64,000 nt of DNA from Pseudobutyrivibrio sp. (GTDB lineage Bacteria > Bacillota > Clostridia > Lachnospirales > Lachnospiraceae): NCBI RefSeq assembly GCF_017471675.1, contig NZ_JAFUSK010000022.1, forward strand, positions 17,666 through 81,665, in the 5' to 3' direction. Made by a program: the position numbers and the translations under genes. The notes beneath the pieces were generated by a model that did no database searches, was not told the DNA's origin, and was given only the letters and a program-made list of their open reading frames with translations. The first letter of the stretch is position 1; each line of letters begins with the position of its first letter. Below are positions 1-64,000 of this stretch, piece after piece.

Positions 1-32
1 TCATAATGCACCTTTCTCCATTTTTTAAAATA

Positions 33-58
33 GGGATGCCTGCCTAGGCCGGCATCCC
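33..58 (-). promoter_or_regulatory. Intercistronic hairpin after sugar-binding lipoprotein gene
   Basis: An 8-bp stem (gggatgcc / ggcatccc) lies between the stop of the binding-protein gene and the next minus-strand start: an ATG is present at 4..2, preceded by a ggagaaagg ribosome binding site, so the downstream gene (probably a transporter permease) begins at the window edge. The hairpin has no good T-run, so it looks like an mRNA-stabilising or attenuating element that lets the binding protein be made in excess over the permeases. The role is inference. Confidence 0.5.
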
Positions 59-65
59 GTAGAAA

Positions 66-1493
66 TTACTGTTCCATGTCAATCGCATCCTGAGCTTCTT
101 GTAAAGCATCATCAATTGAGTAATCTGGATCTTCAAGTACCTCATTAAGTGTTGTTGTGCAGAGATACTCGTTGATTGTTGGGCTGATAGATACAACTGA
201 AATCTTACCAATGTTGTCCATTCCGATATCGCTTAATACATCGTATGGATAGTTGATGAAGAACTGGTTATACTGATTGTTGTCATCATGAGCGAATGCT
301 TCATCACTCCAAAGAGCTGTGTTACATACATCAAATCCAAGTGTATCCCAGATGTGCTGTTCACCAGCCTCTGACATCTTAGCCCAGCATGTGAACTCTG
401 CTGCAAGCTCCTTGTTAGCTGACTGCTGTGTTACAACTGTACCTGTACCACCTACACCAACTGAGCACTTCTGTCCCTCTTTGAATACAGGACACTTAGC
501 GATGTACCAGTTACCCTTTTCATCAGGCATGTAGTTTGTGAAACGTGACATATACCACATTGCCTTAGGGAAAGAAACAATGTTTCTATCCATAATGTTC
601 TGGAAACCAGCTTCAAGGTCAACATGTCCATCTGGAGAAACCATTGCAAATCCTGACTTTAACCAAGACTGCTGCATTGTAAGCATTTCCTTAACTGAAT
701 CAAGCTGAACATTTGCTGAACCTTCGAATCCACCTGTCCAGTCATCGCCATACTCAGCCATTGCAATCCAGAGCCAATCAACTCCGCCTGTATCAACTGA
801 TGTAAAGTACTTTGTATCATCTCCTAAAGCTGTAAGGTATTCATTACCAAGAGCTTCGTAATCTTTCCATGTCTTAACTGCATCAATCTTAGCAATTACT
901 TCATCCTGGCTAAGTCCCATTGCCTCGCTCATTGCAGCTACGTTGTAGTACATTACTGTAGCACCTACGTGATAAGGAGCTCCGTAGTAGTTACCATCTT
1001 CACCCTGATATGTTTCCATTCTTGCAGGAACCATTGTATCAAGGTAATCCTTAGCGTAATCGTTAAGTGGTACAAGCCACTGATCAAGACCTTCAACTAC
1101 GTTAGGGAACTGACCAACTTCTACATCACAGATATCTGGAGCACCTGTGCCAGCCTCAAGAGCTGTAAGAAGCTTTGTGTGCATATCACCATAAGGATAT
1201 GTTGTACATGTAATTTCGATTGTGTTGTCTGGGTGTTCCTTGTTCCACTCCTCTGCCATAACACCGTAGTGCTGACCGTGAAGTTCAACAAATGTCCACA
1301 TCTCAAGATGTGTTCCGTTTGGATCACCAAATGTGTTAGTTACTACCTCTGACTCAGCTGACTCAGCAGCCTCCTCATCTGTTGCAGCAGCATCAGGATC
1401 AACCCCGCCTTCTGAAGCTGCTCCGCCGCAGCCTACAAACAAGCTAGCTGCCATTGATGTGCAAAGTAATGCACTAATCAACTTCTTCTTCAT
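66..1493 (-). CDS. ABC transporter sugar-binding lipoprotein (family 1 solute-binding protein)
   Basis: A 475-residue extracellular solute-binding protein that would capture an oligosaccharide and hand it to a membrane permease pair. The start at 1493 is chosen because it gives a lipoprotein signal peptide (MKKKLISALL..., lipobox LFVGC, Cys22) and has an AGGAGG site a few bases upstream; the frame is open further upstream but without signal or ribosome binding site. The mature N-terminus is a low-complexity acidic Ala/Glu linker, then the bilobal binding fold. The next gene starts at the window edge, as expected for an SBP-permease-permease operon. The neighbouring divergent regulator and two GH43 enzymes suggest an arabinose-containing oligosaccharide as ligand; that substrate is inference from context. 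Confidence 0.9.
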   Translation of the reverse strand: MKKKLISALLCTSMAASLFVGCGGAASEGGVDPDAAATDEEAAESAESEVVTNTFGDPNGTHLEMWTFVELHGQHYGVMAEEWNKEHPDNTIEITCTTYPYGDMHTKLLTALEAGTGAPDICDVEVGQFPNVVEGLDQWLVPLNDYAKDYLDTMVPARMETYQGEDGNYYGAPYHVGATVMYYNVAAMSEAMGLSQDEVIAKIDAVKTWKDYEALGNEYLTALGDDTKYFTSVDTGGVDWLWIAMAEYGDDWTGGFEGSANVQLDSVKEMLTMQQSWLKSGFAMVSPDGHVDLEAGFQNIMDRNIVSFPKAMWYMSRFTNYMPDEKGNWYIAKCPVFKEGQKCSVGVGGTGTVVTQQSANKELAAEFTCWAKMSEAGEQHIWDTLGFDVCNTALWSDEAFAHDDNNQYNQFFINYPYDVLSDIGMDNIGKISVVSISPTINEYLCTTTLNEVLEDPDYSIDDALQEAQDAIDMEQ

Positions 1494-1623
1494 TCTTCTC
1501 CTCCTTTTGTAAAAAGAAAATATTGTTTTTAATTGTCTAGAACTTTCATAATGTAGTACAATTGACTGAGGCTTGTTAGTCAAAATCACTAAACCAGTAA
1601 AGCTCTTTAACGATTATGTAATT

Positions 1624-1651
1624 ATTATAAATCTGCATTGGTATAAGTCAA
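1624..1651 (-). promoter_or_regulatory. Sigma-A-type promoter for the binding-protein gene
   Basis: On the minus strand TTGACT (1651..1646), 16 bases, TATAAT (1629..1624). It lies about 130 bp upstream of the lipoprotein start at 1493. It shares the 400-bp AT-rich intergenic region 1494-1893 with the divergent regulator promoter. No operator was recognised. Confidence 0.55.
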
Positions 1652-1825
1652 TAATTATTTTAGTTTTTTCTAAAGTATTTTGGATATTCTTTTATTCTTC
1701 ACAAATTCACCATAGTTTTTTTAGGCAAATTATACAATTAGTTTCATAAATTCAGGTTTTTTAGAACGAAAATATTATTATGTTTATATTTTCGTAAAAT
1801 AAATTCCATATTTTCATCTTATTTA

Positions 1826-1854
1826 TTGACATGAATTGTACTAGTTTTTATAAT
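1826..1854 (+). promoter_or_regulatory. Consensus sigma-A promoter for the ArsR-type regulator
   Basis: TTGACA (1826-1831), 17-base spacer, TATAAT (1849-1854): a full consensus promoter about 40 bp upstream of the regulator start at 1894, giving a leader of about 30 nt that contains the AAAGGAG ribosome binding site. Confidence 0.75.
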
Positions 1855-1893
1855 TATAGATATTATTTTATTTTCTTATAAAGGAGCAGTGTA

Positions 1894-2814
1894 ATGATTC
1901 ATATCACATCACTGGAAGAAGGACTTGAATTATTTAAAGCCTTAGGCTCAGACGTGCGTATCCAGATACTTAACATATTGCTAGAAAACGATCATATGAG
2001 CATGAATCAATTAGCCACAGAGCTAAAGCTATCAAACGGCGCTCTTACAGGTCATATTAAGAAGCTTGAAGAATGTGGTCTTATTTCTACATCTAACGAA
2101 TCTGCCAGCCATGGCAATTCCAAGATTTGCTCTGTTATTCAGGACAAAATCGTAGTAGAAATTGAAAAGCCAGAAGACCTTACTAATGTATTTACTACTG
2201 ATATTAAGGTTGGTCAGTTTTCTAAATATGATATCTGTCCCACATGTGGTCTTGCCAACAGTCAGTCAGTTATCGGAGAGATTGACGACAGCAGATACTT
2301 TAGTCATCCAGACCATTTCAATGCAGATATACTTTGGTTTACAAAGGGATATATAGAGTACTCTCTTCCAAATCTTATACCTAGCAACAATCAAATCACT
2401 CAGATTTCCATCTCATTTGAGATTTCATCTGAGGCACCAGGCATTGATAACAACTGGCCAAGTGATATTTCATTCTCACTTAACGGCAAAAAGCTTGGTA
2501 TGTGGACAAGCCCTGGTGATTTCGGTGGAGAAATCCGAGGAATGTTTACACCTGACTGGTTTCCACCTAACTGGAATCAATATGGTTTGTTAAAGCTTTT
2601 AGTTGTAAATAAGCATGGAACTTTCATTGATGGTTTACAGATTTCAGATATCACTATCGAAGATTTAGATTTAGCGCAGGGGGCGCCTCTTGATTTTAGA
2701 ATTGCAGTTGAAGATGACGCTGAACATATCGGAGGTGTTACACTCTTTGGAAAGACCTTCGGAAATTATGGACAGGATATACGTGTAGCAATCAACTATT
2801 GTCCTGTAAAATAA
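1894..2814 (+). CDS. ArsR-type winged-helix regulator with unknown ligand domain
   Basis: A 306-residue predicted transcription factor. Residues ~10-75 form a winged helix of ArsR type (FKALGSDVRIQILNILL, then MNQLATELKLSNGALTGHI as the recognition helix region). The remaining ~230 residues are a beta-rich domain that I do not recognise, beginning after a CPTC pair that could bind a metal. It is transcribed divergently from the sugar-binding lipoprotein across a 400-bp gap, a common layout for a local regulator of a carbohydrate locus. An AAAGGAG site precedes the start. The proposed target (the SBP/GH43 genes) is inference. Confidence 0.8.
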   Translation: MIHITSLEEGLELFKALGSDVRIQILNILLENDHMSMNQLATELKLSNGALTGHIKKLEECGLISTSNESASHGNSKICSVIQDKIVVEIEKPEDLTNVFTTDIKVGQFSKYDICPTCGLANSQSVIGEIDDSRYFSHPDHFNADILWFTKGYIEYSLPNLIPSNNQITQISISFEISSEAPGIDNNWPSDISFSLNGKKLGMWTSPGDFGGEIRGMFTPDWFPPNWNQYGLLKLLVVNKHGTFIDGLQISDITIEDLDLAQGAPLDFRIAVEDDAEHIGGVTLFGKTFGNYGQDIRVAINYCPVK

Positions 2815-2820
2815 AAATGA

Positions 2821-2915
2821 AGCCAATCTGTTACGGTAACAAGCATTATAATTCTCCGTTCGGAAACACTCCTCACTTGAGAATTACAATAGCTTGTTAC
2901 CTACAGATTGGCTTT
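2821..2915. repeat. Palindromic repeat, family A (GTAACAAG type), copy 1
   Basis: A long imperfect hairpin of about 95 bp: outer arms agccaatctg / cagattggct, then the conserved halves gttacggtaacaagcatta and aatagcttgttacctac, then gaattctc-type arms and a variable loop. Related elements are at 23304-23390, 48402-48483 and 51521-51655. It sits between convergent genes and may act as a bidirectional terminator. No coding capacity. Confidence 0.8.
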
Positions 2916-2921
2916 TATTTT

Positions 2922-3191
2922 TTACCATAATTTCTTCGGGCAACGGGATACCTTGGCTGTGGCGCGAAGCTCTACGTAGCAGCCACATGCCATGCATGTG
3001 CCTTCATTAAGCTTGTCGCAGCCTTTGCATACATTAAGACGGCTTTCATATTCTTCATCACTAACAATATCCTCAGCCTTCAATGCTGCCTTGTATTTTT
3101 CAATCATAGAGGTGTCTGCATCAATCATATCTCTCAGCAGACACCTGGTACATACTCTATTTTCGATCATAACTAAATACTGGTCTTCCAT
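2922..3191 (-). CDS. DUF6171-family small zinc-ribbon-like protein
   Basis: A protein of about 89 residues with paired cysteines: CTRC near the N-terminus, then CKGC, CMACGC and a final C near the C-terminus, matching the pattern of the DUF6171 family of small Firmicutes proteins (motifs RCLLRDM and CGCYVELRA). Eight cysteines suggest metal binding; function is unknown. It overlaps the 3' end of the upstream GH43 gene (stop at 3157), so it is probably translationally coupled. Starts at 3191 (used here), 3170 and 3203 are all possible, and none has a strong ribosome binding site. Confidence 0.7.
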   Translation of the reverse strand: MEDQYLVMIENRVCTRCLLRDMIDADTSMIEKYKAALKAEDIVSDEEYESRLNVCKGCDKLNEGTCMACGCYVELRATAKVSRCPKKLW

Positions 3192-4110
3192 CCTGCCATC
3201 CAAACTTCATAAGCATTGCATGGCGATTAGGATTGTAAAGTGGATCTCCTACTATTTCAGTTTCTGTTCTAGCATGATAAACAAGAATATCATTTCCATC
3301 TTCATCAACTGTAAATGAATTATGACCTGGCCCGTATACTACATGCTTTTCTGATGATGCAAGCACAGGGTATCTCTCCTTCCTCCAAGAAAGAGGATCT
3401 AGTAAATCGCTGTTTTCATCTGCAGTAAGCATACCCATGCAGTAGTTGATGCCAGTATCGCTGGCTGAGTAAGTCATGAAAATCTTGCCATTTCGCTTAA
3501 TAACTGATGGTCCTTCATTTACCCAGAAGCCATGTCGCTCCCAATCATAGTCAGGAGTTGTAAGAAGTACCTGATCTGTCTCAAGGGTGTAGCCGTTTTT
3601 CATTCTGGCAATATAAAGATTAGATATCTGTTTACCTACGCCTGTTTTCTCTGCCCAAATATAATACCACTTTCCATGATTTTCAAAAACAGTTGCATCC
3701 AAAGAAAATGCCTCAAATGAAAATTCATCTGTCGCTGCTCTTGTCATTTTGCCCTTTTCAATCCAAGGGTCACGCATTGGGTCATCCCCTTGGCACTCCA
3801 GCACATAAGGACGAATCTTCCAGATATCTTCCATTTCACCACCTGCATAATAGATATACCATTTGCCAAAAAGATAGTGAATCTCTGGTGCCCAGATATG
3901 CTTAGACTGTGGACCTGCTTCATGCTTGTGCCAGATTTCTAGCTCTGGAGCCTCTTTAAGTCCTTCAAGTGTTCCACTGCATCTAAGAACTATTTTGTCA
4001 TATTCTGGCACTGATGCTGTGAAATAATATTTGCCATTAGTATGTCTGTACACATAAGGATCTGCTCGCTGTAAAATCCAAGGTTTATTGTATTCAAAAT
4101 ATTTGTCCAT
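3157..4110 (-). CDS. Cytoplasmic glycoside hydrolase family 43 (arabinofuranosidase/exo-arabinanase-like)
   Basis: A 317-residue single-domain five-bladed propeller enzyme with no signal peptide, so likely acting inside the cell on imported arabino-oligosaccharides. The GH43 catalytic triad is visible: Asp17 in RADPYVY (base), Asp138 in SLDATVF (pKa modulator) and Glu199 in NEGPSVI (acid). Motifs HIWAPEIHYLFGKWYIYYA and GPGHNSF also fit the family. Length and motif spacing resemble the exo-acting arabinofuranosidase subfamily; the exact specificity is inference. It lies 21 bp downstream of a secreted GH43 lipoprotein, suggesting an operon in which polymer is first cut outside, then finished inside. 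The AGGAG site is about 12 bases from ATG. Confidence 0.88.
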   Translation of the reverse strand: MDKYFEYNKPWILQRADPYVYRHTNGKYYFTASVPEYDKIVLRCSGTLEGLKEAPELEIWHKHEAGPQSKHIWAPEIHYLFGKWYIYYAGGEMEDIWKIRPYVLECQGDDPMRDPWIEKGKMTRAATDEFSFEAFSLDATVFENHGKWYYIWAEKTGVGKQISNLYIARMKNGYTLETDQVLLTTPDYDWERHGFWVNEGPSVIKRNGKIFMTYSASDTGINYCMGMLTADENSDLLDPLSWRKERYPVLASSEKHVVYGPGHNSFTVDEDGNDILVYHARTETEIVGDPLYNPNRHAMLMKFGWQDGRPVFSYDRK

Positions 4111-4131
4111 TTTTTTATTTTTCTCTCCTCT

Positions 4132-5655
4132 TTAGTATTTAACTCCCCAAACTGATTCGTTACCACCTACAGCAGAAAAAGTCATCACATCTGTGCCTGC
4201 CTCATCTTTCATTTGACAAAATACACCGCTGAATTCTTTGTCTCCCATTTTAATATTCATGTAGTAGCTGCCATCCTTCATACTCCATGTACCTGACACT
4301 TCTTCTCCATCTACAGAACCATCCTTGTTTAGATAGAAGATTCTAGGATTAGCAATATCGCTTGAAATATCAGTGCCCTGGTTAATCACATAGTAGCGGC
4401 CAACTACATCATTCTTGCTGTATCCCTTATCAGAAACAGTCTCCCCCTGTGTCTGATATGGAAGCTCACATGGCCAGCCTTCCGCATTCATAAGCATTTG
4501 ATGAACACGTGGTGAATGATTTTCTCCACCATCATTAAACCTGGTGTGGTAGACTACGTAAACCTTGCCATCCTTATCAACAAAGGCTGAATTATGACCT
4601 GTTGCCATATATGCCTTATCAAGACTAGGAAGCTTGTAATTACCTGAAAGCTTAAGTCCAAAGTTTTCATGCATTGCACTCTTTTCTGGATAAGCTCCAT
4701 TCATATCTACATACTCTCCATCAACAGTCTTAGAGCGGAATACTCTCATCTGATATCCACCATTGCTGGTAAGACCACCGTATGATACGAACAGATAATA
4801 GTAATCTGTAGCTTCGTCATACATAATGTATGGTCCCTCAATAGAGATGTGACCACCGCCAAGCAGCTTCTTACCAAAGTATGCATCTACACCCTTTGCT
4901 TCATCAGCCTCAGGGTGAATAACAAGCCCAGTAGCTGGGTACAGCTCAAGAAGATATATACCACCTGACCAAGAACCGTAAACCATCCACATTCTGCCAT
5001 CCTTATCATAGAACACTGTTGGGTCGATGGCATTTGGGTAATCTTCGTAGTTATAAGCACCGCCCTTAATGTAATGCTTCTTGGCATAATCCTCATCTAC
5101 ATAATCAAGCACATCAGTTGCTTCTATATTTTTATTTGTAAAGCCTGAATAAATAAGTGCTCCCTGCCATTCAAATGGTCCCTCTGGGGATGTGCTGGTG
5201 CCAAAGCACAGGTTCGAAGCATTAAATGTACTGGTTGTGCAATAATACATATAATACAAACCTGTAGTTTCGTTGTAAATTACATCAGGTGCCCACACAT
5301 GGGTACCACCATCATCTGTTTTGATGATACTGTCCTTTGAGCCAGAATAAGCAAATGCCTTATCCTTCACATCATAAATCTGACCGTAAACTGGATTGGT
5401 CTTCATATATCCATCTGCAATACTCTCCCAATTAAGTAAATCAGTACTTTTTGCAGCTGTCATATGAGAGCCGTAAATATAATATGTTCCGTCAACTTCT
5501 AAAATGGATGGATCATGGACAGATACGCCCGAAGATACGTCACCTACTGCAATGCCGTCGTAGCTAACTGTAAAGTTTTTAGATTCTGAGCCCGCGCATG
5601 CTGTAAGACCTCCAACCATAGAAACTGCCAGAACACATGAAATTAATCTTTTCAT
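4132..5655 (-). CDS. Secreted GH43 lipoprotein, endo-arabinanase-like
   Basis: A 507-residue predicted extracellular hydrolase of arabinan side chains. The N-terminus is a lipoprotein signal (MKRLISCVLAVSMVGGLTAC, Cys20). The catalytic propeller carries Asp48 (VHDPSIL), Asp211 (IDPTVFYD) and Glu273 (IEGPYIMYD), the GH43 base, modulator and acid; HVWAPDVIYN and GHNSAFVD are further family blocks. After the propeller comes a ~100-residue beta domain like the C-terminal domain of Abn2-type endo-arabinanases. GAGGAGACGC precedes the ATG. Being surface anchored, it would produce oligosaccharides for the lipoprotein transporter at the left of the window. Endo activity is inferred from domain layout. 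Confidence 0.88.
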   Translation of the reverse strand: MKRLISCVLAVSMVGGLTACAGSESKNFTVSYDGIAVGDVSSGVSVHDPSILEVDGTYYIYGSHMTAAKSTDLLNWESIADGYMKTNPVYGQIYDVKDKAFAYSGSKDSIIKTDDGGTHVWAPDVIYNETTGLYYMYYCTTSTFNASNLCFGTSTSPEGPFEWQGALIYSGFTNKNIEATDVLDYVDEDYAKKHYIKGGAYNYEDYPNAIDPTVFYDKDGRMWMVYGSWSGGIYLLELYPATGLVIHPEADEAKGVDAYFGKKLLGGGHISIEGPYIMYDEATDYYYLFVSYGGLTSNGGYQMRVFRSKTVDGEYVDMNGAYPEKSAMHENFGLKLSGNYKLPSLDKAYMATGHNSAFVDKDGKVYVVYHTRFNDGGENHSPRVHQMLMNAEGWPCELPYQTQGETVSDKGYSKNDVVGRYYVINQGTDISSDIANPRIFYLNKDGSVDGEEVSGTWSMKDGSYYMNIKMGDKEFSGVFCQMKDEAGTDVMTFSAVGGNESVWGVKY

Positions 5656-5800
5656 GCGTCTCCTCCTTTGTCTTATTGCTTAGCATCAAGCCCCTATAAA
5701 AAATGCTTAGCTTTATTTCAAAGATAATATATCAAATTATATTTAGATTTTCAATAATTATTTTATATTTTTCTAAAACAATCATAGGTTATACTAAGAA

Positions 5801-5838
5801 AACCCCTCTACCGTAAGAATTTTTACGGTAAAGGGGTT
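5801..5838. terminator. Bidirectional-looking terminator
   Basis: Near-perfect 16-bp stem (aacccctctaccgtaa / ttacggtaaaggggtt) with T-runs available on both sides, 17 bp downstream of the CoA-transferase stop. It would end the minus-strand CoA-transferase transcript. Confidence 0.9.
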
Positions 5839-5855
5839 TTATCTTAATATACCAA

Positions 5856-7196
5856 TTATTTATTTGAACGTCTCCAAATGTGCATCTTCTCAGCCTCAGC
5901 AATAAGCTCATCTCTGAAATCAGGATGTGCAATACTGATAATTTTTTCTGCACGTTCCCAAGCTGAAAGGCCCTTAAGGCAAACCTTACCATATTCTGTT
6001 ACAAGGTAATGTGTGTTTGCACGAGTATCTGTAACAATAGAGCCCTCTGCAAGTGTAGGACGAATACGGCTCTTAACAGTACCATCCTTTGTAGTAAATG
6101 TAGATGAAAGACATACAAAGCTCTTACCACCATTAGAAAGATAAGCACCAAGTACGAAGTCAAGCTGTCCGCCTGCACCAGAAATGTGCTTTGTTCCAGC
6201 TGACTCAGCGTTAATCTGACCATATAAATCTACATCAACGGCGTTGTTGATAGAGATGAAGTTATCAAGTGCTGAAATCTGACGGATATCGTTAGTGTAA
6301 TCAACAGGTGCGCTCATAAGCTCTGGGTTCTCATCCATGTAATCGTACATCTTCTTTGTACCAGCACCGAAAGCGTATGTCTGACGGAATCTGTCGATAT
6401 TCTTCTTAGAACCGTTAATCTTACCAGCCTTTGCAATGTCTACGAATGCATCAACGTACATTTCTGTATGAACACCAAGATCCTTAAGGTCTGAATCAGC
6501 AATCATAGCGCCTACTGTGTTAGGCATACCGCCGATACCAAGCTGTAAGCATGCACCGTTTGGAATCTCCTCAACGATAAGCTTAGCTACTGCCTTATCT
6601 ACATCTGTAGGAGCACCGCCTGCGCCCATCTCTGAGATAGCTGGGTTGTTGCTTTCTACGATAGCATCAACCTTTGAAATGTGGATGCCTTCCTCAAAAC
6701 CGCCAAGGCAACGTGGCATGTTCTCGTTAACTTCTACGATGATGTGCTTAGACTTTTCAACTGCAGCCATAAGATGAGATGCGTTAGGACCGAAGTTAAA
6801 ATATCCATGATTATCCATTGTTGTTGTCTGGAGCATAAGAACATCGTTTGGCTCAATGTGCTCACGATAGTATCTAGGAAGCTCAGAGTATCTGATAGGT
6901 GCATAGTATGAGCAGCCTTTTGCAATAAGCTTACGCTCGATACCACCCATGTGCCATGAGTTCCAGCAGAAATGCTCACCTGCATCTTCTCTTTCGAAGA
7001 TAGCTGGAAGCTTCATTAAAATACCACCACGAACCTTAACATCACGTAACTCATCTGTACGTGCTGCAAGTGCCTTATCAAGTGCGTCTGGTGTACCTGT
7101 ACACCAACCGTAATCTACCCAATCTCCGCTTTTTACAACCTTAACAGCTTCTTCTGCTGTCGTAAGCTTGCGCTTATATTCAGCTTGAAAATCCAT
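5856..7196 (-). CDS. but: Butyryl-CoA:acetate CoA-transferase
   Basis: A 446-residue cytoplasmic class I CoA-transferase of the acetyl-CoA hydrolase/transferase family. It moves CoA from butyryl-CoA to acetate, releasing butyrate, the last step of butyrate formation in Roseburia/Butyrivibrio-type bacteria. Visible features: N-terminal half with [40 protein letters not shown] and GIGGMPNT; C-terminal half with [19 protein letters not shown], containing the Glu expected to form the glutamyl-CoA intermediate. Length matches the But subgroup (about 447). A GGAGG site precedes the ATG; a strong terminator follows, and the gene stands alone. 4-Hydroxybutyrate CoA-transferase is the main alternative name for close relatives. 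Confidence 0.9.
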
Positions 7197-7370
7197 AATA
7201 AACCTCCGCTCGTTAAAAATTTATCAATTAGATACATTTTACCACGATAGGAGGTTTACTGCAAATAAAAAAATATGTTGTTTAGATATGAAAAGACTTT
7301 TGTTTTTAATCTAAAAAACAAAATCTTTAAATTTCGTTCAAGAATCCCATAAATATGCTTTTCTATTTAA

Positions 7371-9200
7371 TTAAAATCCAAAGATATATTTTACAATCTC
7401 GCAAAAATGAGACTGTACATATTTAATAATTGTTGGAATATAGCACTTAATCTCATTCCAATGAGCACATACGTATGGAATTACCACATCATTGATTACC
7501 TTAACTGCATTATCAATAGCTTCCTTCTCCTGCTGCTCTTTTTGGCTCTTTTCATCCTCACCTGGCTTTGTATCATCAATAACAGGCTCATCCTTTGATG
7601 GTGTATCATCTCCCGAAATCACTGGTGTTTCTGGAGTTGTTGGCTCACCTGGATTTTCTGGAGTTTCTGGAGTTTCAGGATTTTCAGGCTTCTCTGGTGT
7701 CTGTGGTTCTTCTTCACCACCAAGTGTTTCTGGAGTAACAGAAAGAATAATATCTGCATAGTTCTCATTTGAGATAGTTACAGTATAGGCTGTCTCTGGA
7801 ATCAGCTCCTCTTCAACGTTAACCTTAACTACACCATTTTCTACTGTTACAGGTGCACTATCTACTACACTTACTGTAGTTCTGCCTTCCTTGTATGAAA
7901 GTGAAAGTGTAGCCTCACCAATCTCCTTATCAATACCTTCAACTGTAAGAAGCTTGTTATCATTTACATTGAAATATGTCTTAACGTTTGCTGTATCAAA
8001 AACAGGCTTAACATATACAGATTCATCAAAAACATAGCTGTATACATCGTCAGCTGTAAGATAATCTACAGAATTAATGTAGCCACCTTCAAATGATGCA
8101 CTTGCATTCATATCTGGCTCAAATGCGATTTCGTATGTTGAAACCCAGATTTCCTTTAAGTGTCTTACACCAAGAGAAATAGCATTACCGTTAGCATCAA
8201 CGCCTCTAAGGATAGCACCATGTACTGCATTATTTACAGGATATATATCATTGTCTCTTGTTTTTCTAAGATAATTTGTAGATGATTCATTAACCTCTAG
8301 CTGGTATGTACCATATCTTGTAAAGTACTTAAGTGCAGCTGTTGCATCCTGAACCACAATCTTCTTTCTAATTACTGCCTTACCAAAGCTTTCTCCATCA
8401 TATGGTAAATAATAAGATGGAATAACTGCCTGATTTTCATTTACTGCAACAGCAAGAATATTCTTGTAAGCATCCTTTACGCCTAAGCCTGCTGCATCTA
8501 AGATAGAAGCCTTAACATAAGCCTCCTTGCTAATAGCTACATTAGCACTCTTTAATCCATAGATATAATAACCTGATTCTGTTACCTCAGATGTATCTGT
8601 GTTTGCAAAAAGAGTATTCTTTCTAGTTGTTGCAGATGATACAGCATCGTACTCATCAGCTGATGTCTGGCCCTTGTAAAGCTGTGTATAAGAAGCCTTA
8701 GCTGCGCCATAGATATTTCCTGATAAATCAGCTTTTGTATAATAGTAGATATCAGTTTCGTCTACCTTAGTAAAGTCTGCAAAGGGAATCTCTGATTCTT
8801 CTGTTCCTTCCCCTATAACCACTACAGTAGCTTCATTGATATCATCTGTCTTACGGATAAAGTAATATGTCTCACCAATCACCTCTACTGATGTTGCTGT
8901 AACATTCTCTTCCTCAGCTTCTGGCTGTTCTTCCACAACAGCTGCTTCCTCAGTAGTTTCGTCTTTAGCCTCTGTGCTATCCTTGGCAGCTTCTGTCTCT
9001 TCTTCCTTTACCTCGGCCTCTACTTCTTCCTTTACCTCGGCCTCTTCCTTTACTTCCTCATTTGAAGTCTCTTCTACAGTCACATCTGTTTCTGCTACTA
9101 CACTAGTATTGTCCTCAGTAGTTTCAGCGGCAAAAACTGGAGTTTCAAGTGAAGTCACTGCAAGTCCAAGGATAAGTAGTTTCGCTACAAATCTTTTCAT
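7371..9200 (-). CDS. Secreted acidic protein with Pro/Glu/Thr linker, unknown function
   Basis: A 609-residue exported protein: signal peptide (MKRFVAKLLILGLAVTSLET..., cleavage after VFA), a ~90-residue Glu/Ala/Val-rich acidic stretch with direct EVKEE repeats, a globular region of ~370 residues containing DEYDAVSSATT, then a PETPE-type repetitive linker (~residues 510-555) and a C-terminal ~45-residue amphipathic, aromatic-rich tail with two cysteines. The DAVSSAT motif resembles exported FMN-binding or Tp47-like domains, but I cannot assign a family. There is no LPXTG; anchoring might involve the tail. A GGAGG site precedes the ATG. Likely surface exposed. Confidence 0.75.
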   Translation of the reverse strand: MKRFVAKLLILGLAVTSLETPVFAAETTEDNTSVVAETDVTVEETSNEEVKEEAEVKEEVEAEVKEEETEAAKDSTEAKDETTEEAAVVEEQPEAEEENVTATSVEVIGETYYFIRKTDDINEATVVVIGEGTEESEIPFADFTKVDETDIYYYTKADLSGNIYGAAKASYTQLYKGQTSADEYDAVSSATTRKNTLFANTDTSEVTESGYYIYGLKSANVAISKEAYVKASILDAAGLGVKDAYKNILAVAVNENQAVIPSYYLPYDGESFGKAVIRKKIVVQDATAALKYFTRYGTYQLEVNESSTNYLRKTRDNDIYPVNNAVHGAILRGVDANGNAISLGVRHLKEIWVSTYEIAFEPDMNASASFEGGYINSVDYLTADDVYSYVFDESVYVKPVFDTANVKTYFNVNDNKLLTVEGIDKEIGEATLSLSYKEGRTTVSVVDSAPVTVENGVVKVNVEEELIPETAYTVTISNENYADIILSVTPETLGGEEEPQTPEKPENPETPETPENPGEPTTPETPVISGDDTPSKDEPVIDDTKPGEDEKSQKEQQEKEAIDNAVKVINDVVIPYVCAHWNEIKCYIPTIIKYVQSHFCEIVKYIFGF

Positions 9201-9383
9201 AAATATCCTCCTGTTTTTATTAAGTTTTTAGATTTAAAACATATAATGGGATTAGCGTTAGTGCTTGCTAACAAGAACTATTAGACTATAACATATGTTA
9301 GCCTGCCCTAACAATAAAAATCTTGAATATTTACATGAAAAAAAATATCATATAATTAAAGATATTCATCAGGAGGTGTAGCT

Positions 9384-9839
9384 ATGGCTAAACAAGAAAT
9401 TGAAGTTGCTGGTGCACCAAAACAGGTTACCATTACCCCTTTTGAGCATCACACAAAATATCATGAAACAGATTTGCAGGGTGTTATTCACACATCTAAT
9501 TATCTTAATTGGATAGAAGATGCCCGAATGAATTTGATGGAGCAGATGGGTCTTTCATTTAAACAGATGTTAGACATGGAGATTAGTTCTCCAATGATTT
9601 CCCACTCCATAGAATACAGAAGTGAAGTTAAATTTGACGAAACTGTTGTTGTAGAAACAAAGCTTTTGTCCTATGATGGGCATGAAATGGAGGTTGCCTA
9701 TCGTATTTACGATAAAGCTACTGGAGAAGACAGGGCTATTGCCAAAACCAGCCATTGCTTTGTAGATAGAAGTGGTATACCGATTTCTATGAAGCGCGCT
9801 TATCCGGAGCTGGATACGAAGTTCTTTGAATTTAAATAA
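9384..9839 (+). CDS. Acyl-CoA thioesterase, 4HBT/YbgC-like hot-dog fold
   Basis: A 151-residue hot-dog protein that would hydrolyse an acyl-CoA thioester in the cytoplasm. The family signature is visible as YHETDLQGVIHTSNYLNWIE (the Asp equivalent of the YbgC/4HBT active site followed by the H-x-x-x-Y/N segment). An AGGAGGTG site precedes the start at 9384. It is monocistronic and followed by a palindromic repeat with terminator character. Substrate unknown. Confidence 0.85.
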   Translation: MAKQEIEVAGAPKQVTITPFEHHTKYHETDLQGVIHTSNYLNWIEDARMNLMEQMGLSFKQMLDMEISSPMISHSIEYRSEVKFDETVVVETKLLSYDGHEMEVAYRIYDKATGEDRAIAKTSHCFVDRSGIPISMKRAYPELDTKFFEFK

Positions 9840-9843
9840 AAAA

Positions 9844-9916
9844 TCGGATGAGGTGCTTTTTATACACACCTCATCCGGCCCTTGGCCACCTTCCCCTCAA
9901 GGGGAAGGCTTTTTTA
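9844..9916. repeat. Palindromic repeat, family B (CTCATCC/CCTTCCCC type), copy 1
   Basis: Contains ggatgaggtg...cacctcatcc as one stem and ccttcccctc/aaggggaagg as a second stem ending in a T-run (gcttttttat). The same modules recur at 24908-25019, 25737-25787, 36771-36829, 43197-43307 and 53344-53512. Here it separates convergent genes and probably terminates the thioesterase transcript. Confidence 0.8.
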
Positions 9917-10153
9917 TTGTTTCGCTCCTATTTCCATTAACAGGTTGATAAGCTCGATGTCCGATTCCTGAACACGAAGGTTTGTTTCAATCTTCTCTCC
10001 TTTAGGATCTGTAATAGCAATCTCGATAACTGAACCCGGTGTCATTGCCTTTCCCCTAGCTGCATTAAAAAATGGTAAAAGCTTAGGGTGATTTGAATTA
10101 AATTTTGCTGCTGCACTTCTTACTCTTAATAAGTCTGCTGGATTAAATGCCAT
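9914..10153 (-). CDS. Conserved small protein of unknown function
   Basis: A 79-residue soluble protein beginning MAFNPADLLRVRSAAAKFN and containing MTPGSVIEIAITDPKGEKIE, then a helical C-terminus. I do not recognise a family. The ATG is preceded by a GGAG-containing site and lies 15 bp downstream of the hybrid histidine kinase gene, so the two are probably cotranscribed. Its stop lies inside the edge of a family B repeat. Confidence 0.65.
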   Translation of the reverse strand: MAFNPADLLRVRSAAAKFNSNHPKLLPFFNAARGKAMTPGSVIEIAITDPKGEKIETNLRVQESDIELINLLMEIGAKQ

Positions 10154-10168
10154 AATTCTATTCTCCTA

Positions 10169-12505
10169 CTACAATATATATTTACGCAGTAGCTTACGAA
10201 GCTCCTCTTCCTTAATTGGCTTTTCAATATAATCATCAAAGCCTAAGCGCTCATACTCTTCCTTGGCGCCAACTACTGCATTAGCCGTTTGCATGATAAG
10301 AGGTGTATCTTTATTAGGATTCTCGTCTAAGGAATCTAATATGTTCTTAAGCTCTATACCATCCATACCTGGCATTAAATGATCAATAAATATCATATCA
10401 TATTTTGTACTTTTTATCTTCTCTATTGCTTCTGCTCCACTAATGGCAGTTTCTACAGCCACATCTGTATTGTTAAGCAAAACTGAAAATACTCTAAGAT
10501 TAATAGCAACATCATCTACTACAAGAATCTTGCCTAATATATCAAAGGTTTCGTGTCTGTCAGCCACACGTCTATCTCCGTTTGGTCCCATAGAGAATAT
10601 GCCACATGGTTCAATAGAGCGTATTTCCTGAGGAAGTACAACTGTAAATGTGGTGCCCTTGCCCACTTCTGATTCAACAGATATAGAGCCATCCATCAAA
10701 TCTATCAGCTGCTTTGTGATAGTAAGGCCTAATCCGGTTCCTTCTATCTTTTTGTGTTGGAACTCTCCTACTCTTCTAAATGAATCAAAAAGATATGGGA
10801 TATTTTCTTTCTCAACACCAATTCCAGTGTCACTAACCTTTACTATTAAAAGAAGACGGCCTTCAAATATTTTGCCATCGATGCCTAGACTAATTCGTCC
10901 CTCTGGTGTATATTTTACAGCGTTTGTAAGAAGATTGGTGATAACCTGAATAATTCTTTCCTTATCACCCCTTAATACAGAAGGAAGCACATCACTCATA
11001 TCTACCTCAAAGGCTAATCTGCTGGCCTTTGCTCTTGGGCGAACCAAAGCATAGCATTCTCTTACCATATCAATCAAATCATAATCTTCTTCCTCAATCT
11101 CTATCTTTCCTGCATTTACTTTTGCAAGGTCTAACACCTCGTTTACTATGCTAAGAAGGTAATTGCCTGCGCCATTAACATCTCTGGCGTAATCTAAGAT
11201 ATTCTCTTCCCTGCTTTCCCTAAGAATCATTTTGTTCATTCCAAGGATTGCGTTGATTGGAGTACGCATTTCGTGAGACATTCTTGTGAGGAATGCTGTG
11301 CTGGCCTCTTGCGCCTGTACTGCGGCGTACATATCTCGTTCCATGCTGCGGACATTACCAAGGGATCTTATATAAGACATTACTATCATAAACAATAAGC
11401 CCAAAAGAATTATCACTCTATCCATAGATGTTGGATGATTGTGATAAGAAACAATCTGTACAACACCTGCAATCATGGCTCCTAATATTCCAATCATTTC
11501 AGGTAATAGCCTCTTGATATAGCCCTGAATAAAATCGCACACACAGGTAACTATAAAAATAACTATAGAAAGAAGTATTCCCATAAAGGCAAATGGTAAA
11601 ACGCCACTTAAATCAATCTTGTTAAAAAACTGAAGTATGATTCCAAGATACCCTACAAATATAGTAAGAACCTCGGTAACCATGTAGAATATGCGGTATC
11701 TCCCCTCCTGCAATCTGTCAAAATACATAGACATAACGAAAGGCAACATAATCAGACTAATATAAGTAATATAGGAAATAAGGGAAAAATTAGGTGCAAT
11801 AAACTGTCTTGTTGTGGATTCTGAAAGTGCCCAAAGTCCTGCACACATTACACCCCATCCAGCAAAGAAAAGAGGCTGGGTCTTATTGTAAGAAAGCTTT
11901 ACTCCCACACCTATTACAAAGGCTATGAAGCCAAGCATTATAAGAAGCCCCGATAAAAACATGGAAAGCTTTTCTCTCTCAAACAAATCCAGTGTGATTC
12001 CAAGCTGAGTACCAATCGTTATCTCATCAAGGACGCCTGAATAATTGTTGTTGCCTACAAATTCGATTCTAAGAAGCTTCCCCTCATCAACCTTTTTAAC
12101 TGGAACAAACATCAATGCCCCTGGGCTATTGTTACCAAATTTGCGGGTATACTTAGTAGAATACTCATATATAAGCTTATCGTTAATATAGGCATATACA
12201 TCCTGCTTTTCAGAATTAAAGGATACATACAATCGGTCAGCAAAAACACCAGTAATCTCCTTTTGAATTACCAGCCTATTACCTGTTGACATTTCGTATT
12301 CTCCAGGAACTGTAATATCCTTATAACTACCATCGGAATCTAACCGCTGCCATCCTTCACTATAGTTTTCTAAAGAAAAATCACTGTACGTGCGTTCATC
12401 AGGCCAGAAATGCTCGCCATATATCATAAGTCCTATGACAAAGACATATAAAACAACACTACAGGTAATTATTATCTGAAAAACAAATCTACTAGTCTTT
12501 TCCAT
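10169..12505 (-). CDS. Hybrid sensor histidine kinase with receiver domain
   Basis: A 778-residue membrane sensor. Order: N-terminal TM helix, extracytoplasmic beta domain (~residues 30-175, 7TMR-DISM-like), seven predicted TM segments (~180-390), HisKA with the H-box FLTRMSHEMRTPINAIL (~His 410), HATPase_c with N-box ITNLLTNAVKYT, G1 VSDTGIGV and G2 GTGLGLTITKQL, and a C-terminal receiver domain (~655-778) with the phospho-Asp in MIFIDHLMPGMDG. No DNA-binding output is fused or adjacent, so it probably signals by phosphorelay to an unlinked partner or through the TPR proteins encoded divergently. The sensed signal is unknown; 7TMR-DISM sensors often bind carbohydrates. Confidence 0.9.
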   Translation of the reverse strand: MEKTSRFVFQIIITCSVVLYVFVIGLMIYGEHFWPDERTYSDFSLENYSEGWQRLDSDGSYKDITVPGEYEMSTGNRLVIQKEITGVFADRLYVSFNSEKQDVYAYINDKLIYEYSTKYTRKFGNNSPGALMFVPVKKVDEGKLLRIEFVGNNNYSGVLDEITIGTQLGITLDLFEREKLSMFLSGLLIMLGFIAFVIGVGVKLSYNKTQPLFFAGWGVMCAGLWALSESTTRQFIAPNFSLISYITYISLIMLPFVMSMYFDRLQEGRYRIFYMVTEVLTIFVGYLGIILQFFNKIDLSGVLPFAFMGILLSIVIFIVTCVCDFIQGYIKRLLPEMIGILGAMIAGVVQIVSYHNHPTSMDRVIILLGLLFMIVMSYIRSLGNVRSMERDMYAAVQAQEASTAFLTRMSHEMRTPINAILGMNKMILRESREENILDYARDVNGAGNYLLSIVNEVLDLAKVNAGKIEIEEEDYDLIDMVRECYALVRPRAKASRLAFEVDMSDVLPSVLRGDKERIIQVITNLLTNAVKYTPEGRISLGIDGKIFEGRLLLIVKVSDTGIGVEKENIPYLFDSFRRVGEFQHKKIEGTGLGLTITKQLIDLMDGSISVESEVGKGTTFTVVLPQEIRSIEPCGIFSMGPNGDRRVADRHETFDILGKILVVDDVAINLRVFSVLLNNTDVAVETAISGAEAIEKIKSTKYDMIFIDHLMPGMDGIELKNILDSLDENPNKDTPLIMQTANAVVGAKEEYERLGFDDYIEKPIKEEELRKLLRKYIL

Positions 12506-12682
12506 TTTAGTCCCTCAATACACATAAAAATTGAAATTCTTAAGATTTATTTTAATCTTTAATCCTATTCAAAACAACAAGTTACGAAAAATGTCACAGA
12601 ATTTTAAACATTATATACACTTTTAAATGATATACTGATTTTAAATGAGCAGATTCTTATTAAAATCTCGTAGGAGGTGACT

Positions 12683-13630
12683 ATGGCCAGTTCAGAACAG
12701 ATTGCAAGAGAATATTATGATAAAGGTATGGAGTTAATCCACTCAACTAATGTGGAGCTTGCTATTGATAATCTAAATATGGCTCTTTCTATTTATGAAG
12801 AATTAGATGATGCTATTTCTTATATTTGGACAATGCGAGGCCTTGCTATTGCATACGGTATTCTAGGATATGACAGTAAGGTGCTGCAAAAATGTCTTAT
12901 TGCGCTTAACTATGCTGATAAAAAAGGAATACAAGGAGCAAAGCATCTATTCTATACAACCATCTGCGATAGATATATGATTCTTGGTGATTATGACAGT
13001 GCCATAAACTACGGTAAAATGGCGCTTCAGGATTTAGAGGATCATGGCACCGATTTTCCTAATGAGCCTCACTCTTATATGGTGGCCTGCATGAATTTAG
13101 CATATTCATATTTGCACATTCGCAGATACCCGGACGCAGAAAACTATCTGAAAAGAGCCAAGGAAATCGCAATGAAAAACGACATGCACCACCACGACCT
13201 TAGTATTTCTGTACTTAGTGCTAATTTACATTTTCATATTGGCGATGAGCAATATGTCTACGACCATATTGATGAATTAGTTACCTTTATTAAGAACTCA
13301 AGGATTACCATTCAGGATTATATTCAGGATTTACGTCTTCTAATTGAAACCTTCTGCGGAATGAAGGAATTCGCTAAAGCTGAAGCTGTTGCCACAAGCC
13401 TTGAATCATCTGCTACCATCTCTAATGATGTACACATGAAGCTTGCTGCTGCTCAGCTTTACATGATGGTGTACAAGCTAAGTGGTGAAACAGAGAAATA
13501 TCATAATTCCTGCGTTAAGTTTGCTGAGGGAACCATTGCCGTAAAAGAAGCAGAGGCTGCAGAACATTTGCTGGAGATGGACACTGCAATCGCATTGTCT
13601 ATTGCCGATACTCCTTTGGATTTATTATAA
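12683..13630 (+). CDS. TPR-repeat protein
   Basis: A 315-residue all-helical cytoplasmic protein with tetratricopeptide-like repeats: YYDKGMELIHSTNVELAIDN, YDSAINYGKMALQDL and YPDAENYLKRAKEIA are successive units. The start at 12683 is preferred over an in-frame GTG at 12677 because TAGGAGGTGACT gives ideal Shine-Dalgarno spacing to this ATG. It is divergent from the hybrid kinase and 25 bp upstream of a membrane-anchored protein gene. Likely a protein-interaction scaffold; relatives occur near GGDEF or kinase genes in this family, but a role here is inference. Confidence 0.75.
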   Translation: MASSEQIAREYYDKGMELIHSTNVELAIDNLNMALSIYEELDDAISYIWTMRGLAIAYGILGYDSKVLQKCLIALNYADKKGIQGAKHLFYTTICDRYMILGDYDSAINYGKMALQDLEDHGTDFPNEPHSYMVACMNLAYSYLHIRRYPDAENYLKRAKEIAMKNDMHHHDLSISVLSANLHFHIGDEQYVYDHIDELVTFIKNSRITIQDYIQDLRLLIETFCGMKEFAKAEAVATSLESSATISNDVHMKLAAAQLYMMVYKLSGETEKYHNSCVKFAEGTIAVKEAEAAEHLLEMDTAIALSIADTPLDLL

Positions 13631-13655
13631 TCTCTGTTATGGAGAGTAATGAATC

Positions 13656-14840
13656 ATGAAGAAAAAATTAGGAATTGCATTAATTATTATTTTTACTGTA
13701 GCTATTTTCATTAAAGCTGAGTTGGATTTCAATCCCTCTGTTCGAGTATTGGCCTCTGTAATTAATTTTTCAGAGTCCACCCTTAAAAGCTCAGATTATC
13801 TGGCTTACAATATTGACCTGAAGGATTTGTTTAGAAATTATACAAATGCAGACATTAGCTACACCGGTAGCGCTTATATTAAAAAGGTTAAAGGCTTCCC
13901 TTATTCTATCAGCGGTAGCATTAAGGGTGAACGTTCTTCAGAACAAAAAAAATTCTCATGTAAAGCTGATTTGGATGTGCTGGTATTAAACGTTGGAAAA
14001 ATGGATGTTTATGCTGAGGATGACACTATATATCTGGTGGCACCTATGCTTGGTAACATATCCTACGGATTTGATACTAATGAGAATCTATTCTTAAAAG
14101 CACCTAATCTTAACAATGATATCAACAGGGAATGGTTCCACAATAATAAAAAGAATATTTTCAATTTCATTCGCAAAATCGATATTAAAAAAACTGATAA
14201 AACTTATACAGACGAAGATGGAACCAAAGCCACTGAGTTTGCCATTACCATCCCTAAGGGCGAAGGCGATTTCATTTGGGAATTGCTTGGTATGGATGCC
14301 CCTGACCATGATATTAAATCCTACATTTATCTGGACAAGTTCAATCACACAAGAAAGCTTGTATTTGACCTTTCTTACAAAAGAAAGGGCGCTTACATTT
14401 CCATCTATGGCAAAAACCTAAGTACCTTAGAGCTTTTCAGCCCTCTTCCAGATAATGAACAGGTTATAGCAACCATAAAAAGAGATGGCAATACAACCTA
14501 CACTAATGCTTACATTAATAATATCACCTATACCACAAATGCTGGTGACAAGTTCACTATAGATTCCGGAGCTCTTTTAAACTATGTTGATGATGGAATT
14601 AAGATGGAATTGACAGATTTGGTGGTGGCCAAGAATAGCACTTCTTTAGCAGAAGGCTATGTAAAGGGCAAAATCAAACAGGTTGATAATATGGGGGATG
14701 TGTTTAAAAATGCAGGTGCCGATTTGTCCCATGTTGATATTATTGATTGGGATGAAATAAAAAATGACACCGCCTCATTTATAGACGATGTCATTTCAAA
14801 AGCTCGTGATAATGTAGATATATTTGATATATTCGACTAA
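13656..14840 (+). CDS. Membrane-anchored extracytoplasmic protein, unknown function
   Basis: A 394-residue protein with an N-terminal TM/signal anchor (KKKLGIALIIIFTVAIFIK) and a long beta-rich extracellular part built of alternating strands (e.g. DISYTGSAYIKKVKGF, YLDKFNHTRKLVFDLSY). No cysteine-rich or catalytic motif is evident. It follows the TPR gene by 25 bp, suggesting cotranscription. Fold resembles large lipoprotein-localisation-type beta sheets only in a general way; I do not assign it. Confidence 0.65.
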   Translation: MKKKLGIALIIIFTVAIFIKAELDFNPSVRVLASVINFSESTLKSSDYLAYNIDLKDLFRNYTNADISYTGSAYIKKVKGFPYSISGSIKGERSSEQKKFSCKADLDVLVLNVGKMDVYAEDDTIYLVAPMLGNISYGFDTNENLFLKAPNLNNDINREWFHNNKKNIFNFIRKIDIKKTDKTYTDEDGTKATEFAITIPKGEGDFIWELLGMDAPDHDIKSYIYLDKFNHTRKLVFDLSYKRKGAYISIYGKNLSTLELFSPLPDNEQVIATIKRDGNTTYTNAYINNITYTTNAGDKFTIDSGALLNYVDDGIKMELTDLVVAKNSTSLAEGYVKGKIKQVDNMGDVFKNAGADLSHVDIIDWDEIKNDTASFIDDVISKARDNVDIFDIFD

Positions 14841-14842
14841 TC

Positions 14843-15286
14843 TTAGCTTTCCTCTGGGAAGCTTCCTAAAATTTTATATAGCAATTCGTATAGCTTAGCC
14901 GATTCATCAGGCGATAGCTGAACGCATTTGCCCATTTTAGCAGGTATTTCACATGCCTGCTTTTTTAATTCCAAACCTTCGTCAGTAAGAGTAATAATAA
15001 GATTTCTCTCATCATCCTTAGAACGGCTTCGTTTAACATATCCCTTCTGCTCTAGCTTTTTAAGTACTGGAGTAAGTGTACCTGAATCAAGGAACAGCTT
15101 ATCACCAAGAGCCTTAACTGTAATCTCCTTCTCCTCCCACACTACCATCATGGTAATGTACTGAGTGTATGTAAGGTCGATTGGATCAAGGTATGGCTTG
15201 TACCTTTTCACTATCTCCTTAGAGCATGCATAAAGTGGAAAGCATAGCTGATTTGAAATTTTCAAGCAATCAAATTTATCGCCCAT
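14843..15286 (-). CDS. ohrR: OhrR-type MarR family peroxide-sensing repressor
   Basis: A 147-residue winged-helix repressor closely matching one-cysteine OhrR: NQLCFPLYACSKEIVKRYKP places the reactive Cys at position 15, and LTYTQYITMMVVWE, DSGTLTPVLKKLEQKGYVKR and DERNLIITLTDEG are typical. In OhrR, oxidation of this Cys by organic hydroperoxide releases DNA. It is the last gene of a thioredoxin/reductase operon, 19 bp after trx, so it is probably autoregulated through the AATTGTA inverted repeats in the operon promoter (16584-16610). There is no ohr peroxiredoxin gene beside it, which is unusual. Confidence 0.85.
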   Translation of the reverse strand: MGDKFDCLKISNQLCFPLYACSKEIVKRYKPYLDPIDLTYTQYITMMVVWEEKEITVKALGDKLFLDSGTLTPVLKKLEQKGYVKRSRSKDDERNLIITLTDEGLELKKQACEIPAKMGKCVQLSPDESAKLYELLYKILGSFPEES

Positions 15287-15305
15287 TGTAATTCACCTCT
15301 ATTAA

Positions 15306-15617
15306 TTATAGATTTTTAGACACAAAATCTGTAAGTGCGTCCTTTGGAACAAAGCCTACGTTCATGTCTACCTTTTCGCCATCCTTTAAGACAACGATAG
15401 CTGGAATATTCATTATACCATATTCTCTAGCTAAATCTGGATTATCATCAGTATCTACGCTATAGAAATTAGCCTTATATGCAAGCTCCTCTGATACTTC
15501 TTCGAGAACTGGAGCAAGCATCTTACATGGGCCACACCATGTAGCATTAAAATCTAAAACTGAAATTCCTGACTTATCAAGTGTCTTAAATTCATCCTGA
15601 TTAATTTTCTTTACCAT
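15306..15617 (-). CDS. trxA: Thioredoxin
   Basis: A 103-residue thioredoxin with WCGPCK active site (Cys28/Cys31), DFNATWCGPCK and the cis-Pro loop NIPAIVVLKDGE. It reduces protein disulfides in the cytoplasm and here would take electrons from the flavoprotein encoded 30 bp upstream. GGAG site before ATG. Operon order is reductase-trx-ohrR. Confidence 0.93.
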   Translation of the reverse strand: MVKKINQDEFKTLDKSGISVLDFNATWCGPCKMLAPVLEEVSEELAYKANFYSVDTDDNPDLAREYGIMNIPAIVVLKDGEKVDMNVGFVPKDALTDFVSKNL

Positions 15618-15647
15618 AGTATATCTCCTTTCAAATTAAATCAACAA

Positions 15648-16520
15648 TTACTCTGTAGCTTTCTTTAGTTCTGTTAAATATGAAACAGCTGAAAGAGCTG
15701 CAACATTTCCCTCTCCTGCTGCCTTGATGTACTGATAAGGTGTACCAGTAATATCACCACAAGCAAACAAGCCCTTGATGTTAGTAGCCATCTGTCTATC
15801 TACTGCTACATGATTGCCATCCATTGTAAGACCAGGTACAAGCTGTGATGGAGCTATCTGCTGTCTAAGAATAAAAATACCATCTGCCTTATATGTATCC
15901 TTATCTGTTTCAAGAGATGCAACACCATCCTTATAATCTATAGATTTAGGCTTAACATCACAGGTTACTTCTATATTACCACCAAGTGAACCTGAATATT
16001 CATACTGAGGTAAATAATAAACCTTATCTGCGCGCTCTGCCAAGAACTCAGCCTCTTCCTCGTCCTCTGCACCATATGCAACGATTATAGCTGTCTTACC
16101 CTTATAAAGCGCTGCATCACATGTAGCACAATAGCTAACGCCACGTCCTAAGAATTCCATCTCGCCTGGGAATGGCTTCATAGTAGTCATTCCTGCTGCT
16201 ACGATAACTGAGCTGGCCTCATAGTCACCACCGTGGCATTGAATAGCAAAATACTTACCCATGGAATAAACAGCATTAACCTTGTCCTCAGTAATCTCTA
16301 CACCCATTGATGTGGCATGGTCAAGAAATGCCTTAGCCATATCCTCACCAGAAACATTAGGAAGCCCCAGGTAGTTCTGAATTGTGTGAGCCTTAGCTAC
16401 CTTATCAGATGAGCCCTTTCCTCCAATAAGTAATACTGATTTATTTCTAACCTTAGCAGTAATAGCTGCCTCTAAGCCTGCTGGACCAGTACCAATAACT
16501 GCAATATCATATCTTTCCAT
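15648..16520 (-). CDS. Thioredoxin reductase-like flavoprotein, possibly pyridine-nucleotide independent
   Basis: A 290-residue low-molecular-weight flavoprotein: FAD-binding GTGPAG (10-15), redox CATC (Cys131/Cys134) in SYCATCDAALYK, and C-terminal GLFACGDITGTPYQYIKAAGEG. The segment that binds NADPH in classical TrxB (GGGDSA and HRR) is replaced by IVAYGAEDEEEAEFLAERA and VYYLPQYEYSG, so the dinucleotide Gly motif and the phosphate-binding Arg pair are absent. That pattern is known from ferredoxin-dependent flavin thioredoxin reductases of clostridia. It probably reduces the adjacent thioredoxin with reduced ferredoxin; donor identity is inference. A strong promoter with an OhrR-like operator lies upstream. 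Confidence 0.85.
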   Translation of the reverse strand: MERYDIAVIGTGPAGLEAAITAKVRNKSVLLIGGKGSSDKVAKAHTIQNYLGLPNVSGEDMAKAFLDHATSMGVEITEDKVNAVYSMGKYFAIQCHGGDYEASSVIVAAGMTTMKPFPGEMEFLGRGVSYCATCDAALYKGKTAIIVAYGAEDEEEAEFLAERADKVYYLPQYEYSGSLGGNIEVTCDVKPKSIDYKDGVASLETDKDTYKADGIFILRQQIAPSQLVPGLTMDGNHVAVDRQMATNIKGLFACGDITGTPYQYIKAAGEGNVAALSAVSYLTELKKATE

Positions 16521-16583
16521 ATTATAACCTCCTTAAAAAAACACTTAGGAAGCCTATTAGATTTAATACAATCTTTTAGGTTG

Positions 16584-16617
16584 ATTAAATTGTACACAAT
16601 CCAATTGTATTTGTCAA
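16584..16617 (-). promoter_or_regulatory. Promoter with OhrR-type operator for the thioredoxin operon
   Basis: Minus strand TTGACA (16617..16612), 17 bases, TACAAT (16594..16589). The spacer and -10 are covered by AATTGTA-type inverted half-sites (plus strand aaattgtacacaatccaattgtat), which resemble the OhrR operator of Bacillus. Binding there would block RNA polymerase; the distal gene of the operon encodes OhrR, giving an autoregulatory loop. Confidence 0.75.
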
Positions 16618-16638
16618 CACGTTTTTTCGAAAAAATTT

Positions 16639-16668
16639 AGGGCTCTAGGATTATTATCCTAAAGCCCT
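16639..16668. terminator. Hairpin terminator between surface-protein gene and thioredoxin operon
   Basis: Stem agggctctagga / tcctaaagccct with a ttatta loop and flanking A/T runs, about 40 bp downstream of the surface-protein stop at 16708 on the minus strand. Confidence 0.7.
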
Positions 16669-16707
16669 GTGTTAAAAGCAAATATTACAATTAAAGTAAA
16701 GGTAAAA

Positions 16708-18909
16708 CTATTTTGCTCTCTTCTTGATTGATACTGTAACAACTGCTGCTACAGCACATGCACCAATGATTATTGCAATAATAATCCATGGGAAGCCTGT
16801 CTCTACTTCTTCCTCTACTGCAAGAGGTGTATCCTCATCTTCGATTTCTGTGGTATCTTCTACCTCAGGCTCTTCTTCTGGTACTTCCTCTTCTTCAACC
16901 TCTTCCTCAGCATCTGCTCCTGAGCGACGGCCTGTAGCTGATGCTACGCTTCTTCTAGCTCTTCTAGTAGATACTGCTGCAGCAGGTACTGCCTCATCCT
17001 GAATAAGCATATTTGTAGCTGCTGTAAGTGTAGGTGAAATCATACTTGCAAAATCAATTGTCGCTCCTGTAGTTGTATTATTAACAGAAGTGCTTGAACC
17101 ATTATTTCCACCATTTGATGGATTAGCAGGAGTAACTGTTGGACCTGCTGGTGTTGGTGTAGGTACAACTGGAACAACCTTTTCTCTGAAAAGCTTAATA
17201 ATATCAAATGTAGTAACACTTGTATTAACAGTGTTTGTAACAGCCTTACCTGTAACATATGTCATAGGTCCAATGTAACCAGAAAGATTAGACATATTCT
17301 TGATTACATTCTTTACAACAACTGGGAAATCAAATTGGTAACCTAATACATTGAAACCAGGATTAACATAGTAATCTGATGCAACAACCTGTCCATCATC
17401 ATTTGTCTTGAAACCAAATACTGCGTTCCATGCACCGGCACCAACTGTTGTACAGTTGTGTGACATCATATTAAAGCTGCTTTCCTTACCGAAGTAATCC
17501 ATCATGGTTTTAGTCTGATCAGCAGTAATATCCTGCTCAATTACTTCATTTGGTCCCTGATCGTAGCCAAACTTCTGATTGTAAAGCTCACGGTTAATAA
17601 ATACACCACCTGGTGTCTTGCCCTTAAGAACGCTATCAACCATAATCTGGCTGCTCTGTCCAAGGTGCATAATTACCTCGTAGAAATGATCCTTAACATA
17701 TTGCTCATCTCTGTTCTCGCCTGTTGCCGCATTCCAAAGCTTAACAAGCTCATCATAGTTATCCTTGAAAAGTACTTCAGCCTGCTTTACATAGTCTGCA
17801 ACAACTTCCTGTGTAGTTGCCATACCATAGTTACCGATAGAAACATAATCTCCACGATTAAGAACTACTGAACCGGCAGTATGTAATTCGTGCTCCTGTG
17901 GAACAAACATCTCGCTTGCAGCAGCATCTCTCTCTGAAGCGTTAGCATCAGTAATTTCATTAACTGTACTTCTCCAAGAAACAACCTGAGCATTATCGCC
18001 CTCTGCTGCAGCCTTAAGCTGAGCCTGGTACTGTGGATTTGTAAGGTAATATCCATACAAATCATCAATGCTAATAGTAAGATTGTTTACATAGCTTGTG
18101 TATACAATATATACATGTCCATGTGTTGGATTGCCTGTAGATTCGTCATGACGAGCCACTAATCTAACGGAACCAACTACACCGCCTGCAAGACCATACT
18201 CAAATGGTGCTGTATCATCTGCATCATTAATACCATCTTCATCTGTGTCAAGCTTTGTTGGATCTGATAAAAGCTCTGCATACTCCTTACCATTGTCATC
18301 TGTCTTAATAACAAATTCATCACCATTTAAAAGGTTGTCACCATCTAAATCATTAGTCTTCTGAACATCAAGATAAGAATAACCTCCAAATACCTTGTTG
18401 CCATCAGCTGTAAGAATCTCTCCATCACATAAAAGCTTTGTCATTAAATCAGATACACCATCAGAATTGAAATCTTTACCATCCTCTGGTTCAATAAGCT
18501 CTAGCTTATCTAAATCGATTTCTTCTGATTCTTCAGTTTCTTCTGATTCCTCAGATTCTTCTGTCTTTTCTATCTCTTCTTTAGCGTCTACTAATACGTC
18601 CTGTGCTATCGCCTCAGAAGCTGTCTCAACTGGCTCTACTACAGCGGCTTCCTCTGCTGATACGCCGACTGTATCAAGTATAGAATCATCTGTAACATCT
18701 TCTGTATGCTCTATTACTACATCCTCAATAGGAGTCACTTCCGTCTCAGGAATAACGGCTTCTGTAACTACCGTATCTTCTGCAGCCTGTCCATCTGCCA
18801 CTGCTTCCGTAGAAGCATCAGCCTCAGCGTATACTGAAACAGGAACAAAAGATTGCAATAAAAAAGCACTGGCAATAGCCAATGAAAGAATTTTACAATA
18901 CTTTTTCAT
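16708..18909 (-). CDS. Large membrane-anchored surface protein with calcium-binding-type repeats
   Basis: A 733-residue exported protein. Signal peptide to ~residue 28 (SVYAEA), long Glu/Thr/Val-rich acidic stretch to ~145, then Asp-rich loops FNSDGVSD, DLDGDNLLNGDEF and DTDEDGINDADD that look like dockerin/thrombospondin-type calcium sites. A central domain of ~300 residues contains GHVYIVYTSYVNN and later MMSHNCTTVGAGAWNAVFG, an H...NC arrangement seen in permuted NlpC/P60-LRAT-like cysteine hydrolases (tentative). It ends with a Pro/Thr linker, an acidic stretch, a TM helix (WIIIAIIIGACAVAAVVTV) and a KKRAK stop-transfer, the layout of a cell-wall-spanning anchored protein. No LPXTG. Ribosome binding site ggagg upstream. 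Confidence 0.8.
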   Translation of the reverse strand: MKKYCKILSLAIASAFLLQSFVPVSVYAEADASTEAVADGQAAEDTVVTEAVIPETEVTPIEDVVIEHTEDVTDDSILDTVGVSAEEAAVVEPVETASEAIAQDVLVDAKEEIEKTEESEESEETEESEEIDLDKLELIEPEDGKDFNSDGVSDLMTKLLCDGEILTADGNKVFGGYSYLDVQKTNDLDGDNLLNGDEFVIKTDDNGKEYAELLSDPTKLDTDEDGINDADDTAPFEYGLAGGVVGSVRLVARHDESTGNPTHGHVYIVYTSYVNNLTISIDDLYGYYLTNPQYQAQLKAAAEGDNAQVVSWRSTVNEITDANASERDAAASEMFVPQEHELHTAGSVVLNRGDYVSIGNYGMATTQEVVADYVKQAEVLFKDNYDELVKLWNAATGENRDEQYVKDHFYEVIMHLGQSSQIMVDSVLKGKTPGGVFINRELYNQKFGYDQGPNEVIEQDITADQTKTMMDYFGKESSFNMMSHNCTTVGAGAWNAVFGFKTNDDGQVVASDYYVNPGFNVLGYQFDFPVVVKNVIKNMSNLSGYIGPMTYVTGKAVTNTVNTSVTTFDIIKLFREKVVPVVPTPTPAGPTVTPANPSNGGNNGSSTSVNNTTTGATIDFASMISPTLTAATNMLIQDEAVPAAAVSTRRARRSVASATGRRSGADAEEEVEEEEVPEEEPEVEDTTEIEDEDTPLAVEEEVETGFPWIIIAIIIGACAVAAVVTVSIKKRAK

Positions 18910-19030
18910 TCTATTATCCTCCCTTATTACTAAAACCGAAAAAATTATAGCACAGAAATACCATTATGGAAACTACTTTTTTGGACACAGGTTTCCTAAA
19001 AGTGTATAAAATTACTCAAAATACAAAATA

Positions 19031-19056
19031 AACCCAAGCCAATTTAGGCTTGGGTT
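19031..19056. terminator. Terminator of minor flagellin-like gene
   Basis: Perfect 10-bp stem aacccaagcc / ggcttgggtt, loop aattta, 16 bp after the stop on the minus strand. Confidence 0.85.
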
Positions 19057-19071
19057 GCTTAACTTACAAAA

Positions 19072-19887
19072 TTATGCTTCAAACATCTTAGTTACAAGGC
19101 TTTCTTCACTATCCATTTGCTTCTTCAAAGCCATGTTCTGTGCCTGATTAACAATCCTGCTGTTCTTCATTTTCGTAACAGCATCCGCAAAATCCGCATC
19201 CTCCTTGCGAGACTGGGCTGCTGTAAGGTTTTCAGCGGTATTATTGTTTACACTATAAGCAGCTGATAGACCATTAGTTTCAGCACCGATTTTACTCCGC
19301 ATAGATGAAAGTGATGAATATGTCTCATCTAAAGCGTCGGTAGAAATTTTTTCAGGATTTACAGAAACATCAAAATTCTCTAATCCTGCCATAGCTGACT
19401 TGGCATCAGCTTCTGTTATAGTAGCGCTGGCTGTACCTGTATAAATGTTTATATCACCAGTACTTCCGTCTAAAAGATTTTTTTCATTGTACTGAGCCTG
19501 ATTGATTGTCTGATTGATAGTGGCAACAGATTGCTTATTAGCCTCCTGCAAAATAGCTCTATCACTATCAGAGTAAAGCCCATTCATTGCTCTTACTGTG
19601 TTTTGCTCTATATCTCCAAGTGAATCTGAGATGTTAGAAAGAGCTCCATCTGCTATGTTAGTAGCATCTATTCCATAAGAAATATTCTTGCTACCCTGAT
19701 TTAGACTGTTAACTTCTTTTTCAATCTGCTTAGAAATTGCAAGAGCTACTGCATCATCAGCTGCTCCATTAACTTTCTTTCCAGTAGAAAGCTCCTTAGC
19801 ACTTTTCTTTTGCTGCTCCTCAGTAGCTTTCATGTGATTAACGCTGTTCTGATACTGTGATGTATTTACGTTAGATTGAATCCTCAT
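19072..19887 (-). CDS. Minor, divergent flagellin-like protein
   Basis: A 271-residue protein with flagellin-type N- and C-terminal helices: MRIQSNVNTSQYQNSVNHMK ... ELSTGKKVNGAADDAVALAISKQIEKE at the start and AAQSRKEDADFADAVTKMKNSRIVNQAQNMALKKQ at the end, around a very short central region. The heptad pattern and ..AADDA.. block match D0/D1 of flagellins, but it is only about 55% of the length of the three main flagellins in this window and lacks their leader with the CsrA-like hairpin. The ATG at 19887 (GAGGTGAG upstream) is preferred to the GTG at 19896. It could be a minor filament component or a hook-filament junction-like protein. Confidence 0.8.
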   Translation of the reverse strand: MRIQSNVNTSQYQNSVNHMKATEEQQKKSAKELSTGKKVNGAADDAVALAISKQIEKEVNSLNQGSKNISYGIDATNIADGALSNISDSLGDIEQNTVRAMNGLYSDSDRAILQEANKQSVATINQTINQAQYNEKNLLDGSTGDINIYTGTASATITEADAKSAMAGLENFDVSVNPEKISTDALDETYSSLSSMRSKIGAETNGLSAAYSVNNNTAENLTAAQSRKEDADFADAVTKMKNSRIVNQAQNMALKKQMDSEESLVTKMFEA

Positions 19888-19989
19888 AACACTCACCTCA
19901 ATCTTTTCCGTTATATATTGTTATTATTTATCAATTCTTAACAGAATTATAACACCACAGTATTTAATTGTCATGTGAAAATTTTGTTA

Positions 19990-21048
19990 CTAATCCTCAG
20001 TGTCCCCATGGACGTTACCAAACTTTTCAAGGTTGTCAGTTTGCCTTTTGATTTCGGCATTGTAACGTTTTTCTACAGAATCCCAGTATTTTGCGAGTTT
20101 TTCATCCCCTCTTCTATCAGGAACCTTCATATCATTAGAAAGAATCATTCCAAAATATTTTGAAAGCTTCTCTGCTCCAGCTAAATTAAGATGCAAGCCT
20201 CCATCATAAGTATCCTTGCTCCAATCTAAGCCTATTTCATCCTGAGCTTCAAGGAAATTAATATAGGTAAGATTATTCTCATCAGCATAGTCTACAATCT
20301 GCTTATCCCACTCATCATACCAATAAGGATAAAGTGTTGGGGCCTTTACAAGCACAAGCTTTACGTCATTCTCCTTACAAAGCTTTGTAAGCTTATCCAG
20401 ATAATAGTAAGCATTTTCTCCAAACTGATAATCAGCAAGAGGTCGTCCCTCTGGAACATCAGTGGCTTCCTTTACATCCACTCGCATGTAGTAACCATTG
20501 AAGGAAACCTTGTCGCGATGAAACAGATATTTAAAATCATCTGAATTCAAATCACTCCATCTGCTGTGATATCTTAATATAGGAAATAAATACTCAATAA
20601 AATGCTCATCCTCAGTCATAGATGCATTGATTGTATCAACCTTGCTTTTAGACCATTTCATTCCATCAATAGTCATACGATTGTATGCCTCGTTTTGTGG
20701 CTCGTTATATTTCATAGAAAGCACATTGAACACTATCATATCAGGATGCTCTCTTTTAATAGTCTCCTCTGCCAGATAGTATGACTGCCAGATAAGCTGT
20801 TGAGCGCTGCCACGTATATACGAATTGATGCCATAATTTTCCCACAAGTAAACAGGTGATATGTTTTCATATAGCTCGCAGTCGCCGATAAAAACCACAT
20901 CGTGGTCTATTGGGTCGTCGTAGTATTCACCTATCATTGCACCTTCTAAGATGCCTGTCATGTATTTAGGCTCTAGGAGTTTGGTGGTGAAGAATAGGCC
21001 TGTGATGGATATGGTGACAGCTAGTAGTATTGTAATAATTCTTTTCAT
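19990..21048 (-). CDS. DltD-like SGNH-fold membrane protein with Cys at the nucleophile position
   Basis: A 352-residue protein with an N-terminal TM anchor and an extracytoplasmic SGNH/GDSL-type domain, the usual partner of an MBOAT acyltransferase. Block I reads VVFIGDCELYE, with Cys57 where the nucleophilic Ser is usual; block V is DGGLHLNLAGAEKL with the catalytic-type His. Central motif VKLVLVKAPTLYPYW fits DltD/AlgX-like relatives. It lies 160 bp downstream of the MBOAT gene across a palindromic repeat and is the last gene of the dlt-like operon. It would accept or transfer the acyl group on the outer face of the membrane. Function in this operon is inferred by analogy to DltD. Confidence 0.75.
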   Translation of the reverse strand: MKRIITILLAVTISITGLFFTTKLLEPKYMTGILEGAMIGEYYDDPIDHDVVFIGDCELYENISPVYLWENYGINSYIRGSAQQLIWQSYYLAEETIKREHPDMIVFNVLSMKYNEPQNEAYNRMTIDGMKWSKSKVDTINASMTEDEHFIEYLFPILRYHSRWSDLNSDDFKYLFHRDKVSFNGYYMRVDVKEATDVPEGRPLADYQFGENAYYYLDKLTKLCKENDVKLVLVKAPTLYPYWYDEWDKQIVDYADENNLTYINFLEAQDEIGLDWSKDTYDGGLHLNLAGAEKLSKYFGMILSNDMKVPDRRGDEKLAKYWDSVEKRYNAEIKRQTDNLEKFGNVHGDTED

Positions 21049-21065
21049 TTAACACCTCATTATTT

Positions 21066-21203
21066 AAAGTGCCAACCACTTAACCTAGGCAAGCGCGAGG
21101 AAGAGGGCCCCATGGAGTTAAGGAGGGACCCTTTAGGGAGGTTCCCTTGACTACAATGGGAGATGGCTTCCGGGAGCATGCAGTACTAGGAGGTTGGCAC
21201 TTT
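21066..21203. repeat. Palindromic repeat, family C, copy 1
   Basis: Terminal inverted repeats aaagtgccaacc / ggttggcacttt enclose about 115 bp that include cctaggcaagcgcgag and ggagggaccctttaggga. The inner segment is repeated in inverted orientation at 23085-23150. It lies between the MBOAT and DltD-like genes and would form a long hairpin in the mRNA. Confidence 0.75.
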
Positions 21204-21208
21204 CTTTA

Positions 21209-22801
21209 TTAAAACTGATTATAAATGAACTGGCTGGCCGAATATCCGATGCCGTAGGCGCCGAAGATTAGGGTGGCCATAAATAGACTGTACCAGATAA
21301 TGAAGCGCACTGGAGCAGCGCAATTTGCAATCTTCACTCTTACGCTTCCACTTCTTTGAATAAGGCTCACAGCAACCAGAATTAACATTCCTATAAATAC
21401 TACTGCATAATCAAATCCTGTGATGCCCATTCCTGTGAAGGCTGCTGGTGTAAGCTGAGCTAAGCATGAATCTGCAAAGATGCTTCCAAACATTTTGAAG
21501 GTAAGTGGTACATCTCTGTAGCAGTCAAACATACGAAGTGATGACATGATAAGTACTGTTCTGATTACTTGGAACAATCTCCAGCCGAAGGTGCCATCTA
21601 CGTGAACCTTGCTGTGGAACCATCTGTAGAATGGCTCTAGCTCCTGAGAAATCATGATGACAACAAAGTTGCCCAATCCCCATACGATAAAGTTCCAGCT
21701 GGCTCCATGCCAGATACCTGTAGTAAACCAAACTATAAAACTGGATAGGTAAACGGGTACACGCTTACCAAGATTATTTCCAAGACGCGCTCTACTCTTC
21801 TTTGAAAGCTTCATCATAAACTGGCTGGCAGATATAGGATAGAAAATGTAATCTGTGAACCAGGTTCCCATGGTGATGTGCCATCTATTCCAGTATTCCT
21901 TGATATTCTTTGAGAAGTATGGGCGAATAAAGTTTTCTGTAACCTTAATTCCCATTGTCTCTGCCACACCGATAGTAATATCTATACCTCCGGTGAAATC
22001 TGCATAAAGCTCTAAGGCATAGAACATTGCGCCTGCAAAGGCATAGAAACCATTATAGGTATCTGGATCTGCAATGATTGCCTGAACAACCACAAGTATT
22101 CTATCTGCAATAACAAGCTTCTTGAAAAATCCCCATAGGATTCGCTCCAAGCCAAAGCTTACAGTTCTCCAATCAAATTTGTGCTCCTCATAAAGAGTCT
22201 GGCTCAAATCAGCGTAACGGCTGATAGGTCCCTGCACCAGCTGTGGGAAGAAGGATACAAAAAGTGCGAACTTAAACAGATTATCCTGAGCCTTGAACTT
22301 GCCATTAAAAACATCAATAAGGTAGCCCATAGACTGGAAAGTGTAGAAGGAAATACCCATTGGGATAATCAGATCTACAAAGGAGATTCCATCTGGCCTT
22401 CCAAAGGTGTTTAAAATAGAATTGATATTTGCAATAGTGAAATTAGTGTACTTTGTAACTGCAAGTATACCTAAATTAAAAAGAAGGCAAGCTAAGAATA
22501 TCTTCTTTTCCGCAGAGTGCTCCTTAGCCTTAAGAGCTTTTCTTTCTTCCTTTTCATATTCCTTTTTATGCTCTTTAAACCATGCATCAAAGCTTTCCTT
22601 TTTATCAGAAATCTTTTTGGCGGCAAAAAAAGTAGTCACTGTAGTGACCATAATAAAAATCAAATATCTTGGGTCACACATAAAATAGAATGCGTAACTT
22701 GCAAGAAGCAGGAAGGACCACTGGGCCCTTCCTGGCAACAAATAATACATTATAAATACTACTAATAAAAATAATAAAAATTCGTAGCTTGTAAATAACA
22801 T
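21209..22801 (-). CDS. MBOAT-family O-acyltransferase (DltB-like)
   Basis: A 530-residue polytopic membrane protein of the membrane-bound O-acyltransferase family. Signature blocks: RWHITMGTWFTDYIFYPI and TGIWHGASWNFIVWG, the latter with the conserved catalytic His. About ten TM segments are predicted from hydrophobic runs (e.g. FLLFLLVVFIMYYLLP at the N-terminus). In dlt and alginate acetylation systems MBOATs move an acyl or aminoacyl group from a cytoplasmic donor across the membrane. It is 4 bp downstream of a carrier-protein gene, so the donor is probably that carrier. Confidence 0.9.
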   Translation of the reverse strand: MLFTSYEFLLFLLVVFIMYYLLPGRAQWSFLLLASYAFYFMCDPRYLIFIMVTTVTTFFAAKKISDKKESFDAWFKEHKKEYEKEERKALKAKEHSAEKKIFLACLLFNLGILAVTKYTNFTIANINSILNTFGRPDGISFVDLIIPMGISFYTFQSMGYLIDVFNGKFKAQDNLFKFALFVSFFPQLVQGPISRYADLSQTLYEEHKFDWRTVSFGLERILWGFFKKLVIADRILVVVQAIIADPDTYNGFYAFAGAMFYALELYADFTGGIDITIGVAETMGIKVTENFIRPYFSKNIKEYWNRWHITMGTWFTDYIFYPISASQFMMKLSKKSRARLGNNLGKRVPVYLSSFIVWFTTGIWHGASWNFIVWGLGNFVVIMISQELEPFYRWFHSKVHVDGTFGWRLFQVIRTVLIMSSLRMFDCYRDVPLTFKMFGSIFADSCLAQLTPAAFTGMGITGFDYAVVFIGMLILVAVSLIQRSGSVRVKIANCAAPVRFIIWYSLFMATLIFGAYGIGYSASQFIYNQF

Positions 22802-22805
22802 CTAA

Positions 22806-23039
22806 TTAGTCCTCATCATCTAATTTAGCTTTAATCAAAGCATAGATTGTCTCTGCTGATGCAAAATTCTCAGGTGTAAGTTCTGCTGCACCAATTGTAA
22901 TATCAAACTCCTCATTAATCTCCGAAATCAGTGACACAATATCAAATGAATCAAGTATTCCTCCTGTCACTAAATCCTTTGCAGTTGTGAAATCCACCTC
23001 TGGGTGTAAGTCTCCTAAAATCTCTAATAATTCTTCCAT
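22806..23039 (-). CDS. Acyl/aminoacyl carrier protein (DltC-like)
   Basis: A 77-residue acidic helical carrier protein; Ser31 in GGILDSFDIVSLI is the expected 4'-phosphopantetheine attachment site. The start at 23039 is chosen for its AAGGAGGA site; upstream in-frame sequence belongs to a palindromic repeat. It sits between the adenylation enzyme gene and the MBOAT gene, so it probably carries the activated acid from the former to the latter, like DltC with D-alanine. Confidence 0.88.
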   Translation of the reverse strand: MEELLEILGDLHPEVDFTTAKDLVTGGILDSFDIVSLISEINEEFDITIGAAELTPENFASAETIYALIKAKLDDED

Positions 23040-23057
23040 TTTTTCCTCCTTATTATC

Positions 23058-23295
23058 GTAGCGGCCTCCGAGTACTCCGTGCTCCCGCAAGCCATCTCCC
23101 ATTGGAGCCAAGGGAACCTCCCTAAAGGGTCCCTCCTTAACTCCATGGCATGTCCTCAAAGGCATCCTTGCTTTGCAAGGAACTTTGAGGGCCACTGATG
23201 TAAGCTCCGCTTACTAGACCAACATTTTCCTTCATTACACTCGGAAAATGATGGTCATATCTTGCTCGCGCTTGCCTAGGTTGAGTAGCCGCTTA
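23058..23295. repeat. Palindromic repeat, family C, copy 2 (composite)
   Basis: Ends tagcggc / gccgctta; includes ctcccgcaagccatctccca and ggtccctccttaactccatgg (inverted match to 21106-21180) and gctcgcgcttgcctaggttg, which recurs at 51481-51500. Together with the adjacent family A repeat it fills the 354-bp gap between the carrier-protein and adenylation-enzyme genes. Inner small hairpins (caaagttccttgcaaag type) suggest several fused units. Confidence 0.7.
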
Positions 23296-23303
23296 TTATA
23301 TGA

Positions 23304-23390
23304 GCCTGTAGTTAACAAGCTATTATATTTCTCAAGGAGAGCTTTCTTCAGCTCGACGGAGAAATCATAATGCTTGTTAGCGTAACAGGC
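23304..23390. repeat. Palindromic repeat, family A, copy 2
   Basis: Arms gcctgtagttaacaagctat / taatgcttgttagcgtaacaggc, middle arms tttctc / gagaaa, variable loop. Same layout as 2821-2915 and 48402-48483 but opposite orientation. Confidence 0.8.
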
Positions 23391-23393
23391 GGA

Positions 23394-24905
23394 CTAACGG
23401 CTTTCGAACATCTGAGTTAAGCGCACGCGGTCAATTTTGCCGTTGGCTGTGAAAGGCATTTCTTCAAGTCGGTTTACCTTGTTAGGTAGCATGTAGCGTG
23501 GTAGCTTGGTCTTTAGGGCTTTGATAAGGTCGCCTTCTGTGATGTCGCCTACATAGTAAAGGACGATTTTGCCCTGTTCCTTGGCGTAGATACAGCCTGA
23601 GAGCTTTATTTCTGGAACAAGGTTTACATTGGCTTCGATTTCGCCTAACTCGATGCGGTGTCCCATGTGCTTTATCTGGAAATCTTTTCTAGAGTGGAAC
23701 ACAAGCTCCCCATATTCATTAATGTGGCCCATATCTCCTGTGCGGTAAATGATTTCTGGATAAGCAGTGTTCAAAGGATTTTGAACATAGGCTTCGCTAG
23801 TCTTTTCTGGGTTGTTGTAGTAGCCAAGTGTAACTGATGTACCGCGGATGCAGATTTCGCCCTGCTCTCCATCTGCTGCAAGGGTGTTGTCATCCTTTAG
23901 TAAAAGGATTTCAGTGTTCTTGAATGGGAAGCCTACTGGGATTACTTCGTCATCAGCAAACTCGCGAGTGACTGGATAATAGCAGCACATTCCTGTTCCC
24001 TCTGTAGGGCCGTAAAGATTGAAGAACTTTGCCTCAGGGCAAGCCTCTCTCCACAGTCTAAACTGCTTGATTGGGAATACCTCGCTACCAAATGCGATAG
24101 TGCGAAGTGTGGTAGGCTTTACTGTATCAAATGTAGCAAAGGCGCTAATCATTGTAAGTGCTGAAACTACCCAGCATACTGTATTGATGTTGTGCTCATT
24201 AATATATTCCACCAGCTTTACTGGGAACATAAAATATGAGTGTGGAATCAAATATGTAGTTGCTCCAAACTTAAGTGTTGGATAAAGCTCCTTAAGGCAG
24301 GCATCAAAATAAAGTGGTGTCTGATTTCCAAATATAGTGTCCTCGTTGAAGCCAAGTGTTTCTGATAGCTGCTCTATGTAATCGATAACAGAACGATGGC
24401 AGGCACACACACCCTTTGGCACACCTGTAGAGCCTGATGTAAATACTATGTATATTGGGTCTGTATCGATTGCCTTCTTTCTTACAAGAGCAAGTGCATC
24501 ATAATCTGGCTTCGTATTTACGATATCTGAAAACAGAACAATGTCTGCTTTATAATCAAAGCCTTTTGCGATTTCCACTGTGCTATCATCGCAGATAATT
24601 ACACGTGGCTTGCAGTTATCTAAAATAAGATTAATTCTTGTAGCAGGCATTTCGCTATCGATTGGAACATAATAGCAGCCTGCATTGATTACCCCAAAAA
24701 AGGTTGCTATGGTGTTTGGACTCTTTTTCATGAACACGATAACTGGCTCACGCTTGCAACCTTTGTTTATCAAGCCTGTTCCTACGGAATCCATGATATT
24801 TTTTACGTCTGAAAAAGTAAGCTGTACCTCGTCATCTGCGTAGGCGATTTTGGTTGGTACTCGGTTTAAAGATTCGTTTAAATAGTCTAGTACGTTGTTT
24901 TGCAT
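23394..24905 (-). CDS. Stand-alone amino-acid adenylation enzyme (DltA/NRPS A-domain-like)
   Basis: A 503-residue AMP-forming ligase that would activate an amino (or other carboxylic) acid and load it on the carrier protein. Core motifs: IVFTSGSTGVPKG (A3), YFDACLKELYP (A4 with the Asp that binds the substrate amino group), NLYGPTEGTG (A5), YRTGDMG (A7), HRIELGEIE (A8) and NGKIDR (A10 Lys). The A4 block has Lys four residues after the Asp, a charged pocket residue not found in D-Ala-specific DltA, which may mean a different, perhaps acidic substrate (inference). Start at 24905 has GAGGTG, contributed by the adjoining family B repeat. Confidence 0.88.
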   Translation of the reverse strand: MQNNVLDYLNESLNRVPTKIAYADDEVQLTFSDVKNIMDSVGTGLINKGCKREPVIVFMKKSPNTIATFFGVINAGCYYVPIDSEMPATRINLILDNCKPRVIICDDSTVEIAKGFDYKADIVLFSDIVNTKPDYDALALVRKKAIDTDPIYIVFTSGSTGVPKGVCACHRSVIDYIEQLSETLGFNEDTIFGNQTPLYFDACLKELYPTLKFGATTYLIPHSYFMFPVKLVEYINEHNINTVCWVVSALTMISAFATFDTVKPTTLRTIAFGSEVFPIKQFRLWREACPEAKFFNLYGPTEGTGMCCYYPVTREFADDEVIPVGFPFKNTEILLLKDDNTLAADGEQGEICIRGTSVTLGYYNNPEKTSEAYVQNPLNTAYPEIIYRTGDMGHINEYGELVFHSRKDFQIKHMGHRIELGEIEANVNLVPEIKLSGCIYAKEQGKIVLYYVGDITEGDLIKALKTKLPRYMLPNKVNRLEEMPFTANGKIDRVRLTQMFESR

Positions 24906-24907
24906 TA

Positions 24908-25019
24908 TACACCTCATCCACCGCTAAAGCGGTCCCCCCTTGTCTCCCCTCCCGGCTCGGTCGTTGCTAAGCAGGCTCCACTGGAGCCTAGCAACCCTCA
25001 AGGGGAAGGCTTTTTTATT
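24908..25019. repeat. Family B palindromic repeat with an inserted family D hairpin
   Basis: Starts cacctcatccaccgctaaagcgg and ends ctcaaggggaaggctttttt, the two modules of family B, but they are separated by a 46-bp unit (24951-24996: cccggctcgg...ctccactggag...agcaacc). The same unit is found at 53444-53491 and, variant, at 51435-51478. The left end supplies the Shine-Dalgarno of the adenylation gene. Confidence 0.8.
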
Positions 25020-25731
25020 TTGTTATTAATTCTTCGTATTCTTTTCTTAGCTTTGCGCATTTTTTTACGCAGTCGGCGGCTAGTACGTCTATGATGTCTA
25101 GCACCTTATCTCCTACAGCGTGGTCGCGTTTTACTATGGATAATTCTGTGCAGCCTAGTATTATCACATCTGCCCCTGCTTCTAGAAGCTCTGTTTTAAT
25201 CAACTCGAATTCCTTCATTGCCACACGTCTGCCTGCTTTAACATCATCATAGATTATTGACATAACAAGCTTCTGGCATTCTGTAGATGGGTAGATGCAT
25301 TTAATATCGTAGTCCTTGAACACAGAATCAAATAGATGCATCTGAGCTGTGCCATCTGTAGCCATGATACCTACATTTTTAATTCCTCTTTCGTGTAGAT
25401 ACAAGGCAGCTTCCTTTACTCCATTCGATACAGGCACAAATACGCTATCTGCAATCTGGTCGTGGAAAAAGTGAGCTGTAATGCATGGCATAGCTATATA
25501 ATCAACATTCTGCCGCTCTAATTCATGTGCAAGCTCTAGTATCTTAGGCAAAGGGCTCTCTTCGCTCTCACCTAAGATGTAGCCTGTTCTGTCCGGAATG
25601 GTTGGGCAGTTGTATATAATCATTTCAATGTTATCCTGGTCTGTGGCGGCGTCCGTCATTTCGATAATGCGGCGCATGAAATAGGCTGTTGCCATTGGAC
25701 CAAGGCCACCGATAATTCCTAGTTTTTTCAT
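25015..25731 (-). CDS. Aspartate/glutamate racemase family protein
   Basis: A 238-residue PLP-independent racemase: GIIGGLGPMATAYFM at the N-terminus, first catalytic Cys in AMPCITAHFF, second in IILGCTELSIV, both present, so it should be active. It interconverts L- and D-aspartate or a related amino acid. It ends ~110 bp upstream of the adenylation enzyme gene in the dlt-like operon, suggesting that it provides the D-amino acid substrate; this is inference. Start at 25731 follows GAGGGTGAAT, which comes from the end of a family B repeat. Confidence 0.85.
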   Translation of the reverse strand: MKKLGIIGGLGPMATAYFMRRIIEMTDAATDQDNIEMIIYNCPTIPDRTGYILGESEESPLPKILELAHELERQNVDYIAMPCITAHFFHDQIADSVFVPVSNGVKEAALYLHERGIKNVGIMATDGTAQMHLFDSVFKDYDIKCIYPSTECQKLVMSIIYDDVKAGRRVAMKEFELIKTELLEAGADVIILGCTELSIVKRDHAVGDKVLDIIDVLAADCVKKCAKLRKEYEELITK

Positions 25732-25736
25732 ATTCA

Positions 25737-25787
25737 CCCTCATCAGTCAGCTTCGCTGACAGCTTCTCCCAGAGGGAGAAGCCTCAT
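25737..25787. repeat. Family B palindromic repeat, short copy
   Basis: ccctcatcagtcagcttcgctgac followed by agcttctcccagagggagaagc: two adjacent stem-loops filling the gap between the transglutaminase-like and racemase genes. Its minus-strand GATGAGGG serves as the racemase ribosome binding site. Confidence 0.75.
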
Positions 25788-27035
25788 TCAATTAAAATAA
25801 GTATATATTTCTCTGTCGTAATTGTGGGAACGATAGTGGGCGTTGGAATATTCCATCAGCTCCTCGTCTGTAAGATAAAATCCTTTGAATTCCTTATCTG
25901 TACGAGGTGTAGTATCAAAGTGTCTCCAGCCCTCGCCACAATCTATTACATTCCAGAAATGATGTCTGGTGGCAGTCGGAATGATTTCGATATCCTCATT
26001 CTTAATACCTGCCCTGGTAAGAAGTTCCTTGCTGACAGCGAAATAGTTGTAGCAATCTCCATGGCGATTCTTAAGGCCATCATAGGCACCCTTATGCCAA
26101 TCACCTCTATCTTCACTTTCGCTATAGCCAATATTGCCCTTCACCCACACATAGATTGCATGAGCCTTATCGTAGTCTGACATATCCTCTGTAATAATTC
26201 CTGACAGTACCTCATCGGCTAGTGCATTAACCTCGTCCTCTGTGTACTCAGCCTTAATTACAGTGATAACCCCTTCTTTTAAATCCATGTTTCCCATAGA
26301 ATCCGTTGCTGTATATTCTATAGGATATTCCCCTGGAACATCTAGGTTCACATGGCTGCTATCAACCTGCACTTCTATATCTGTATCTACATTATCTGTA
26401 ACTATAATTCCCTGCTTAAAGCTAACTGCCTGTCCTGTGTAGACAGTCTTATCCAGCTGCCCCTCTATAACAGGTGGAACAATATCATACTCTTCCACAA
26501 GATGAAGGGTTGTATTGACACTTGTGCAATTGCATGATGAATCCTCTGCAACAATATTAATAGGAATATCACCATAATTATCAAAGCTGATTCCCTCACC
26601 AAAATATACCTTAACATCATTTGAGGCATCACTTACCGATTCTACAAAATCTTCTGGCTTTGGAATCTCTTCCTTAGTGCGTGTCAGTTCCTTTACTGAA
26701 AGCTCTGGAGCTACGGTATCCACCACCTCTAGCACGCAATCATAAGTATATCTGCCACATATCACTTTTACATCATAGCTGCCTGCAATATCTGTTGAAT
26801 ATACACTACCAGTGGCAAATTCAGCCGTATCAGATGGATTTTTTAGAAAGTCGGTAGCTTTTACCTGCCCTCCAAGCTCCACCTGGCATTTTGTATAAAC
26901 TCTATTGGAATAATCATAATAAAAGTAGGCCCCCACCCCTGCACAGACTGCCACAACTGCAGCTGCGATAAGTATAATGAGCCTACTTGTTTTTTGCATT
27001 TTTTTATGATTTTTTCTTCTGACATCATTTTCCAT
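25788..27035 (-). CDS. Membrane-anchored transglutaminase-like protein with Ig-like domains
   Basis: A 415-residue protein: N-terminal TM helix (LIILIAAAVVAVCAGVGAYF), two to three Ig-like beta domains (~45-270; motif GEYPIEYTATDSMGN is typical of HYR/bacterial Ig repeats), and a C-terminal transglutaminase-like domain with the Cys-His-Asp triad in HGDCYNYFA, HHFWNV and HFDTTP. It would act outside the membrane as a thiol protease or amidotransferase on cell-wall components. It lies upstream of the racemase and adenylation genes and is probably in the same operon. Substrate unknown. Confidence 0.85.
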   Translation of the reverse strand: MENDVRRKNHKKMQKTSRLIILIAAAVVAVCAGVGAYFYYDYSNRVYTKCQVELGGQVKATDFLKNPSDTAEFATGSVYSTDIAGSYDVKVICGRYTYDCVLEVVDTVAPELSVKELTRTKEEIPKPEDFVESVSDASNDVKVYFGEGISFDNYGDIPINIVAEDSSCNCTSVNTTLHLVEEYDIVPPVIEGQLDKTVYTGQAVSFKQGIIVTDNVDTDIEVQVDSSHVNLDVPGEYPIEYTATDSMGNMDLKEGVITVIKAEYTEDEVNALADEVLSGIITEDMSDYDKAHAIYVWVKGNIGYSESEDRGDWHKGAYDGLKNRHGDCYNYFAVSKELLTRAGIKNEDIEIIPTATRHHFWNVIDCGEGWRHFDTTPRTDKEFKGFYLTDEELMEYSNAHYRSHNYDREIYTYFN

Positions 27036-27051
27036 AATAATACATTCTCCA

Positions 27052-27065
27052 GAGTGAATTCACTC
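27052..27065. promoter_or_regulatory. 14-bp perfect palindrome upstream of the transglutaminase-like gene
   Basis: gagtgaattcactc, 17 bp upstream of the start at 27035. Perfect symmetry and position suggest an operator or an mRNA hairpin in the leader; no matching regulator identified. Confidence 0.35.
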
Positions 27066-27103
27066 GAAGATAATTTTATCAATCATGGAACATATAGTCA
27101 AAT

Positions 27104-27781
27104 CTAACAGGGCTTAATAATATCAGTTACTACTAGTCCCCCATCTGTTGCCATAAAGACAATATCATAACCGTGATATGCCATTCTGAAATCTCTTTGC
27201 TTTCCTCTATCATAGCCCGCTCTTGGATCCTGAGATAACACCTGTATTGCAGACCTTCTAATATCTTCTGGAAGCTTCTCAAGAAGCTCCTTTGGAAAAT
27301 CAACCTGCACCTGCCGATCTTTTGACAATGAATCGGTAAAACCTCCCCTGGCATCTGGATGTGCATCGGCATAAGGGATATAAGGCTTTATATCATAAAT
27401 AGGTGTGCCGTCTAACATATCAACGCCACTTACCACTAGAATATGTCCTTCATTTTCTGTTTGTCTTACCTCTAAAAGCCTCACAGAGGACATACCTATA
27501 TTGTTAGGCCTATATGGTGCTCTTGTTGCAAACACTCCCATGTGCTTTTCTCCCCCTAGACGTGGCGGACGCACTGTGCCACCTTCTAATGGCTTGTTCT
27601 TAGAAAACCCCCATAGCAACCACAGATAATCATAATCCGTAATACCTTCTATGTATGTAGGATTTCTATATTCTGAGGTGAATACAATATAACCTATTTC
27701 ATCTGCCAGCCCGCTTTGCCTAGGTATGCCAAATTTCTGTGTAAATCCTGTTTTAATGTATGCAATTTCTTTTAATTCCAT
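27104..27781 (-). CDS. trmO: tRNA (N6-threonylcarbamoyladenosine-37 N6)-methyltransferase TrmO
   Basis: A 225-residue protein of the TrmO/YaeB family that methylates t6A at position 37 of tRNA-Thr using SAM. Signature ATRAPYRPNNIGMSSVRL is visible, plus GVDMLDGTPIYDIKPYIPYADA and the C-terminal small domain. The start at 27781 is chosen because GAGGTAAAG lies just upstream; an in-frame ATG at 27805 has no such site. First gene of the block read towards the dlt-like operon, 68 bp from the next gene. Confidence 0.9.
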   Translation of the reverse strand: MELKEIAYIKTGFTQKFGIPRQSGLADEIGYIVFTSEYRNPTYIEGITDYDYLWLLWGFSKNKPLEGGTVRPPRLGGEKHMGVFATRAPYRPNNIGMSSVRLLEVRQTENEGHILVVSGVDMLDGTPIYDIKPYIPYADAHPDARGGFTDSLSKDRQVQVDFPKELLEKLPEDIRRSAIQVLSQDPRAGYDRGKQRDFRMAYHGYDIVFMATDGGLVVTDIIKPC

Positions 27782-27943
27782 CTTTACCTCAGCTTGTTTA
27801 ATCAAAAATAGTACTGCTTATATGCAGCTTCAAATATCATTATACTAATACATATAAAAAAAGTAATGTATTCTTGTAGAAAATCTTAATTAACTGAGGG
27901 AATAAAAAGAAATAATTGAGTGTATTTTTCAAATTATAATAAT

Positions 27944-28360
27944 CCACTTAACAGCGTTTTTTACTTTTAAGCGGAAATAAGAAGCTTTTGAAATCCACTT
28001 AACTTTTGAGATTTTAATATGTGGGTGAATTTCTGAGAATTGCTAAACCGCTTAACTTTTGCTGGAATTCTTAAGCTGAATATGGCTATAGAAGAAAAAC
28101 ACTTACCACCAATTTTAAAAAGTTAAGTGTTTTTGGAGAAAACCTAGAATAAACGCACTTTTTAGGATGTGAATTAAGTGATTCTCACTAGATGTGCAAA
28201 AGCACTTACATTTTTTATAAGTGTAATTGGAGATGTCAAATATACCACTTAACTACCTACCAAAATAGTAAGCTTTCTAGGATAAAAGCCTATTTACACT
28301 TAACTTTTTCTTGGGAGTGATAAGTGGATTTTATAAACAAATAAATAACACTTATATTTA
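27944..28360. repeat. ~52-bp periodic array of CACTTAA inverted half-sites
   Basis: The 750-bp gene-free gap between trmO and apt holds about eight degenerate units. Forward half-sites (ccacttaac and variants) start at 27944, 27995, 28048, 28100, ~28154, ~28202, 28245, 28296 and 28348. Inverted half-sites (ttaagtgg and variants) start near 27967, 28017, 28070, 28122, 28173, 28216, 28268 and 28320. Most unit lengths are 51-53 bp, with each pair separated by about 22 bp then 30 bp. Sequence between the sites is not conserved. No ORF crosses it. It could be an array of protein-binding sites or a chain of RNA hairpins. Confidence 0.75.
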
Positions 28361-28429
28361 TAAACGATTTTATTTAATAGGGAAATACACCTGACTAATT
28401 CAATGTTTTTAGGACCAAAAATTAAAACA

Positions 28430-28457
28430 CCCACAAAAAGCTATGACTTCTTGTGGG
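28430..28457. terminator. Hairpin at the apt-proximal end of the repeat array
   Basis: Stem cccacaa / ttgtggg with a 14-nt loop. It lies 40 bp beyond the apt terminator and may be a second terminator. Confidence 0.45.
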
Positions 28458-28497
28458 CTACTTAAGGAAAAAGCCTACAAAAACCTATATTATAAAA

Positions 28498-28518
28498 GGC
28501 AGTACCTAAAGTACTGCC
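28498..28518 (-). terminator. Terminator of apt
   Basis: Perfect 8-bp stem ggcagtac / gtactgcc with a 5-nt loop, 16 bp after the apt stop on the minus strand, followed by ttttataat. Confidence 0.85.
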
Positions 28519-28533
28519 CAATAATAATCTCTA

Positions 28534-29058
28534 TTACTTTCCTTCGTATGTAACAACTGATGATACATCATACTTAGCAAGCTTCTCACGTCCATTAAGA
28601 CCTGCAAGCTCCATAAGGAAGATAATCTTAACAACCTCTCCGCCAAGCTCCTCAACAAGCTGAGCTGCTGCTTCGATAGTACCGCCTGTAGCGATAAGGT
28701 CATCTACGATAACAACCTTCTGGCCTGGCTTAACTGCATCCTTATGCATTTCGATAGTAGCTGTGCCGTACTCAAGGTCGTAAGTCTTCTCGATAGTTTC
28801 GCATGGAAGCTTACCTTTCTTACGAATAAGTACAAATGGTTTGTTAAGTGCATAAGCAAGTGGTGCACCAAATATAAATCCACGGCTCTCAGCGCCTGCG
28901 ATAACATCGCAATCAACATTCTCAAGTAACTTCTTCATCTCATCAATAGCGAGGTGGAAGCCTTCAGCATCCTGTAAAATACTTGTAACATCACGGAACA
29001 TGATGCCTGGCTCTGGGAAATCCGGAATAGTTCTGATGTAATCTTCTACTTTTTTCAT
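28534..29058 (-). CDS. apt: Adenine phosphoribosyltransferase
   Basis: A 174-residue purine-salvage enzyme that converts adenine and PRPP to AMP. The PRPP loop VVIVDDLIATGGTIEAA, the N-terminal IPDFPEPGIMFRDVTSIL and AESRGFIFGAPLAY are diagnostic, and length is typical. AGAAGGAG site before ATG. Monocistronic, flanked by its own terminator. Confidence 0.95.
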   Translation of the reverse strand: MKKVEDYIRTIPDFPEPGIMFRDVTSILQDAEGFHLAIDEMKKLLENVDCDVIAGAESRGFIFGAPLAYALNKPFVLIRKKGKLPCETIEKTYDLEYGTATIEMHKDAVKPGQKVVIVDDLIATGGTIEAAAQLVEELGGEVVKIIFLMELAGLNGREKLAKYDVSSVVTYEGK

Positions 29059-29194
29059 ATGACTCCTTCTATCTTATGTGCCGCATAATTTCCATTGGAG
29101 CGGCTAACAAAAACATTGGATAAAAAGATATTATCCTTATAAATTATACGGTTTTTGTATCTATATTTCAAGTGCATTGTATAAACCTAAAAAA

Positions 29195-29212
29195 GGGGTC
29201 CCGGAGGACCCC
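29195..29212 (-). terminator. Terminator of flagellin 1
   Basis: Perfect 7-bp GC-rich stem ggggtcc / ggacccc with tetraloop cgga and, on the minus strand, a following run of six T. It lies 68 bp downstream of the flagellin stop. Confidence 0.85.
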
Positions 29213-29279
29213 AATTTGTGGATAGTACTAAGCTTCATTTCGGGAAGCTTGTGTGTACCGATGCGTTTGGCCACGCTAA

Positions 29280-30788
29280 TTACTGAAGTAATGAAAGAAC
29301 ACCCTGTGTTGCCTGATTTGCCTGAGCGAGCATTGACTGGCCTGCCTGAGCAAGAATATTGTTCTTGCTGTATGTAACCATCTCGTCAGCCATATCTGTA
29401 TCACGGATACGTGATTCAGCGGCATCTGTGTTCTCAACTACGTTATCAAGATTTGCTATACTGTGCTCTAATCTGTTTTGGATGGCACCAAGGCTAGATC
29501 TCTGAGCAGAAACCTTTGTTAAAGCATCTGCAATAGAATCAATTGCGTATGTTGCTGCCTTACCTGTGGCATCACTTACATTTAAGCCCTGGATTCCAAG
29601 TGCTGTTGCTGACATTGATTCGATATTTACGCTAATCTTATTTGTCATATCAGCGTCTGAACCTACATGCAAATTGAATGAAAGATCATTCTGAACTACT
29701 GCTGTTCCCTTCTGGATGATGAACTGAACCTTATTATTAGCTGTTGTGATTTCAGATGGTAACTTATTGCTTGCTGTAGCAATATTACTCTCTGCTTGAC
29801 CATTTGTCATGATTGTTGTATTACCGATTTTAACTGTCAATCCATCAATAACAGCATCTGCACCAATAGAAGATGCAGCTCTTAGCTCATTTGCCATAAG
29901 CTCATATGCTTTTGCCTGAGTAATGACGGTTGTATTCTTAGAATCCACACCAGTCTCTGTTACACCTGTTGTTCCTGTAGTTGGTCCAGTCGCTCCCATA
30001 TCGTTGAATAGTGTCACTGTTTTACCATTGTATTCAATAGTAGAACCGTTGCTGGCAAATTTGATAAACTCATTCTTGTTAAGCTCAGATGTGTTAACAT
30101 TTGTGTTGTCAGCAATTGTAAATGACTTACCATCAATCTTAACTACAGAACCATTAGTCAGATTTGTTGCACCCAAAATAGCTAAACCATTATTAATCAT
30201 TGTTGCGGTTGTAGCTCCAGCGACACCAATTGTGTACTTTGTACCACCAATTGTTACTGTATCACCCATTGCAAGAGCGTTGATTGTAAATGTTGCCTTT
30301 GTGGTGTTCTGTGTAAGTGTGCCTTCAAGACCCGCATCATGCGCCTTAATTACTTGTGTCTTGGTGCCAAAGTCCCCCTTGAGAAGATAGGTCTCATTGA
30401 ACTTAGTCGTCTCAGCGACACGGTCGATTTCTGTAGTTAACTGTATAATTTCATCCTGGATAGATGAACGGTCATCTTCAGAGTTTGTACCGTTTGCTGC
30501 CTGGACTGCCAATTCATTCATTCTCTGTAACATAGAATGTACCTCTGTAAGGGCACCCTCGGCGGTTTGTACTGCTGAGATACCGTCTGATGCGTTGGTT
30601 GAAGCCTGATCCAGACCACGAATCTGCTTTCTCATTTTCTCTGAAATTGAGAGACCAGCTGCATCATCAGCGGCTCTGTTGATTCTAAAACCACTTGAAA
30701 GTTTCTCAGTAGACTTAGACTGAGCATTTGTTGTTATTCCTAACATTCTTGAAGCATTAGCTGCCTGCATATTGTGTTGTACTACCAT
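29280..30788 (-). CDS. fliC: Flagellin 1
   Basis: A 502-residue flagellin, subunit of the flagellar filament. D0/D1 blocks: MVVQHNMQAANASRMLGITT, LSSGFRINRAADDAAGLSIS and MRKQIRGLDQASTNASDG at the N-terminus, ESRIRDTDMADEMVTYSKNN and ILAQAGQSMLAQANQ at the C-terminus. The central ~270 residues are Thr/Asn/Gly-rich and less conserved than in its two neighbours. Control: a sigma-28-type promoter about 320 bp upstream and a CsrA-type hairpin over the Shine-Dalgarno (30793-30808). It is separated from the other two flagellins by an XRE/HicAB cassette. Confidence 0.95.
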   Translation of the reverse strand: MVVQHNMQAANASRMLGITTNAQSKSTEKLSSGFRINRAADDAAGLSISEKMRKQIRGLDQASTNASDGISAVQTAEGALTEVHSMLQRMNELAVQAANGTNSEDDRSSIQDEIIQLTTEIDRVAETTKFNETYLLKGDFGTKTQVIKAHDAGLEGTLTQNTTKATFTINALAMGDTVTIGGTKYTIGVAGATTATMINNGLAILGATNLTNGSVVKIDGKSFTIADNTNVNTSELNKNEFIKFASNGSTIEYNGKTVTLFNDMGATGPTTGTTGVTETGVDSKNTTVITQAKAYELMANELRAASSIGADAVIDGLTVKIGNTTIMTNGQAESNIATASNKLPSEITTANNKVQFIIQKGTAVVQNDLSFNLHVGSDADMTNKISVNIESMSATALGIQGLNVSDATGKAATYAIDSIADALTKVSAQRSSLGAIQNRLEHSIANLDNVVENTDAAESRIRDTDMADEMVTYSKNNILAQAGQSMLAQANQATQGVLSLLQ

Positions 30789-30792
30789 AATT

Positions 30793-30808
30793 TCTACCTC
30801 CTTGTAGA
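30793..30808 (-). promoter_or_regulatory. Shine-Dalgarno hairpin with CsrA-type site, flagellin 1
   Basis: Minus strand TCTAC AAGGAG GTAGA: a 5-bp stem with the Shine-Dalgarno in a 6-nt loop containing ACAAGGA, the core recognised by CsrA. The identical 16 bases precede all three large flagellin genes. By analogy with hag of Bacillus, CsrA would block translation until FliW removes it. Confidence 0.7.
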
Positions 30809-31105
30809 TACTCTCACGATTCCATTCATGAGAGATGCGATATTTTTTCGCATAACATTAGTTAATAATCTTAAAAAAGTTTCATGACATGGAAACATAC
30901 ATACTTTAGGCTTATTTCCAGTATCTATATTACAAGGGAGTGACCAACCTCCGCGTGTAATCAAGGAAAGAAATTAAAGTAGTTTAGCCTTATTAAATTG
31001 TAAAGCTACTAGTGTAGTTTAGTCACTTTTCCGCGCGATAATGAAAAACAACTAAACTTAGGTGGACAACAAAAACAATTTGTTTACTGTTTCCATCTAC
31101 TACAG

Positions 31106-31132
31106 TTATCGGAAAAGATTTTCGAAACTTTA
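31106..31132 (-). promoter_or_regulatory. Sigma-28 (FliA/SigD) promoter of flagellin 1
   Basis: Minus strand TAAA (31132..31129), 15 bases, TCCGATAA (31113..31106), close to the TAAA-N15-GCCGATAA consensus. Implies a leader of about 310 nt. The rest of the 395-bp gap 30789-31183 shows no gene. Confidence 0.75.
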
Positions 31133-31183
31133 GAATAGATTTCAAAAAAATAGGACCTCCCGGCTGGAAGTCCTATTTCTATT

Positions 31184-31732
31184 CTAACTATTCTCATCTA
31201 ATACTGCTTGCATAATATCCATTAGCTGAACAACTTTACTGAGTGGTACAGGTGTGTTAACATCTCCATTTGAAATAAATAACTGATTGCCACTAACAGA
31301 TAGGTCTGTAACAGCGTCTGATGCTGATATTGTTATCTTAACACCTTCATATTCTTCTAATGTTTTATGGCGAAATCTGAATCCAGATTCCATCAGGCTT
31401 TTGATTTGGACATCTCCTAAATTATCCAACATACTTATATCTAATAACTTAGCATCTGCTGCGGCATTAGCATATGCAACCAAAGCCTTAGCACGCCCTA
31501 CCTTGCCATCAGTTAAATCTCCATAAAACTGCCATGGCTCAATATTAAAGTATTGCCCAAGCTTTTCTAAAAAGCTATAGCTTGGGGTTGTGTTTCCATT
31601 GACCCAATCGCAAAAGGTAGTATATTTATATCCTAAATCGGTTGCTACCTGTTTACGGGTCTTCTTTTTAACTTCAAGCAAATATTTTATATTCTTTGAA
31701 ACTCTACTTTTTTCATCTGCTGTTGATATCAT
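31184..31732 (-). CDS. XRE-family transcriptional regulator
   Basis: A 182-residue protein with an N-terminal helix-turn-helix of Cro/CI type (RVSKNIKYLLEVKKKTRKQVATDLGYKYTTFCDWVNG) and a C-terminal region of unknown fold. It is the last gene of a small cluster HicA-HicB-60 aa-XRE lying between flagellins 1 and 2. It may regulate the cassette or be the antitoxin of a second unit. Stop-to-start spacing with the 60-residue gene upstream is 2 bp. Confidence 0.75.
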   Translation of the reverse strand: MISTADEKSRVSKNIKYLLEVKKKTRKQVATDLGYKYTTFCDWVNGNTTPSYSFLEKLGQYFNIEPWQFYGDLTDGKVGRAKALVAYANAAADAKLLDISMLDNLGDVQIKSLMESGFRFRHKTLEEYEGVKITISASDAVTDLSVSGNQLFISNGDVNTPVPLSKVVQLMDIMQAVLDENS

Positions 31733-31734
31733 AA

Positions 31735-31917
31735 TTATTTAACCGTATTAGCATACTCATCATATAGCTTCTTGCGAAGACTGCTATTTTCCTTTATCAT
31801 AATGTCCCTTGCCTCTGTGTCGCGGCCATTCTCTATAAGCCAAGAATACAGGTTAAGTATGTTTTCTTCACCTTGCTCTATTCCCTCTTGTTTCAAATCC
31901 ATGACAGCTTTACACAT
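31735..31917 (-). CDS. Small protein resembling the C-terminus of Rpn-type nucleases
   Basis: A 60-residue protein starting MCKAVMDLKQEGIEQGEENI, similar in style to the helical C-terminal tail of Rpn/PD-(D/E)XK transposase-related proteins (MCKAV..LKQEG). No catalytic domain is present, so it may be a remnant or an internally initiated fragment. It lies 7 bp after hicB and 2 bp before the XRE gene, inside one apparent operon. Confidence 0.5.
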   Translation of the reverse strand: MCKAVMDLKQEGIEQGEENILNLYSWLIENGRDTEARDIMIKENSSLRKKLYDEYANTVK

Positions 31918-31924
31918 ATTGTAG

Positions 31925-32323
31925 TCACCCCATATTTACTCTCTGTAATAGTGCTTCCTGCAACACTTGAGAAAAATTAATTCCCATTTCTGTAGCTGTT
32001 TCATTTAACCATTCTGGGATAGTAAGTGTTTTCTTAACAGCTCTATTATTATGTAATTTTCTATATTTCAAGGTATCACATGCTATGTAATTTACAAACT
32101 CATTTGGCTCATGCTTTACATCTAATAAATCAGAAGATGAAGGTATAGCTAAACCTTCTCGTTCTAAATCAAATAATGCATATGCTAAAACATCTTGTGC
32201 CATATAAATTGCATCTGCAAGATTTTCTCCGCTAGTATAACAACCTTTAATATCCGGAAAATATACTGAATACAATCCGTCATCTTCTGGTGTAAAAATA
32301 GCAGGGTATGTATACTTCGCCAT
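31925..32323 (-). CDS. hicB: HicB-family antitoxin
   Basis: A 132-residue type II antitoxin: N-terminal partial RNase H-like fold (YTYPAIFTPEDDGLYSVYFPDIKGCYTSGE) and C-terminal ribbon-helix-helix-like segment (KTLTIPEWLNETATEMGINFSQVLQEAL) for DNA binding. It neutralises the HicA mRNA interferase encoded 21 bp upstream. Start at 32323 follows AGGAGGAATT; the in-frame TTG upstream is less likely. Confidence 0.88.
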   Translation of the reverse strand: MAKYTYPAIFTPEDDGLYSVYFPDIKGCYTSGENLADAIYMAQDVLAYALFDLEREGLAIPSSSDLLDVKHEPNEFVNYIACDTLKYRKLHNNRAVKKTLTIPEWLNETATEMGINFSQVLQEALLQRVNMG

Positions 32324-32344
32324 AAACAATTCCTCCTTAAATAA

Positions 32345-32530
32345 TCATTTCAAACCTGCGTCTTTCAAAATTCTATTTGCTGTTCCCTTTGCAATTTCTC
32401 TTCCTGGATGTCTAGGTACTCTGAAGTACTCATCTGTTATAGGGCTATACCATTTATCATGCTCCGCACCATTTTCAACCAAATAACACCCATTTCTTCT
32501 AAGTATTTTTGTTAATTCGCTTGTTTTCAA
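32345..32530 (-). CDS. hicA: HicA-family mRNA interferase toxin
   Basis: A 61-residue double-stranded RNA-binding-type toxin: KTSELTKILRRNGCYLVENG, the catalytic-type His in AEHDKWYSP, and the hallmark RVPRHPGREIAKGTANRILK. It cleaves mRNA when free of HicB. The best start is TTG at 32530, six bases after GGGAGAG, giving the normal HicA length; upstream in-frame sequence overlaps the operator. Toxin-first gene order is standard for hicAB. Confidence 0.88.
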   Translation of the reverse strand: MKTSELTKILRRNGCYLVENGAEHDKWYSPITDEYFRVPRHPGREIAKGTANRILKDAGLK

Positions 32531-32546
32531 GTAATACTCTCCCTTA

Positions 32547-32575
32547 ATAATAACACGTGTCCACACGTGTGTAAA
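32547..32575 (-). promoter_or_regulatory. hicAB promoter with twin ACACGTGT operator
   Basis: Minus strand TTTACA (32575..32570), 17 bases, TATTAT (32552..32547). The spacer consists of two copies of the palindrome acacgtgt (32553-32560, 32563-32570), a natural site for the HicB DNA-binding domain. The implied leader is very short, so an alternative upstream start point is possible. Confidence 0.6.
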
Positions 32576-32657
32576 GCAATAATTATTTGTATTATTCGTA
32601 ATTATATTACGGTGTATTCGTATTTATGTCAAGTGAAAATTTTTGCACAAAGAAAAT

Positions 32658-32677
32658 GGACCTCCAAGTGGAGGTCC
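32658..32677. terminator. Hairpin between hicAB and flagellin 2
   Basis: Perfect 8-bp stem ggacctcc / ggaggtcc with aagt loop. One of two hairpins in the 381-bp gap 32531-32911, which otherwise holds no gene. Confidence 0.6.
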
Positions 32678-32754
32678 AAATCAATTACATCCTTGTAAGT
32701 TACTCTTTGAAGTCCCTTTCCAAGAGAGTGCCAGAGGCACTGTTTTGAAAATTT

Positions 32755-32784
32755 AGGGGCCTGCTAGGGGATAGCAAGCCCCCT
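32755..32784 (-). terminator. Terminator of flagellin 2
   Basis: Stem formed by aggggcctgcta and tagcaagcccct, followed on the minus strand by aaatttt. Upstream of it, 32800-32911 is a 3' untranslated segment nearly identical to that of flagellin 3, with an inner ttcgtgattttt / aaaaatcacgaa stem. Confidence 0.7.
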
Positions 32785-32911
32785 AATTTCACTAGTTATT
32801 TAACTAGTCTGCGCGAAACGAATAATCGGATACTCGCCTATTTAAAAATCACCTGCGGTGATAGGCTCGTCATGTTCGTGATTTTTCAAGTCAAGCTTTA
32901 AAAATCACGAA

Positions 32912-34363
32912 TTATCCTAAGATTGAAAGTACACCCTGTGTAGACTGGTTAGCCTGTGCAAGCATTGCCTGACCTGCCTGCTGAAGAATATTATTCTTGC
33001 TGTAGTTAACCATTTCGTCAGCCATATCTGTATCACGGATACGAGATTCAGCAGCGTTAGTATTCTCAACTACGTTGTCTACGTTAGCGATTGTATGCTC
33101 TAATCTGTTCTGGATAGCACCAAGAGAACCTCTCTGTGCAGATACTGTTGCAACTGCATCAGCAATTGCATCAATAGCGTATGTTGCAGCCTTACCTGTT
33201 GCATCAGCTACGTTAAGTCCCTGGATACCAAGTGAAGCAGAGCTCATGTCCTTGATTGTTACGCCAATCTTGTTTGTCATATCAGCATCAGAACCAACAT
33301 GAAGGTTGAATGTAAGGTCATTCTGTACTTCTGCTGTTCCCTTTGTCATTGTGAATGTAAACTTATCATTTGCTCCTGCTTGTACTACGTTTGCACTAGT
33401 CTCATCCATAGTATCTGTTCCATTCTTCTTAACAGTAGGATCACCGATAACTGTATCTGCGCCAATTGATGAAGCTGCTCTAAGCTCATTCTGCATTAAC
33501 TCATAAGCTTTCTTTTGAGTGATTACTGTAGTGTTCTTAGAATCAACACCAGTAGAAGGTCCTTTGTCTCTTACATCATTAAATAATGTTACAGACTTGC
33601 CATTGTACTCGATTGTAGAACCGTTGCTTGCAAATTTGTTAAGCTCAGTAGCTGCAAGCTCTGATGTCTCAACGTTAGTTGTAGATGCGATTGTAAATGA
33701 CTTTCCATCAATCTTTACAACTTCACCGTTTGAAAGGCTTGTAGCACCAAGAATAGTCTGTGCATTTGAAAGCATTGTAGCTGTGTTTGTACCAGAAACA
33801 CCGATTGTATAATTTGTGCCACCAATTGTTACTTCATCGCCCATTGAAAGAGCCTTTACTGTAAAGGTAGCCTTTGTTGTGTTCTGAGTAAGTGTTCCAT
33901 CAAGACCTGCATCATGAGCTTTGATATTGATTGTCTTTGTACCATAATCGCCCTTAAGAAGATATGTCTCGTTGAACTTTGTTGTCTCAGCAACACGGTC
34001 GATTTCTGTTGTAAGCTGATCAATTTCATCCTGGATTGAAGCACGGTCTGACTCACTGTTTGTTCCATTTGAAGCCTGCACTGCTAGTTCATTCATTCTT
34101 TGAAGCATTGAGTGAACTTCTGTTAAAGCACCTTCAGCTGTCTGCACTGCAGATACACCATCCTGTGCGTTTGTAGAAGCCTGATCAAGACCTCTAATCT
34201 GCTTACGCATCTTCTCTGAAATTGAAAGACCAGCTGCATCATCAGCTGCACGGTTGATTCTGTAACCAGAAGAAAGTTTCTCAGTTGACTTTGCCTGATT
34301 TCCAGATGTGATGTTGAGCATTCTTGAAGCATTAGCTGCTTGCATGTTGTGTTGTACTACCAT
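32912..34363 (-). CDS. fliC: Flagellin 2
   Basis: A 483-residue flagellin, very close to flagellin 3 at both ends (LSSGYRINRAADDAAGLSIS; ILQQAGQAMLAQANQSTQG) and through most of the central domain, where the three proteins share a segment NDLTFNLHVGSDADMTNKI. Differences concentrate in the middle (~residues 240-330). The CsrA-type Shine-Dalgarno hairpin is at 34368-34383. I found no sigma-28 site with consensus spacing in the 486-bp gap upstream, so it may depend on read-through from flagellin 3 or a weaker promoter. Confidence 0.95.
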   Translation of the reverse strand: MVVQHNMQAANASRMLNITSGNQAKSTEKLSSGYRINRAADDAAGLSISEKMRKQIRGLDQASTNAQDGVSAVQTAEGALTEVHSMLQRMNELAVQASNGTNSESDRASIQDEIDQLTTEIDRVAETTKFNETYLLKGDYGTKTINIKAHDAGLDGTLTQNTTKATFTVKALSMGDEVTIGGTNYTIGVSGTNTATMLSNAQTILGATSLSNGEVVKIDGKSFTIASTTNVETSELAATELNKFASNGSTIEYNGKSVTLFNDVRDKGPSTGVDSKNTTVITQKKAYELMQNELRAASSIGADTVIGDPTVKKNGTDTMDETSANVVQAGANDKFTFTMTKGTAEVQNDLTFNLHVGSDADMTNKIGVTIKDMSSASLGIQGLNVADATGKAATYAIDAIADAVATVSAQRGSLGAIQNRLEHTIANVDNVVENTNAAESRIRDTDMADEMVNYSKNNILQQAGQAMLAQANQSTQGVLSILG

Positions 34364-34367
34364 AATT

Positions 34368-34383
34368 TCTACCTCCTTGTAGA
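34368..34383 (-). promoter_or_regulatory. Shine-Dalgarno hairpin with CsrA-type site, flagellin 2
   Basis: Same 16 bases as before flagellin 1: TCTAC stem, AAGGAG loop, GTAGA stem, immediately before the start codon region. Confidence 0.7.
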
Positions 34384-34667
34384 TACTCCCCGGAATCCTT
34401 TCCTAGGAGAAGTGCTTTTGCACTTGATTGTTATTACCCTACTCTGTTTCATTCAGCTCCTATTCGCAAAATCGCTGCTACGCAGCTTTCCTTTTGCTCA
34501 TATGAGGTTCTCGTCAAATAGATTTTTCTTAAAATTTGAATGCAAGCATTCAATTTTATTCAAAATCTACTTGCCTCTGAATGAAACTATATAATAACTA
34601 CGGTACTCGCGCGACATACCATAAATTACTATCGAAGTTAAAGTGATTCTTTTCGCTTTTAATAAAT

Positions 34668-34692
34668 GGGGCCTTAAGGACCTTAAGGCCCC
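34668..34692. terminator. Terminator of flagellin 3
   Basis: Perfect 12-bp palindrome ggggccttaagg / ccttaaggcccc around a single A, about 160 bp downstream of the flagellin 3 stop. The intervening 3' region repeats that of flagellin 2. The remainder of the gap 34364-34849 has no gene. Confidence 0.75.
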
Positions 34693-34849
34693 AAATACTC
34701 TAGTATTTAACTAGTCTGCGCGAAAACGAATCGTTGAAAGTTTTCTCATTTAATAAATTAGCCAATGATACTCGCCCATTTGAAAATCACCTGCGGTGAT
34801 GGGCTCGTCATGTTCGTGATTTTGAAAGTCAAGCTTTAAAAATCACGAA

Positions 34850-36328
34850 TTAGCCTAAGATTGAAAGTACGCCCTGTGTAGACTGGTTAGCCTGTGCAAG
34901 CATTGACTGACCTGCCTGCTGAAGAATATTATTCTTGCTGTATGTAACCATCTCATCAGCCATATCTGTATCACGGATACGAGATTCAGCAGCGTTAGTA
35001 TTCTCAACTACGTTATCTACGTTAGCGATTGTATGCTCTAATCTGTTTTGGATAGCACCAAGTGCACCTCTTTGCGCAGATACTGCCGCTACTGCATCTG
35101 CGATTGCATCGATTGCGTATGTTGCAGATTTACCTGTTGCATCTGCTACGTTAAGTCCCTGGATACCAAGTGAAGCAGAGCTCATATCAGCTATTGTTAC
35201 ACCAATCTTGTTTGTCATATCAGCGTCAGAACCAACATGAAGATTAAATGTAAGGTCATTCTGCACCTCAGCTGTTCCCTTTGTCATAGTAAATGTTACT
35301 TTCTTGTCTGTCAATTCATCTGGACGCTTGTTAACATTTGCTGCTGTAGCCTCCTGAGATGTATCAAACTTAACAGTAGGAGCCGCAATAACATTATCTG
35401 CACCGATTGAAGATGCTGCTCTAAGTTCGTTTGCCATAAGCTCGTAAGCTTTTGCTGCAGTAATAACTGTAGTATTCTTTGAATCAATACCTGATGCTGG
35501 TCCATTTGCATTAGCTGTTCCTGTATCATTAAATAATGTTACAGATTTGCCATTGTACTCAATTGTTGAACCATTACTTGCGAACTTATCCAACTCGTCT
35601 TTGTTTAATTCAGAAGTCTCAACATTTGTAGTAGATGCAATTGTAAATGACTTTCCATCAATCTTTACAACCTCTCCATTACCCAATGTTGAAGCTGAAC
35701 CATTACCAGCACCAATAACTTTAAGTGCGTTCTGTAGCATAGTTGCTGTAGTTGAACCAGAAACACCGATTGTGTAATTTGTACCACCAATTGTTACCTG
35801 GTCGCCCATTCCAAGAGCTTTAACTGTAAAGGTAGCCTTTGTTGTGTTCTGAGTTAATGTTCCTGCAAGACCTGCATCATGAGCTTTAATCTGGATTGTC
35901 TTTGTACCATAATCGCCCTTAAGAAGATATGTCTCGTTGAACTTTGTTGTCTCAGCAACACGGTCGATTTCTGTTGTAAGCTGATTAATTTCATCCTGGA
36001 TAGATGAACGGTCTGACTCACTGTTTGTTCCGTTTGAAGCCTGAACTGCTAGTTCATTCATTCTCTGAAGCATTGAGTGAACTTCTGTTAAAGCACCTTC
36101 AGCTGTCTGCACTGCAGATACACCATCCTGTGCGTTTGTAGAAGCCTGATCAAGACCTCTAATCTGCTTACGCATCTTTTCTGAAATTGAAAGTCCTGCT
36201 GCATCATCTGCTGCTCTGTTGATTCTGTAACCTGAAGAAAGTTTCTCAGTTGATTTTGCCTGATTGCCAGATGTGATGTTAAGCATTCTAGAAGCATTAG
36301 CTGCTTGCATATTGTGTTGTACTACCAT
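34850..36328 (-). CDS. fliC: Flagellin 3
   Basis: A 492-residue flagellin with the same D0/D1 helices as flagellins 1 and 2; start at 36328 (MVVQHNMQAANAS) matches the paralogues and follows AAGGAGGTAG, so 20 extra in-frame upstream residues are excluded. The central variable region carries insertions relative to flagellin 2 (e.g. IGAGNGSASTLGNGE). A sigma-28-type promoter lies ~370 bp upstream. It appears to be the ancestor or product of a tandem duplication with flagellin 2, because 3' flanks are also duplicated. Confidence 0.95.
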   Translation of the reverse strand: MVVQHNMQAANASRMLNITSGNQAKSTEKLSSGYRINRAADDAAGLSISEKMRKQIRGLDQASTNAQDGVSAVQTAEGALTEVHSMLQRMNELAVQASNGTNSESDRSSIQDEINQLTTEIDRVAETTKFNETYLLKGDYGTKTIQIKAHDAGLAGTLTQNTTKATFTVKALGMGDQVTIGGTNYTIGVSGSTTATMLQNALKVIGAGNGSASTLGNGEVVKIDGKSFTIASTTNVETSELNKDELDKFASNGSTIEYNGKSVTLFNDTGTANANGPASGIDSKNTTVITAAKAYELMANELRAASSIGADNVIAAPTVKFDTSQEATAANVNKRPDELTDKKVTFTMTKGTAEVQNDLTFNLHVGSDADMTNKIGVTIADMSSASLGIQGLNVADATGKSATYAIDAIADAVAAVSAQRGALGAIQNRLEHTIANVDNVVENTNAAESRIRDTDMADEMVTYSKNNILQQAGQSMLAQANQSTQGVLSILG

Positions 36329-36332
36329 AAAT

Positions 36333-36348
36333 TCTACCTCCTTGTAGA
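36333..36348 (-). promoter_or_regulatory. Shine-Dalgarno hairpin with CsrA-type site, flagellin 3
   Basis: Third copy of the TCTAC-AAGGAG-GTAGA hairpin, identical to those of the other large flagellins. Confidence 0.7.
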
Positions 36349-36697
36349 TACTTCCTGGATTCCTTTCCTGGAAGAAGTGCCTTCGCACTCAATATTTTTA
36401 GTTACATTTATATCTTACAGCACTCGCGCATATGCTGCTTAGATATCATCTGTATGTGCATTTTCACATTTTAATGTGAAAATCACTTGCTATGAGTGGC
36501 CATCTAATGACCATCTCCTCCTTATTAAAAAAAAAGCGTGCATGAAAAAACACTATTGTGAGTACAATAGATAAATAAAAAGATATAACGAATATTTCGA
36601 TCCTTAACATCCTTGTCCTGGTAACGAAACCTATATGAGGTTGTGATGTAACTTAAAATCGAGATTCAGAAATCCTTTTCATTTATCTCTAAATACT

Positions 36698-36724
36698 TTA
36701 TCGGATGATGATTGGAAAACTTAA
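36698..36724 (-). promoter_or_regulatory. Sigma-28 promoter of flagellin 3
   Basis: Minus strand TTAA (36724..36721), 15 bases, TCCGATAA (36705..36698); same -10 and spacing as at flagellin 1. The gap 36329-37014 otherwise holds a family B repeat and the PPase terminator, no gene. Confidence 0.7.
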
Positions 36725-36770
36725 CCCCTAAATTGAAAAAATTTAAAAAATATTTCTGTAGGTAGTTTTT

Positions 36771-36829
36771 ACCCTCATCCGTCACCTGCGGTGACACCTT
36801 CTCCCGGAGGGAGAAGGCTAGGCTTTTTT
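36771..36829. repeat. Family B palindromic repeat, copy 4
   Basis: ccctcatccgtcacctgcggtgac followed by accttctcccggagggagaaggct and a T-run: two stem-loops of the family B type. Confidence 0.8.
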
Positions 36830-36916
36830 AGCCTTGCAATACTTATATCGGACGTACCGTTATAAACTTAACCCCTTTTTGAAAAATTTTTCAAAAAATT
36901 ATTTTAGCTATAAAAA

Positions 36917-36954
36917 AGGTGTTACAGCAAAGACTTAGTCTTCTTGTAACACCT
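36917..36954 (-). terminator. Terminator of the CBS-pyrophosphatase gene
   Basis: 10-bp stem aggtgttaca / tgtaacacct with an 18-nt loop that itself contains agact/agtct, 60 bp after the stop, followed by a T-run on the minus strand. Confidence 0.85.
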
Positions 36955-37014
36955 ATTATAACATCTTTAATTGTTCTTTACCGTTTTTCACGGAATTGTC
37001 ATAAATAAATTATT

Positions 37015-38658
37015 CTATTCCTGCAATGATTCCATAATTGGTGGAATGAGCTGCTTCTTACGGGAAACAACTCCCTCTAGCATGTAGCTGTCTGTTGCAA
37101 CTGGCATACGGAATGCGTCTGCAATAATCTTGCCAGCATCTGAACCTACAAATAAAAGCTCTGTAGTTTCATTTAGAATATCTGTAAGCATTACAAATAC
37201 TGCATTAAGGCTAGATGATGCAAGAACTGTATCCATATAAGCCTGCAAATCTGGCTTAATGATATTTAGCTGGCTTCGGGAAACTGAACTAACCTGTGCC
37301 ACGCCAAACTTAATCTCACCGCTTGTAAATACCTTGTAATCCTGATGGAATATCTGGTCTGCTGTACGATCCTTGAAATCACTTCCTGCTTCAAACATAG
37401 ATGTTGCAAGCTCTGTAACATCTACACCTGCTATCTCAGCAAGCTCTCTTGCAAGAGATTCATCTGTAGGTGTGCAGGTTGGTGACCTAAACATAAGGGT
37501 ATCCGAAAGGATAGCTGAACAAAGTATACCTGCAATATCCTTTGGAATATCAACCCCTCGCTCCTTAAACATAAGGGTAACGATGGTAGCTGTAGAACCT
37601 AAAGGCTGATTTCTAAATAATATAGGAGAAACAGTCTCCAGTGAACCTAATCTGTGGTGGTCGATGATTTCTAGAACATCAGCCTGGTCGATTCCATCTA
37701 CCGCCTGAGATTTCTCATTGTGGTCAACAAGAATTACTCTCTTCTTTTGCATATTCAAAAGAAGACGTCTTGAAACCATACCAATATAATGTCTATTCTC
37801 ATCTAAGATAGGGAAATCTCTATGTCTAACAGATTTCATTACCTCTCTTACTTCATCAACATAGTCGTCTAATTCGAAGCTTATGATATTATCCTTTTGC
37901 ATAAACTGTCTAATAGGCATAGACTGATGAATAAGACGAGCTACTGTAAATGTATCAAACTCAGTAGTAATAAGAACTACCTGCTTCTTTTCAGCAAGCT
38001 CTGCTACCTCTTTTTCAACCTTGCTTGCGCCGCAAACAATCAGGCAGCTACATCCTGCCTCAATACAGATAAGCTGACGGGCTGTAATGTTACCAACAAT
38101 CGCCAAATCATCTGTCTTAATATCATCAATAAGCTCCTCACGGCTGTTTGATGCAATAACCACAGAACCTTTTACAAAATAAGCATGTGGATTTCCTGTA
38201 ACAAGTCTACCATTAAGTGTGCTTATAATATTAGAATACTGAGTACGTGAACGGGATAAAATACTGTTATCGTATATATCCATGTATGAATAAGCGATAT
38301 CACCATTTACGATAACACCCTCTAGCTTACCTGTTCTTGCTACAACAGGAAGAGTAACAACATCCCTATCAAGCATGATTTCCCATGCCTTCTTTAACGA
38401 GATGTGTCCGTCAACACCCTCTAACTGTCTGTACTCGATATCCATTAGCTGTGCACCTACGTCAGAGATTGTCTCTGGCTCCGGTACGTTAAAACGATTT
38501 AAAACATAACGGGTTTCTTCATTTAGTGGACCCGCCTTCTTTGGAACAAAATTATCACCACTGCTAAGTGCATTCTTAAGATAAGAATAAGCTATAGCAG
38601 CACAAATACTATCTGTGTCTGGATTTTTGTGACCGATTATATAAACTGACTTCGGCAT
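37015..38658 (-). CDS. Manganese-dependent inorganic pyrophosphatase with CBS and DRTGG regulatory domains
   Basis: A 547-residue family II (DHH) pyrophosphatase that hydrolyses PPi to phosphate. Catalytic DHH domain: IIGHKNPDTDSICAAIAY at the N-terminus, and VDHNE and EIIDHHRLG after the insert; DHHA2 domain at the C-terminus (KKQLIPP motif near the end). Between them (~70-300) lie two CBS domains flanking a DRTGG domain, the nucleotide-sensing insert of CBS-PPases (adenine nucleotides regulate activity in known members). Last gene of the operon from glyQS; terminator downstream. Confidence 0.9.
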   Translation of the reverse strand: MPKSVYIIGHKNPDTDSICAAIAYSYLKNALSSGDNFVPKKAGPLNEETRYVLNRFNVPEPETISDVGAQLMDIEYRQLEGVDGHISLKKAWEIMLDRDVVTLPVVARTGKLEGVIVNGDIAYSYMDIYDNSILSRSRTQYSNIISTLNGRLVTGNPHAYFVKGSVVIASNSREELIDDIKTDDLAIVGNITARQLICIEAGCSCLIVCGASKVEKEVAELAEKKQVVLITTEFDTFTVARLIHQSMPIRQFMQKDNIISFELDDYVDEVREVMKSVRHRDFPILDENRHYIGMVSRRLLLNMQKKRVILVDHNEKSQAVDGIDQADVLEIIDHHRLGSLETVSPILFRNQPLGSTATIVTLMFKERGVDIPKDIAGILCSAILSDTLMFRSPTCTPTDESLARELAEIAGVDVTELATSMFEAGSDFKDRTADQIFHQDYKVFTSGEIKFGVAQVSSVSRSQLNIIKPDLQAYMDTVLASSSLNAVFVMLTDILNETTELLFVGSDAGKIIADAFRMPVATDSYMLEGVVSRKKQLIPPIMESLQE

Positions 38659-38677
38659 ATTTCCTCCATTTTATCTC

Positions 38678-39328
38678 TTAAAAAATTCCTAAAGAATGAA
38701 TAAATGAAGCTGCTGATAATCCAAGTGAAACTACTAATAAAACTATTACTACAACAGAAAGTTTCTTAAGTGAGCTGTAATGCTCTACAGCCTTAAGAGC
38801 CTGTTCTTCACTGTTGTCATGCTCCTTTAATAAATCCTGAATCAAGCGATATAAATGAACTGATTCTGAATGTGTCTTCTCAGAAAGCTCGCTTTGGATT
38901 GAATCAAGACCTGCTGATACATTCTTAAGTGTATCCTGTAAATTCTTGCTGTGAGTCTCGTAAGATTCCTGGTTGCCACTAACCTGTCCTTTAATATCAA
39001 CCTCAAGCTGATCCATGTTGTTCTTAACAACCTGCATCATTCTGTCTACCTGAGTCTCTACATCAGCAACAAGATTATCTGCTTCCTCTTGCTTTCTTGC
39101 AAGCTCCTCCTGCAACTTTACATTTATTGCTTCTTTTTCTCTAACTATTGCTTCTAACTCAGCAGCCTTCTGCTCCTTCTGAGCGATTAGCTGCTGAAGC
39201 TGTGTTGCTTTTTCACGAAATGCATCGATTTGCTCTAATAATAAATCCTCACCTAAATCAACAGAAGGTTTAGCTTCTTCAAGCTCACGAACATCTCCTT
39301 TAACGCCCTCTACATTAGGGTTTTCCAT
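38678..39328 (-). CDS. Coiled-coil protein with C-terminal membrane anchor
   Basis: A 216-residue protein: residues ~25-170 form continuous heptad-rich coiled coil (e.g. LQQLIAQKEQKAAELEAIVRE), ending with one TM helix (LSVVVIVLLVVSLGLSAASFIH) and a very short tail, so most of it faces the cytoplasm. No family assigned. It lies between glyQS and the pyrophosphatase gene with short gaps (28 and 19 bp) and has a GGAGG site. A tail-anchored tether or division/envelope-associated protein is possible. Confidence 0.7.
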   Translation of the reverse strand: MENPNVEGVKGDVRELEEAKPSVDLGEDLLLEQIDAFREKATQLQQLIAQKEQKAAELEAIVREKEAINVKLQEELARKQEEADNLVADVETQVDRMMQVVKNNMDQLEVDIKGQVSGNQESYETHSKNLQDTLKNVSAGLDSIQSELSEKTHSESVHLYRLIQDLLKEHDNSEEQALKAVEHYSSLKKLSVVVIVLLVVSLGLSAASFIHSLGIF

Positions 39329-39356
39329 AGCATTAATCCTCCTTAATATACATTAA

Positions 39357-40754
39357 TTAAAATGTAAACTTGTCTGCAAAGTATGCATCCAAATCAGCGA
39401 TAGCAATACGCTCCTGCTCCATTGAATCACGATGACGGATTGTAACCATATGGTCTTCCTCTGAATCGAAATCGTATGTTACGCAGAATGGAGTACCAAT
39501 CTCATCCTGACGACGATAACGCTTACCAATGTTACCTCTGTCATCAAACTCGCAGTTATACTTCTTAGAAAGCTCTGCAAAAATCTTTTCTGCACCCTCA
39601 TTAAGCTTCTTAGAAAGTGGAAGCACACCAATCTTAACTGGTGCAAGTGCTGGATGGAAATGAAGTACTGTACGTACATCGCTTCTATTCTCATCACCGA
39701 TTTCTTCCTCATCATATGCTGCGCAAAGGAATGCTAAAACTACACGGTCAGCACCAAGTGATGGCTCGATAACGTATGGTAAATACTTCTCATTTAACTC
39801 ATCATCAAAGTATGTAAGATCCTGACCAGAAACATTCTGATGCTGAGTAAGGTCGTAATCTGTACGGCTTGCGATACCCCAAAGCTCGCCCCAACCAAAT
39901 GGGAATAAGAACTCGATATCTGTAGTGCCTGTTGAGTAGAATGAAAGCTCCTCTGGATCATGGTCACGAAGACGCATCTCATCTTCCTTCATGCCAAGTG
40001 AGATTAACCAATCACGGCAGAAGCCTCTCCAGTACTGGAACCACTCATCCTGTGTGCCTGGCTTGCAGAAGAACTCAAGCTCCATCTGCTCAAACTCACG
40101 TGTACGGAATGTAAAGTTACCAGGTGTAATCTCGTTACGGAATGACTTACCAATCTGGCCAATACCAAATGGAACCTTCTTACGAGATGTACGCTGAACA
40201 TTCTTAAAGTTAACAAAGATACCCTGAGCTGTCTCTGGGCGAAGATAAACAGTATTCTTAGCATCCTCAGTAACACCCTGGAATGTTTTAAACATAAGGT
40301 TGAACTCGCGGATATCTGTAAAATTATGCTTACCACATGTAGGACATGGAACATTGTTGCTTTCGATGAATTCCTTCATCTCTTCCTTGCTCCAACCATC
40401 TACTGATGACTTAAGCTCAATACCCTTTTCAGCTGCAAAATCCTCAATAATCTTATCAGCTCTAAAACGCTCGTGACATTCCTTACAATCCATAAGTGGA
40501 TCTGAGAAAGAACCAAGATGTCCTGAAGCAATCCATGTTTGTGGATTCATAAGAATAGCACAATCAACACCAACATTGTATGGATTCTCCTGAACAAACT
40601 TCTGCCACCATGCCTTCTTAACATTGTTCTTAAGCTCTACACCAAGGTTACCATAATCCCATGTGTTAGCAAGACCACCATAGATTTCGGAGCCTGCATA
40701 TACAAAGCCTCTAGCTTTTGCAAGAGCAATTATTTTGTCCATTGTTTTTTCCAT
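39357..40754 (-). CDS. glyQS: Glycyl-tRNA synthetase (single-chain, alpha2 type)
   Basis: A 465-residue class II synthetase that charges tRNA-Gly. N-terminal [20 protein letters not shown], motif 2 [21 protein letters not shown], motif 3 [14 protein letters not shown] and the C-terminal anticodon-binding domain ([16 protein letters not shown]). Two Cys pairs (CKEC, CPTC) form the zinc-binding insert of Firmicutes enzymes. It is in the era-recO operon, so no T-box leader is present immediately upstream (15-bp gap). Confidence 0.95.
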
Positions 40755-40769
40755 GATATATATTCCCTT

Positions 40770-41542
40770 CTATTTATTACTATATATTATATAAACCAAA
40801 TCCGTAGCATCTGCATTGCCATCCGCCTGAGAAATGGTAATGGTATCTGAATCTACAAGTGTGATATCTGCATTAGAGACGTAGGTAATGTCGCCAGGGA
40901 CTGTAACAGTAACATTCTCATTAACTACTGCAACATAAGAATCAGCAAATATCTCATCTGCATTAATGACATTAGCCTCTAGTAGCTTACCATCTGCCAC
41001 CTGTGAAAACAAGGCTGCAAAATCATATCCTGCCTCTACTGCATCAGTATAAGACCCATTATATGTTTCATATGAAGTAAATGAACTATAGCACTGGGCA
41101 TCCTTATAAGTAGCCTTAACATAGGCCTTGTCACCACTAACCTTTAGCTTGTTAAGAGCAATAGCCTTATTGCCATAGGTATCATTAAAGCTATCTATTA
41201 AATCTGTAGTGTAGCTTTTAAACTCTGACTTAGAATAAGTGTCTGAGTCAAAGTCTGTAACTTCCTCGAATACAACCTGTCCATCTGCTGTAAATGTAAG
41301 CTTGGATGTATCGGCTGTCTTGCTTGAATTAAGCGCAATACCTATCAACTTTATAATGATAAAAATTAACAGGGCTGCAACTATTATAATGCCTGCTCCA
41401 AAAATTATTCGATTGCGTAAAACTTCTCGCTGTCTTCTTTTCTTCTGGCCTCCTGCAACTCCCTTGAAGCCACTCCCTGTCTAGGACGGGCCCCTGTATT
41501 TCTAGAGCGCATACCAGGTGTCCTTGACTTATTAGTTGTCAT
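40770..41542 (-). CDS. Membrane-anchored extracytoplasmic protein gene with an apparent frameshift
   Basis: The natural start is the ATG at 41542, whose ATGA overlaps the recO stop and follows GAGGAA. That frame encodes a basic N-terminus (MTTNKSRTPGMRSRNTGA...) but stops after ~50 codons. A -1 shift at the A4 run (minus strand; plus-strand 41438-41441) joins it to the frame encoding a TM helix (IIFGAGIIIVAALLIFIIIK) and then the 190-residue extracellular domain open to 40770. The downstream frame alone has only a TTG start inside the helix. One missing A would explain this: true mutation, sequencing error, or slippage. The extracellular part has no recognised family. Confidence 0.6.
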
Positions 41543-42264
41543 AAAAATTCCTCGCTCTTATATTTGTGCGACCTATAGTTTAATCTATAAGCGTCCAAAA
41601 TTCTAGTCAATTCTTCCTCAGTTTCTCCATTCAACACAAAAGTATACAACTTTTCAATGCTTGAGGAAACAATAAATTGCATAGCATATAGGGTTGAGGT
41701 GGAAATTTTTATTCCTGCCTCAAGATTTTCGCATTTATCACATAGCATTCCATGGTGTTTTACAGAAAATGCTGTAAGATTTTCCTTGCTGCCACATTTC
41801 ATACAGCTAAATACATTTGGATACTCTCCATCTATAACCCATGTTTTTAAATCATAGATGTTCTTAAGTAACCGATGACTAAACTTGCCCGACTCCAATG
41901 CCCTAAGGCTTTGATATAAAAGTGCTAGTCTAAGCCTTTCGTCTGCGCCGTCCACTGCAAGAAAGTTTGCCACCTCTAAAAAATATGACCCTAAGCAAAC
42001 CTTATCATAATCCATTACAAGATCCCTAAAGTAATTAGAAATATTAGCCTTGCTAACATGATAAGAATTTCTTCCTTCAAAAGCATCAAATGTACCGAAG
42101 CAAAATGGTGAACAGGCTGCTATAAGGGGATTATTAGGGCGTCTGGCTCCCTTTGCAAAGGCAGTCACTTTACCGGATTCCTTTGTAAGGATAACCAATC
42201 TCTTATCAAATTCGCCCACATCAGAGCTTGATAGCACTAACCCTGTCAGGGTAACAAGTCCCAT
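41539..42264 (-). CDS. recO: DNA repair protein RecO
   Basis: A 241-residue recombination mediator with N-terminal OB fold (TLTGLVLSSSDVGEFDKRLVILTKESGKV), the segment FAKGARRPNNPL, and a zinc site of four Cys (CMKCGS and CDKC). RecO loads RecA on SSB-coated DNA with RecR. It starts directly after the era stop and its TGA overlaps the next ATG, so era-recO are translationally coupled, the conserved order in Firmicutes. Confidence 0.93.
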   Translation of the reverse strand: MGLVTLTGLVLSSSDVGEFDKRLVILTKESGKVTAFAKGARRPNNPLIAACSPFCFGTFDAFEGRNSYHVSKANISNYFRDLVMDYDKVCLGSYFLEVANFLAVDGADERLRLALLYQSLRALESGKFSHRLLKNIYDLKTWVIDGEYPNVFSCMKCGSKENLTAFSVKHHGMLCDKCENLEAGIKISTSTLYAMQFIVSSSIEKLYTFVLNGETEEELTRILDAYRLNYRSHKYKSEEFL

Positions 42265-43179
42265 TTAGTTCAAATCCTCTTTCTTGTATCCAAAATTCTT
42301 AAGTTCGAAATCACTATCTCGCCAATCCTTCTTAACCTTAACAAAAAGCTTTAGATTGACCTGAGCCTCTAGCAGCTTTTCAATCTCATAGCGGGAATTA
42401 GTGCCGATTTTCTTAATCATGGCGCCGCCCTTTCCTATGATAATGCCCTTGTGGGAATTCTTCTCGCAAATGATAGTAGCTTCAATATCCCACATAGGTC
42501 TTTTCCCTGGTCTTTCCTTCATACTGTCAATAAGGATTGCAATGCCGTGTGGCACCTCGTCATTAAGAGCATGAAGAGATTTCTCACGAATAATCTCTGC
42601 TGTAATCTCTCTAAGGGTTTGATTGGTAACAGTCTCCTCATCATAGAAGGCTGGTCCCTCAGGAAGATAATTAAATATGGTTGAAAGCAAATCATCACAG
42701 CCTTCCCCATGAAGAGCTGATACTGGAACAACCTCTGCAAAATTGCACAAATCCTTGTACGCTGAAATAGCTTCACCAACCTTGGCACCATCTGCCATAT
42801 CTATCTTGTTAATTACAAGAATAACTGGTGCATCTACAGTGCCAAGAAGCTCTGCAATCTTCTTATCACCTGCGCCTACCTTAGTGTCCGGCTCAATAAG
42901 CCAAAGAATAAGGTCTACGTCATTAATGGTACCCTTGGCTGCTGTCATCATGTATTCACCAAGCTTGTTCTTAGCCTGATGCATACCTGGAGTGTCCAAA
43001 AAGACAATCTGTCCCTTTTCGCTGTCTGTGTAGACAGTCTGGATTCTGTTTCGTGTTGTTTGAGGTTTGTTGCTGGTGATGGCAATCTTTTGACCGATAA
43101 TATGGTTCATAAGAGTGCTCTTGCCTACGTTTGGGCGGCCTACTATAGTAACGAAACCTGATTTAAAATTTTCACTCAT
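42265..43179 (-). CDS. era: GTPase Era
   Basis: A 304-residue ribosome-assembly GTPase. GTPase motifs G1 GRPNVGKST, G3 DTPGM, G4 NKID; C-terminal KH domain with GKGGAMIKKIGTNSRYEIE that binds the 3' end of 16S rRNA. The start at 43179 (AGAGGTATTAGA upstream) fits family length better than in-frame codons further up that lie in a palindromic repeat. Confidence 0.95.
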   Translation of the reverse strand: MSENFKSGFVTIVGRPNVGKSTLMNHIIGQKIAITSNKPQTTRNRIQTVYTDSEKGQIVFLDTPGMHQAKNKLGEYMMTAAKGTINDVDLILWLIEPDTKVGAGDKKIAELLGTVDAPVILVINKIDMADGAKVGEAISAYKDLCNFAEVVPVSALHGEGCDDLLSTIFNYLPEGPAFYDEETVTNQTLREITAEIIREKSLHALNDEVPHGIAILIDSMKERPGKRPMWDIEATIICEKNSHKGIIIGKGGAMIKKIGTNSRYEIEKLLEAQVNLKLFVKVKKDWRDSDFELKNFGYKKEDLN

Positions 43180-43196
43180 TCTAATACCTCTAGATA

Positions 43197-43307
43197 CACC
43201 CTCATCCGTCGCCTGCGGCGACACCTTCCCCCTTTTGTGGAAGGCTTTCTTATGGCTTCCCCCTCTGGGGGAAGCTGTCAGCGCAGCTGACTGATGAGGG
43301 TGCTCTT
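43197..43307. repeat. Family B palindromic repeats, two copies head to head
   Basis: ccctcatccgtcgcctgcggcgac...gtggaaggc is followed immediately by the inverted form ggcttccccctctgggggaagc...gctgactgatgagggt, so the whole 110 bp is itself an inverted repeat with outer arms accctcatc / gatgagggt. It fills the gap between the M16C peptidase and era. Confidence 0.8.
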
Positions 43308-43313
43308 CCTAAA

Positions 43314-46226
43314 TTAATTATATAAACTCTCTATATTATTAAATAGTTCCTTATTCGCCTCGATTACAGATTCATTACCTACGACGCATACATATCCCTG
43401 CTCCATAGCTGCATCCACAGGCGCAGCTAGTGCACGTATATCCTCCACAGTAGCATCCAATACCTCATCACGAGTGCGCTGAAGAATATCCTGTGTAACA
43501 CCAGATAAGTAACAATTAAGCCCTCTAAGCCCTCTCTGGGATGGTGTAAGAGGTGTATCCATTCCACTAACTGTTCCTATTATATATTTGGTCATGTCGC
43601 GTTCGTCTGCATCAAAGCTTCTTAGATAATCACCTGTCTGCTCAAATACCTTTATTGTCTCAGCAAGATTTGGGTCACGGTATGAAACAAATACCATATC
43701 TCCCTGGCGACTTGCATTCATATTGCAGCCATAGGCTCCACCCTGAACTCTTACCTTTATCCAGAAATAATCATAGCCTAGGATTGTGTTGAGAATCTTA
43801 TAAGCTCCACTATAATTATATCCTGCTTTAACAAAATCTCCAGCCATGGCAACATATTGAATCTGAGAGGCATCCTTTAAAGCTTCCTTAACAGGATGTA
43901 TCTCAAAGCTGTCACTACCCTCAAACTCTAACCTTTGCTGGGTAAGCATTGGCTTTATTTGAGCTACAAGCTTCCTTGATTGTTCTAAAGCCTCACCCTT
44001 GCCAGTTGAAGAAATCAGCAGCCTATCCTTAGAAAAGATAATCTCGCTAATTTTATTAAGTGTAGATATAATTTCCTCTTTTCTAGCTTCAAAGTTGTCT
44101 TCTATATCTTTTAGGAAGCGATAAAAGCGAACTCCGTTTCCAAGGTCTGCTATATTTGCACGCCTTGAATATCCACAGCGAGCTCTTGTGGCAGCCACCT
44201 GATTGCCTCTGGAATTTAGGATGTATTCCATTTGAGACTTTTCAGCTGTAATAAGCTCCTTTAACCTCTTTTCATCTGAGAAATTAGTATTGCATATCAT
44301 TTCAAGGACAAGATCCTTGGCATTTTCTGCTTCCTCATAAATGAACTTTGAACGAACCTCAAAGGTCATTTTGCACTTATCACTTTCACCATATATCTCA
44401 TGAACTGCTGTGTTTGTAGTAATTCCACCAGTGTGCAAATACATCTCATTGGTAAAATCAGTATAGCTGTAATTCTTTGTATCCATTAGACCAATAAACC
44501 GTTCTAGCATTGATACATAAGGCACTGATTCAAGTGGAAGGTCTGATATATCAAACACCATATTAAAATAATGGATGCCATTAGTGCTTACCTTGTGATG
44601 AAGGATTGTGGTTCCATCTTCCTCATAAACAGCCAAATCAATAGGCCTAGCCTGGCGGGTTAAATCGTATCTGCTAAGAAGAGGAATCTTTGCCAAATCC
44701 TCCTTAGGGCTAGGTGTTTGTTGATATTCCTTTAAATAAGCTGTATGCTCAACAATCTCTTTTATCTCTTCTGCAGACATGGATGCTTTGATGCCTGCAA
44801 GCTTAACCTTAAGTGCTTCGTCATCGGCTGCTGTAAGACCCTGCTTAGGGCGAAGTGTAACTATAGATTTATGCTTATTTGATAAAAGGAATACATCGGC
44901 AATATAATCAAACAATCCGTTATCAACTCTTGATTTAATTTTCTCCAATATCTCTACACCATGTAGATGTAAGAATGGCTGATTCCTATCATATAGCCAA
45001 CTATCAAGAAGCTGCAGACCTATAATGAGTCCCTTAGGCGCACTACCAAAATCTAACTCTCTGGCCCTAAACTGCTCTCCATTAATAGCAGCGTATAATG
45101 ATTTTTTATCGATGCCCTTTTCAATCTGCTGCTTAAGAGTGCTTTCGATTATCTCAACAAACTTATCCTTGTCTTCTTCATTGGCACCTCTTGCCACAAT
45201 AGAAAAATACATCTGTCTTTGAGAAGATTCAAAAGAACAATCAACATCTTCTGCAATGTTAGCATCTATCAAAGCCTGATATAGTGGCGCACCAGGTGCT
45301 GAAACAAGTGCATAATTTAAAACATCAAAAGCCCTGTACATATTAGGGTCTAGAACATCTCCAATACAGACATTATAAGAAAGATATGCATTGTTAGCCG
45401 TATCCTGGTCTGCCCCGATTGGATAATCAACTGTTATCTCTACAGGCTTATCAAAGGCAGGCTGCATATTAATCTCAGAATCCACCTGCAAATAGTCATA
45501 GTAACGAAGATATTTAGTATCCAGGTATTCTAACAGCTCATCTATATCCACATCTCCATATACATATATGTAAGAATTGCTAGGATGATAGTATTTACTA
45601 TGGAATGCCAAAAAATCCTCATAGGTAAGAGTTGGTATTACCTTAGGATCACCGCCTGATTCAATAGCATAGGTGGTATCAGGAAATAGAGAATTAAGTA
45701 TCTGGCGAGACAACACATCATTTGGTGAAGAATATGCGCCCTTCATTTCGTTGTAAACAACGCCGTTGATGGTTAAATCACTATCTTCATTCTCCATCTC
45801 GTAGTGCCAGCCCTCTTGCTCAAAGATTTCACGATATTTGTAGATGTTTGGATGGAAAACTGCATCCATATATACATCTATAAGATTCATGTAATCTGTT
45901 TTGTTAGTGCTGGCTATTGGATAAACTGTCTTATCCGGATATGTAATAGCATTAAGGAATGTGTTAAGACTTCCCTTTACAAGCTCTACAAAAGGGTCCT
46001 TTACTGGATATTTTTCAGAGCCGCAAAGTACAGTGTGCTCAACTATGTGAGCTACACCTGTAGAATCTTTTGGGGGAGTCCTAAATCCAATATAAAATAC
46101 TTTATTATCGTCATCATTTGAAATAAAACAAATACGAGCCTTTGTCTTCTTGTGCTCAAATATAAATCCTAAGGAATCAAGCCCCTCTAGCTTTTCCTCT
46201 TTTAATAATTCGTATGCGTTATTCAA
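43314..46226 (-). CDS. M16C-family zinc metallopeptidase (PreP/presequence-protease-like)
   Basis: A 970-residue two-half insulinase-type peptidase. The inverted zinc motif HxxEH is at 60-64 (VAHIVEHTVLCGSEKYP), followed by the distal Glu segment YNEMKGAYSSP. The second inactive half carries GYNYSGAYKILNTILGYDYFW and GGAYGCN. Length and the M16C-associated middle domain match PreP/Cym1-type oligopeptidases that degrade short unfolded peptides in an enclosed chamber. No signal peptide, so cytoplasmic. It starts 18 bp after the mscS stop. Confidence 0.92.
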   Translation of the reverse strand: MNNAYELLKEEKLEGLDSLGFIFEHKKTKARICFISNDDDNKVFYIGFRTPPKDSTGVAHIVEHTVLCGSEKYPVKDPFVELVKGSLNTFLNAITYPDKTVYPIASTNKTDYMNLIDVYMDAVFHPNIYKYREIFEQEGWHYEMENEDSDLTINGVVYNEMKGAYSSPNDVLSRQILNSLFPDTTYAIESGGDPKVIPTLTYEDFLAFHSKYYHPSNSYIYVYGDVDIDELLEYLDTKYLRYYDYLQVDSEINMQPAFDKPVEITVDYPIGADQDTANNAYLSYNVCIGDVLDPNMYRAFDVLNYALVSAPGAPLYQALIDANIAEDVDCSFESSQRQMYFSIVARGANEEDKDKFVEIIESTLKQQIEKGIDKKSLYAAINGEQFRARELDFGSAPKGLIIGLQLLDSWLYDRNQPFLHLHGVEILEKIKSRVDNGLFDYIADVFLLSNKHKSIVTLRPKQGLTAADDEALKVKLAGIKASMSAEEIKEIVEHTAYLKEYQQTPSPKEDLAKIPLLSRYDLTRQARPIDLAVYEEDGTTILHHKVSTNGIHYFNMVFDISDLPLESVPYVSMLERFIGLMDTKNYSYTDFTNEMYLHTGGITTNTAVHEIYGESDKCKMTFEVRSKFIYEEAENAKDLVLEMICNTNFSDEKRLKELITAEKSQMEYILNSRGNQVAATRARCGYSRRANIADLGNGVRFYRFLKDIEDNFEARKEEIISTLNKISEIIFSKDRLLISSTGKGEALEQSRKLVAQIKPMLTQQRLEFEGSDSFEIHPVKEALKDASQIQYVAMAGDFVKAGYNYSGAYKILNTILGYDYFWIKVRVQGGAYGCNMNASRQGDMVFVSYRDPNLAETIKVFEQTGDYLRSFDADERDMTKYIIGTVSGMDTPLTPSQRGLRGLNCYLSGVTQDILQRTRDEVLDATVEDIRALAAPVDAAMEQGYVCVVGNESVIEANKELFNNIESLYN

Positions 46227-46243
46227 TATTATGCCTTTCTAGT

Positions 46244-47116
46244 CTATTTATCTTTAATATGGACATCCAACTGATTGAAGCAAATCTCAATACCAGCTTT
46301 ATCAAATCTATTTTTAATTTCTTCTAAGGTGTCCCATTTTGCCTGCCAAAAGTAATCAATCTCTATAGGGAATCTAAGCCCTAGCAGCACTGCACTGTCT
46401 CCCAGCTCAGATACAAACACCTGAATAGGGAGATTATCTACCCTATGCTCGCAGTTTTCTGCAATATATTTAAGGATTTCTTTAGCCTTTTTGATATCGC
46501 TATCATAGCTAATGCCAACAGTCTCATTAAAGAGGCGATATTCCTGGGCTGTACAGTTGGTAAGAGACGCTGCTGAAAGTGTACCGTTTGGAATCTGCAC
46601 CAATCTGCCATCCACCATCTTAAGAGTGGTATAAATGATATTAATCTTGCTAACAGTACCTTCCTGCCCAGTGGCATGCTCAATAATATAATCCCCCACC
46701 TTGAATGGATGCATAAGAAGAATCAATATACCACCAGCAAAATTGGAAAGTGCCCCCTGCAGTGCAAGACCAATGGTCACACCAAATCCTGCAACAGCGG
46801 CAGATATTGAAGTGGTAGTCACCCCAAACAATCCAAGTATAATGGTGAGTAATATAATATAAAGAATCCATCTAAGAACCGACTCTAAGAAAGTCTCAAC
46901 ACCAGGATCAACGTCCTTAATGTTCATTGCCCTGTGAAACAGCTTTATAACACCTTTTATAATGCGAGTTCCAATGAAAAATACGATAAGTGCCAAAATA
47001 GCACTCCAAAAGAAACTCCAGAACTTAGGAACCAAGCTTTCTAATTGCTGCTGAAATACTCCTGTTTGAATATCTTGAACCAGCTCATCTGCTGATACTG
47101 TTTCTACTGTATCCAT
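46244..47116 (-). CDS. mscS: Small-conductance mechanosensitive channel (MscS family)
   Basis: A 290-residue membrane channel that opens under membrane tension and protects from osmotic downshock. Three TM helices (AILALIVFFIGTRII; WILYIILLTIILGLFG; pore helix AVAGFGVTIGLALQGALSNFAGGILILL) and the beta domain IIEHATGQEGTVSKINIIYTTL. The Gly/Ala packing of TM3 is typical. The start at 47116 has TTGGAGGATGCT upstream. Confidence 0.93.
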   Translation of the reverse strand: MDTVETVSADELVQDIQTGVFQQQLESLVPKFWSFFWSAILALIVFFIGTRIIKGVIKLFHRAMNIKDVDPGVETFLESVLRWILYIILLTIILGLFGVTTTSISAAVAGFGVTIGLALQGALSNFAGGILILLMHPFKVGDYIIEHATGQEGTVSKINIIYTTLKMVDGRLVQIPNGTLSAASLTNCTAQEYRLFNETVGISYDSDIKKAKEILKYIAENCEHRVDNLPIQVFVSELGDSAVLLGLRFPIEIDYFWQAKWDTLEEIKNRFDKAGIEICFNQLDVHIKDK

Positions 47117-47172
47117 AGCATCCTCCAAATCTTTACAATCTGTAGTATTATAACACACTTTAGAGGATGAAA

Positions 47173-47197
47173 AAAGACGGCTAAATCAGCCGTCTTT
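47173..47197 (-). terminator. Terminator of serA
   Basis: Perfect 10-bp stem aaagacggct / agccgtcttt with aaatc loop, 14 bp after the serA stop. Confidence 0.9.
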
Positions 47198-47210
47198 CTA
47201 TTCTTTGTAT

Positions 47211-48374
47211 TTATTTTACCACTCTAACCTTAATTACCCCATCAACCTTTTCAATTTCTGCGATAATTTCATCAGTTAGCTTTGTTCCTAAATCAAGAAG
47301 TGTGTATGCGAAATCTCCGCGGCTCTTGTTAGTCATGTCATCTACGTTTACATTCTCCTTGCTAAGGATACCTGTAAATGATGCGATAAGACCAGCCTTG
47401 TTCTTGTGAAGAATGGCTACACGGCTTTCTGCAGAGCAGATTCCCATATCACAATCTGGATAATTTACTGAGTGGATGATGTTGCCATTTTCCATGTAAT
47501 CCATGATTTCCTTAACAGCCATCACTGCACAGTTATCCTCGGCTTCTTCTGTAGAAGCACCAAGATGAGGTGTACAGATAACTCCCTTAACACCAGCTAC
47601 TGTTGGGTTGGCAAAATCTGTAACATAGTGACGAATTTTACCTGATTCGATACCGTTTATTACCGCTGCCTCGTCAACAAGCAAGTCTCTTGCAAAGTTA
47701 AGGATTACTACACCCTTTTTCATAAGCTGTACAGCTTCCTTGTTAATCATTCCCTTTGTAGAATCAAGAAGTGGAACATGTACTGTAATGAAATCACATT
47801 CCTTATAGATTTCTTCTACATTAGTAACATGCTTAACATTGCGAGACAGATTCCATGCTGCATTTACAGAGATGTATGGGTCATAGCCAAGAACCTCCAT
47901 TCCAAGATGTGTGGCATCGTTAGCAACCTTTACACCGATAGCACCAAGGCCAATTACACCAAGCTTCTTACCAGCAAGCTCTGTTCCGGCAAAAGCCTTC
48001 TTAGCCTTCTCTGCTGTCTTTCCAACATTTTCGTCATCCTTGTTTTCGTTTACCCACTGGATACCACCAATGATATCGCGTGATGCCAAAAGCATTCCGG
48101 CGAATACAAGCTCCTTTACACCGTTTGCATTAGCACCAGGTGTATTAAATACAACGATTCCTTCCTCTGCACATTTATCAAGCGGAATGTTGTTAACGCC
48201 TGCTCCGGCTCTTGCGATACATGCAAGCTTCTTGCCAAGCTCCATATCATGCATTGCTGCTGAACGAACTAAGCATGCATCTGCATCGCTAATATTTTCA
48301 ACCTTTTTGTAATCTGTTGAAAAATTTATAAGACCCTTATCTGAAATTGGATTCAAACAATTATATGTAAACAT
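47211..48374 (-). CDS. serA: D-3-phosphoglycerate dehydrogenase
   Basis: A 387-residue NAD-dependent enzyme, first step of serine biosynthesis from 3-phosphoglycerate. Substrate-domain IARAGAGVNNIPLDKCAEEGI, nucleotide-binding GVIGLGAIGVKVAND, catalytic Arg/Glu/His segments (NFARDLLVDE; TPHLGASTEEAE) and a C-terminal ACT domain (HKNKAGLIASFTGILSKENVN), implying serine feedback control. Start at 48374 with GGAGG; the in-frame extension upstream is repeat sequence. serC lies upstream across a family A palindrome. Confidence 0.93.
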   Translation of the reverse strand: MFTYNCLNPISDKGLINFSTDYKKVENISDADACLVRSAAMHDMELGKKLACIARAGAGVNNIPLDKCAEEGIVVFNTPGANANGVKELVFAGMLLASRDIIGGIQWVNENKDDENVGKTAEKAKKAFAGTELAGKKLGVIGLGAIGVKVANDATHLGMEVLGYDPYISVNAAWNLSRNVKHVTNVEEIYKECDFITVHVPLLDSTKGMINKEAVQLMKKGVVILNFARDLLVDEAAVINGIESGKIRHYVTDFANPTVAGVKGVICTPHLGASTEEAEDNCAVMAVKEIMDYMENGNIIHSVNYPDCDMGICSAESRVAILHKNKAGLIASFTGILSKENVNVDDMTNKSRGDFAYTLLDLGTKLTDEIIAEIEKVDGVIKVRVVK

Positions 48375-48401
48375 TCTATAACCTCCATAAAATCCTAGTC
48401 C

Positions 48402-48483
48402 GCCTGTTACGGTAACAAGCATTATATTACTCCAGTCATCTGATGATTCCCTTGAGTAATATAATAGCTTGTTACCTACAGGC
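48402..48483. repeat. Palindromic repeat, family A, copy 3
   Basis: gcctgttacggtaacaagca / tagcttgttacctacaggc outer arms, tatattact / agtaatata inner arms, variable loop containing tcatctgatga. Lies in the serC-serA gap and may act as an attenuator or processing hairpin. Confidence 0.85.
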
Positions 48484-48507
48484 TCCTCATAGGTATTAAA
48501 AAACGTC

Positions 48508-49590
48508 TTACGCGTTTTCCCCCTCGAACTTACGCATAAATTCAACAAGCTTCTCTACACCTTCGATTGGCATAGCGTTGTAGATAGAAGCACGCATGCC
48601 ACCAACAGTTCTGTGACCCTTAAGGTTTACAAAGCCTGCAGCTGTTGCTTCCTTTACAAACTTAGCATCAAGCTCTTCATTACCTGTAACAAAAGGTACG
48701 TTCATAAGTGAACGATCTTCCTTTCTAACAGTGCCCTTGAAAAGCTTTGAAGAATCAAGATAATCATATAAAATCTTAGCCTTCTTCTCATTAAGCTCCT
48801 TCATTGCGCTAAGACCGCCGTTTTTGAGAAGCCACTTGAATACCTTGCCACAGATATAAATATCATAGCATGGTGGAGTGTTATACAAGCTGTCATTGTC
48901 TGCCTGTGTCTTATACTTAAGCATTGTTGGTGTTCCTTGAAGAACATCATCTCTGATTAAATCTTCACGAATAATTACAATAACCATACCAGCTGGACCC
49001 ACGTTCTTCTGAACACCGCCATAGATGATACCATACTTTGTAACATCCACTGGCTCTGATAAGAAGCATGAGCTAACATCTGCTACCAAATCCTTACCCT
49101 TTGTATTAGGAAGAGTCTTAAATTTTGTACCATAGATTGTGTTATTTTCGCAGATATAAACATAATCCATATCATCAGTGATAGGTAAATCCGAGCAATC
49201 TGGAATATAGCTGAATGTCTCATCAGCTGATGAAGCAAGCTCTACAGCCTCGCCATACATTTTTGCTTCCTGATATGCCTTCTTAGCCCACTGTCCTGTG
49301 ATGATATAACCAGCCTTCTTATTCTTCATAAGATTCATAGGTATTGCTGCAAACTGCTGGCTTGCACCACCCTGAAGGAAAAGCACCTTATAATTATCAG
49401 GGATGTTCATAAGCTTACGGATATCAGCCTCAGCGTCCTTGATGATTTCATCAAAAACCTTGCTTCTGTGGCTCATTTCCATAACCGACATTCCACAGCC
49501 CTTATAATCAAGCATTTCATCTGCCGCTTCCTTCAATACCTCTTCTGGTAAAACTGCTGGTCCTGCACTAAAATTGTAAACTCTACTCAT
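48508..49590 (-). CDS. serC: Phosphoserine aminotransferase
   Basis: A 360-residue PLP enzyme converting 3-phosphohydroxypyruvate to phosphoserine. N-terminal YNFSAGPAVLPEEVLKEAAD, GMSVMEMSHRSKVF, LFLQGGASQQFAAIPMNL, and the PLP-Lys in YGGVQKNVGPAGMVIVI. Start has a GGAGA-type site. It sits between ilvB and serA, 23 bp from ilvB. Confidence 0.95.
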   Translation of the reverse strand: MSRVYNFSAGPAVLPEEVLKEAADEMLDYKGCGMSVMEMSHRSKVFDEIIKDAEADIRKLMNIPDNYKVLFLQGGASQQFAAIPMNLMKNKKAGYIITGQWAKKAYQEAKMYGEAVELASSADETFSYIPDCSDLPITDDMDYVYICENNTIYGTKFKTLPNTKGKDLVADVSSCFLSEPVDVTKYGIIYGGVQKNVGPAGMVIVIIREDLIRDDVLQGTPTMLKYKTQADNDSLYNTPPCYDIYICGKVFKWLLKNGGLSAMKELNEKKAKILYDYLDSSKLFKGTVRKEDRSLMNVPFVTGNEELDAKFVKEATAAGFVNLKGHRTVGGMRASIYNAMPIEGVEKLVEFMRKFEGENA

Positions 49591-49613
49591 TACGCTCTCT
49601 CCTTTATTTAGAA

Positions 49614-51284
49614 TTAGTCTTCCTTAAAGAACTCATTAATAGGTGCTCCCGGTGCTACCATTGGCCATACCTTATCATCCGAATCAATGATACAGTCAAT
49701 AAGCACTGGCTTCTCGGAGACTAGTGCCTCCTTGAGTGCCGATTTGAATTCTTCCTGGGAAGTAACTCTGATTCCTGTTGCCCCCATGGCTTCTGCAAGC
49801 TTTACATAATCTACGCCGTCATCTAAAACTGTTGCAGAATAGCGTTTTTCATAAAAGATGGTCTGCCACTGACGAACCATTCCAAGCACATGATTGTTAA
49901 TAACAATCTCTATGATTGGAAGCTTCTCTCTAGAAGCTGTTGCCATCTCATTCATATTCATTCTAAAGCAGCCGTCTCCAGCAATATTAATTACTCTCTT
50001 GCCAGGATTTCCTGTTGCCGCACCAATAGCAGCTCCAAGACCGTAGCCCATTGTTCCAAGTCCGCCTGATGTAAGAAGCTGACGTGGCTTTTTATATTTA
50101 TAAAACTGAGCTGCCCACATCTGATGCTGCCCAACTTCTGTAGTAATGATAGCCTCGCCCTTAGTCTGACGATATGTTTCAGCCACAACAAACTGTCCTG
50201 ACAGTCCCTCTGATGGAATCTTAAGTGGATTCTTGTCAGAAAGCTCTTTAACCTGAGCCACCCATTTTTCGTGGTTCTGCTGTTCCAATATCTTATTTAA
50301 TCTAGACAAAGTCTCTTTAACATCACCTATGATTGCATGATCAGTAATGATGTTTTTGTTGATTTCTGCTGGGTCTACATCAAACTGTAGCACCTTTGCA
50401 TTCTTAGCAAATTTATCTGGATTGCCAAGAACTCTATCTGAAAATCTAGTTCCGATTGCAATAAGCAAATCACACTCTGAAACACTAAGATTAGAAGCCT
50501 TACAGCCATGCATTCCAAGCATTCCAGTATATCTTTCATCTGTTCCACTAAATGCACCCTTACCCATAAGAGTATCGCAAACTGGAGCATCTACAAGGTC
50601 AACAAATTTCTTTAACTCCTTAGCCGCACCTGAAAGCACAACTCCACCACCGACAAAAATCACTGGCTTCTTAGACTTTTTAATAAGGCTTACTGCACCC
50701 TCCAAAGCTTCTGGAGTAATATTCTTCTTAACCCTACCTACAGGAATAGGCTTCATAGGCATATATTCGCATTTATTATTAGGAGCTGTAACATCCTTTG
50801 GCACATCGATAAGTACAGGACCTGGGCGACCGCTCTTTGCAATAACGAAGGCACGTCTGATTGTCTCTGCCAAATCCCTTACATCCTTCACAATGAAATT
50901 ATGCTTTGTGATAGGCATTGTAATACCTGCAATATCAATTTCCTGGAATGAATCCTTACCAAGAAGTGGAAGCGCAACATTACATGTAATGGCAATAATT
51001 GGCACTGAATCCATGTGTGCTGTTGCTATACCTGTAACAAGATTTGTAGCCCCAGGACCACTGGTAGCTAAGCACACGCCAACCTTACCTGTAGACCTTG
51101 CATAGCCATCAGCTGCATGGGCTGCGCCCTGCTCATGGCTTGTAAGCACATGATGAATCTCATCCTTATGCTTATAAAGCTCATCATACAAATTAAGAAT
51201 AGCGCCTCCCGGATACCCAAACACAGTATCCACGCCCTGCTCCTTCAAACATTCTATAGTTATCTCTGAACCATTTAATAACAT
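49614..51284 (-). CDS. ilvB: Acetolactate synthase large subunit
   Basis: A 556-residue ThDP/FAD enzyme that condenses pyruvate for branched-chain amino acid synthesis. Motifs: catalytic Glu in TSHEQGAAHAADGYAR, ThDP-Mg loop GDGCFRMNMNEMATASREKLP, TSGGLGTMGYGLGAAIGA. No small regulatory subunit gene (ilvN) lies next to it; only serC follows, so the regulatory partner is unlinked or absent. Confidence 0.94.
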   Translation of the reverse strand: MLLNGSEITIECLKEQGVDTVFGYPGGAILNLYDELYKHKDEIHHVLTSHEQGAAHAADGYARSTGKVGVCLATSGPGATNLVTGIATAHMDSVPIIAITCNVALPLLGKDSFQEIDIAGITMPITKHNFIVKDVRDLAETIRRAFVIAKSGRPGPVLIDVPKDVTAPNNKCEYMPMKPIPVGRVKKNITPEALEGAVSLIKKSKKPVIFVGGGVVLSGAAKELKKFVDLVDAPVCDTLMGKGAFSGTDERYTGMLGMHGCKASNLSVSECDLLIAIGTRFSDRVLGNPDKFAKNAKVLQFDVDPAEINKNIITDHAIIGDVKETLSRLNKILEQQNHEKWVAQVKELSDKNPLKIPSEGLSGQFVVAETYRQTKGEAIITTEVGQHQMWAAQFYKYKKPRQLLTSGGLGTMGYGLGAAIGAATGNPGKRVINIAGDGCFRMNMNEMATASREKLPIIEIVINNHVLGMVRQWQTIFYEKRYSATVLDDGVDYVKLAEAMGATGIRVTSQEEFKSALKEALVSEKPVLIDCIIDSDDKVWPMVAPGAPINEFFKED

Positions 51285-51312
51285 ATCTTTACCTTTCTCG
51301 ACGTATATATAT

Positions 51313-51513
51313 CTACGCGGCTTAGTAGTTTTTCATGCTCCCGCAGGGCACCCCTCATACTGCGCTAGGCAACCTCCCGCTACGCTTGCGCTTCGCGGTT
51401 CCTTCCTAGCTTGCATGATACTTTCTCTGTTCCACTCCGGTCGGTGCTAAGCAAAGGTCCACTGGACCTTTAGCACCCCTGCTCGCGCTTGCCTAGGTTG
51501 TGTAGCCGCTTAT
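51313..51513. repeat. Palindromic repeat, family C, copy 3, with inserted family D hairpin
   Basis: Ends tacgcggctta / tgtagccgctta; contains catgctcccgcaggg and gctcgcgcttgcctaggttg shared with 23058-23295, and a family D unit (51435-51478) with tccactgga at its centre. Together with the adjacent family A repeats it fills the 374-bp gap between ilvB and ilvD. No gene seen. Confidence 0.65.
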
Positions 51514-51520
51514 TAGATGA

Positions 51521-51655
51521 GCTGGTAGTTAACAAGAACTGCTTTAACTGTAGCTAACAAGCTATTATGTTTCTAAAGCGAAGCATTTTAGCGAGCGTAG
51601 AAATATAATGCTTGTGAGCGTAACAGTTGAAGCAGGGCTTGTTAACGTAACCAGC
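51521..51655. repeat. Nested pair of family A palindromic repeats
   Basis: Outer arms gctggtagttaacaag (51521-51536) and cttgttaacgtaaccagc (51638-51655) enclose a complete second family A element (51541-51634; arms gctttaactgtagctaacaag / cttgtgagcgtaacagttgaagc). One copy therefore appears inserted in the loop of another. Confidence 0.75.
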
Positions 51656-51658
51656 GGT

Positions 51659-53329
51659 TTAAATCTCTGGGGTACGCAGAATTGCGCCGCGGTTGCCGCT
51701 AGTAACCTGCGCTGCGTATCTTCTTAGATAACCTGTTGTAACCTTTGGCTCGCGAGGCTGCCACTTAGCCTTACGTGCAGCAAGCTCCTCATCCGAAACT
51801 TTTAGTGTCATGGTGTAATTTGGTATATCGATGGAGATTATATCTCCTTCTTCAACAAGTGCAATAGGTCCGCCTACGGCAGCTTCTGGGGAAACATGTC
51901 CGATGGAAGCTCCACGACTGGCACCTGAGAATCGACCGTCAGTAATGAGGGCAACTGATGAGCCAAGTCCCATACCTGCAATGGCAGATGTAGGATTGAG
52001 CATCTCTCTCATACCAGGACCACCCTTTGGACCTTCGTAGCGGATAACCACTACATCGCCTTCTACTATCTTGCCACCCTTGATGGCTGCGATAGCATCT
52101 TCCTCTGAGTCAAATACTCTGGCTGGACCTTCGTGTACAAGCATCTCTGGCACAACTGCGCTTCGCTTTACTACGGAGCCATCTGGTGCAAGATTTCCCT
52201 TAAGGACTGCAAGTCCACCAGTCTTTGTATATGGATTGTCCACAGGTCTGATAACCTCTGGATTTCTATTTACTGCATTTTTAATATTTTCTCCAACAGT
52301 CTTTCCTGTAACTGTCATGCAGTCTGTGTTAAGTAATCCGATGTCTGCAAGCTCCTTCATAACAGCCCATACACCGCCTGCCTCGTTAAGGTCTTCCATG
52401 TATGTTGGACCTGCTGGTGCAAGATGACATAGGTTTGGAGTCTTTTCAGAAATAGGATTTGCAAATTCAATATCGAAATCAAATCCGATTTCGTGAGCGA
52501 TAGCTGGCAAATGAAGCATTGAGTTTGTTGAGCAACCAAGTGCCATATCAACTGTAAGAGCATTAAGGATTGCATCCTTTGTCATAATCTGACGAGCTGT
52601 AATACCCTTGTTATACATATCCATAACAGCCATACCTGCATGCTTAGCAAGACGAATTCGCTCTGAATAAACAGCAGGGATTGTGCCGTTTCCTCTAAGT
52701 CCCATTCCAAGTGCCTCTGTAAGGCAGTTCATGGAATTGGCTGTATACATACCTGAACAGCTACCACAGGTTGGACAAACATTTTCTACAAAATTTTCTA
52801 CCTCATCCTCTGTCATATTGCCAGCCGCATGTGCACCAACTGCCTCAAACATAGATGAAAGGGAACGCTTCTGACCACCTACATGACCTGCAAGCATTGG
52901 ACCACCTGATACGAAAACTGTAGGAAGATCAAGGCGGGCTGCTGCCATAAGAAGACCTGGTACATTCTTATCACAGTTTGGCACCATTACAAGTGCATCA
53001 AACTGATGTGCAAGTGCCATACACTCTGTAGAATCTGCAATAAGGTCACGTGTTACAAGGGAATATTTCATTCCGATGTGTCCCATGGCAATACCATCAC
53101 ATACAGCAATAGCCGGGAACACTACTGGAACTCCACCAGCTTCGGCAACGCCAAGCTTTACAGCATCTACAATCTTATCAATATTCATATGGCCTGGTAC
53201 GATTTCGTTGTAGGACGATACGATACCAACCATTGGCTTTTTCATTTCCTCTGGGGTAAAGCCCAGTGCATTAAATAAGGAACGTGCTGGTGCCTGTTGC
53301 ATGCCAGCTCTTGCATTATCACTTCTCAT
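51659..53329 (-). CDS. ilvD: Dihydroxy-acid dehydratase
   Basis: A 556-residue Fe-S dehydratase of valine/isoleucine synthesis. Cluster Cys residues in PNCDKNVPG and [37 protein letters not shown] near the C-terminus binds Mg and substrate. Length typical. A CTCCTTT complement gives the ribosome binding site. Order leuB-ilvD-ilvB suggests one branched-chain operon, although the gaps are filled by repeats. Confidence 0.95.
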
Positions 53330-53343
53330 ATTTGACTCCTTTC

Positions 53344-53512
53344 AAAGCCTTCCCCCTCTGGGGGAAGGTGGATGCGAAGCAGACGGATGAGGGTCGCATT
53401 TACATCCCCCCTCATCAGTCACCTGCGGTGACAGCTTTTCTCGCCTCCGGCTCGGTCGGTGCTAAACAGACTCCACTGGAGTCTAGCACCCCCCAAGGGG
53501 GAAGCCTTTTAT
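53344..53512. repeat. Two family B repeats, one with inserted family D hairpin
   Basis: 53344-53396 is an inverted family B unit (ccttccccctctgggggaagg...gcagacggatgagggt). 53405-53512 is a direct unit (cccctcatcagtcacctgcggtgac...caagggggaagcctttta) interrupted by the 48-bp unit 53444-53491 (cgcctccggctcggtcggtg...ctccactggag...tagcacc) that also interrupts the repeat at 24908-25019. Confidence 0.8.
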
Positions 53513-54600
53513 AGTCGTTCTACAATCAAGTTGCCCATCTCCACGGTGCCGACCTGCTTTACGGCGCTGCCGTCTCGGGGCATGATGTCGATGGTACGGT
53601 AGCCGTCCTTTAGTACCTTCTTTACTGCCGCTTCGATGGCATCTGCTTCAGCATCTAAATCGAAGCTGTAGCGAAGCATCATTGCTGCAGAAAGAATTGT
53701 AGCTATAGGATTTGCTATGCCCTTTCCTGCAATATCAGGCGCGCTACCGCCTGATGGTTCATATAGTCCGAACTTTGTATCATTAAGCGAAGCTGATGAT
53801 AGCATTCCAATGGAACCGGTAACCATAGATGCTTCATCAGATAAAATATCTCCGAACATATTCTCAGTAAGAATTACATCGAACTGTCCAGGGTCTTTCA
53901 CAAGCTGCATTGCGCAGTTATCTACAAGCATGTGCTCATAAGTAACTTCTGGATAATCAGCTGCCACTTCCTCAACAATCTTTCTCCAAAGTCTTGAGCT
54001 ATCAAGTACGTTAGCCTTATCAACAGATGTAACCTTCTTGCGACGCTTCATTGCAATATCAAAACCACGCTTTGCAATGCGTCTGATTTCTGTCTCGGAA
54101 TATGTAAGAGAATCTCTGGCAACAAGCTGTCCATTCTCTTCCTTAGTAGAGCGCTCTCCGAAATATAGTCCTCCAGTAAGCTCACGCATAATCATCATAT
54201 CGAAGCCTTCGCCAATAATATCATCCCTCAGAGGACAAGCTTCCTTTAATTCTTCATATAAATATGCTGGTCTGAGATTTGCGAAAAGATTAAGACTCTT
54301 TCTAAGCTTAAGTAATCCGGCCTCTGGACGCTTATCAGCAGGTAGCTTGTACCAAGGACTGGTAGATGTGTTGCCACCGATTGAACCCATCAGCACTGCA
54401 TCTGAAGCCTTTGCTGCTTCAATTGCCTCATCTGTAAGAGGCTCTCCTGTTGCATCGATTGAACAGCCTCCCATAAGAATCTCATTATAATTAAACTGAT
54501 GACCGAACTTAGCACCAACGGCATCTAATACCTTTACTGCCTCTTTAACGATTTCCGGTCCAATTCCGTCTCCTTTGATTACACCAATGTTGTAAGTCAT
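53509..54600 (-). CDS. leuB: 3-Isopropylmalate dehydrogenase
   Basis: A 363-residue NAD-dependent decarboxylating dehydrogenase of leucine synthesis. GDGIGPEIVKEAVKVL, FANLRPAYLY, ELTGGLYFGER, TENMFGDILSDEASM and GSAPDIAGKGIANPIA are the family blocks. AAGGGAAGGA site before ATG. First gene of the branched-chain block; the 271-bp leader region upstream is AT rich with one strong inverted repeat but no recognised T-box. Confidence 0.95.
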   Translation of the reverse strand: MTYNIGVIKGDGIGPEIVKEAVKVLDAVGAKFGHQFNYNEILMGGCSIDATGEPLTDEAIEAAKASDAVLMGSIGGNTSTSPWYKLPADKRPEAGLLKLRKSLNLFANLRPAYLYEELKEACPLRDDIIGEGFDMMIMRELTGGLYFGERSTKEENGQLVARDSLTYSETEIRRIAKRGFDIAMKRRKKVTSVDKANVLDSSRLWRKIVEEVAADYPEVTYEHMLVDNCAMQLVKDPGQFDVILTENMFGDILSDEASMVTGSIGMLSSASLNDTKFGLYEPSGGSAPDIAGKGIANPIATILSAAMMLRYSFDLDAEADAIEAAVKKVLKDGYRTIDIMPRDGSAVKQVGTVEMGNLIVERL

Positions 54601-54771
54601 GATTATTCCTTCCCTTATATATAAAAACCATTTTTAATAGTTTATCGCAGTAAAGTGTGAAATTCAAGAAGTTGCGACCCATTTTAATAACTTTGACAAA
54701 ATAGCATAAATACTTCTAATATATATATGGAGAGTTTAGTAAACTTTACTACTTTAAAGTGTGAAAATAAA

Positions 54772-54821
54772 GTTACTATTCGTAGATAATGAATGTAGTT
54801 TTAGTTACTGCGAATAGTAAC
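54772..54821. promoter_or_regulatory. Inverted repeat in the leuB-birA divergent region
   Basis: gttactattcg / cgaatagtaac, an 11-bp perfect inverted repeat with 28-bp spacing, 50 bp before birA. It could be the operator of the BirA repressor domain or a leader hairpin; it does not match the known biotin operator halves closely. Confidence 0.4.
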
Positions 54822-54871
54822 ATCGCAGCATATAACAACATCACTTACCATAAATACTTAGGAGTCCTCCC

Positions 54872-55696
54872 ATGAGTTCAAAAGACAAGGTTTTAGAATT
54901 ACTAGAAAAAAATAAAAATACTTATATCTCTGGTGAAGCCATTGCTTCTTCCCTTGGCATATCCAGAAACGCTATTTGGAAAGCTATAAACGAGCTAAGA
55001 AAACAAGGCTATGTAATTGAAGCTGTAAACAAAAAGGGGTATCGCCTAGGTGAAAGCAACGACATCATCTCTGCCCAGGGAATTCTTTCTAACATGGATA
55101 GAAATATTGATACAGCTCTTATCCACATTTTTGATACCTTGGATTCCACCAACAAAACCGCCAAAGAAATGGCTATGGAAGGGATTTGTCATGGTTCTCT
55201 TATAATTGCACGTAGTCAGACTATAGGCAAAGGTAGAGGTACCCACAGCTTCTATTCTCCTGAGGGTGGCATTTACATGAGTGTTATCCTCTCCCCGGAA
55301 ATGCTTCCTACATTAGAGCCAGATGTTATCACAGCCTACACTGGCATTACTGTTTCAGATTCAATAGAAAGCTTAACCGGTCTTTCTCCAAAAATAAAAC
55401 CCATCAACGATTTATTCATTGATGGGTGTAAGGTTTGCGGGATTCTAACTGAATCTGGAATCGAATTTGATTCTGGAATGGTTCAGTGGATTGTTGTTGG
55501 AATCGGCATTAATTTCGACTCTGATATAAGCCAATTTCCTGAAGACTTACAATCAATCGTCGGTTCACTTTTCAAAAATGGCCAAGCTCCAATCTCTAAG
55601 AACCAGCTGATTGCAGAAATCTACAGCCATCTTTTAGACTGGAGCCAGATTAATAAGGAACAAATCCTTAAAAAGTTTAACGAAAGATTAATCTAA
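54872..55696 (+). CDS. birA: Biotin-protein ligase/biotin repressor BirA, short form
   Basis: A 274-residue bifunctional protein: N-terminal winged helix (residues ~1-62, EAIASSLGISRNAIWKAINEL) and central biotinyl-AMP synthetase domain with SQTIGKGRGTHSFYSPEGGIYMS and KPINDLFIDGCKVCGILTE. It biotinylates carboxylases and may repress biotin genes. Typical BirA has a further ~50-residue SH3-like C-terminal domain; here the protein stops at FNERLI, exactly where that domain should begin, and the next 3 bases are already the stop of the convergent gene. GGAGTCCTCCC precedes ATG. Confidence 0.88.
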   Translation: MSSKDKVLELLEKNKNTYISGEAIASSLGISRNAIWKAINELRKQGYVIEAVNKKGYRLGESNDIISAQGILSNMDRNIDTALIHIFDTLDSTNKTAKEMAMEGICHGSLIIARSQTIGKGRGTHSFYSPEGGIYMSVILSPEMLPTLEPDVITAYTGITVSDSIESLTGLSPKIKPINDLFIDGCKVCGILTESGIEFDSGMVQWIVVGIGINFDSDISQFPEDLQSIVGSLFKNGQAPISKNQLIAEIYSHLLDWSQINKEQILKKFNERLI

Positions 55697-57274
55697 TTAT
55701 TTAATCAATGTGTTAAGCAAGCCTCTAAATAGCTGAGCCCCTGTGTTACCGCCAAGTGTTTGACCGAACTTGCCCCCAATCTGCTTGCCAAGCTTCTTTC
55801 CCACTTCACGTCCCAGGGTGCCTGCCACAGTGGTTCCAACAGATTTGGCCGCTCTCTTTTTGCGATTTGCTTCCTTTTCAGCTTCTCTGGCGGCTGCCTT
55901 TTCAGCTGCCGCCTGCTCCTTTGCAGCTACTTTTGCAGCCTCAGCTTCTGCCGCAGCCTTCGCCTCTGCCTCAGCTTTTTCAATTCCCATTCTCTGCAAC
56001 AACTCATAAGCCGACTCGGCATCATAACCATTAGCATATTTGGAATAAAGAATACTTGCCTTTATTGCATTATCTCTTTCTGAATCTGATATTCCGCCCA
56101 TCTGAGACTGAGGTGGCAGTATAGCTGCCTGCTCCACAATAGATGGTGTTCCATCCTCCTGAAGGACAGATATTACTGCCTCTCCTGTACCAAGAGCTTC
56201 TATCACATCAACTGTCTTAAATGCAGGATTCTCCCGGAACGAATCTGCCGCAGCCTTAATAGCTTTCTGGTCAGATGGTGTGTATGCTCTAAGAGCGTGC
56301 TGAATCTTATTTCCAAGCTGCGCCAATACCCCATCTGGAATATCTCTAGGATTTTGGGTGATGAAATAAACACCAATTCCTTTAGAGCGAATCAGCTTAA
56401 CAACCTGTTCTATCTTTTCAATCAAATGCTTTGGTGTATCCTTGAACAAAAGATGAGCCTCATCAAAGAAGAAGACCATCTTTGGCTTATCCAAATCACC
56501 TACCTCTGGCATAGTCTCAAACAATTCCGAAAGCATCCAAAGAAGGAATGTAGAATAAAGGGTGCCATTGTTAATAAGGCTTCTGCTATCAAGAATGTGA
56601 ATCATTCCACGTCCCTGCTCACCTACTGTCAAAAAGTCTCGTATATCTATTGCAGGCTCTCCAAAAAACTGCTCTCCTCCAGCCATCTCCAATGCCACAA
56701 CAGCTCTTTGAATAACGCCTATACTTTGCTTGTTAAGTGTTCCATACTCATCCTCAAATTCCTTATTATTATCAGCCACATAATTAAGCATGGACTTTAA
56801 ATCCTTAGTATCAATTAAGGCAAGATTATTTTCATCGGCAATTTTAAAAACTATGGAAAGAATGCTGCTTTGATTTTCGTTTAAATCAAGAATTCTAGAT
56901 AAAAGCAGTGGTCCCATCTCTGTAATAGTGGTACGGACCTGAATACCATTCTTACCAAAAACATCCCAAAAAGTAACTGGATAATTATGATAAGAAAAGC
57001 CCTGGGAATCTAATCCAAACTTCGTTATACGAGCCTGCATATCCTCGCTATCCTTGCCAGGATTTATCATGCCTGCAATATCGCCCTTTACATCAGCAAG
57101 AAAAACTGGAACTCCCATATCAGAAAAGGATTCTGCCATCACCTTAAGTGTGATAGTCTTTCCTGTTCCCGTTGCACCAGCAATAAGGCCATGTCTGTTA
57201 GCCATCTTAGGAAGAATAAAAATCTGCTCCCCTGATTTTGTATTTGCAATCCAAACCTTACCATCTCTAATCAT
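55697..57274 (-). CDS. HerA-like/DUF853 ATPase
   Basis: A 525-residue P-loop ATPase of the helicase HerA-like (DUF853, YjgR) family. Walker A GATGTGKT at 33-40, Walker B KMVFFFDEAHLLF, a sensor region VYFITQNPRDIPDGV, and a C-terminal Ala/Glu/Lys-rich coiled coil (~430-480) ending in a Gly-rich tail. Probably a hexameric nucleic-acid motor; the precise role is not known. Start at 57274 chosen for GGAGGGTG; the gene ends flush against birA. Confidence 0.88.
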   Translation of the reverse strand: MIRDGKVWIANTKSGEQIFILPKMANRHGLIAGATGTGKTITLKVMAESFSDMGVPVFLADVKGDIAGMINPGKDSEDMQARITKFGLDSQGFSYHNYPVTFWDVFGKNGIQVRTTITEMGPLLLSRILDLNENQSSILSIVFKIADENNLALIDTKDLKSMLNYVADNNKEFEDEYGTLNKQSIGVIQRAVVALEMAGGEQFFGEPAIDIRDFLTVGEQGRGMIHILDSRSLINNGTLYSTFLLWMLSELFETMPEVGDLDKPKMVFFFDEAHLLFKDTPKHLIEKIEQVVKLIRSKGIGVYFITQNPRDIPDGVLAQLGNKIQHALRAYTPSDQKAIKAAADSFRENPAFKTVDVIEALGTGEAVISVLQEDGTPSIVEQAAILPPQSQMGGISDSERDNAIKASILYSKYANGYDAESAYELLQRMGIEKAEAEAKAAAEAEAAKVAAKEQAAAEKAAAREAEKEANRKKRAAKSVGTTVAGTLGREVGKKLGKQIGGKFGQTLGGNTGAQLFRGLLNTLIK

Positions 57275-57329
57275 AATCACCCTCCAAAATTTTCCATAAT
57301 TAACTCTCACTTTTATTAGTATAACAAAA

Positions 57330-57361
57330 AAGTCTGACGAATCCTACAATTCGTCAGACTT
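57330..57361. terminator. Terminator of the GlsB-like gene
   Basis: 13-bp stem aagtctgacgaat / attcgtcagactt with a short loop, 17 bp after the stop, with A/T runs on both sides. Confidence 0.9.
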
Positions 57362-57377
57362 TAAATAGGGTTTATTC

Positions 57378-57608
57378 CTAAAATCTTTTTGCAATAAATA
57401 TCAAAAGACAAGCGCCAATGATAGCTACCAGTATATTTCCAAGGAAACCATAAGCGTAAATGCCAAGGAGTCTTAGGATAAATCCACCCACTGCGCCGCC
57501 TGCCAAACCAAGCAACACATTGATAAGTACATTGTGGTTGGATCTCATGATTATACCAGCTAGCCAACCAGCAATTCCGCCAGTAATAATACTTACTAAA
57601 ATATTCAT
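57378..57608 (-). CDS. GlsB/YeaQ/YmgE-family small membrane protein
   Basis: A 76-residue protein with three Gly-rich TM segments (ILVSIITGGIAGWLAGIIM; LLGLAGGAVGGFILRLLG; ILVAIIGACLLIFI), the pattern of the transglycosylase-associated/GlsB stress-response family. Often linked to envelope stress. GGAGG site before ATG; monocistronic. Confidence 0.88.
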   Translation of the reverse strand: MNILVSIITGGIAGWLAGIIMRSNHNVLINVLLGLAGGAVGGFILRLLGIYAYGFLGNILVAIIGACLLIFIAKRF

Positions 57609-57732
57609 AGAATTCCCTCCATTATAATGTTGATAGTTGCAATAGAAACTATTCAGCTTCTAAAAACAATATAATGTGAGGAAGTAAAAATCCTTAATTC
57701 AAAAAATTAGTTTCTAGTAAAAAATAAATATC

Positions 57733-58428
57733 CTAGACCTCTTCAACATAACTTACAAAATCTAAATTATTAAGAGCATCCAGCAGTTCCTGATGAGAAT
57801 GCTTGCTGCCGAAATCAAGCTCTATCATAAGGGCTGTGTCAGAACCAGAAAGTGTCTTATCCTTAGTCTTGTTCATACTGCTTATGCTGTAGCCCATCTC
57901 GGAAAATTTCTTTCTAAGCTTTTTGACACCATTGGTTTCCTCAACCTCGATATAGATGCTGACGTAACGGCTGTTCTCTTCAATCTGCTGGCTTACGTGA
58001 ACAAGGACAACATTTGCAATCATTACAAGAGCAAAGCATACAAATCCCACAAACACATAGCCTGCACCAAAAGCCATTCCCATACATGATGCCACCCAAA
58101 GAGATGCTGCAGTAGTGAGCCCTTTTATCTGGTTTCGTCCTGTTACGATAATAGTACCTGCGCCAAGGAAGCCAATACCGCTTACAACTCCAGCAGGAAT
58201 ACGGCTAACATCTGCTTCCATGTTAGGAAGTATTGCAAGATATAAGTTAAGAACCGTGGCAACTGCTGAGCCTAAACTAACCAAGGCAAATGTACGGATA
58301 CCTGCGCTGTGCCGTCTAACTACACGCTCCCATCCTATCAAACTGCCACATAAGGTGGCTAGAACAAGACGTATGGCAACTGCCCCATCGTTCATTCCCT
58401 GCAAATAATCTATTATCGTATTTACCAT
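57733..58428 (-). CDS. MgtC/SapB-family membrane protein
   Basis: A 231-residue protein: five TM segments with the MgtC hallmark IGWERVVRRHSAGIRTFALVSLGSA and GIGFLGAGTIIV, then a ~85-residue cytoplasmic ACT-like C-terminal domain. Members influence Mg2+ homeostasis and membrane ATPase activity. Start at 58428 follows GGGGGGTG; an ATG at 58446 overlapping the upstream stop (TAATG) is also possible. Confidence 0.85.
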   Translation of the reverse strand: MVNTIIDYLQGMNDGAVAIRLVLATLCGSLIGWERVVRRHSAGIRTFALVSLGSAVATVLNLYLAILPNMEADVSRIPAGVVSGIGFLGAGTIIVTGRNQIKGLTTAASLWVASCMGMAFGAGYVFVGFVCFALVMIANVVLVHVSQQIEENSRYVSIYIEVEETNGVKKLRKKFSEMGYSISSMNKTKDKTLSGSDTALMIELDFGSKHSHQELLDALNNLDFVSYVEEV

Positions 58429-58445
58429 AAACACCCCCCGTAGCA

Positions 58446-59027
58446 TTATGACAATCTTATCTTTTTAGCGAAATCCAATCCGTCCTCTGTTCTTTGAGCT
58501 ATCAGAAGAGGTCTGTTGCCTTTTACCTGCATAATGTAATCCAGGCATTTTGCTCTAAGCTCTTCATCCATTCCTTCAAATGGCTCGTCTAAAACTATGA
58601 AATCAGCAGGAACAAAGAATGCTCTTGTAAGCTCCACCAATCGGCGTTCAACTGGTGTTAGCTCGCTAACAGGAAGCTCCAATTTATCTGCATCAAGAAA
58701 CCTTAAAAGTTCCTCTGCTGCCCTACCTTTACTAGCCCATCTGTGAGCCTTTTTTACATTCCAGGTAGCGCTTTTCTTAAGATTAAGCTGTCCATTCTGG
58801 GAAACGTAGGCGCTGTGAAGTGTAGGATATTTGTAATCTCCCATTCTAGCTACGCTTCCCTCATCAGGCTGCTCTAGCCCCATGAATATCTTAAGAGCTG
58901 TAGTCTTTCCTGAACCTGCTTCTCCTACAAAAGCATAGCATCTGCCATCCTCTATCTCCACCTTTAGATTATCAAGTACCTTTTTGCCATTATATGATTT
59001 GCTTATATTATCTAGTATGATTGTCAT
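58446..59027 (-). CDS. ABC-type ATPase subunit with degenerate signature motif
   Basis: A 193-residue ATP-binding cassette protein. Walker A GEAGSGKTT, Walker B FIVLDEPFEGMDEE with the catalytic Glu. The LSGGQ signature is replaced by VSELTPVERRLVELTRAF, so productive dimer formation is uncertain. No permease is adjacent; neighbours are hypA upstream and the MgtC-like gene downstream with a 1-base-scale overlap. Possibly an orphan subunit or a non-transport ABC protein. Confidence 0.8.
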   Translation of the reverse strand: MTIILDNISKSYNGKKVLDNLKVEIEDGRCYAFVGEAGSGKTTALKIFMGLEQPDEGSVARMGDYKYPTLHSAYVSQNGQLNLKKSATWNVKKAHRWASKGRAAEELLRFLDADKLELPVSELTPVERRLVELTRAFFVPADFIVLDEPFEGMDEELRAKCLDYIMQVKGNRPLLIAQRTEDGLDFAKKIRLS

Positions 59028-59054
59028 TTGTAAAAACCTTCTGTATCAGAATAA

Positions 59055-59396
59055 TTATTTAACTTCGATGTTTTCCACAATAAAATCTGTGCACCGGTTA
59101 AGCTTTAGATTATCGCTGCCACATTTAGGGCAGCTTCCTGCAAATTCATGACGTGTAAATACTGCCCCGCAATCCTTACAGATTACTGTAGATTCCTTTA
59201 CCTTGGCATCCACCTTTACACCTTCAAGAGGTGTGCCCTCGCTCATTACCTGCAGGTATTCCTCAATAATCTCTGGTACATAATCACACTGGTCACCGAT
59301 AAGCAGATGAATCTTTTCTACCTTTTCTACTTTATTGGCATCAGCCTGCTTTTTTACCAAATTAAATACATATTCTGTTACTGCTAATTCGTGCAT
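59055..59396 (-). CDS. hypA: Hydrogenase/urease nickel metallochaperone HypA
   Basis: A 113-residue nickel-delivery protein: N-terminal MHE with the Ni-binding His2, and a zinc site of two Cys pairs (CKDC, CPKC). It helps insert Ni into [NiFe] hydrogenase. No other hyp or hydrogenase gene is visible in the window. It is the last chromosomal gene before the prophage. Confidence 0.9.
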   Translation of the reverse strand: MHELAVTEYVFNLVKKQADANKVEKVEKIHLLIGDQCDYVPEIIEEYLQVMSEGTPLEGVKVDAKVKESTVICKDCGAVFTRHEFAGSCPKCGSDNLKLNRCTDFIVENIEVK

Positions 59397-59514
59397 ATCT
59401 TCCTCGTTGCTAGTTATTTAATATCGCATTAGTCATCCCCGTTATAGACACATGCAATTTTCTTTTGTATTTTATGAACATTGTTATATCATATCTGTCC
59501 ACAAAATAAAAGGC

Positions 59515-59545
59515 GGCGCCACCTAGAGTCTATCTAAGTGACGCC
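59515..59545. terminator. Bidirectional terminator at the chromosome/prophage junction
   Basis: Imperfect 13-bp stem ggcgccacctaga / tctaagtgacgcc, followed by TTTTTT on the plus strand and TTTTATTTT on the minus strand. It separates hypA from the prophage genes. The attachment site is probably near here but cannot be defined from one end. Confidence 0.65.
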
Positions 59546-59574
59546 GTTTTTTATTCTTGTTCAAGAAAAGCCTC

Positions 59575-59760
59575 TCAGTCTTGAACTTCCTCAATTGTCC
59601 ATGGAACAGCCATTCCATCCGCTTCTTTTTTCAGATATTCTTCCACATCGTCAATATCCTTGATTGTATCGTCCTCTATATTGAAGAACTCTTTTACTTG
59701 CTCGAATGTGTATTGCTGGTAGTTTCTTTCGTCTTTGTCGTAAATGTAGTATTTTTTCAT
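59575..59760 (-). CDS. Small acidic prophage protein
   Basis: A 61-residue protein (MKKYYIYDKDERNYQQYTFEQ...) rich in Asp/Glu with no TM segment. AAAGGAGAGG site before ATG, 31 bp after the XRE gene. Function unknown; size and charge resemble phage anti-repressor or DNA-mimic proteins, but nothing specific supports that. Confidence 0.6.
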   Translation of the reverse strand: MKKYYIYDKDERNYQQYTFEQVKEFFNIEDDTIKDIDDVEEYLKKEADGMAVPWTIEEVQD

Positions 59761-59791
59761 TTTTCCCTCTCCTTTAAATATTTGTTATTTC

Positions 59792-59989
59792 TTATTGCAA
59801 TTCGAGTATTTCGTCAGCAGAAGCATTAAGCACTTTGCATATTTTTGCAAAGGTCAGAGTGTTGGGAGTTAGCTCGTTCTTTTCCCATCGGCTTATATCT
59901 TTTTGATATACGTCAAGAGCTTCTGCTAATTGCTTTTGTGTCAGTCCGGCATCGTTTCTTGCCTTTTTTAGATTAGCCCCTAAGTCCAT
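59792..59989 (-). CDS. XRE/Cro-type prophage regulator
   Basis: A 65-residue single helix-turn-helix protein: LKKARNDAGLTQKQLAEALD, VYQKDISRWEKNELTPN, FAKICKVLNASADEILEL. Size is that of Cro-like repressors. It lies downstream of two mini-membrane-protein genes whose promoter contains a 7-bp inverted repeat, a plausible target. GAGAGG site, 3 bp after the preceding stop. Confidence 0.85.
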   Translation of the reverse strand: MDLGANLKKARNDAGLTQKQLAEALDVYQKDISRWEKNELTPNTLTFAKICKVLNASADEILELQ

Positions 59990-59992
59990 GCT

Positions 59993-60079
59993 TTAATCCT
60001 CTCTTTTGTTGTGCTTTCTGTGAAGATATATTGTAACTCCACATCCTACCATAACGGCTACAATTATCGCTATTCTCAT
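59993..60079 (-). CDS. 28-residue membrane mini-protein
   Basis: ATG at 60079 opens a frame for MRIAIIVAVMVGCGVTIYLH followed by a basic/acidic tail (RKHNKRED): one TM helix with a cytoplasmic-type charged end. Its stop is 3 bp from the XRE start, so it fits the operon. No clear ribosome binding site, which lowers confidence. Confidence 0.4.
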   Translation of the reverse strand: MRIAIIVAVMVGCGVTIYLHRKHNKRED

Positions 60080-60119
60080 ATTGATTTAACAATGGCTTGT
60101 TGCTATAATCAAGGAAAGC

Positions 60120-60149
60120 GTTGGGGCTTTCGCCCCTTTGCTTTACCAC
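60120..60149 (-). terminator. Hairpin between the two mini-protein genes
   Basis: ggggc tttc gcccc inside the looser arms aaagc / gcttt. It overlaps the stop of the 43-residue gene and would make transcription of downstream genes partial. Confidence 0.5.
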
Positions 60150-60274
60150 TTTAGGAGTTTTATTATCAGCGAGGTTGCAATTCCTGATAAGACTCCTGCG
60201 ATAGTTCCTATTGTAATCTCTTCGAGGTTCTTTAGGAACTTCTTTTTGTTTTTGTTCTTCTTTTTCTTAGCCAT
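60143..60274 (-). CDS. 43-residue basic membrane mini-protein
   Basis: ATG at 60274 with an excellent GGAGGTAAAGACA site. The product has a Lys/Asn-rich head (MAKKKKNKNKKKFLKN) and one Gly-containing TM helix (ITIGTIAGVLSGIATSLIIKLL). It has its own strong promoter (60299-60327) inside the phage late-gene end, the arrangement of a lysogenic-conversion (moron) gene. It could be a membrane toxin, an exclusion protein or a holin-like peptide; nothing in the sequence decides. Confidence 0.65.
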   Translation of the reverse strand: MAKKKKNKNKKKFLKNLEEITIGTIAGVLSGIATSLIIKLLKW

Positions 60275-60298
60275 TGTCTTTACCTCCTTTCTGATTAT

Positions 60299-60327
60299 AT
60301 AATATACCTTTTTCGGTATATTGTCAA
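60299..60327 (-). promoter_or_regulatory. Strong promoter with inverted-repeat operator in the prophage end
   Basis: Minus strand TTGACA (60327..60322), 17-base spacer, TATTAT (60304..60299). The spacer is occupied by the inverted repeat atatacc-N6-ggtatat (60302-60321), a likely repressor site. Confidence 0.75.
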
Positions 60328-60367
60328 CAGTTTTTCAATAATTTTCTTAATTTTTTTAAAAAAATAA

Positions 60368-60412
60368 GCCCAGCAACCTAAGATATCCTAAGTCACTGAG
60401 CCTATATAGGGA
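60368..60412 (-). terminator. Probable terminator after the endolysin gene
   Basis: On the minus strand an imperfect G-U-rich stem (aggctcag ... ctgggctt) is followed by TTATTTTTTT, just downstream of the endolysin stop at 60416. Confidence 0.45.
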
Positions 60413-60415
60413 GGA

Positions 60416-61132
60416 TTACACCGCTGTTCGCTTCTCCGCATGTCCATATGTGCAATAATGCTTGTAATACTCAGGCAGATTGTTTCCGAATGCCTTCTGC
60501 AAATCCGCGTATCTTGCCTTGTAGGTTACAACGTTGAATGTATCAATCGCCTGTCTGCCTTCCTTCATTCCGTAAGCTTTGAAATGTTCAAAGAGCTGTG
60601 CTGCATTCGTTCCATAGGTCGCTTTAAGGTCTGCGTATCTGTTGGCGTAATATGTGGCGTTAAACACTAAACTCATGTCTACGCCTTCATATATGTAGCT
60701 TGCTTTGACAGCTGTATTAAAGAGCTTCTTTTCAGCAGCTCTTCTCTTAGTCAATCCAGCAAGTACTTTTCCTTTTTGGGTGTTGTAGCTTCCAAACTTC
60801 GCAGATATCTGAGCGATAGTTCTTGTGCCATTTGCTGTGAGTCCATCAATCGAGCCTACGTTGTATGCGAAGCTCACCAGTGCATCGTACTGATTCTGAT
60901 TGAAATTGTATTTAGCCTGGTACTTGTTGACCTTGGCTTCGAACTTTGCCAAATCGTTGATGAAGTATGCGTCAGCCTGTGCTTGAGTTATCTTCATTCC
61001 CTTCTTTACATCTGATCCGTAATGCCCCCAGCCGATTGTGTAATACTTTTCTGATGAGGTTGCCTTGTACGCTGTCAGTTTGCAGTTCTCGTACGATTTA
61101 ATCAGGTTGTGACCTGCCGTTGATGTTTTCAT
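60416..61132 (-). CDS. Phage endolysin, GH24 lysozyme with C-terminal repeats
   Basis: A 238-residue peptidoglycan hydrolase. GH24 domain (~1-140): catalytic Glu15 in IKSYENCKLTAY, and YYTIGWGHYG, DALVSFAYNVG. The C-terminal part holds two ~40-residue repeats (FNATYYANRYADLKATYG; FNVVTYKARYADLQKAFG), probably wall binding. The ATG at 61132 has ideal spacing from GGAGG; the ATG at 61141 does not. It overlaps the holin gene by 35 bp, a classic lysis cassette. Confidence 0.92.
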   Translation of the reverse strand: MKTSTAGHNLIKSYENCKLTAYKATSSEKYYTIGWGHYGSDVKKGMKITQAQADAYFINDLAKFEAKVNKYQAKYNFNQNQYDALVSFAYNVGSIDGLTANGTRTIAQISAKFGSYNTQKGKVLAGLTKRRAAEKKLFNTAVKASYIYEGVDMSLVFNATYYANRYADLKATYGTNAAQLFEHFKAYGMKEGRQAIDTFNVVTYKARYADLQKAFGNNLPEYYKHYCTYGHAEKRTAV

Positions 61133-61622
61133 TGTCTTCATCCTCCTTCTTATCTGCTCCTGCTTTCTCGTTTAATATTGCAATAGCCTTTTGGACTGCT
61201 GGTGGGAGTGGTATTCCCATCAATCCAACATTTTCTGTTATGGATATGATTTCATTGAGAGCAAAACCAATTATACAAAGGTCTCTCAGATATTTAATGC
61301 CTAATAGAATATCTAGTCTAAACATAGCTGCCACAATCATCCATTCGACGAATTTCTTGCATAATCCTTTGAAACCGATGTTGCTCGACAGTCCTCCGCT
61401 TTCAGTCTTCTTCGACTGCTTGAATACTGCAGCAACAATCCATCCTGTCACATAATCAATTACCATCAAAACCATTAATGTCTGCATGCCCTCTGTCCAT
61501 CCTCCGAATAGGTATGTGATGATACTGCCAAGTGCGCCTGCTGCGGCGCATAGATTAATCTTAGGTGTGTTTAGTGCTGCCACCCACAGCTTGAGATTAG
61601 CTATTAATGTTCTCATAAACAT
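61098..61622 (-). CDS. Phage holin (phage_holin_4/toxin secretion family)
   Basis: A 174-residue membrane protein that forms lesions releasing the endolysin. Hydrophobic segments INLCAAAGALGSIITYLFGG, LMVLMVIDYVTGWIVAAVF and the region WMIVAAMFRLDILLG / DLCIIGFALNEIISI; the motif DYVTGW and a charged C-terminus are typical of this family. GGAGGAGGACA lies before ATG. Its end overlaps the endolysin start. Confidence 0.88.
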   Translation of the reverse strand: MFMRTLIANLKLWVAALNTPKINLCAAAGALGSIITYLFGGWTEGMQTLMVLMVIDYVTGWIVAAVFKQSKKTESGGLSSNIGFKGLCKKFVEWMIVAAMFRLDILLGIKYLRDLCIIGFALNEIISITENVGLMGIPLPPAVQKAIAILNEKAGADKKEDEDNENINGRSQPD

Positions 61623-61761
61623 TGTCCTCCTCCATAATTTCTTTCAGAAGGATTTCTTCGCGTTCTATGCATTTGAACTGAGCCAGCTCTTTTGTCAGCT
61701 CCTCGCATAACGCGCAGAGCCTTCCAATGATTTCACTTTGTGCTAGTAATATTTTTTCCAA
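61597..61761 (-). CDS. Small coiled-coil protein upstream of the holin
   Basis: A TTG at 61761, five bases after GTGGAGG, opens a 54-residue frame (EKILLAQSEIIGRLCALCEEL ... EREEILLKEIMEED), overlapping the holin start. Heptad-like Leu/Ile spacing and strongly charged. In many Firmicutes phages a small XhlA/coiled-coil protein precedes the holin, but this one has no TM segment. Coding is plausible, not proven. Confidence 0.45.
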   Translation of the reverse strand: MEKILLAQSEIIGRLCALCEELTKELAQFKCIEREEILLKEIMEEDNVYENINS

Positions 61762-61780
61762 TTGTGCCTCCACTTAAAAA

Positions 61781-61801
61781 GGAGCATCATTTAGATGCTC
61801 C
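61781..61801. terminator. Hairpin overlapping the stop of the peptidoglycan-binding-like gene
   Basis: Perfect 8-bp stem ggagcatc / gatgctcc, loop atttA. It lies exactly between two prophage genes and includes the upstream stop codon. Confidence 0.6.
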
Positions 61802-62041
61802 AATTGAGGATGTATCAAAAACACTTAACTTTGGTTTGATAAGTGCTCCTGACTTAAGTAATTCAATCAACGCAAGGTTCTGTTCTGCTCTGCCAGTGTA
61901 GTCTGGTATTGCATTTGCTTTTGCAACTTTTATCTTCCCCTTAGCGTTCAATGTTTTTTCGCCTAACTCTTTCAATGCATTGTTTAGGCTTCCGCTCTTG
62001 CCTGAATACTTAGGATAGTATTCAGGTTCTTGACGTTTCAT
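61787..62041 (-). CDS. Small prophage protein related to endolysin C-terminal tail domains
   Basis: An 84-residue protein: YYPKYSGKSGSLNNALKELGE, then AKANAIPDYTGRAEQNLALIELLKSGALIKP. This layout (YPKY-G-S--ALK-(I/V)G ... AN-I-(N/D)Y-G-A-QN--L--LLK-G-LIKP) is seen as a C-terminal module of many Firmicutes phage lysins, here encoded alone. It may bind cell wall. Its ATGA overlaps the stop of the preceding gene. Confidence 0.7.
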   Translation of the reverse strand: MKRQEPEYYPKYSGKSGSLNNALKELGEKTLNAKGKIKVAKANAIPDYTGRAEQNLALIELLKSGALIKPKLSVFDTSSIGASK

Positions 62042-62151
62042 AGAAACTTCTGTCTCTCGATTTCCTCAAGGACAGCCTCTCTGAACTTCTCAGGCACTTC
62101 ATCAATGGTTCTGCTACCTAAGATAACTAATCTTGCATATAATTTAACCAT
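62038..62151 (-). CDS. CD1375-like 37-residue phage protein
   Basis: ATG at 62151 after TTGGAGGTTGAAAGA. The product MVKLYARLVILGSRTIDEVP plus EKFREAVLEEIERQKFL closely follows the pattern of the small CD1375-family proteins found behind tail genes of clostridial phages. Ends in an ATGA overlap with the next gene. Function unknown. Confidence 0.75.
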   Translation of the reverse strand: MVKLYARLVILGSRTIDEVPEKFREAVLEEIERQKFL

Positions 62152-62155
62152 TCTT

Positions 62156-62464
62156 TCAACCTCCAATCGTTGCGATCATCTCGTACATTTCGGCCAAAGC
62201 TTCCATGATTGCTTCGTTGTTTGCAACCTGTGCTTTGAATGCTTCGGACTCAAGCTGTTCCATCTCTGAAATGTATTGCTCGTACTCATCAACTGTCAGC
62301 TGCGCCTCTTGGTATGTGTAGCCTTCAATGTTGCCACTTTCCATCTCTATGGTAGTTGGCTTGATGTCTCGTCTTAGATACACTGTATCCTGGCTTGATG
62401 TCACATCTACTTCAAGCGGAACTTCTGTCTGTGTACCTGTCACGGTTCTCCATGTAATTTTCAC
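62156..62464 (-). CDS. Phage tail-end conserved protein
   Basis: A 102-residue protein starting at a GTG (62464) with AGGAGGCGATTAGGC upstream: KITWRTVTGTQTEVPLEVDV ... TVYLRRDIKPTTIE ... then a helical C-terminus. Proteins of this style lie just behind tail fibre or receptor-binding genes in gut Firmicutes phages. It overlaps the 3' end of the reverse transcriptase gene by 53 bp, so the retroelement is embedded in the tail operon. Confidence 0.7.
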   Translation of the reverse strand: MKITWRTVTGTQTEVPLEVDVTSSQDTVYLRRDIKPTTIEMESGNIEGYTYQEAQLTVDEYEQYISEMEQLESEAFKAQVANNEAIMEALAEMYEMIATIGG

Positions 62465-63542
62465 GCCTAATCGCCTCCTTCTTTCTTCTAACAGATATGA
62501 ATTTTTTCAGCTTTCCTATATTCACAACCGGTCTGATGTATTCTTTGTAGACCATATATGAATCGGTGTTCTTGATGTATCCCATGTAGCTAACCATGCC
62601 GCACGCTCCTTGGATGGTCACGTTCTTGGCCACTCTCCTTACTTTCCTTGTGATTCGATAGTAAATAGAACGTCTTAAGATGGTTCTGTTTCTCTTGAAC
62701 CTAAAACCCATGAAATCAAGGTCTCTTCCGTGGAGCTTTCCATCCTTACGCGATACATATTCGAAGCGGTATACTTGCCAGTTCTCTTTGACTCTCAAAT
62801 GGAACCTTTCTCTCAAGTATCTTTCTATCTCCTTGTGTATCCTGTGGAGCTCTTTCTTATTAGGTCCAAAGATTACTATGTCATCCATGTATCTAACATA
62901 GTATTTAGCCTTAAGCTCCTCCTTAACGTAGTGGTCTAGCTCGGTCAACATGAAGTTCGCAAACCATTGTGATGTGTAGTTACCAAGCGGTAGACCTCTT
63001 TCACATCCGTCAATGATTTCAAATAGTAGATTGAGCATCTTCCAATCTCTAATCTTTCTCTGGAGCATGCCTTTTAGGATATCCTTATCTACACTTTCAT
63101 AGAAATGTTTGATATCCATCTTGAAGATATATTTTGTATTTTTAGCATCAGAACGAATCCATTTTTCAATTCTCTTTCTGCCGTAATGTGAGCCTCGTCC
63201 TGGAATAGATCCGCAGCTCATCTCATACATAGGCTTCATCAGAATGGGTTCCAACACTTGTATCACCGCGTGGTGTATTATCTGGTCGTATTTGAAATGA
63301 GGCTTTCTGATTCGCCTTACTTTCAAGTGCGTCCCTTCGTTGATTACACATACTCTGTCGATATGCGCTGAATATTCTTCATTTATCAACATCTTTTGAA
63401 CTCTTTCAACATGATAGTCCATGTTGTTGAGCACTCTTTTCACATCTCTTCGCTCCCGTTTGCGTTTTGCTGCCTCTTCTATCGCTTGCCTTATATTATC
63501 CTCTGCAACCACTTGCTCGAATAAATGCTTATATGTTTTCAT
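62412..63542 (-). CDS. Diversity-generating retroelement reverse transcriptase
   Basis: A 376-residue RT that copies the template repeat RNA with adenine-specific errors. Motif 3 FKMDIKHFYESVD (Asp143), motif 4 LPLGNYTSQWFAN (186-195; the LGxxxSQ form that marks DGR enzymes instead of QGxxxSP), motif 5 YVRYMDDIVIFG (Asp220/221), motif 7 LDFMGFRF, and a C-terminal GYIKNTDSYMVYK segment that resembles thumb endings of this group. No maturase or endonuclease domain. AGGTGAAT site before ATG. Template repeat lies 150 bp upstream, variable repeat 380 bp upstream. No Avd gene lies between them. Confidence 0.93.
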   Translation of the reverse strand: MKTYKHLFEQVVAEDNIRQAIEEAAKRKRERRDVKRVLNNMDYHVERVQKMLINEEYSAHIDRVCVINEGTHLKVRRIRKPHFKYDQIIHHAVIQVLEPILMKPMYEMSCGSIPGRGSHYGRKRIEKWIRSDAKNTKYIFKMDIKHFYESVDKDILKGMLQRKIRDWKMLNLLFEIIDGCERGLPLGNYTSQWFANFMLTELDHYVKEELKAKYYVRYMDDIVIFGPNKKELHRIHKEIERYLRERFHLRVKENWQVYRFEYVSRKDGKLHGRDLDFMGFRFKRNRTILRRSIYYRITRKVRRVAKNVTIQGACGMVSYMGYIKNTDSYMVYKEYIRPVVNIGKLKKFISVRRKKEAIRRENYMENRDRYTDRSSA

Positions 63543-63691
63543 GACTTATTCACCTAGAAGGCGTTCATTATGTCCGTATTACTAGCCCTCTCCTTCATCG
63601 GCTGAATTTCCACTCGGCAATAGCCTAGCCGTATTGCAACGGCCTGCGGTGTAAATGACCTTGAGATGCATTGGTTATTATTCCAAAAGCA

Positions 63692-63791
63692 GAAAGTAAA
63701 GGCCAGCCCGTAGTTCCAATTCGAGTTCGACAGCGCATTGTTCAGATTCACAGCACAGCCACAAAGAAGACCATTGTTGCCATTGCCACCG
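63692..63791 (-). repeat. DGR template repeat (TR)
   Basis: On the minus strand this segment is the adenine-rich partner of the variable repeat at 63921-64000; alignment (63692-63771 to 63921-64000) has 66 identities in 80. The upper limit is uncertain because the variable repeat leaves the window. Read in the frame of the target it encodes GGNGNNGLLCGCAVNLNNAL and SNSNWNYGLAFTF, full of AAY Asn codons, the usual design of a template repeat. The 149 nt between TR and the RT start match the spacer RNA that DGRs need for cDNA priming. Confidence 0.92.
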
Positions 63792-63865
63792 AAGCGCGCA
63801 AAGCACGATGGGACACGGTCAGTCGCATCTCAAAGCCCCTAGTATATTTAATTATGGAGATACGC

Positions 63866-63881
63866 GGGGGAGAAATCCCCC
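63866..63881. promoter_or_regulatory. GC-rich hairpin downstream of the variable repeat
   Basis: Perfect 6-bp stem ggggga / tccccc around a GAAA tetraloop (plus strand), 19 bp beyond the target stop codon and 39 bp beyond the end of the repeat homology. DGRs have a small hairpin/cruciform with a four-base loop at this place that increases target recognition; it could also be the terminator of the target gene. Confidence 0.65.
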
Positions 63882-63899
63882 GGTCCCCCTTTAGCGTTG

Positions 63900-64000
63900 C
63901 TATGCAACGGAAGGTTGGTCGCAAGTCAAGGCGAGCCCGAAGGTCCAAGCCGAGAAAGACAGCGCAGCGTTCAGAGGCACAGCACAGCCACAAAGAAGAC
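63900..64000 (-). CDS. DGR target (receptor-binding/tail) protein, C-terminal end only
   Basis: The last 32 codons of a gene that continues beyond the window; the stop is TAG at 63902..63900. In the template frame the product ends LLCGCAVPLNAALSFSAW then TFGLALTCDQPSVA. Compared with the template, Asn codons have become Pro, Ala, Phe, Ala and Thr, one Asn is kept, and Tyr became Phe. C-terminal variable repeats of this type sit in C-type-lectin-like folds of phage tail or cell-surface ligand-binding proteins. Placement upstream of tail-end and lysis genes suggests a tail receptor-binding protein. Confidence 0.85.
   Translation of the reverse strand, partial: LLCGCAVPLNAALSFSAWTFGLALTCDQPSVA
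63921..64000 (-). repeat. DGR variable repeat (VR), partial
   Basis: Aligned with the template, 14 of 80 bases differ: ten at template adenines (minus strand), of 14 available, and four elsewhere. Three of these four lie within the 13 bases at the 3' end, where the non-mutated IMH/IMH* differences of DGRs are found. The repeat continues past the window edge. Confidence 0.92.

Follow-up and report, generated by a model that had tools for sequence, protein, structure and literature searches.

A phage-borne diversity-generating retroelement in Pseudobutyrivibrio with an RT-4-like spacer RNA and no detected Avd

Diversity-generating retroelements (DGRs) transfer sequence from a template repeat (TR) to a variable repeat (VR) with changes at template adenines, the model being that of Bordetella phage BPP-1. 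There, a hairpin is required for efficient homing, and the phages compared in the same account have stems of 7 to 10 bp with GRNA loops (PMC3240598). The outcome can be seen in Bacteroides uniformis phages that are 99.83% identical, in which almost all differences lie in the VR (PMC8143477). Avd is carried by the majority of DGRs rather than by all of them; Avd-less phage DGRs have already been published, so that the kind itself is known. Closer to the locus described here are the Butyrivibrio phages Arawn and Idris, for whose reverse transcriptase (RT) a role in prophage immunity has been proposed; the main text of that paper contains 0 occurrences of ‘retroelement’ and ‘DGR’ (PMC7372960).

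We analysed a stretch of 64 000 nucleotides from a Pseudobutyrivibrio contig (hereafter the window), in which the minus strand between 62412 and 64000 is a DGR; it comprises an RT, a TR and, at its upstream end, the terminal part of a target gene that carries the VR (table 1). An earlier note, made from the sequence alone, had described this as a DGR in a prophage tail/lysis region, and the description stands: lysis genes adjoin the cassette, the RT clusters with DGR RTs and the TR/VR pair has an adenine bias. Read on the minus strand towards lower coordinates, the order is target end with VR, hairpin, TR, 151-nt spacer, RT, acidic ORF, small ORFs, holin and lysozyme. The VR and the target gene are incomplete because the contig ends at base 64000; searching the genome with the 401-base contig end gave chance-level matches only, and a search of the same genome with the Idris target protein did not find the rest of the gene. 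Housekeeping-type genes on the same contig, named by eye from reading frames, suggest a prophage state. The other phage end was not found, and no portal gene was found in the genome, so the rest of the phage is missing; the 64-kb window has 0 tRNAs that might serve as an att site.

Table 1. Features of the cassette and its surroundings in the window.
Feature	Position	Strand	Basis
Reverse transcriptase of the DGR, 376 aa with a basic C-terminal tail; motifs LGNYTSQ and YMDD	62412..63542	-	profiles, motifs, tree
TR–RT spacer, covarying structured RNA; RT-4-like core 63545-63653	63543..63693	-	alignment, Rfam
TR, about 112 nt, 20 adenines	63694..63805	-	repeat pair; 5′ edge by homology to relatives
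VR, 3′ 78 nt only, 5′ part beyond contig end	63923..64000	-	repeat alignment
Target gene 3′ end, 32 residues ending GLALTCDQPSVA, stop at 63900-63902	63900..64000	-	C-terminus resembling relatives
Presumed target-site hairpin CGTTGC-ATA-GCAACG, starting 14 nt past the VR and covering the stop codon	63895..63909	-	
Second GC hairpin CGGGGGA-TTTC-TCCCCCG	63865..63882	-	stem invariant in 13 aligned rows, loop varies
102-aa acidic ORF, overlaps RT end by 53 nt; not Avd-like	62156..62464	-	similar position in relatives
Phage holin	61098..61622	-	profile matches
Phage lysozyme (endolysin)	60416..61141	-	profile matches

The sole direct repeat family reported in 63300-64000 is a 78-nt pair (63694-63771 and 63923-64000, spacing 229 nt). 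Within this alignment the VR departs from the template at 10 of 14 adenines and at 3 of 64 other bases (one-sided Fisher p = 1.9e-7), so that mismatches are concentrated at template adenines instead of being spread evenly over all bases. The earlier count of 10 of 14 adenines against 4 of 66 other bases in 80 is also correct, the fourth mismatch appearing when two bases beyond the 78 nt are read. The layout first proposed was borne out as well: between the near end of the TR and the RT start downstream there are 151 nt (150 bp had been given), the VR closes an upstream reading frame whose C-terminus, GLALTCDQPSVA, is like those of relatives’ targets, and the six codons hit at adenines all specify Asn or Tyr in the template (N>P, N>A, N>F, N>A, N>T and Y>F).

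Related loci came from an RT search that returned 14 viral loci and two genome contigs (L023 equals L015 in length and in where the match lies); among host-near genomes, a relative is encoded in 4 of 145, own genome included (E up to 1e-30). A TR/VR pair was found by script in 11 of the 17 relatives’ loci examined and in the window, with Arawn added later, while none was found in L010, L015, L016, L017, L021 and L022, where contigs end near or inside the cassette. When the 11 relatives with distinct VRs are pooled, changes affect 160 of 257 adenines of the templates and 4 of 942 of the remaining bases. Adenine mismatches were unweighted in the repeat search used for the window and this pool, which excludes L026 (its VR is that of L035); L011, L012, L013, L025 and L035 have a nearly identical TR and are therefore independent as VRs, not as lineages. 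Searches with a degenerate pattern for other alleles of the window VR gave 0 matches in the viral_contigs set and matched only the own genome among 29 genomes of the genus.

Bases other than adenine mismatch more often in the window (3/64) than in the relatives (4/942; p = 0.007), so this copy may not have homed recently. Together with the presence of the phage as a fragment only, this would suit a prophage whose DGR no longer works, with TR and VR recording an old homing event and now drifting apart. We consider this unlikely, as against it the RT frame, its motifs, the TR, the spacer RNA and the hairpin are all intact, and two of the three mismatches have a parallel in the relatives: base 74 of 78 is the same site where their TR and VR differ (presumably IMH and IMH*), and base 44 (G>T) is one where their TRs themselves have G or T. 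Base 68, six bases before the IMH/IMH* site, is alone in having none.

The ends of the contigs were also considered. Of the 14 viral contigs, five break off in the 500 nt that precede the RT, against 1.19 expected (P = 0.004 for uniform ends), a count in which the 500-nt zone was picked after the ends had been seen and two of the five contigs come from one metagenome. The window contig likewise ends in this zone, at a point where TR and VR share 23 identical bases. Such breaks fit a VR that is mixed in the population; the repeat structure alone could also cause them. As a separate observation, one template adenine, placed 72 nt ahead of the repeat end, has become T in the VRs of nine of nine loci by column count (L011, L012, L013, L014, L019, L020, L024, L025 and L035), turning a His codon into Leu. 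Leaving aside the last six bases of the repeat, no other variable adenine behaves in this way, and selection on the residue is likely.

The RT of the Butyrivibrio phages Idris, Closwp03 and Arawn is 66.5% identical to that of the window. Between Idris (L025) and Arawn (L035) there are 14 differing sites at locus positions 1000-15999, 13 of them inside the 111-nt VR (14492-14602). All 13 VR differences fall at template adenines and at codon positions 1 and 2, and the TRs are identical; VR variants confined to template adenines, suggested earlier as something to seek in related strains, do exist there. Nine differences precede position 1000 and about a thousand follow position 16000, so the two genomes are not near-identical throughout. 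Adenine mutagenesis is seen as this VR difference between the two relatives. In the literature searched, the Idris/Arawn VR was not found described as an example of a DGR. Closwp03 (L026; chicken swab, South Africa) equals Arawn throughout the compared stretch, VR included, with the exception of 141 differences in the last bin at the alignment end, where the stretches are of unequal length; such identity is surprising in an independent isolate whose DGR is active.

The VR ends in [CT]TGACTT in 13 of 13 rows and the TR differs there in all 13 (two of the rows share one and the same TR and VR), and these distinct 3′ ends fit IMH in the VR and IMH* in the TR. A perfect stem of 5 or 6 bp over the stop codon follows 14 to 28 nt after the VR in 12 of 12 loci, counted as the best stem within 40 nt and without a shuffled control; the 12 loci have four different stem sequences. 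In the window lineage the loops are ATA, GTA or GTAA, not GRNA, and the stems are shorter than the published 7 to 10 bp.

The window holds only the last 32 residues of the target, and its assignment draws on relatives. A match of 240 bits between the Idris target and a PHROG ‘tail protein’ family agrees with the tail setting originally claimed, and the target is predicted to be a tail protein, which might bind a host receptor. Its C-terminus, GLALTCDQPSVA, resembles those of relatives such as GLALTCEQPLAA and GVALTCEQPSVA (11 relatives’ target frames). The target homologue of Faecalibacterium phage FP_Epona, annotated as a BPP-1-like major tropism determinant, has 26% identity to the L024 target. 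By analogy with other DGRs, a C-type lectin (or Ig-like) fold would be expected; Pfam gave no family for the Idris target or four further targets, and PDB sequences nothing better than E 0.4.

RTs of DGRs are recognized by the motifs [LI]GxxxSQ and YMDD, and LGNYTSQ and YMDD, reported from the outset, are both present in the intact 376-aa frame. Profile matches were to RVT_1 (56.2 bits) and phrog_1423 (361 bits). The best solved match was 8ub7_A (E 3e-25), which we take to be the BPP-1 bRT complex, with group II RTs next, from 2.4e-16 upwards. A tree of 29 rows places the window RT in its family (99/97), within a larger set of 20 rows (support 96/89) that holds the RTs of BPP-1, VP58.5, ANMV-1 and Epona, along with those of LBR48 and a crAss phage; four rows labelled beforehand as known DGRs are not a clade, because the window family falls among them. 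Outside this set are six group II RTs, L045 and L053 (retron-like by eye), while L047, on a long branch, joins beside it; a long-branch warning applies to L045, L047 and L053. The tree omits near-duplicates (L010, L011, L015, L021, L038, L039, L041, L042, L051 and L052), the short L054 and L055, and L044, L046, L048, L049 and L050, which lack a usable frame; the RTs of L012, L016, L022, L026 and L035 are absent too. Since the RT groups with known DGR RTs, the grouping with retrons or group II introns that would have spoken against a DGR is not seen.

This bears on the published proposal for the Arawn/Idris relatives (PMC7372960), under which the RT would be a phage-exclusion or immunity enzyme and the repeat incidental. 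DRT and retron models do match the RT, and so do 75 PADLOC families at E up to 0.1, a search without cut-offs (headed by ‘RT’ with 102.8 bits and followed by Drt3a and RT_UG models). The NCBIfam matches are nevertheless far under their cut-offs (best DRT, Drt3a, 80.9 against 200; retron St85, 61.8 against 235), and a retron or DRT was rejected as a candidate. With the TR/VR adenine bias in 12 loci, the Idris/Arawn VR difference and the grouping with DGR RTs also against it, we regard an immunity function as highly improbable. More improbable still is a group II intron or retron RT beside repeats made by ordinary duplication and drift: the best NCBIfam match is indeed a group II model, but at 95.2 bits against a cut-off of 300, the motif is LGNYTSQ (xGxxxSQ) and not the QGxxxSP of group II rows, the six group II RTs lie across a 100/100 branch, and the mismatches are concentrated at template adenines.

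The spacer between TR and RT was compared across the DGR loci. Fifteen spacers aligned into six helices, and in the 14 distinct rows 96.6% of cells pair. Double changes occur in 10 of 23 pairs, and the covariation score is 0.339 against 0.158 for shuffled alignments and no more than 0.119 with slid partners. A weak control is the count of further pair types (18 against 16.0 shuffled, with 77 of 500 shuffles reaching 18). The alignment and Rfam scores indicate that the spacer is a covarying RNA and a divergent relative of Rfam RT-4 (RF03025), which it matches at 55.2 bits (E 6.7e-9), below the gathering cut-off of 73.5; the score for RT-18 is 34.8 bits (cut-off 41.3). Spacers of six close relatives score 46.0 to 54.0 bits against RT-4, also below the cut-off (8 of 9 chosen loci were scored, L024 being left out).

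An RNA model of this spacer, R1, was run on 31 sources and matched family members, with weak matches in L030, Epona, an Apilactobacillus plasmid and LBR48 (E 2.6e-5 to 0.036). At E up to 1 there was no match in BPP-1, VP58.5, ANMV-1, cr52_1, L031 and L032, nor at L001, L037, L047 and L053, loci with other RTs. When 397 genomes of the family were searched at E up to 0.001, using filters by which weak matches are missed, R1 matched in 9, one being the own genome. The eight new loci all have the R1 match between a TR/VR pair and an RT frame, with 10 to 18 changed adenines of 23 to 27 and 0 to 4 other bases changed; the repeat search at these loci penalised adenine mismatches less, so these numbers, as a measure of adenine bias, are themselves not free of bias. 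SQ and YMDD are present in seven of the eight RTs. At one locus, L077 (genome G428), the TR/VR pair is good, yet the RT reads SP and NMDD instead.

The RT-4 cut-off is passed by Epona, L078, L079, L080 and L081, with L074, L075, L076 and L077 below it, and LBR48 passes the RT-18 cut-off, suggesting that RT-4 and RT-18 may both be DGR spacer RNAs. Matches to one or other family lie at or near the start of DGR-type RTs at L057, L074-L081, L056, L060 and L030. A link of RT-4 or RT-18 to DGR loci was not found described in the literature covered, which did not include the families’ own source paper. As a tentative and somewhat doubtful extension, RT-4 and RT-18 might be the cDNA-priming cores of template RNAs in a large Avd-independent DGR lineage of Bacillota phages, where the RNA and a basic RT tail would replace Avd, so that Avd would be dispensable in an ordinary active DGR.

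With the bAvd model (PF22296), which matched the BPP-1 positive control, there was no match in the own genome, Idris, Closwp03 or Arawn, in LBR48, Epona, ANMV-1, the Apilactobacillus plasmid, cr52_1, the L018 record (possibly a fragment) or the L024 genome, or in seven of the eight new R1 genomes. Matches per set numbered 1 of 6, 2 of 8 and 2 of 9 genomes or records, BPP-1 being one in all three; the others were VP58.5 and G407, where the match is about 880 kb from the DGR. Absence of Avd here rests on one model and is not proof; ANMV-1 is drawn with a putative Avd in its published description (PMC4372165) and is without a PF22296 match, so the model may miss divergent Avd. The small ORF after the RT was considered as an Avd stand-in and rejected: it is acidic, with a pI of 4.1 to 5.7 in 18 rows of Bacillota phages or prophages (the survey gave none for L075 and did not include L077). 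The ORF of ANMV-1 has a pI of 9.1; for cr52_1 the sequence in the row belongs to the RT itself. In the 18 rows the acidic ORF overlaps or abuts the RT end.

Overall, the locus is very probably a phage-borne DGR of a Bacillota-phage lineage without detected Avd, which rewrites the end of a predicted tail protein at template adenines. The TR and the spacer that follows would be transcribed together, the spacer folding into an RT-4-like RNA recognized by the RT, and TR cDNA would be started from the spacer, as we infer from BPP-1. The RT would misread template adenines, and the cDNA would replace the VR at the 3′ end of the upstream tail-protein gene, where the stop-codon hairpin may mark the target site. 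In this way a tail protein predicted to bind the receptor would come to vary at one of its ends.

As a DGR this element is ordinary in kind; of note are the apparent lack of Avd, the RT-4-like RNA and the cultured relatives. The lineage is a clear DGR lineage, and with Arawn and Idris in culture a change in the VR could be observed at the bench; its identification argues against the published guess on the Arawn/Idris RT. Two Rfam families that carry no more than the names RT-4 and RT-18 RNA in the search output are tied to DGR loci. If Avd is truly absent, the roles of the RNA and of Avd in adenine mutagenesis would be separable here.

Among described systems, the Arawnvirus phages Arawn, Idris and Closwp03 share with the window the layout of target, VR, hairpins, TR and RT, a spacer RNA matched by R1, and lysis genes downstream. 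They differ in that their annotated endolysins are of other types, whereas the window contig has housekeeping-type genes and a VR cut at the contig end. Bordetella phage BPP-1 (mtd-avd-TR-brt) likewise has a tail gene with VR, a hairpin just after the VR, TR, spacer and RT, then lysis genes. Unlike the window lineage, where none was found, it has avd between mtd and TR; its hairpin loop is GAAA rather than ATA, GTA or GTAA, its spacer is Rfam Phage_DGR where that of the window is RT-4-like, and its RT has 328 aa against 376. Lactobacillus phage LBR48 and the Apilactobacillus apisilvae plasmid have homologous RTs (42.0% and 46.0% identical, respectively) and, as in the window, no bAvd match; unlike the window, both have an RT-18 rather than an RT-4 RNA just upstream of the RT. 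In FP_Epona, as in the window, there is no bAvd match and an acidic ORF overlaps the RT end, the order being target, RT and acidic ORF, then XkdX, holin and endolysin; in contrast to the window, its RT is 37.8% identical and its spacer matches RT-4 at 124.4 bits, above the cut-off.
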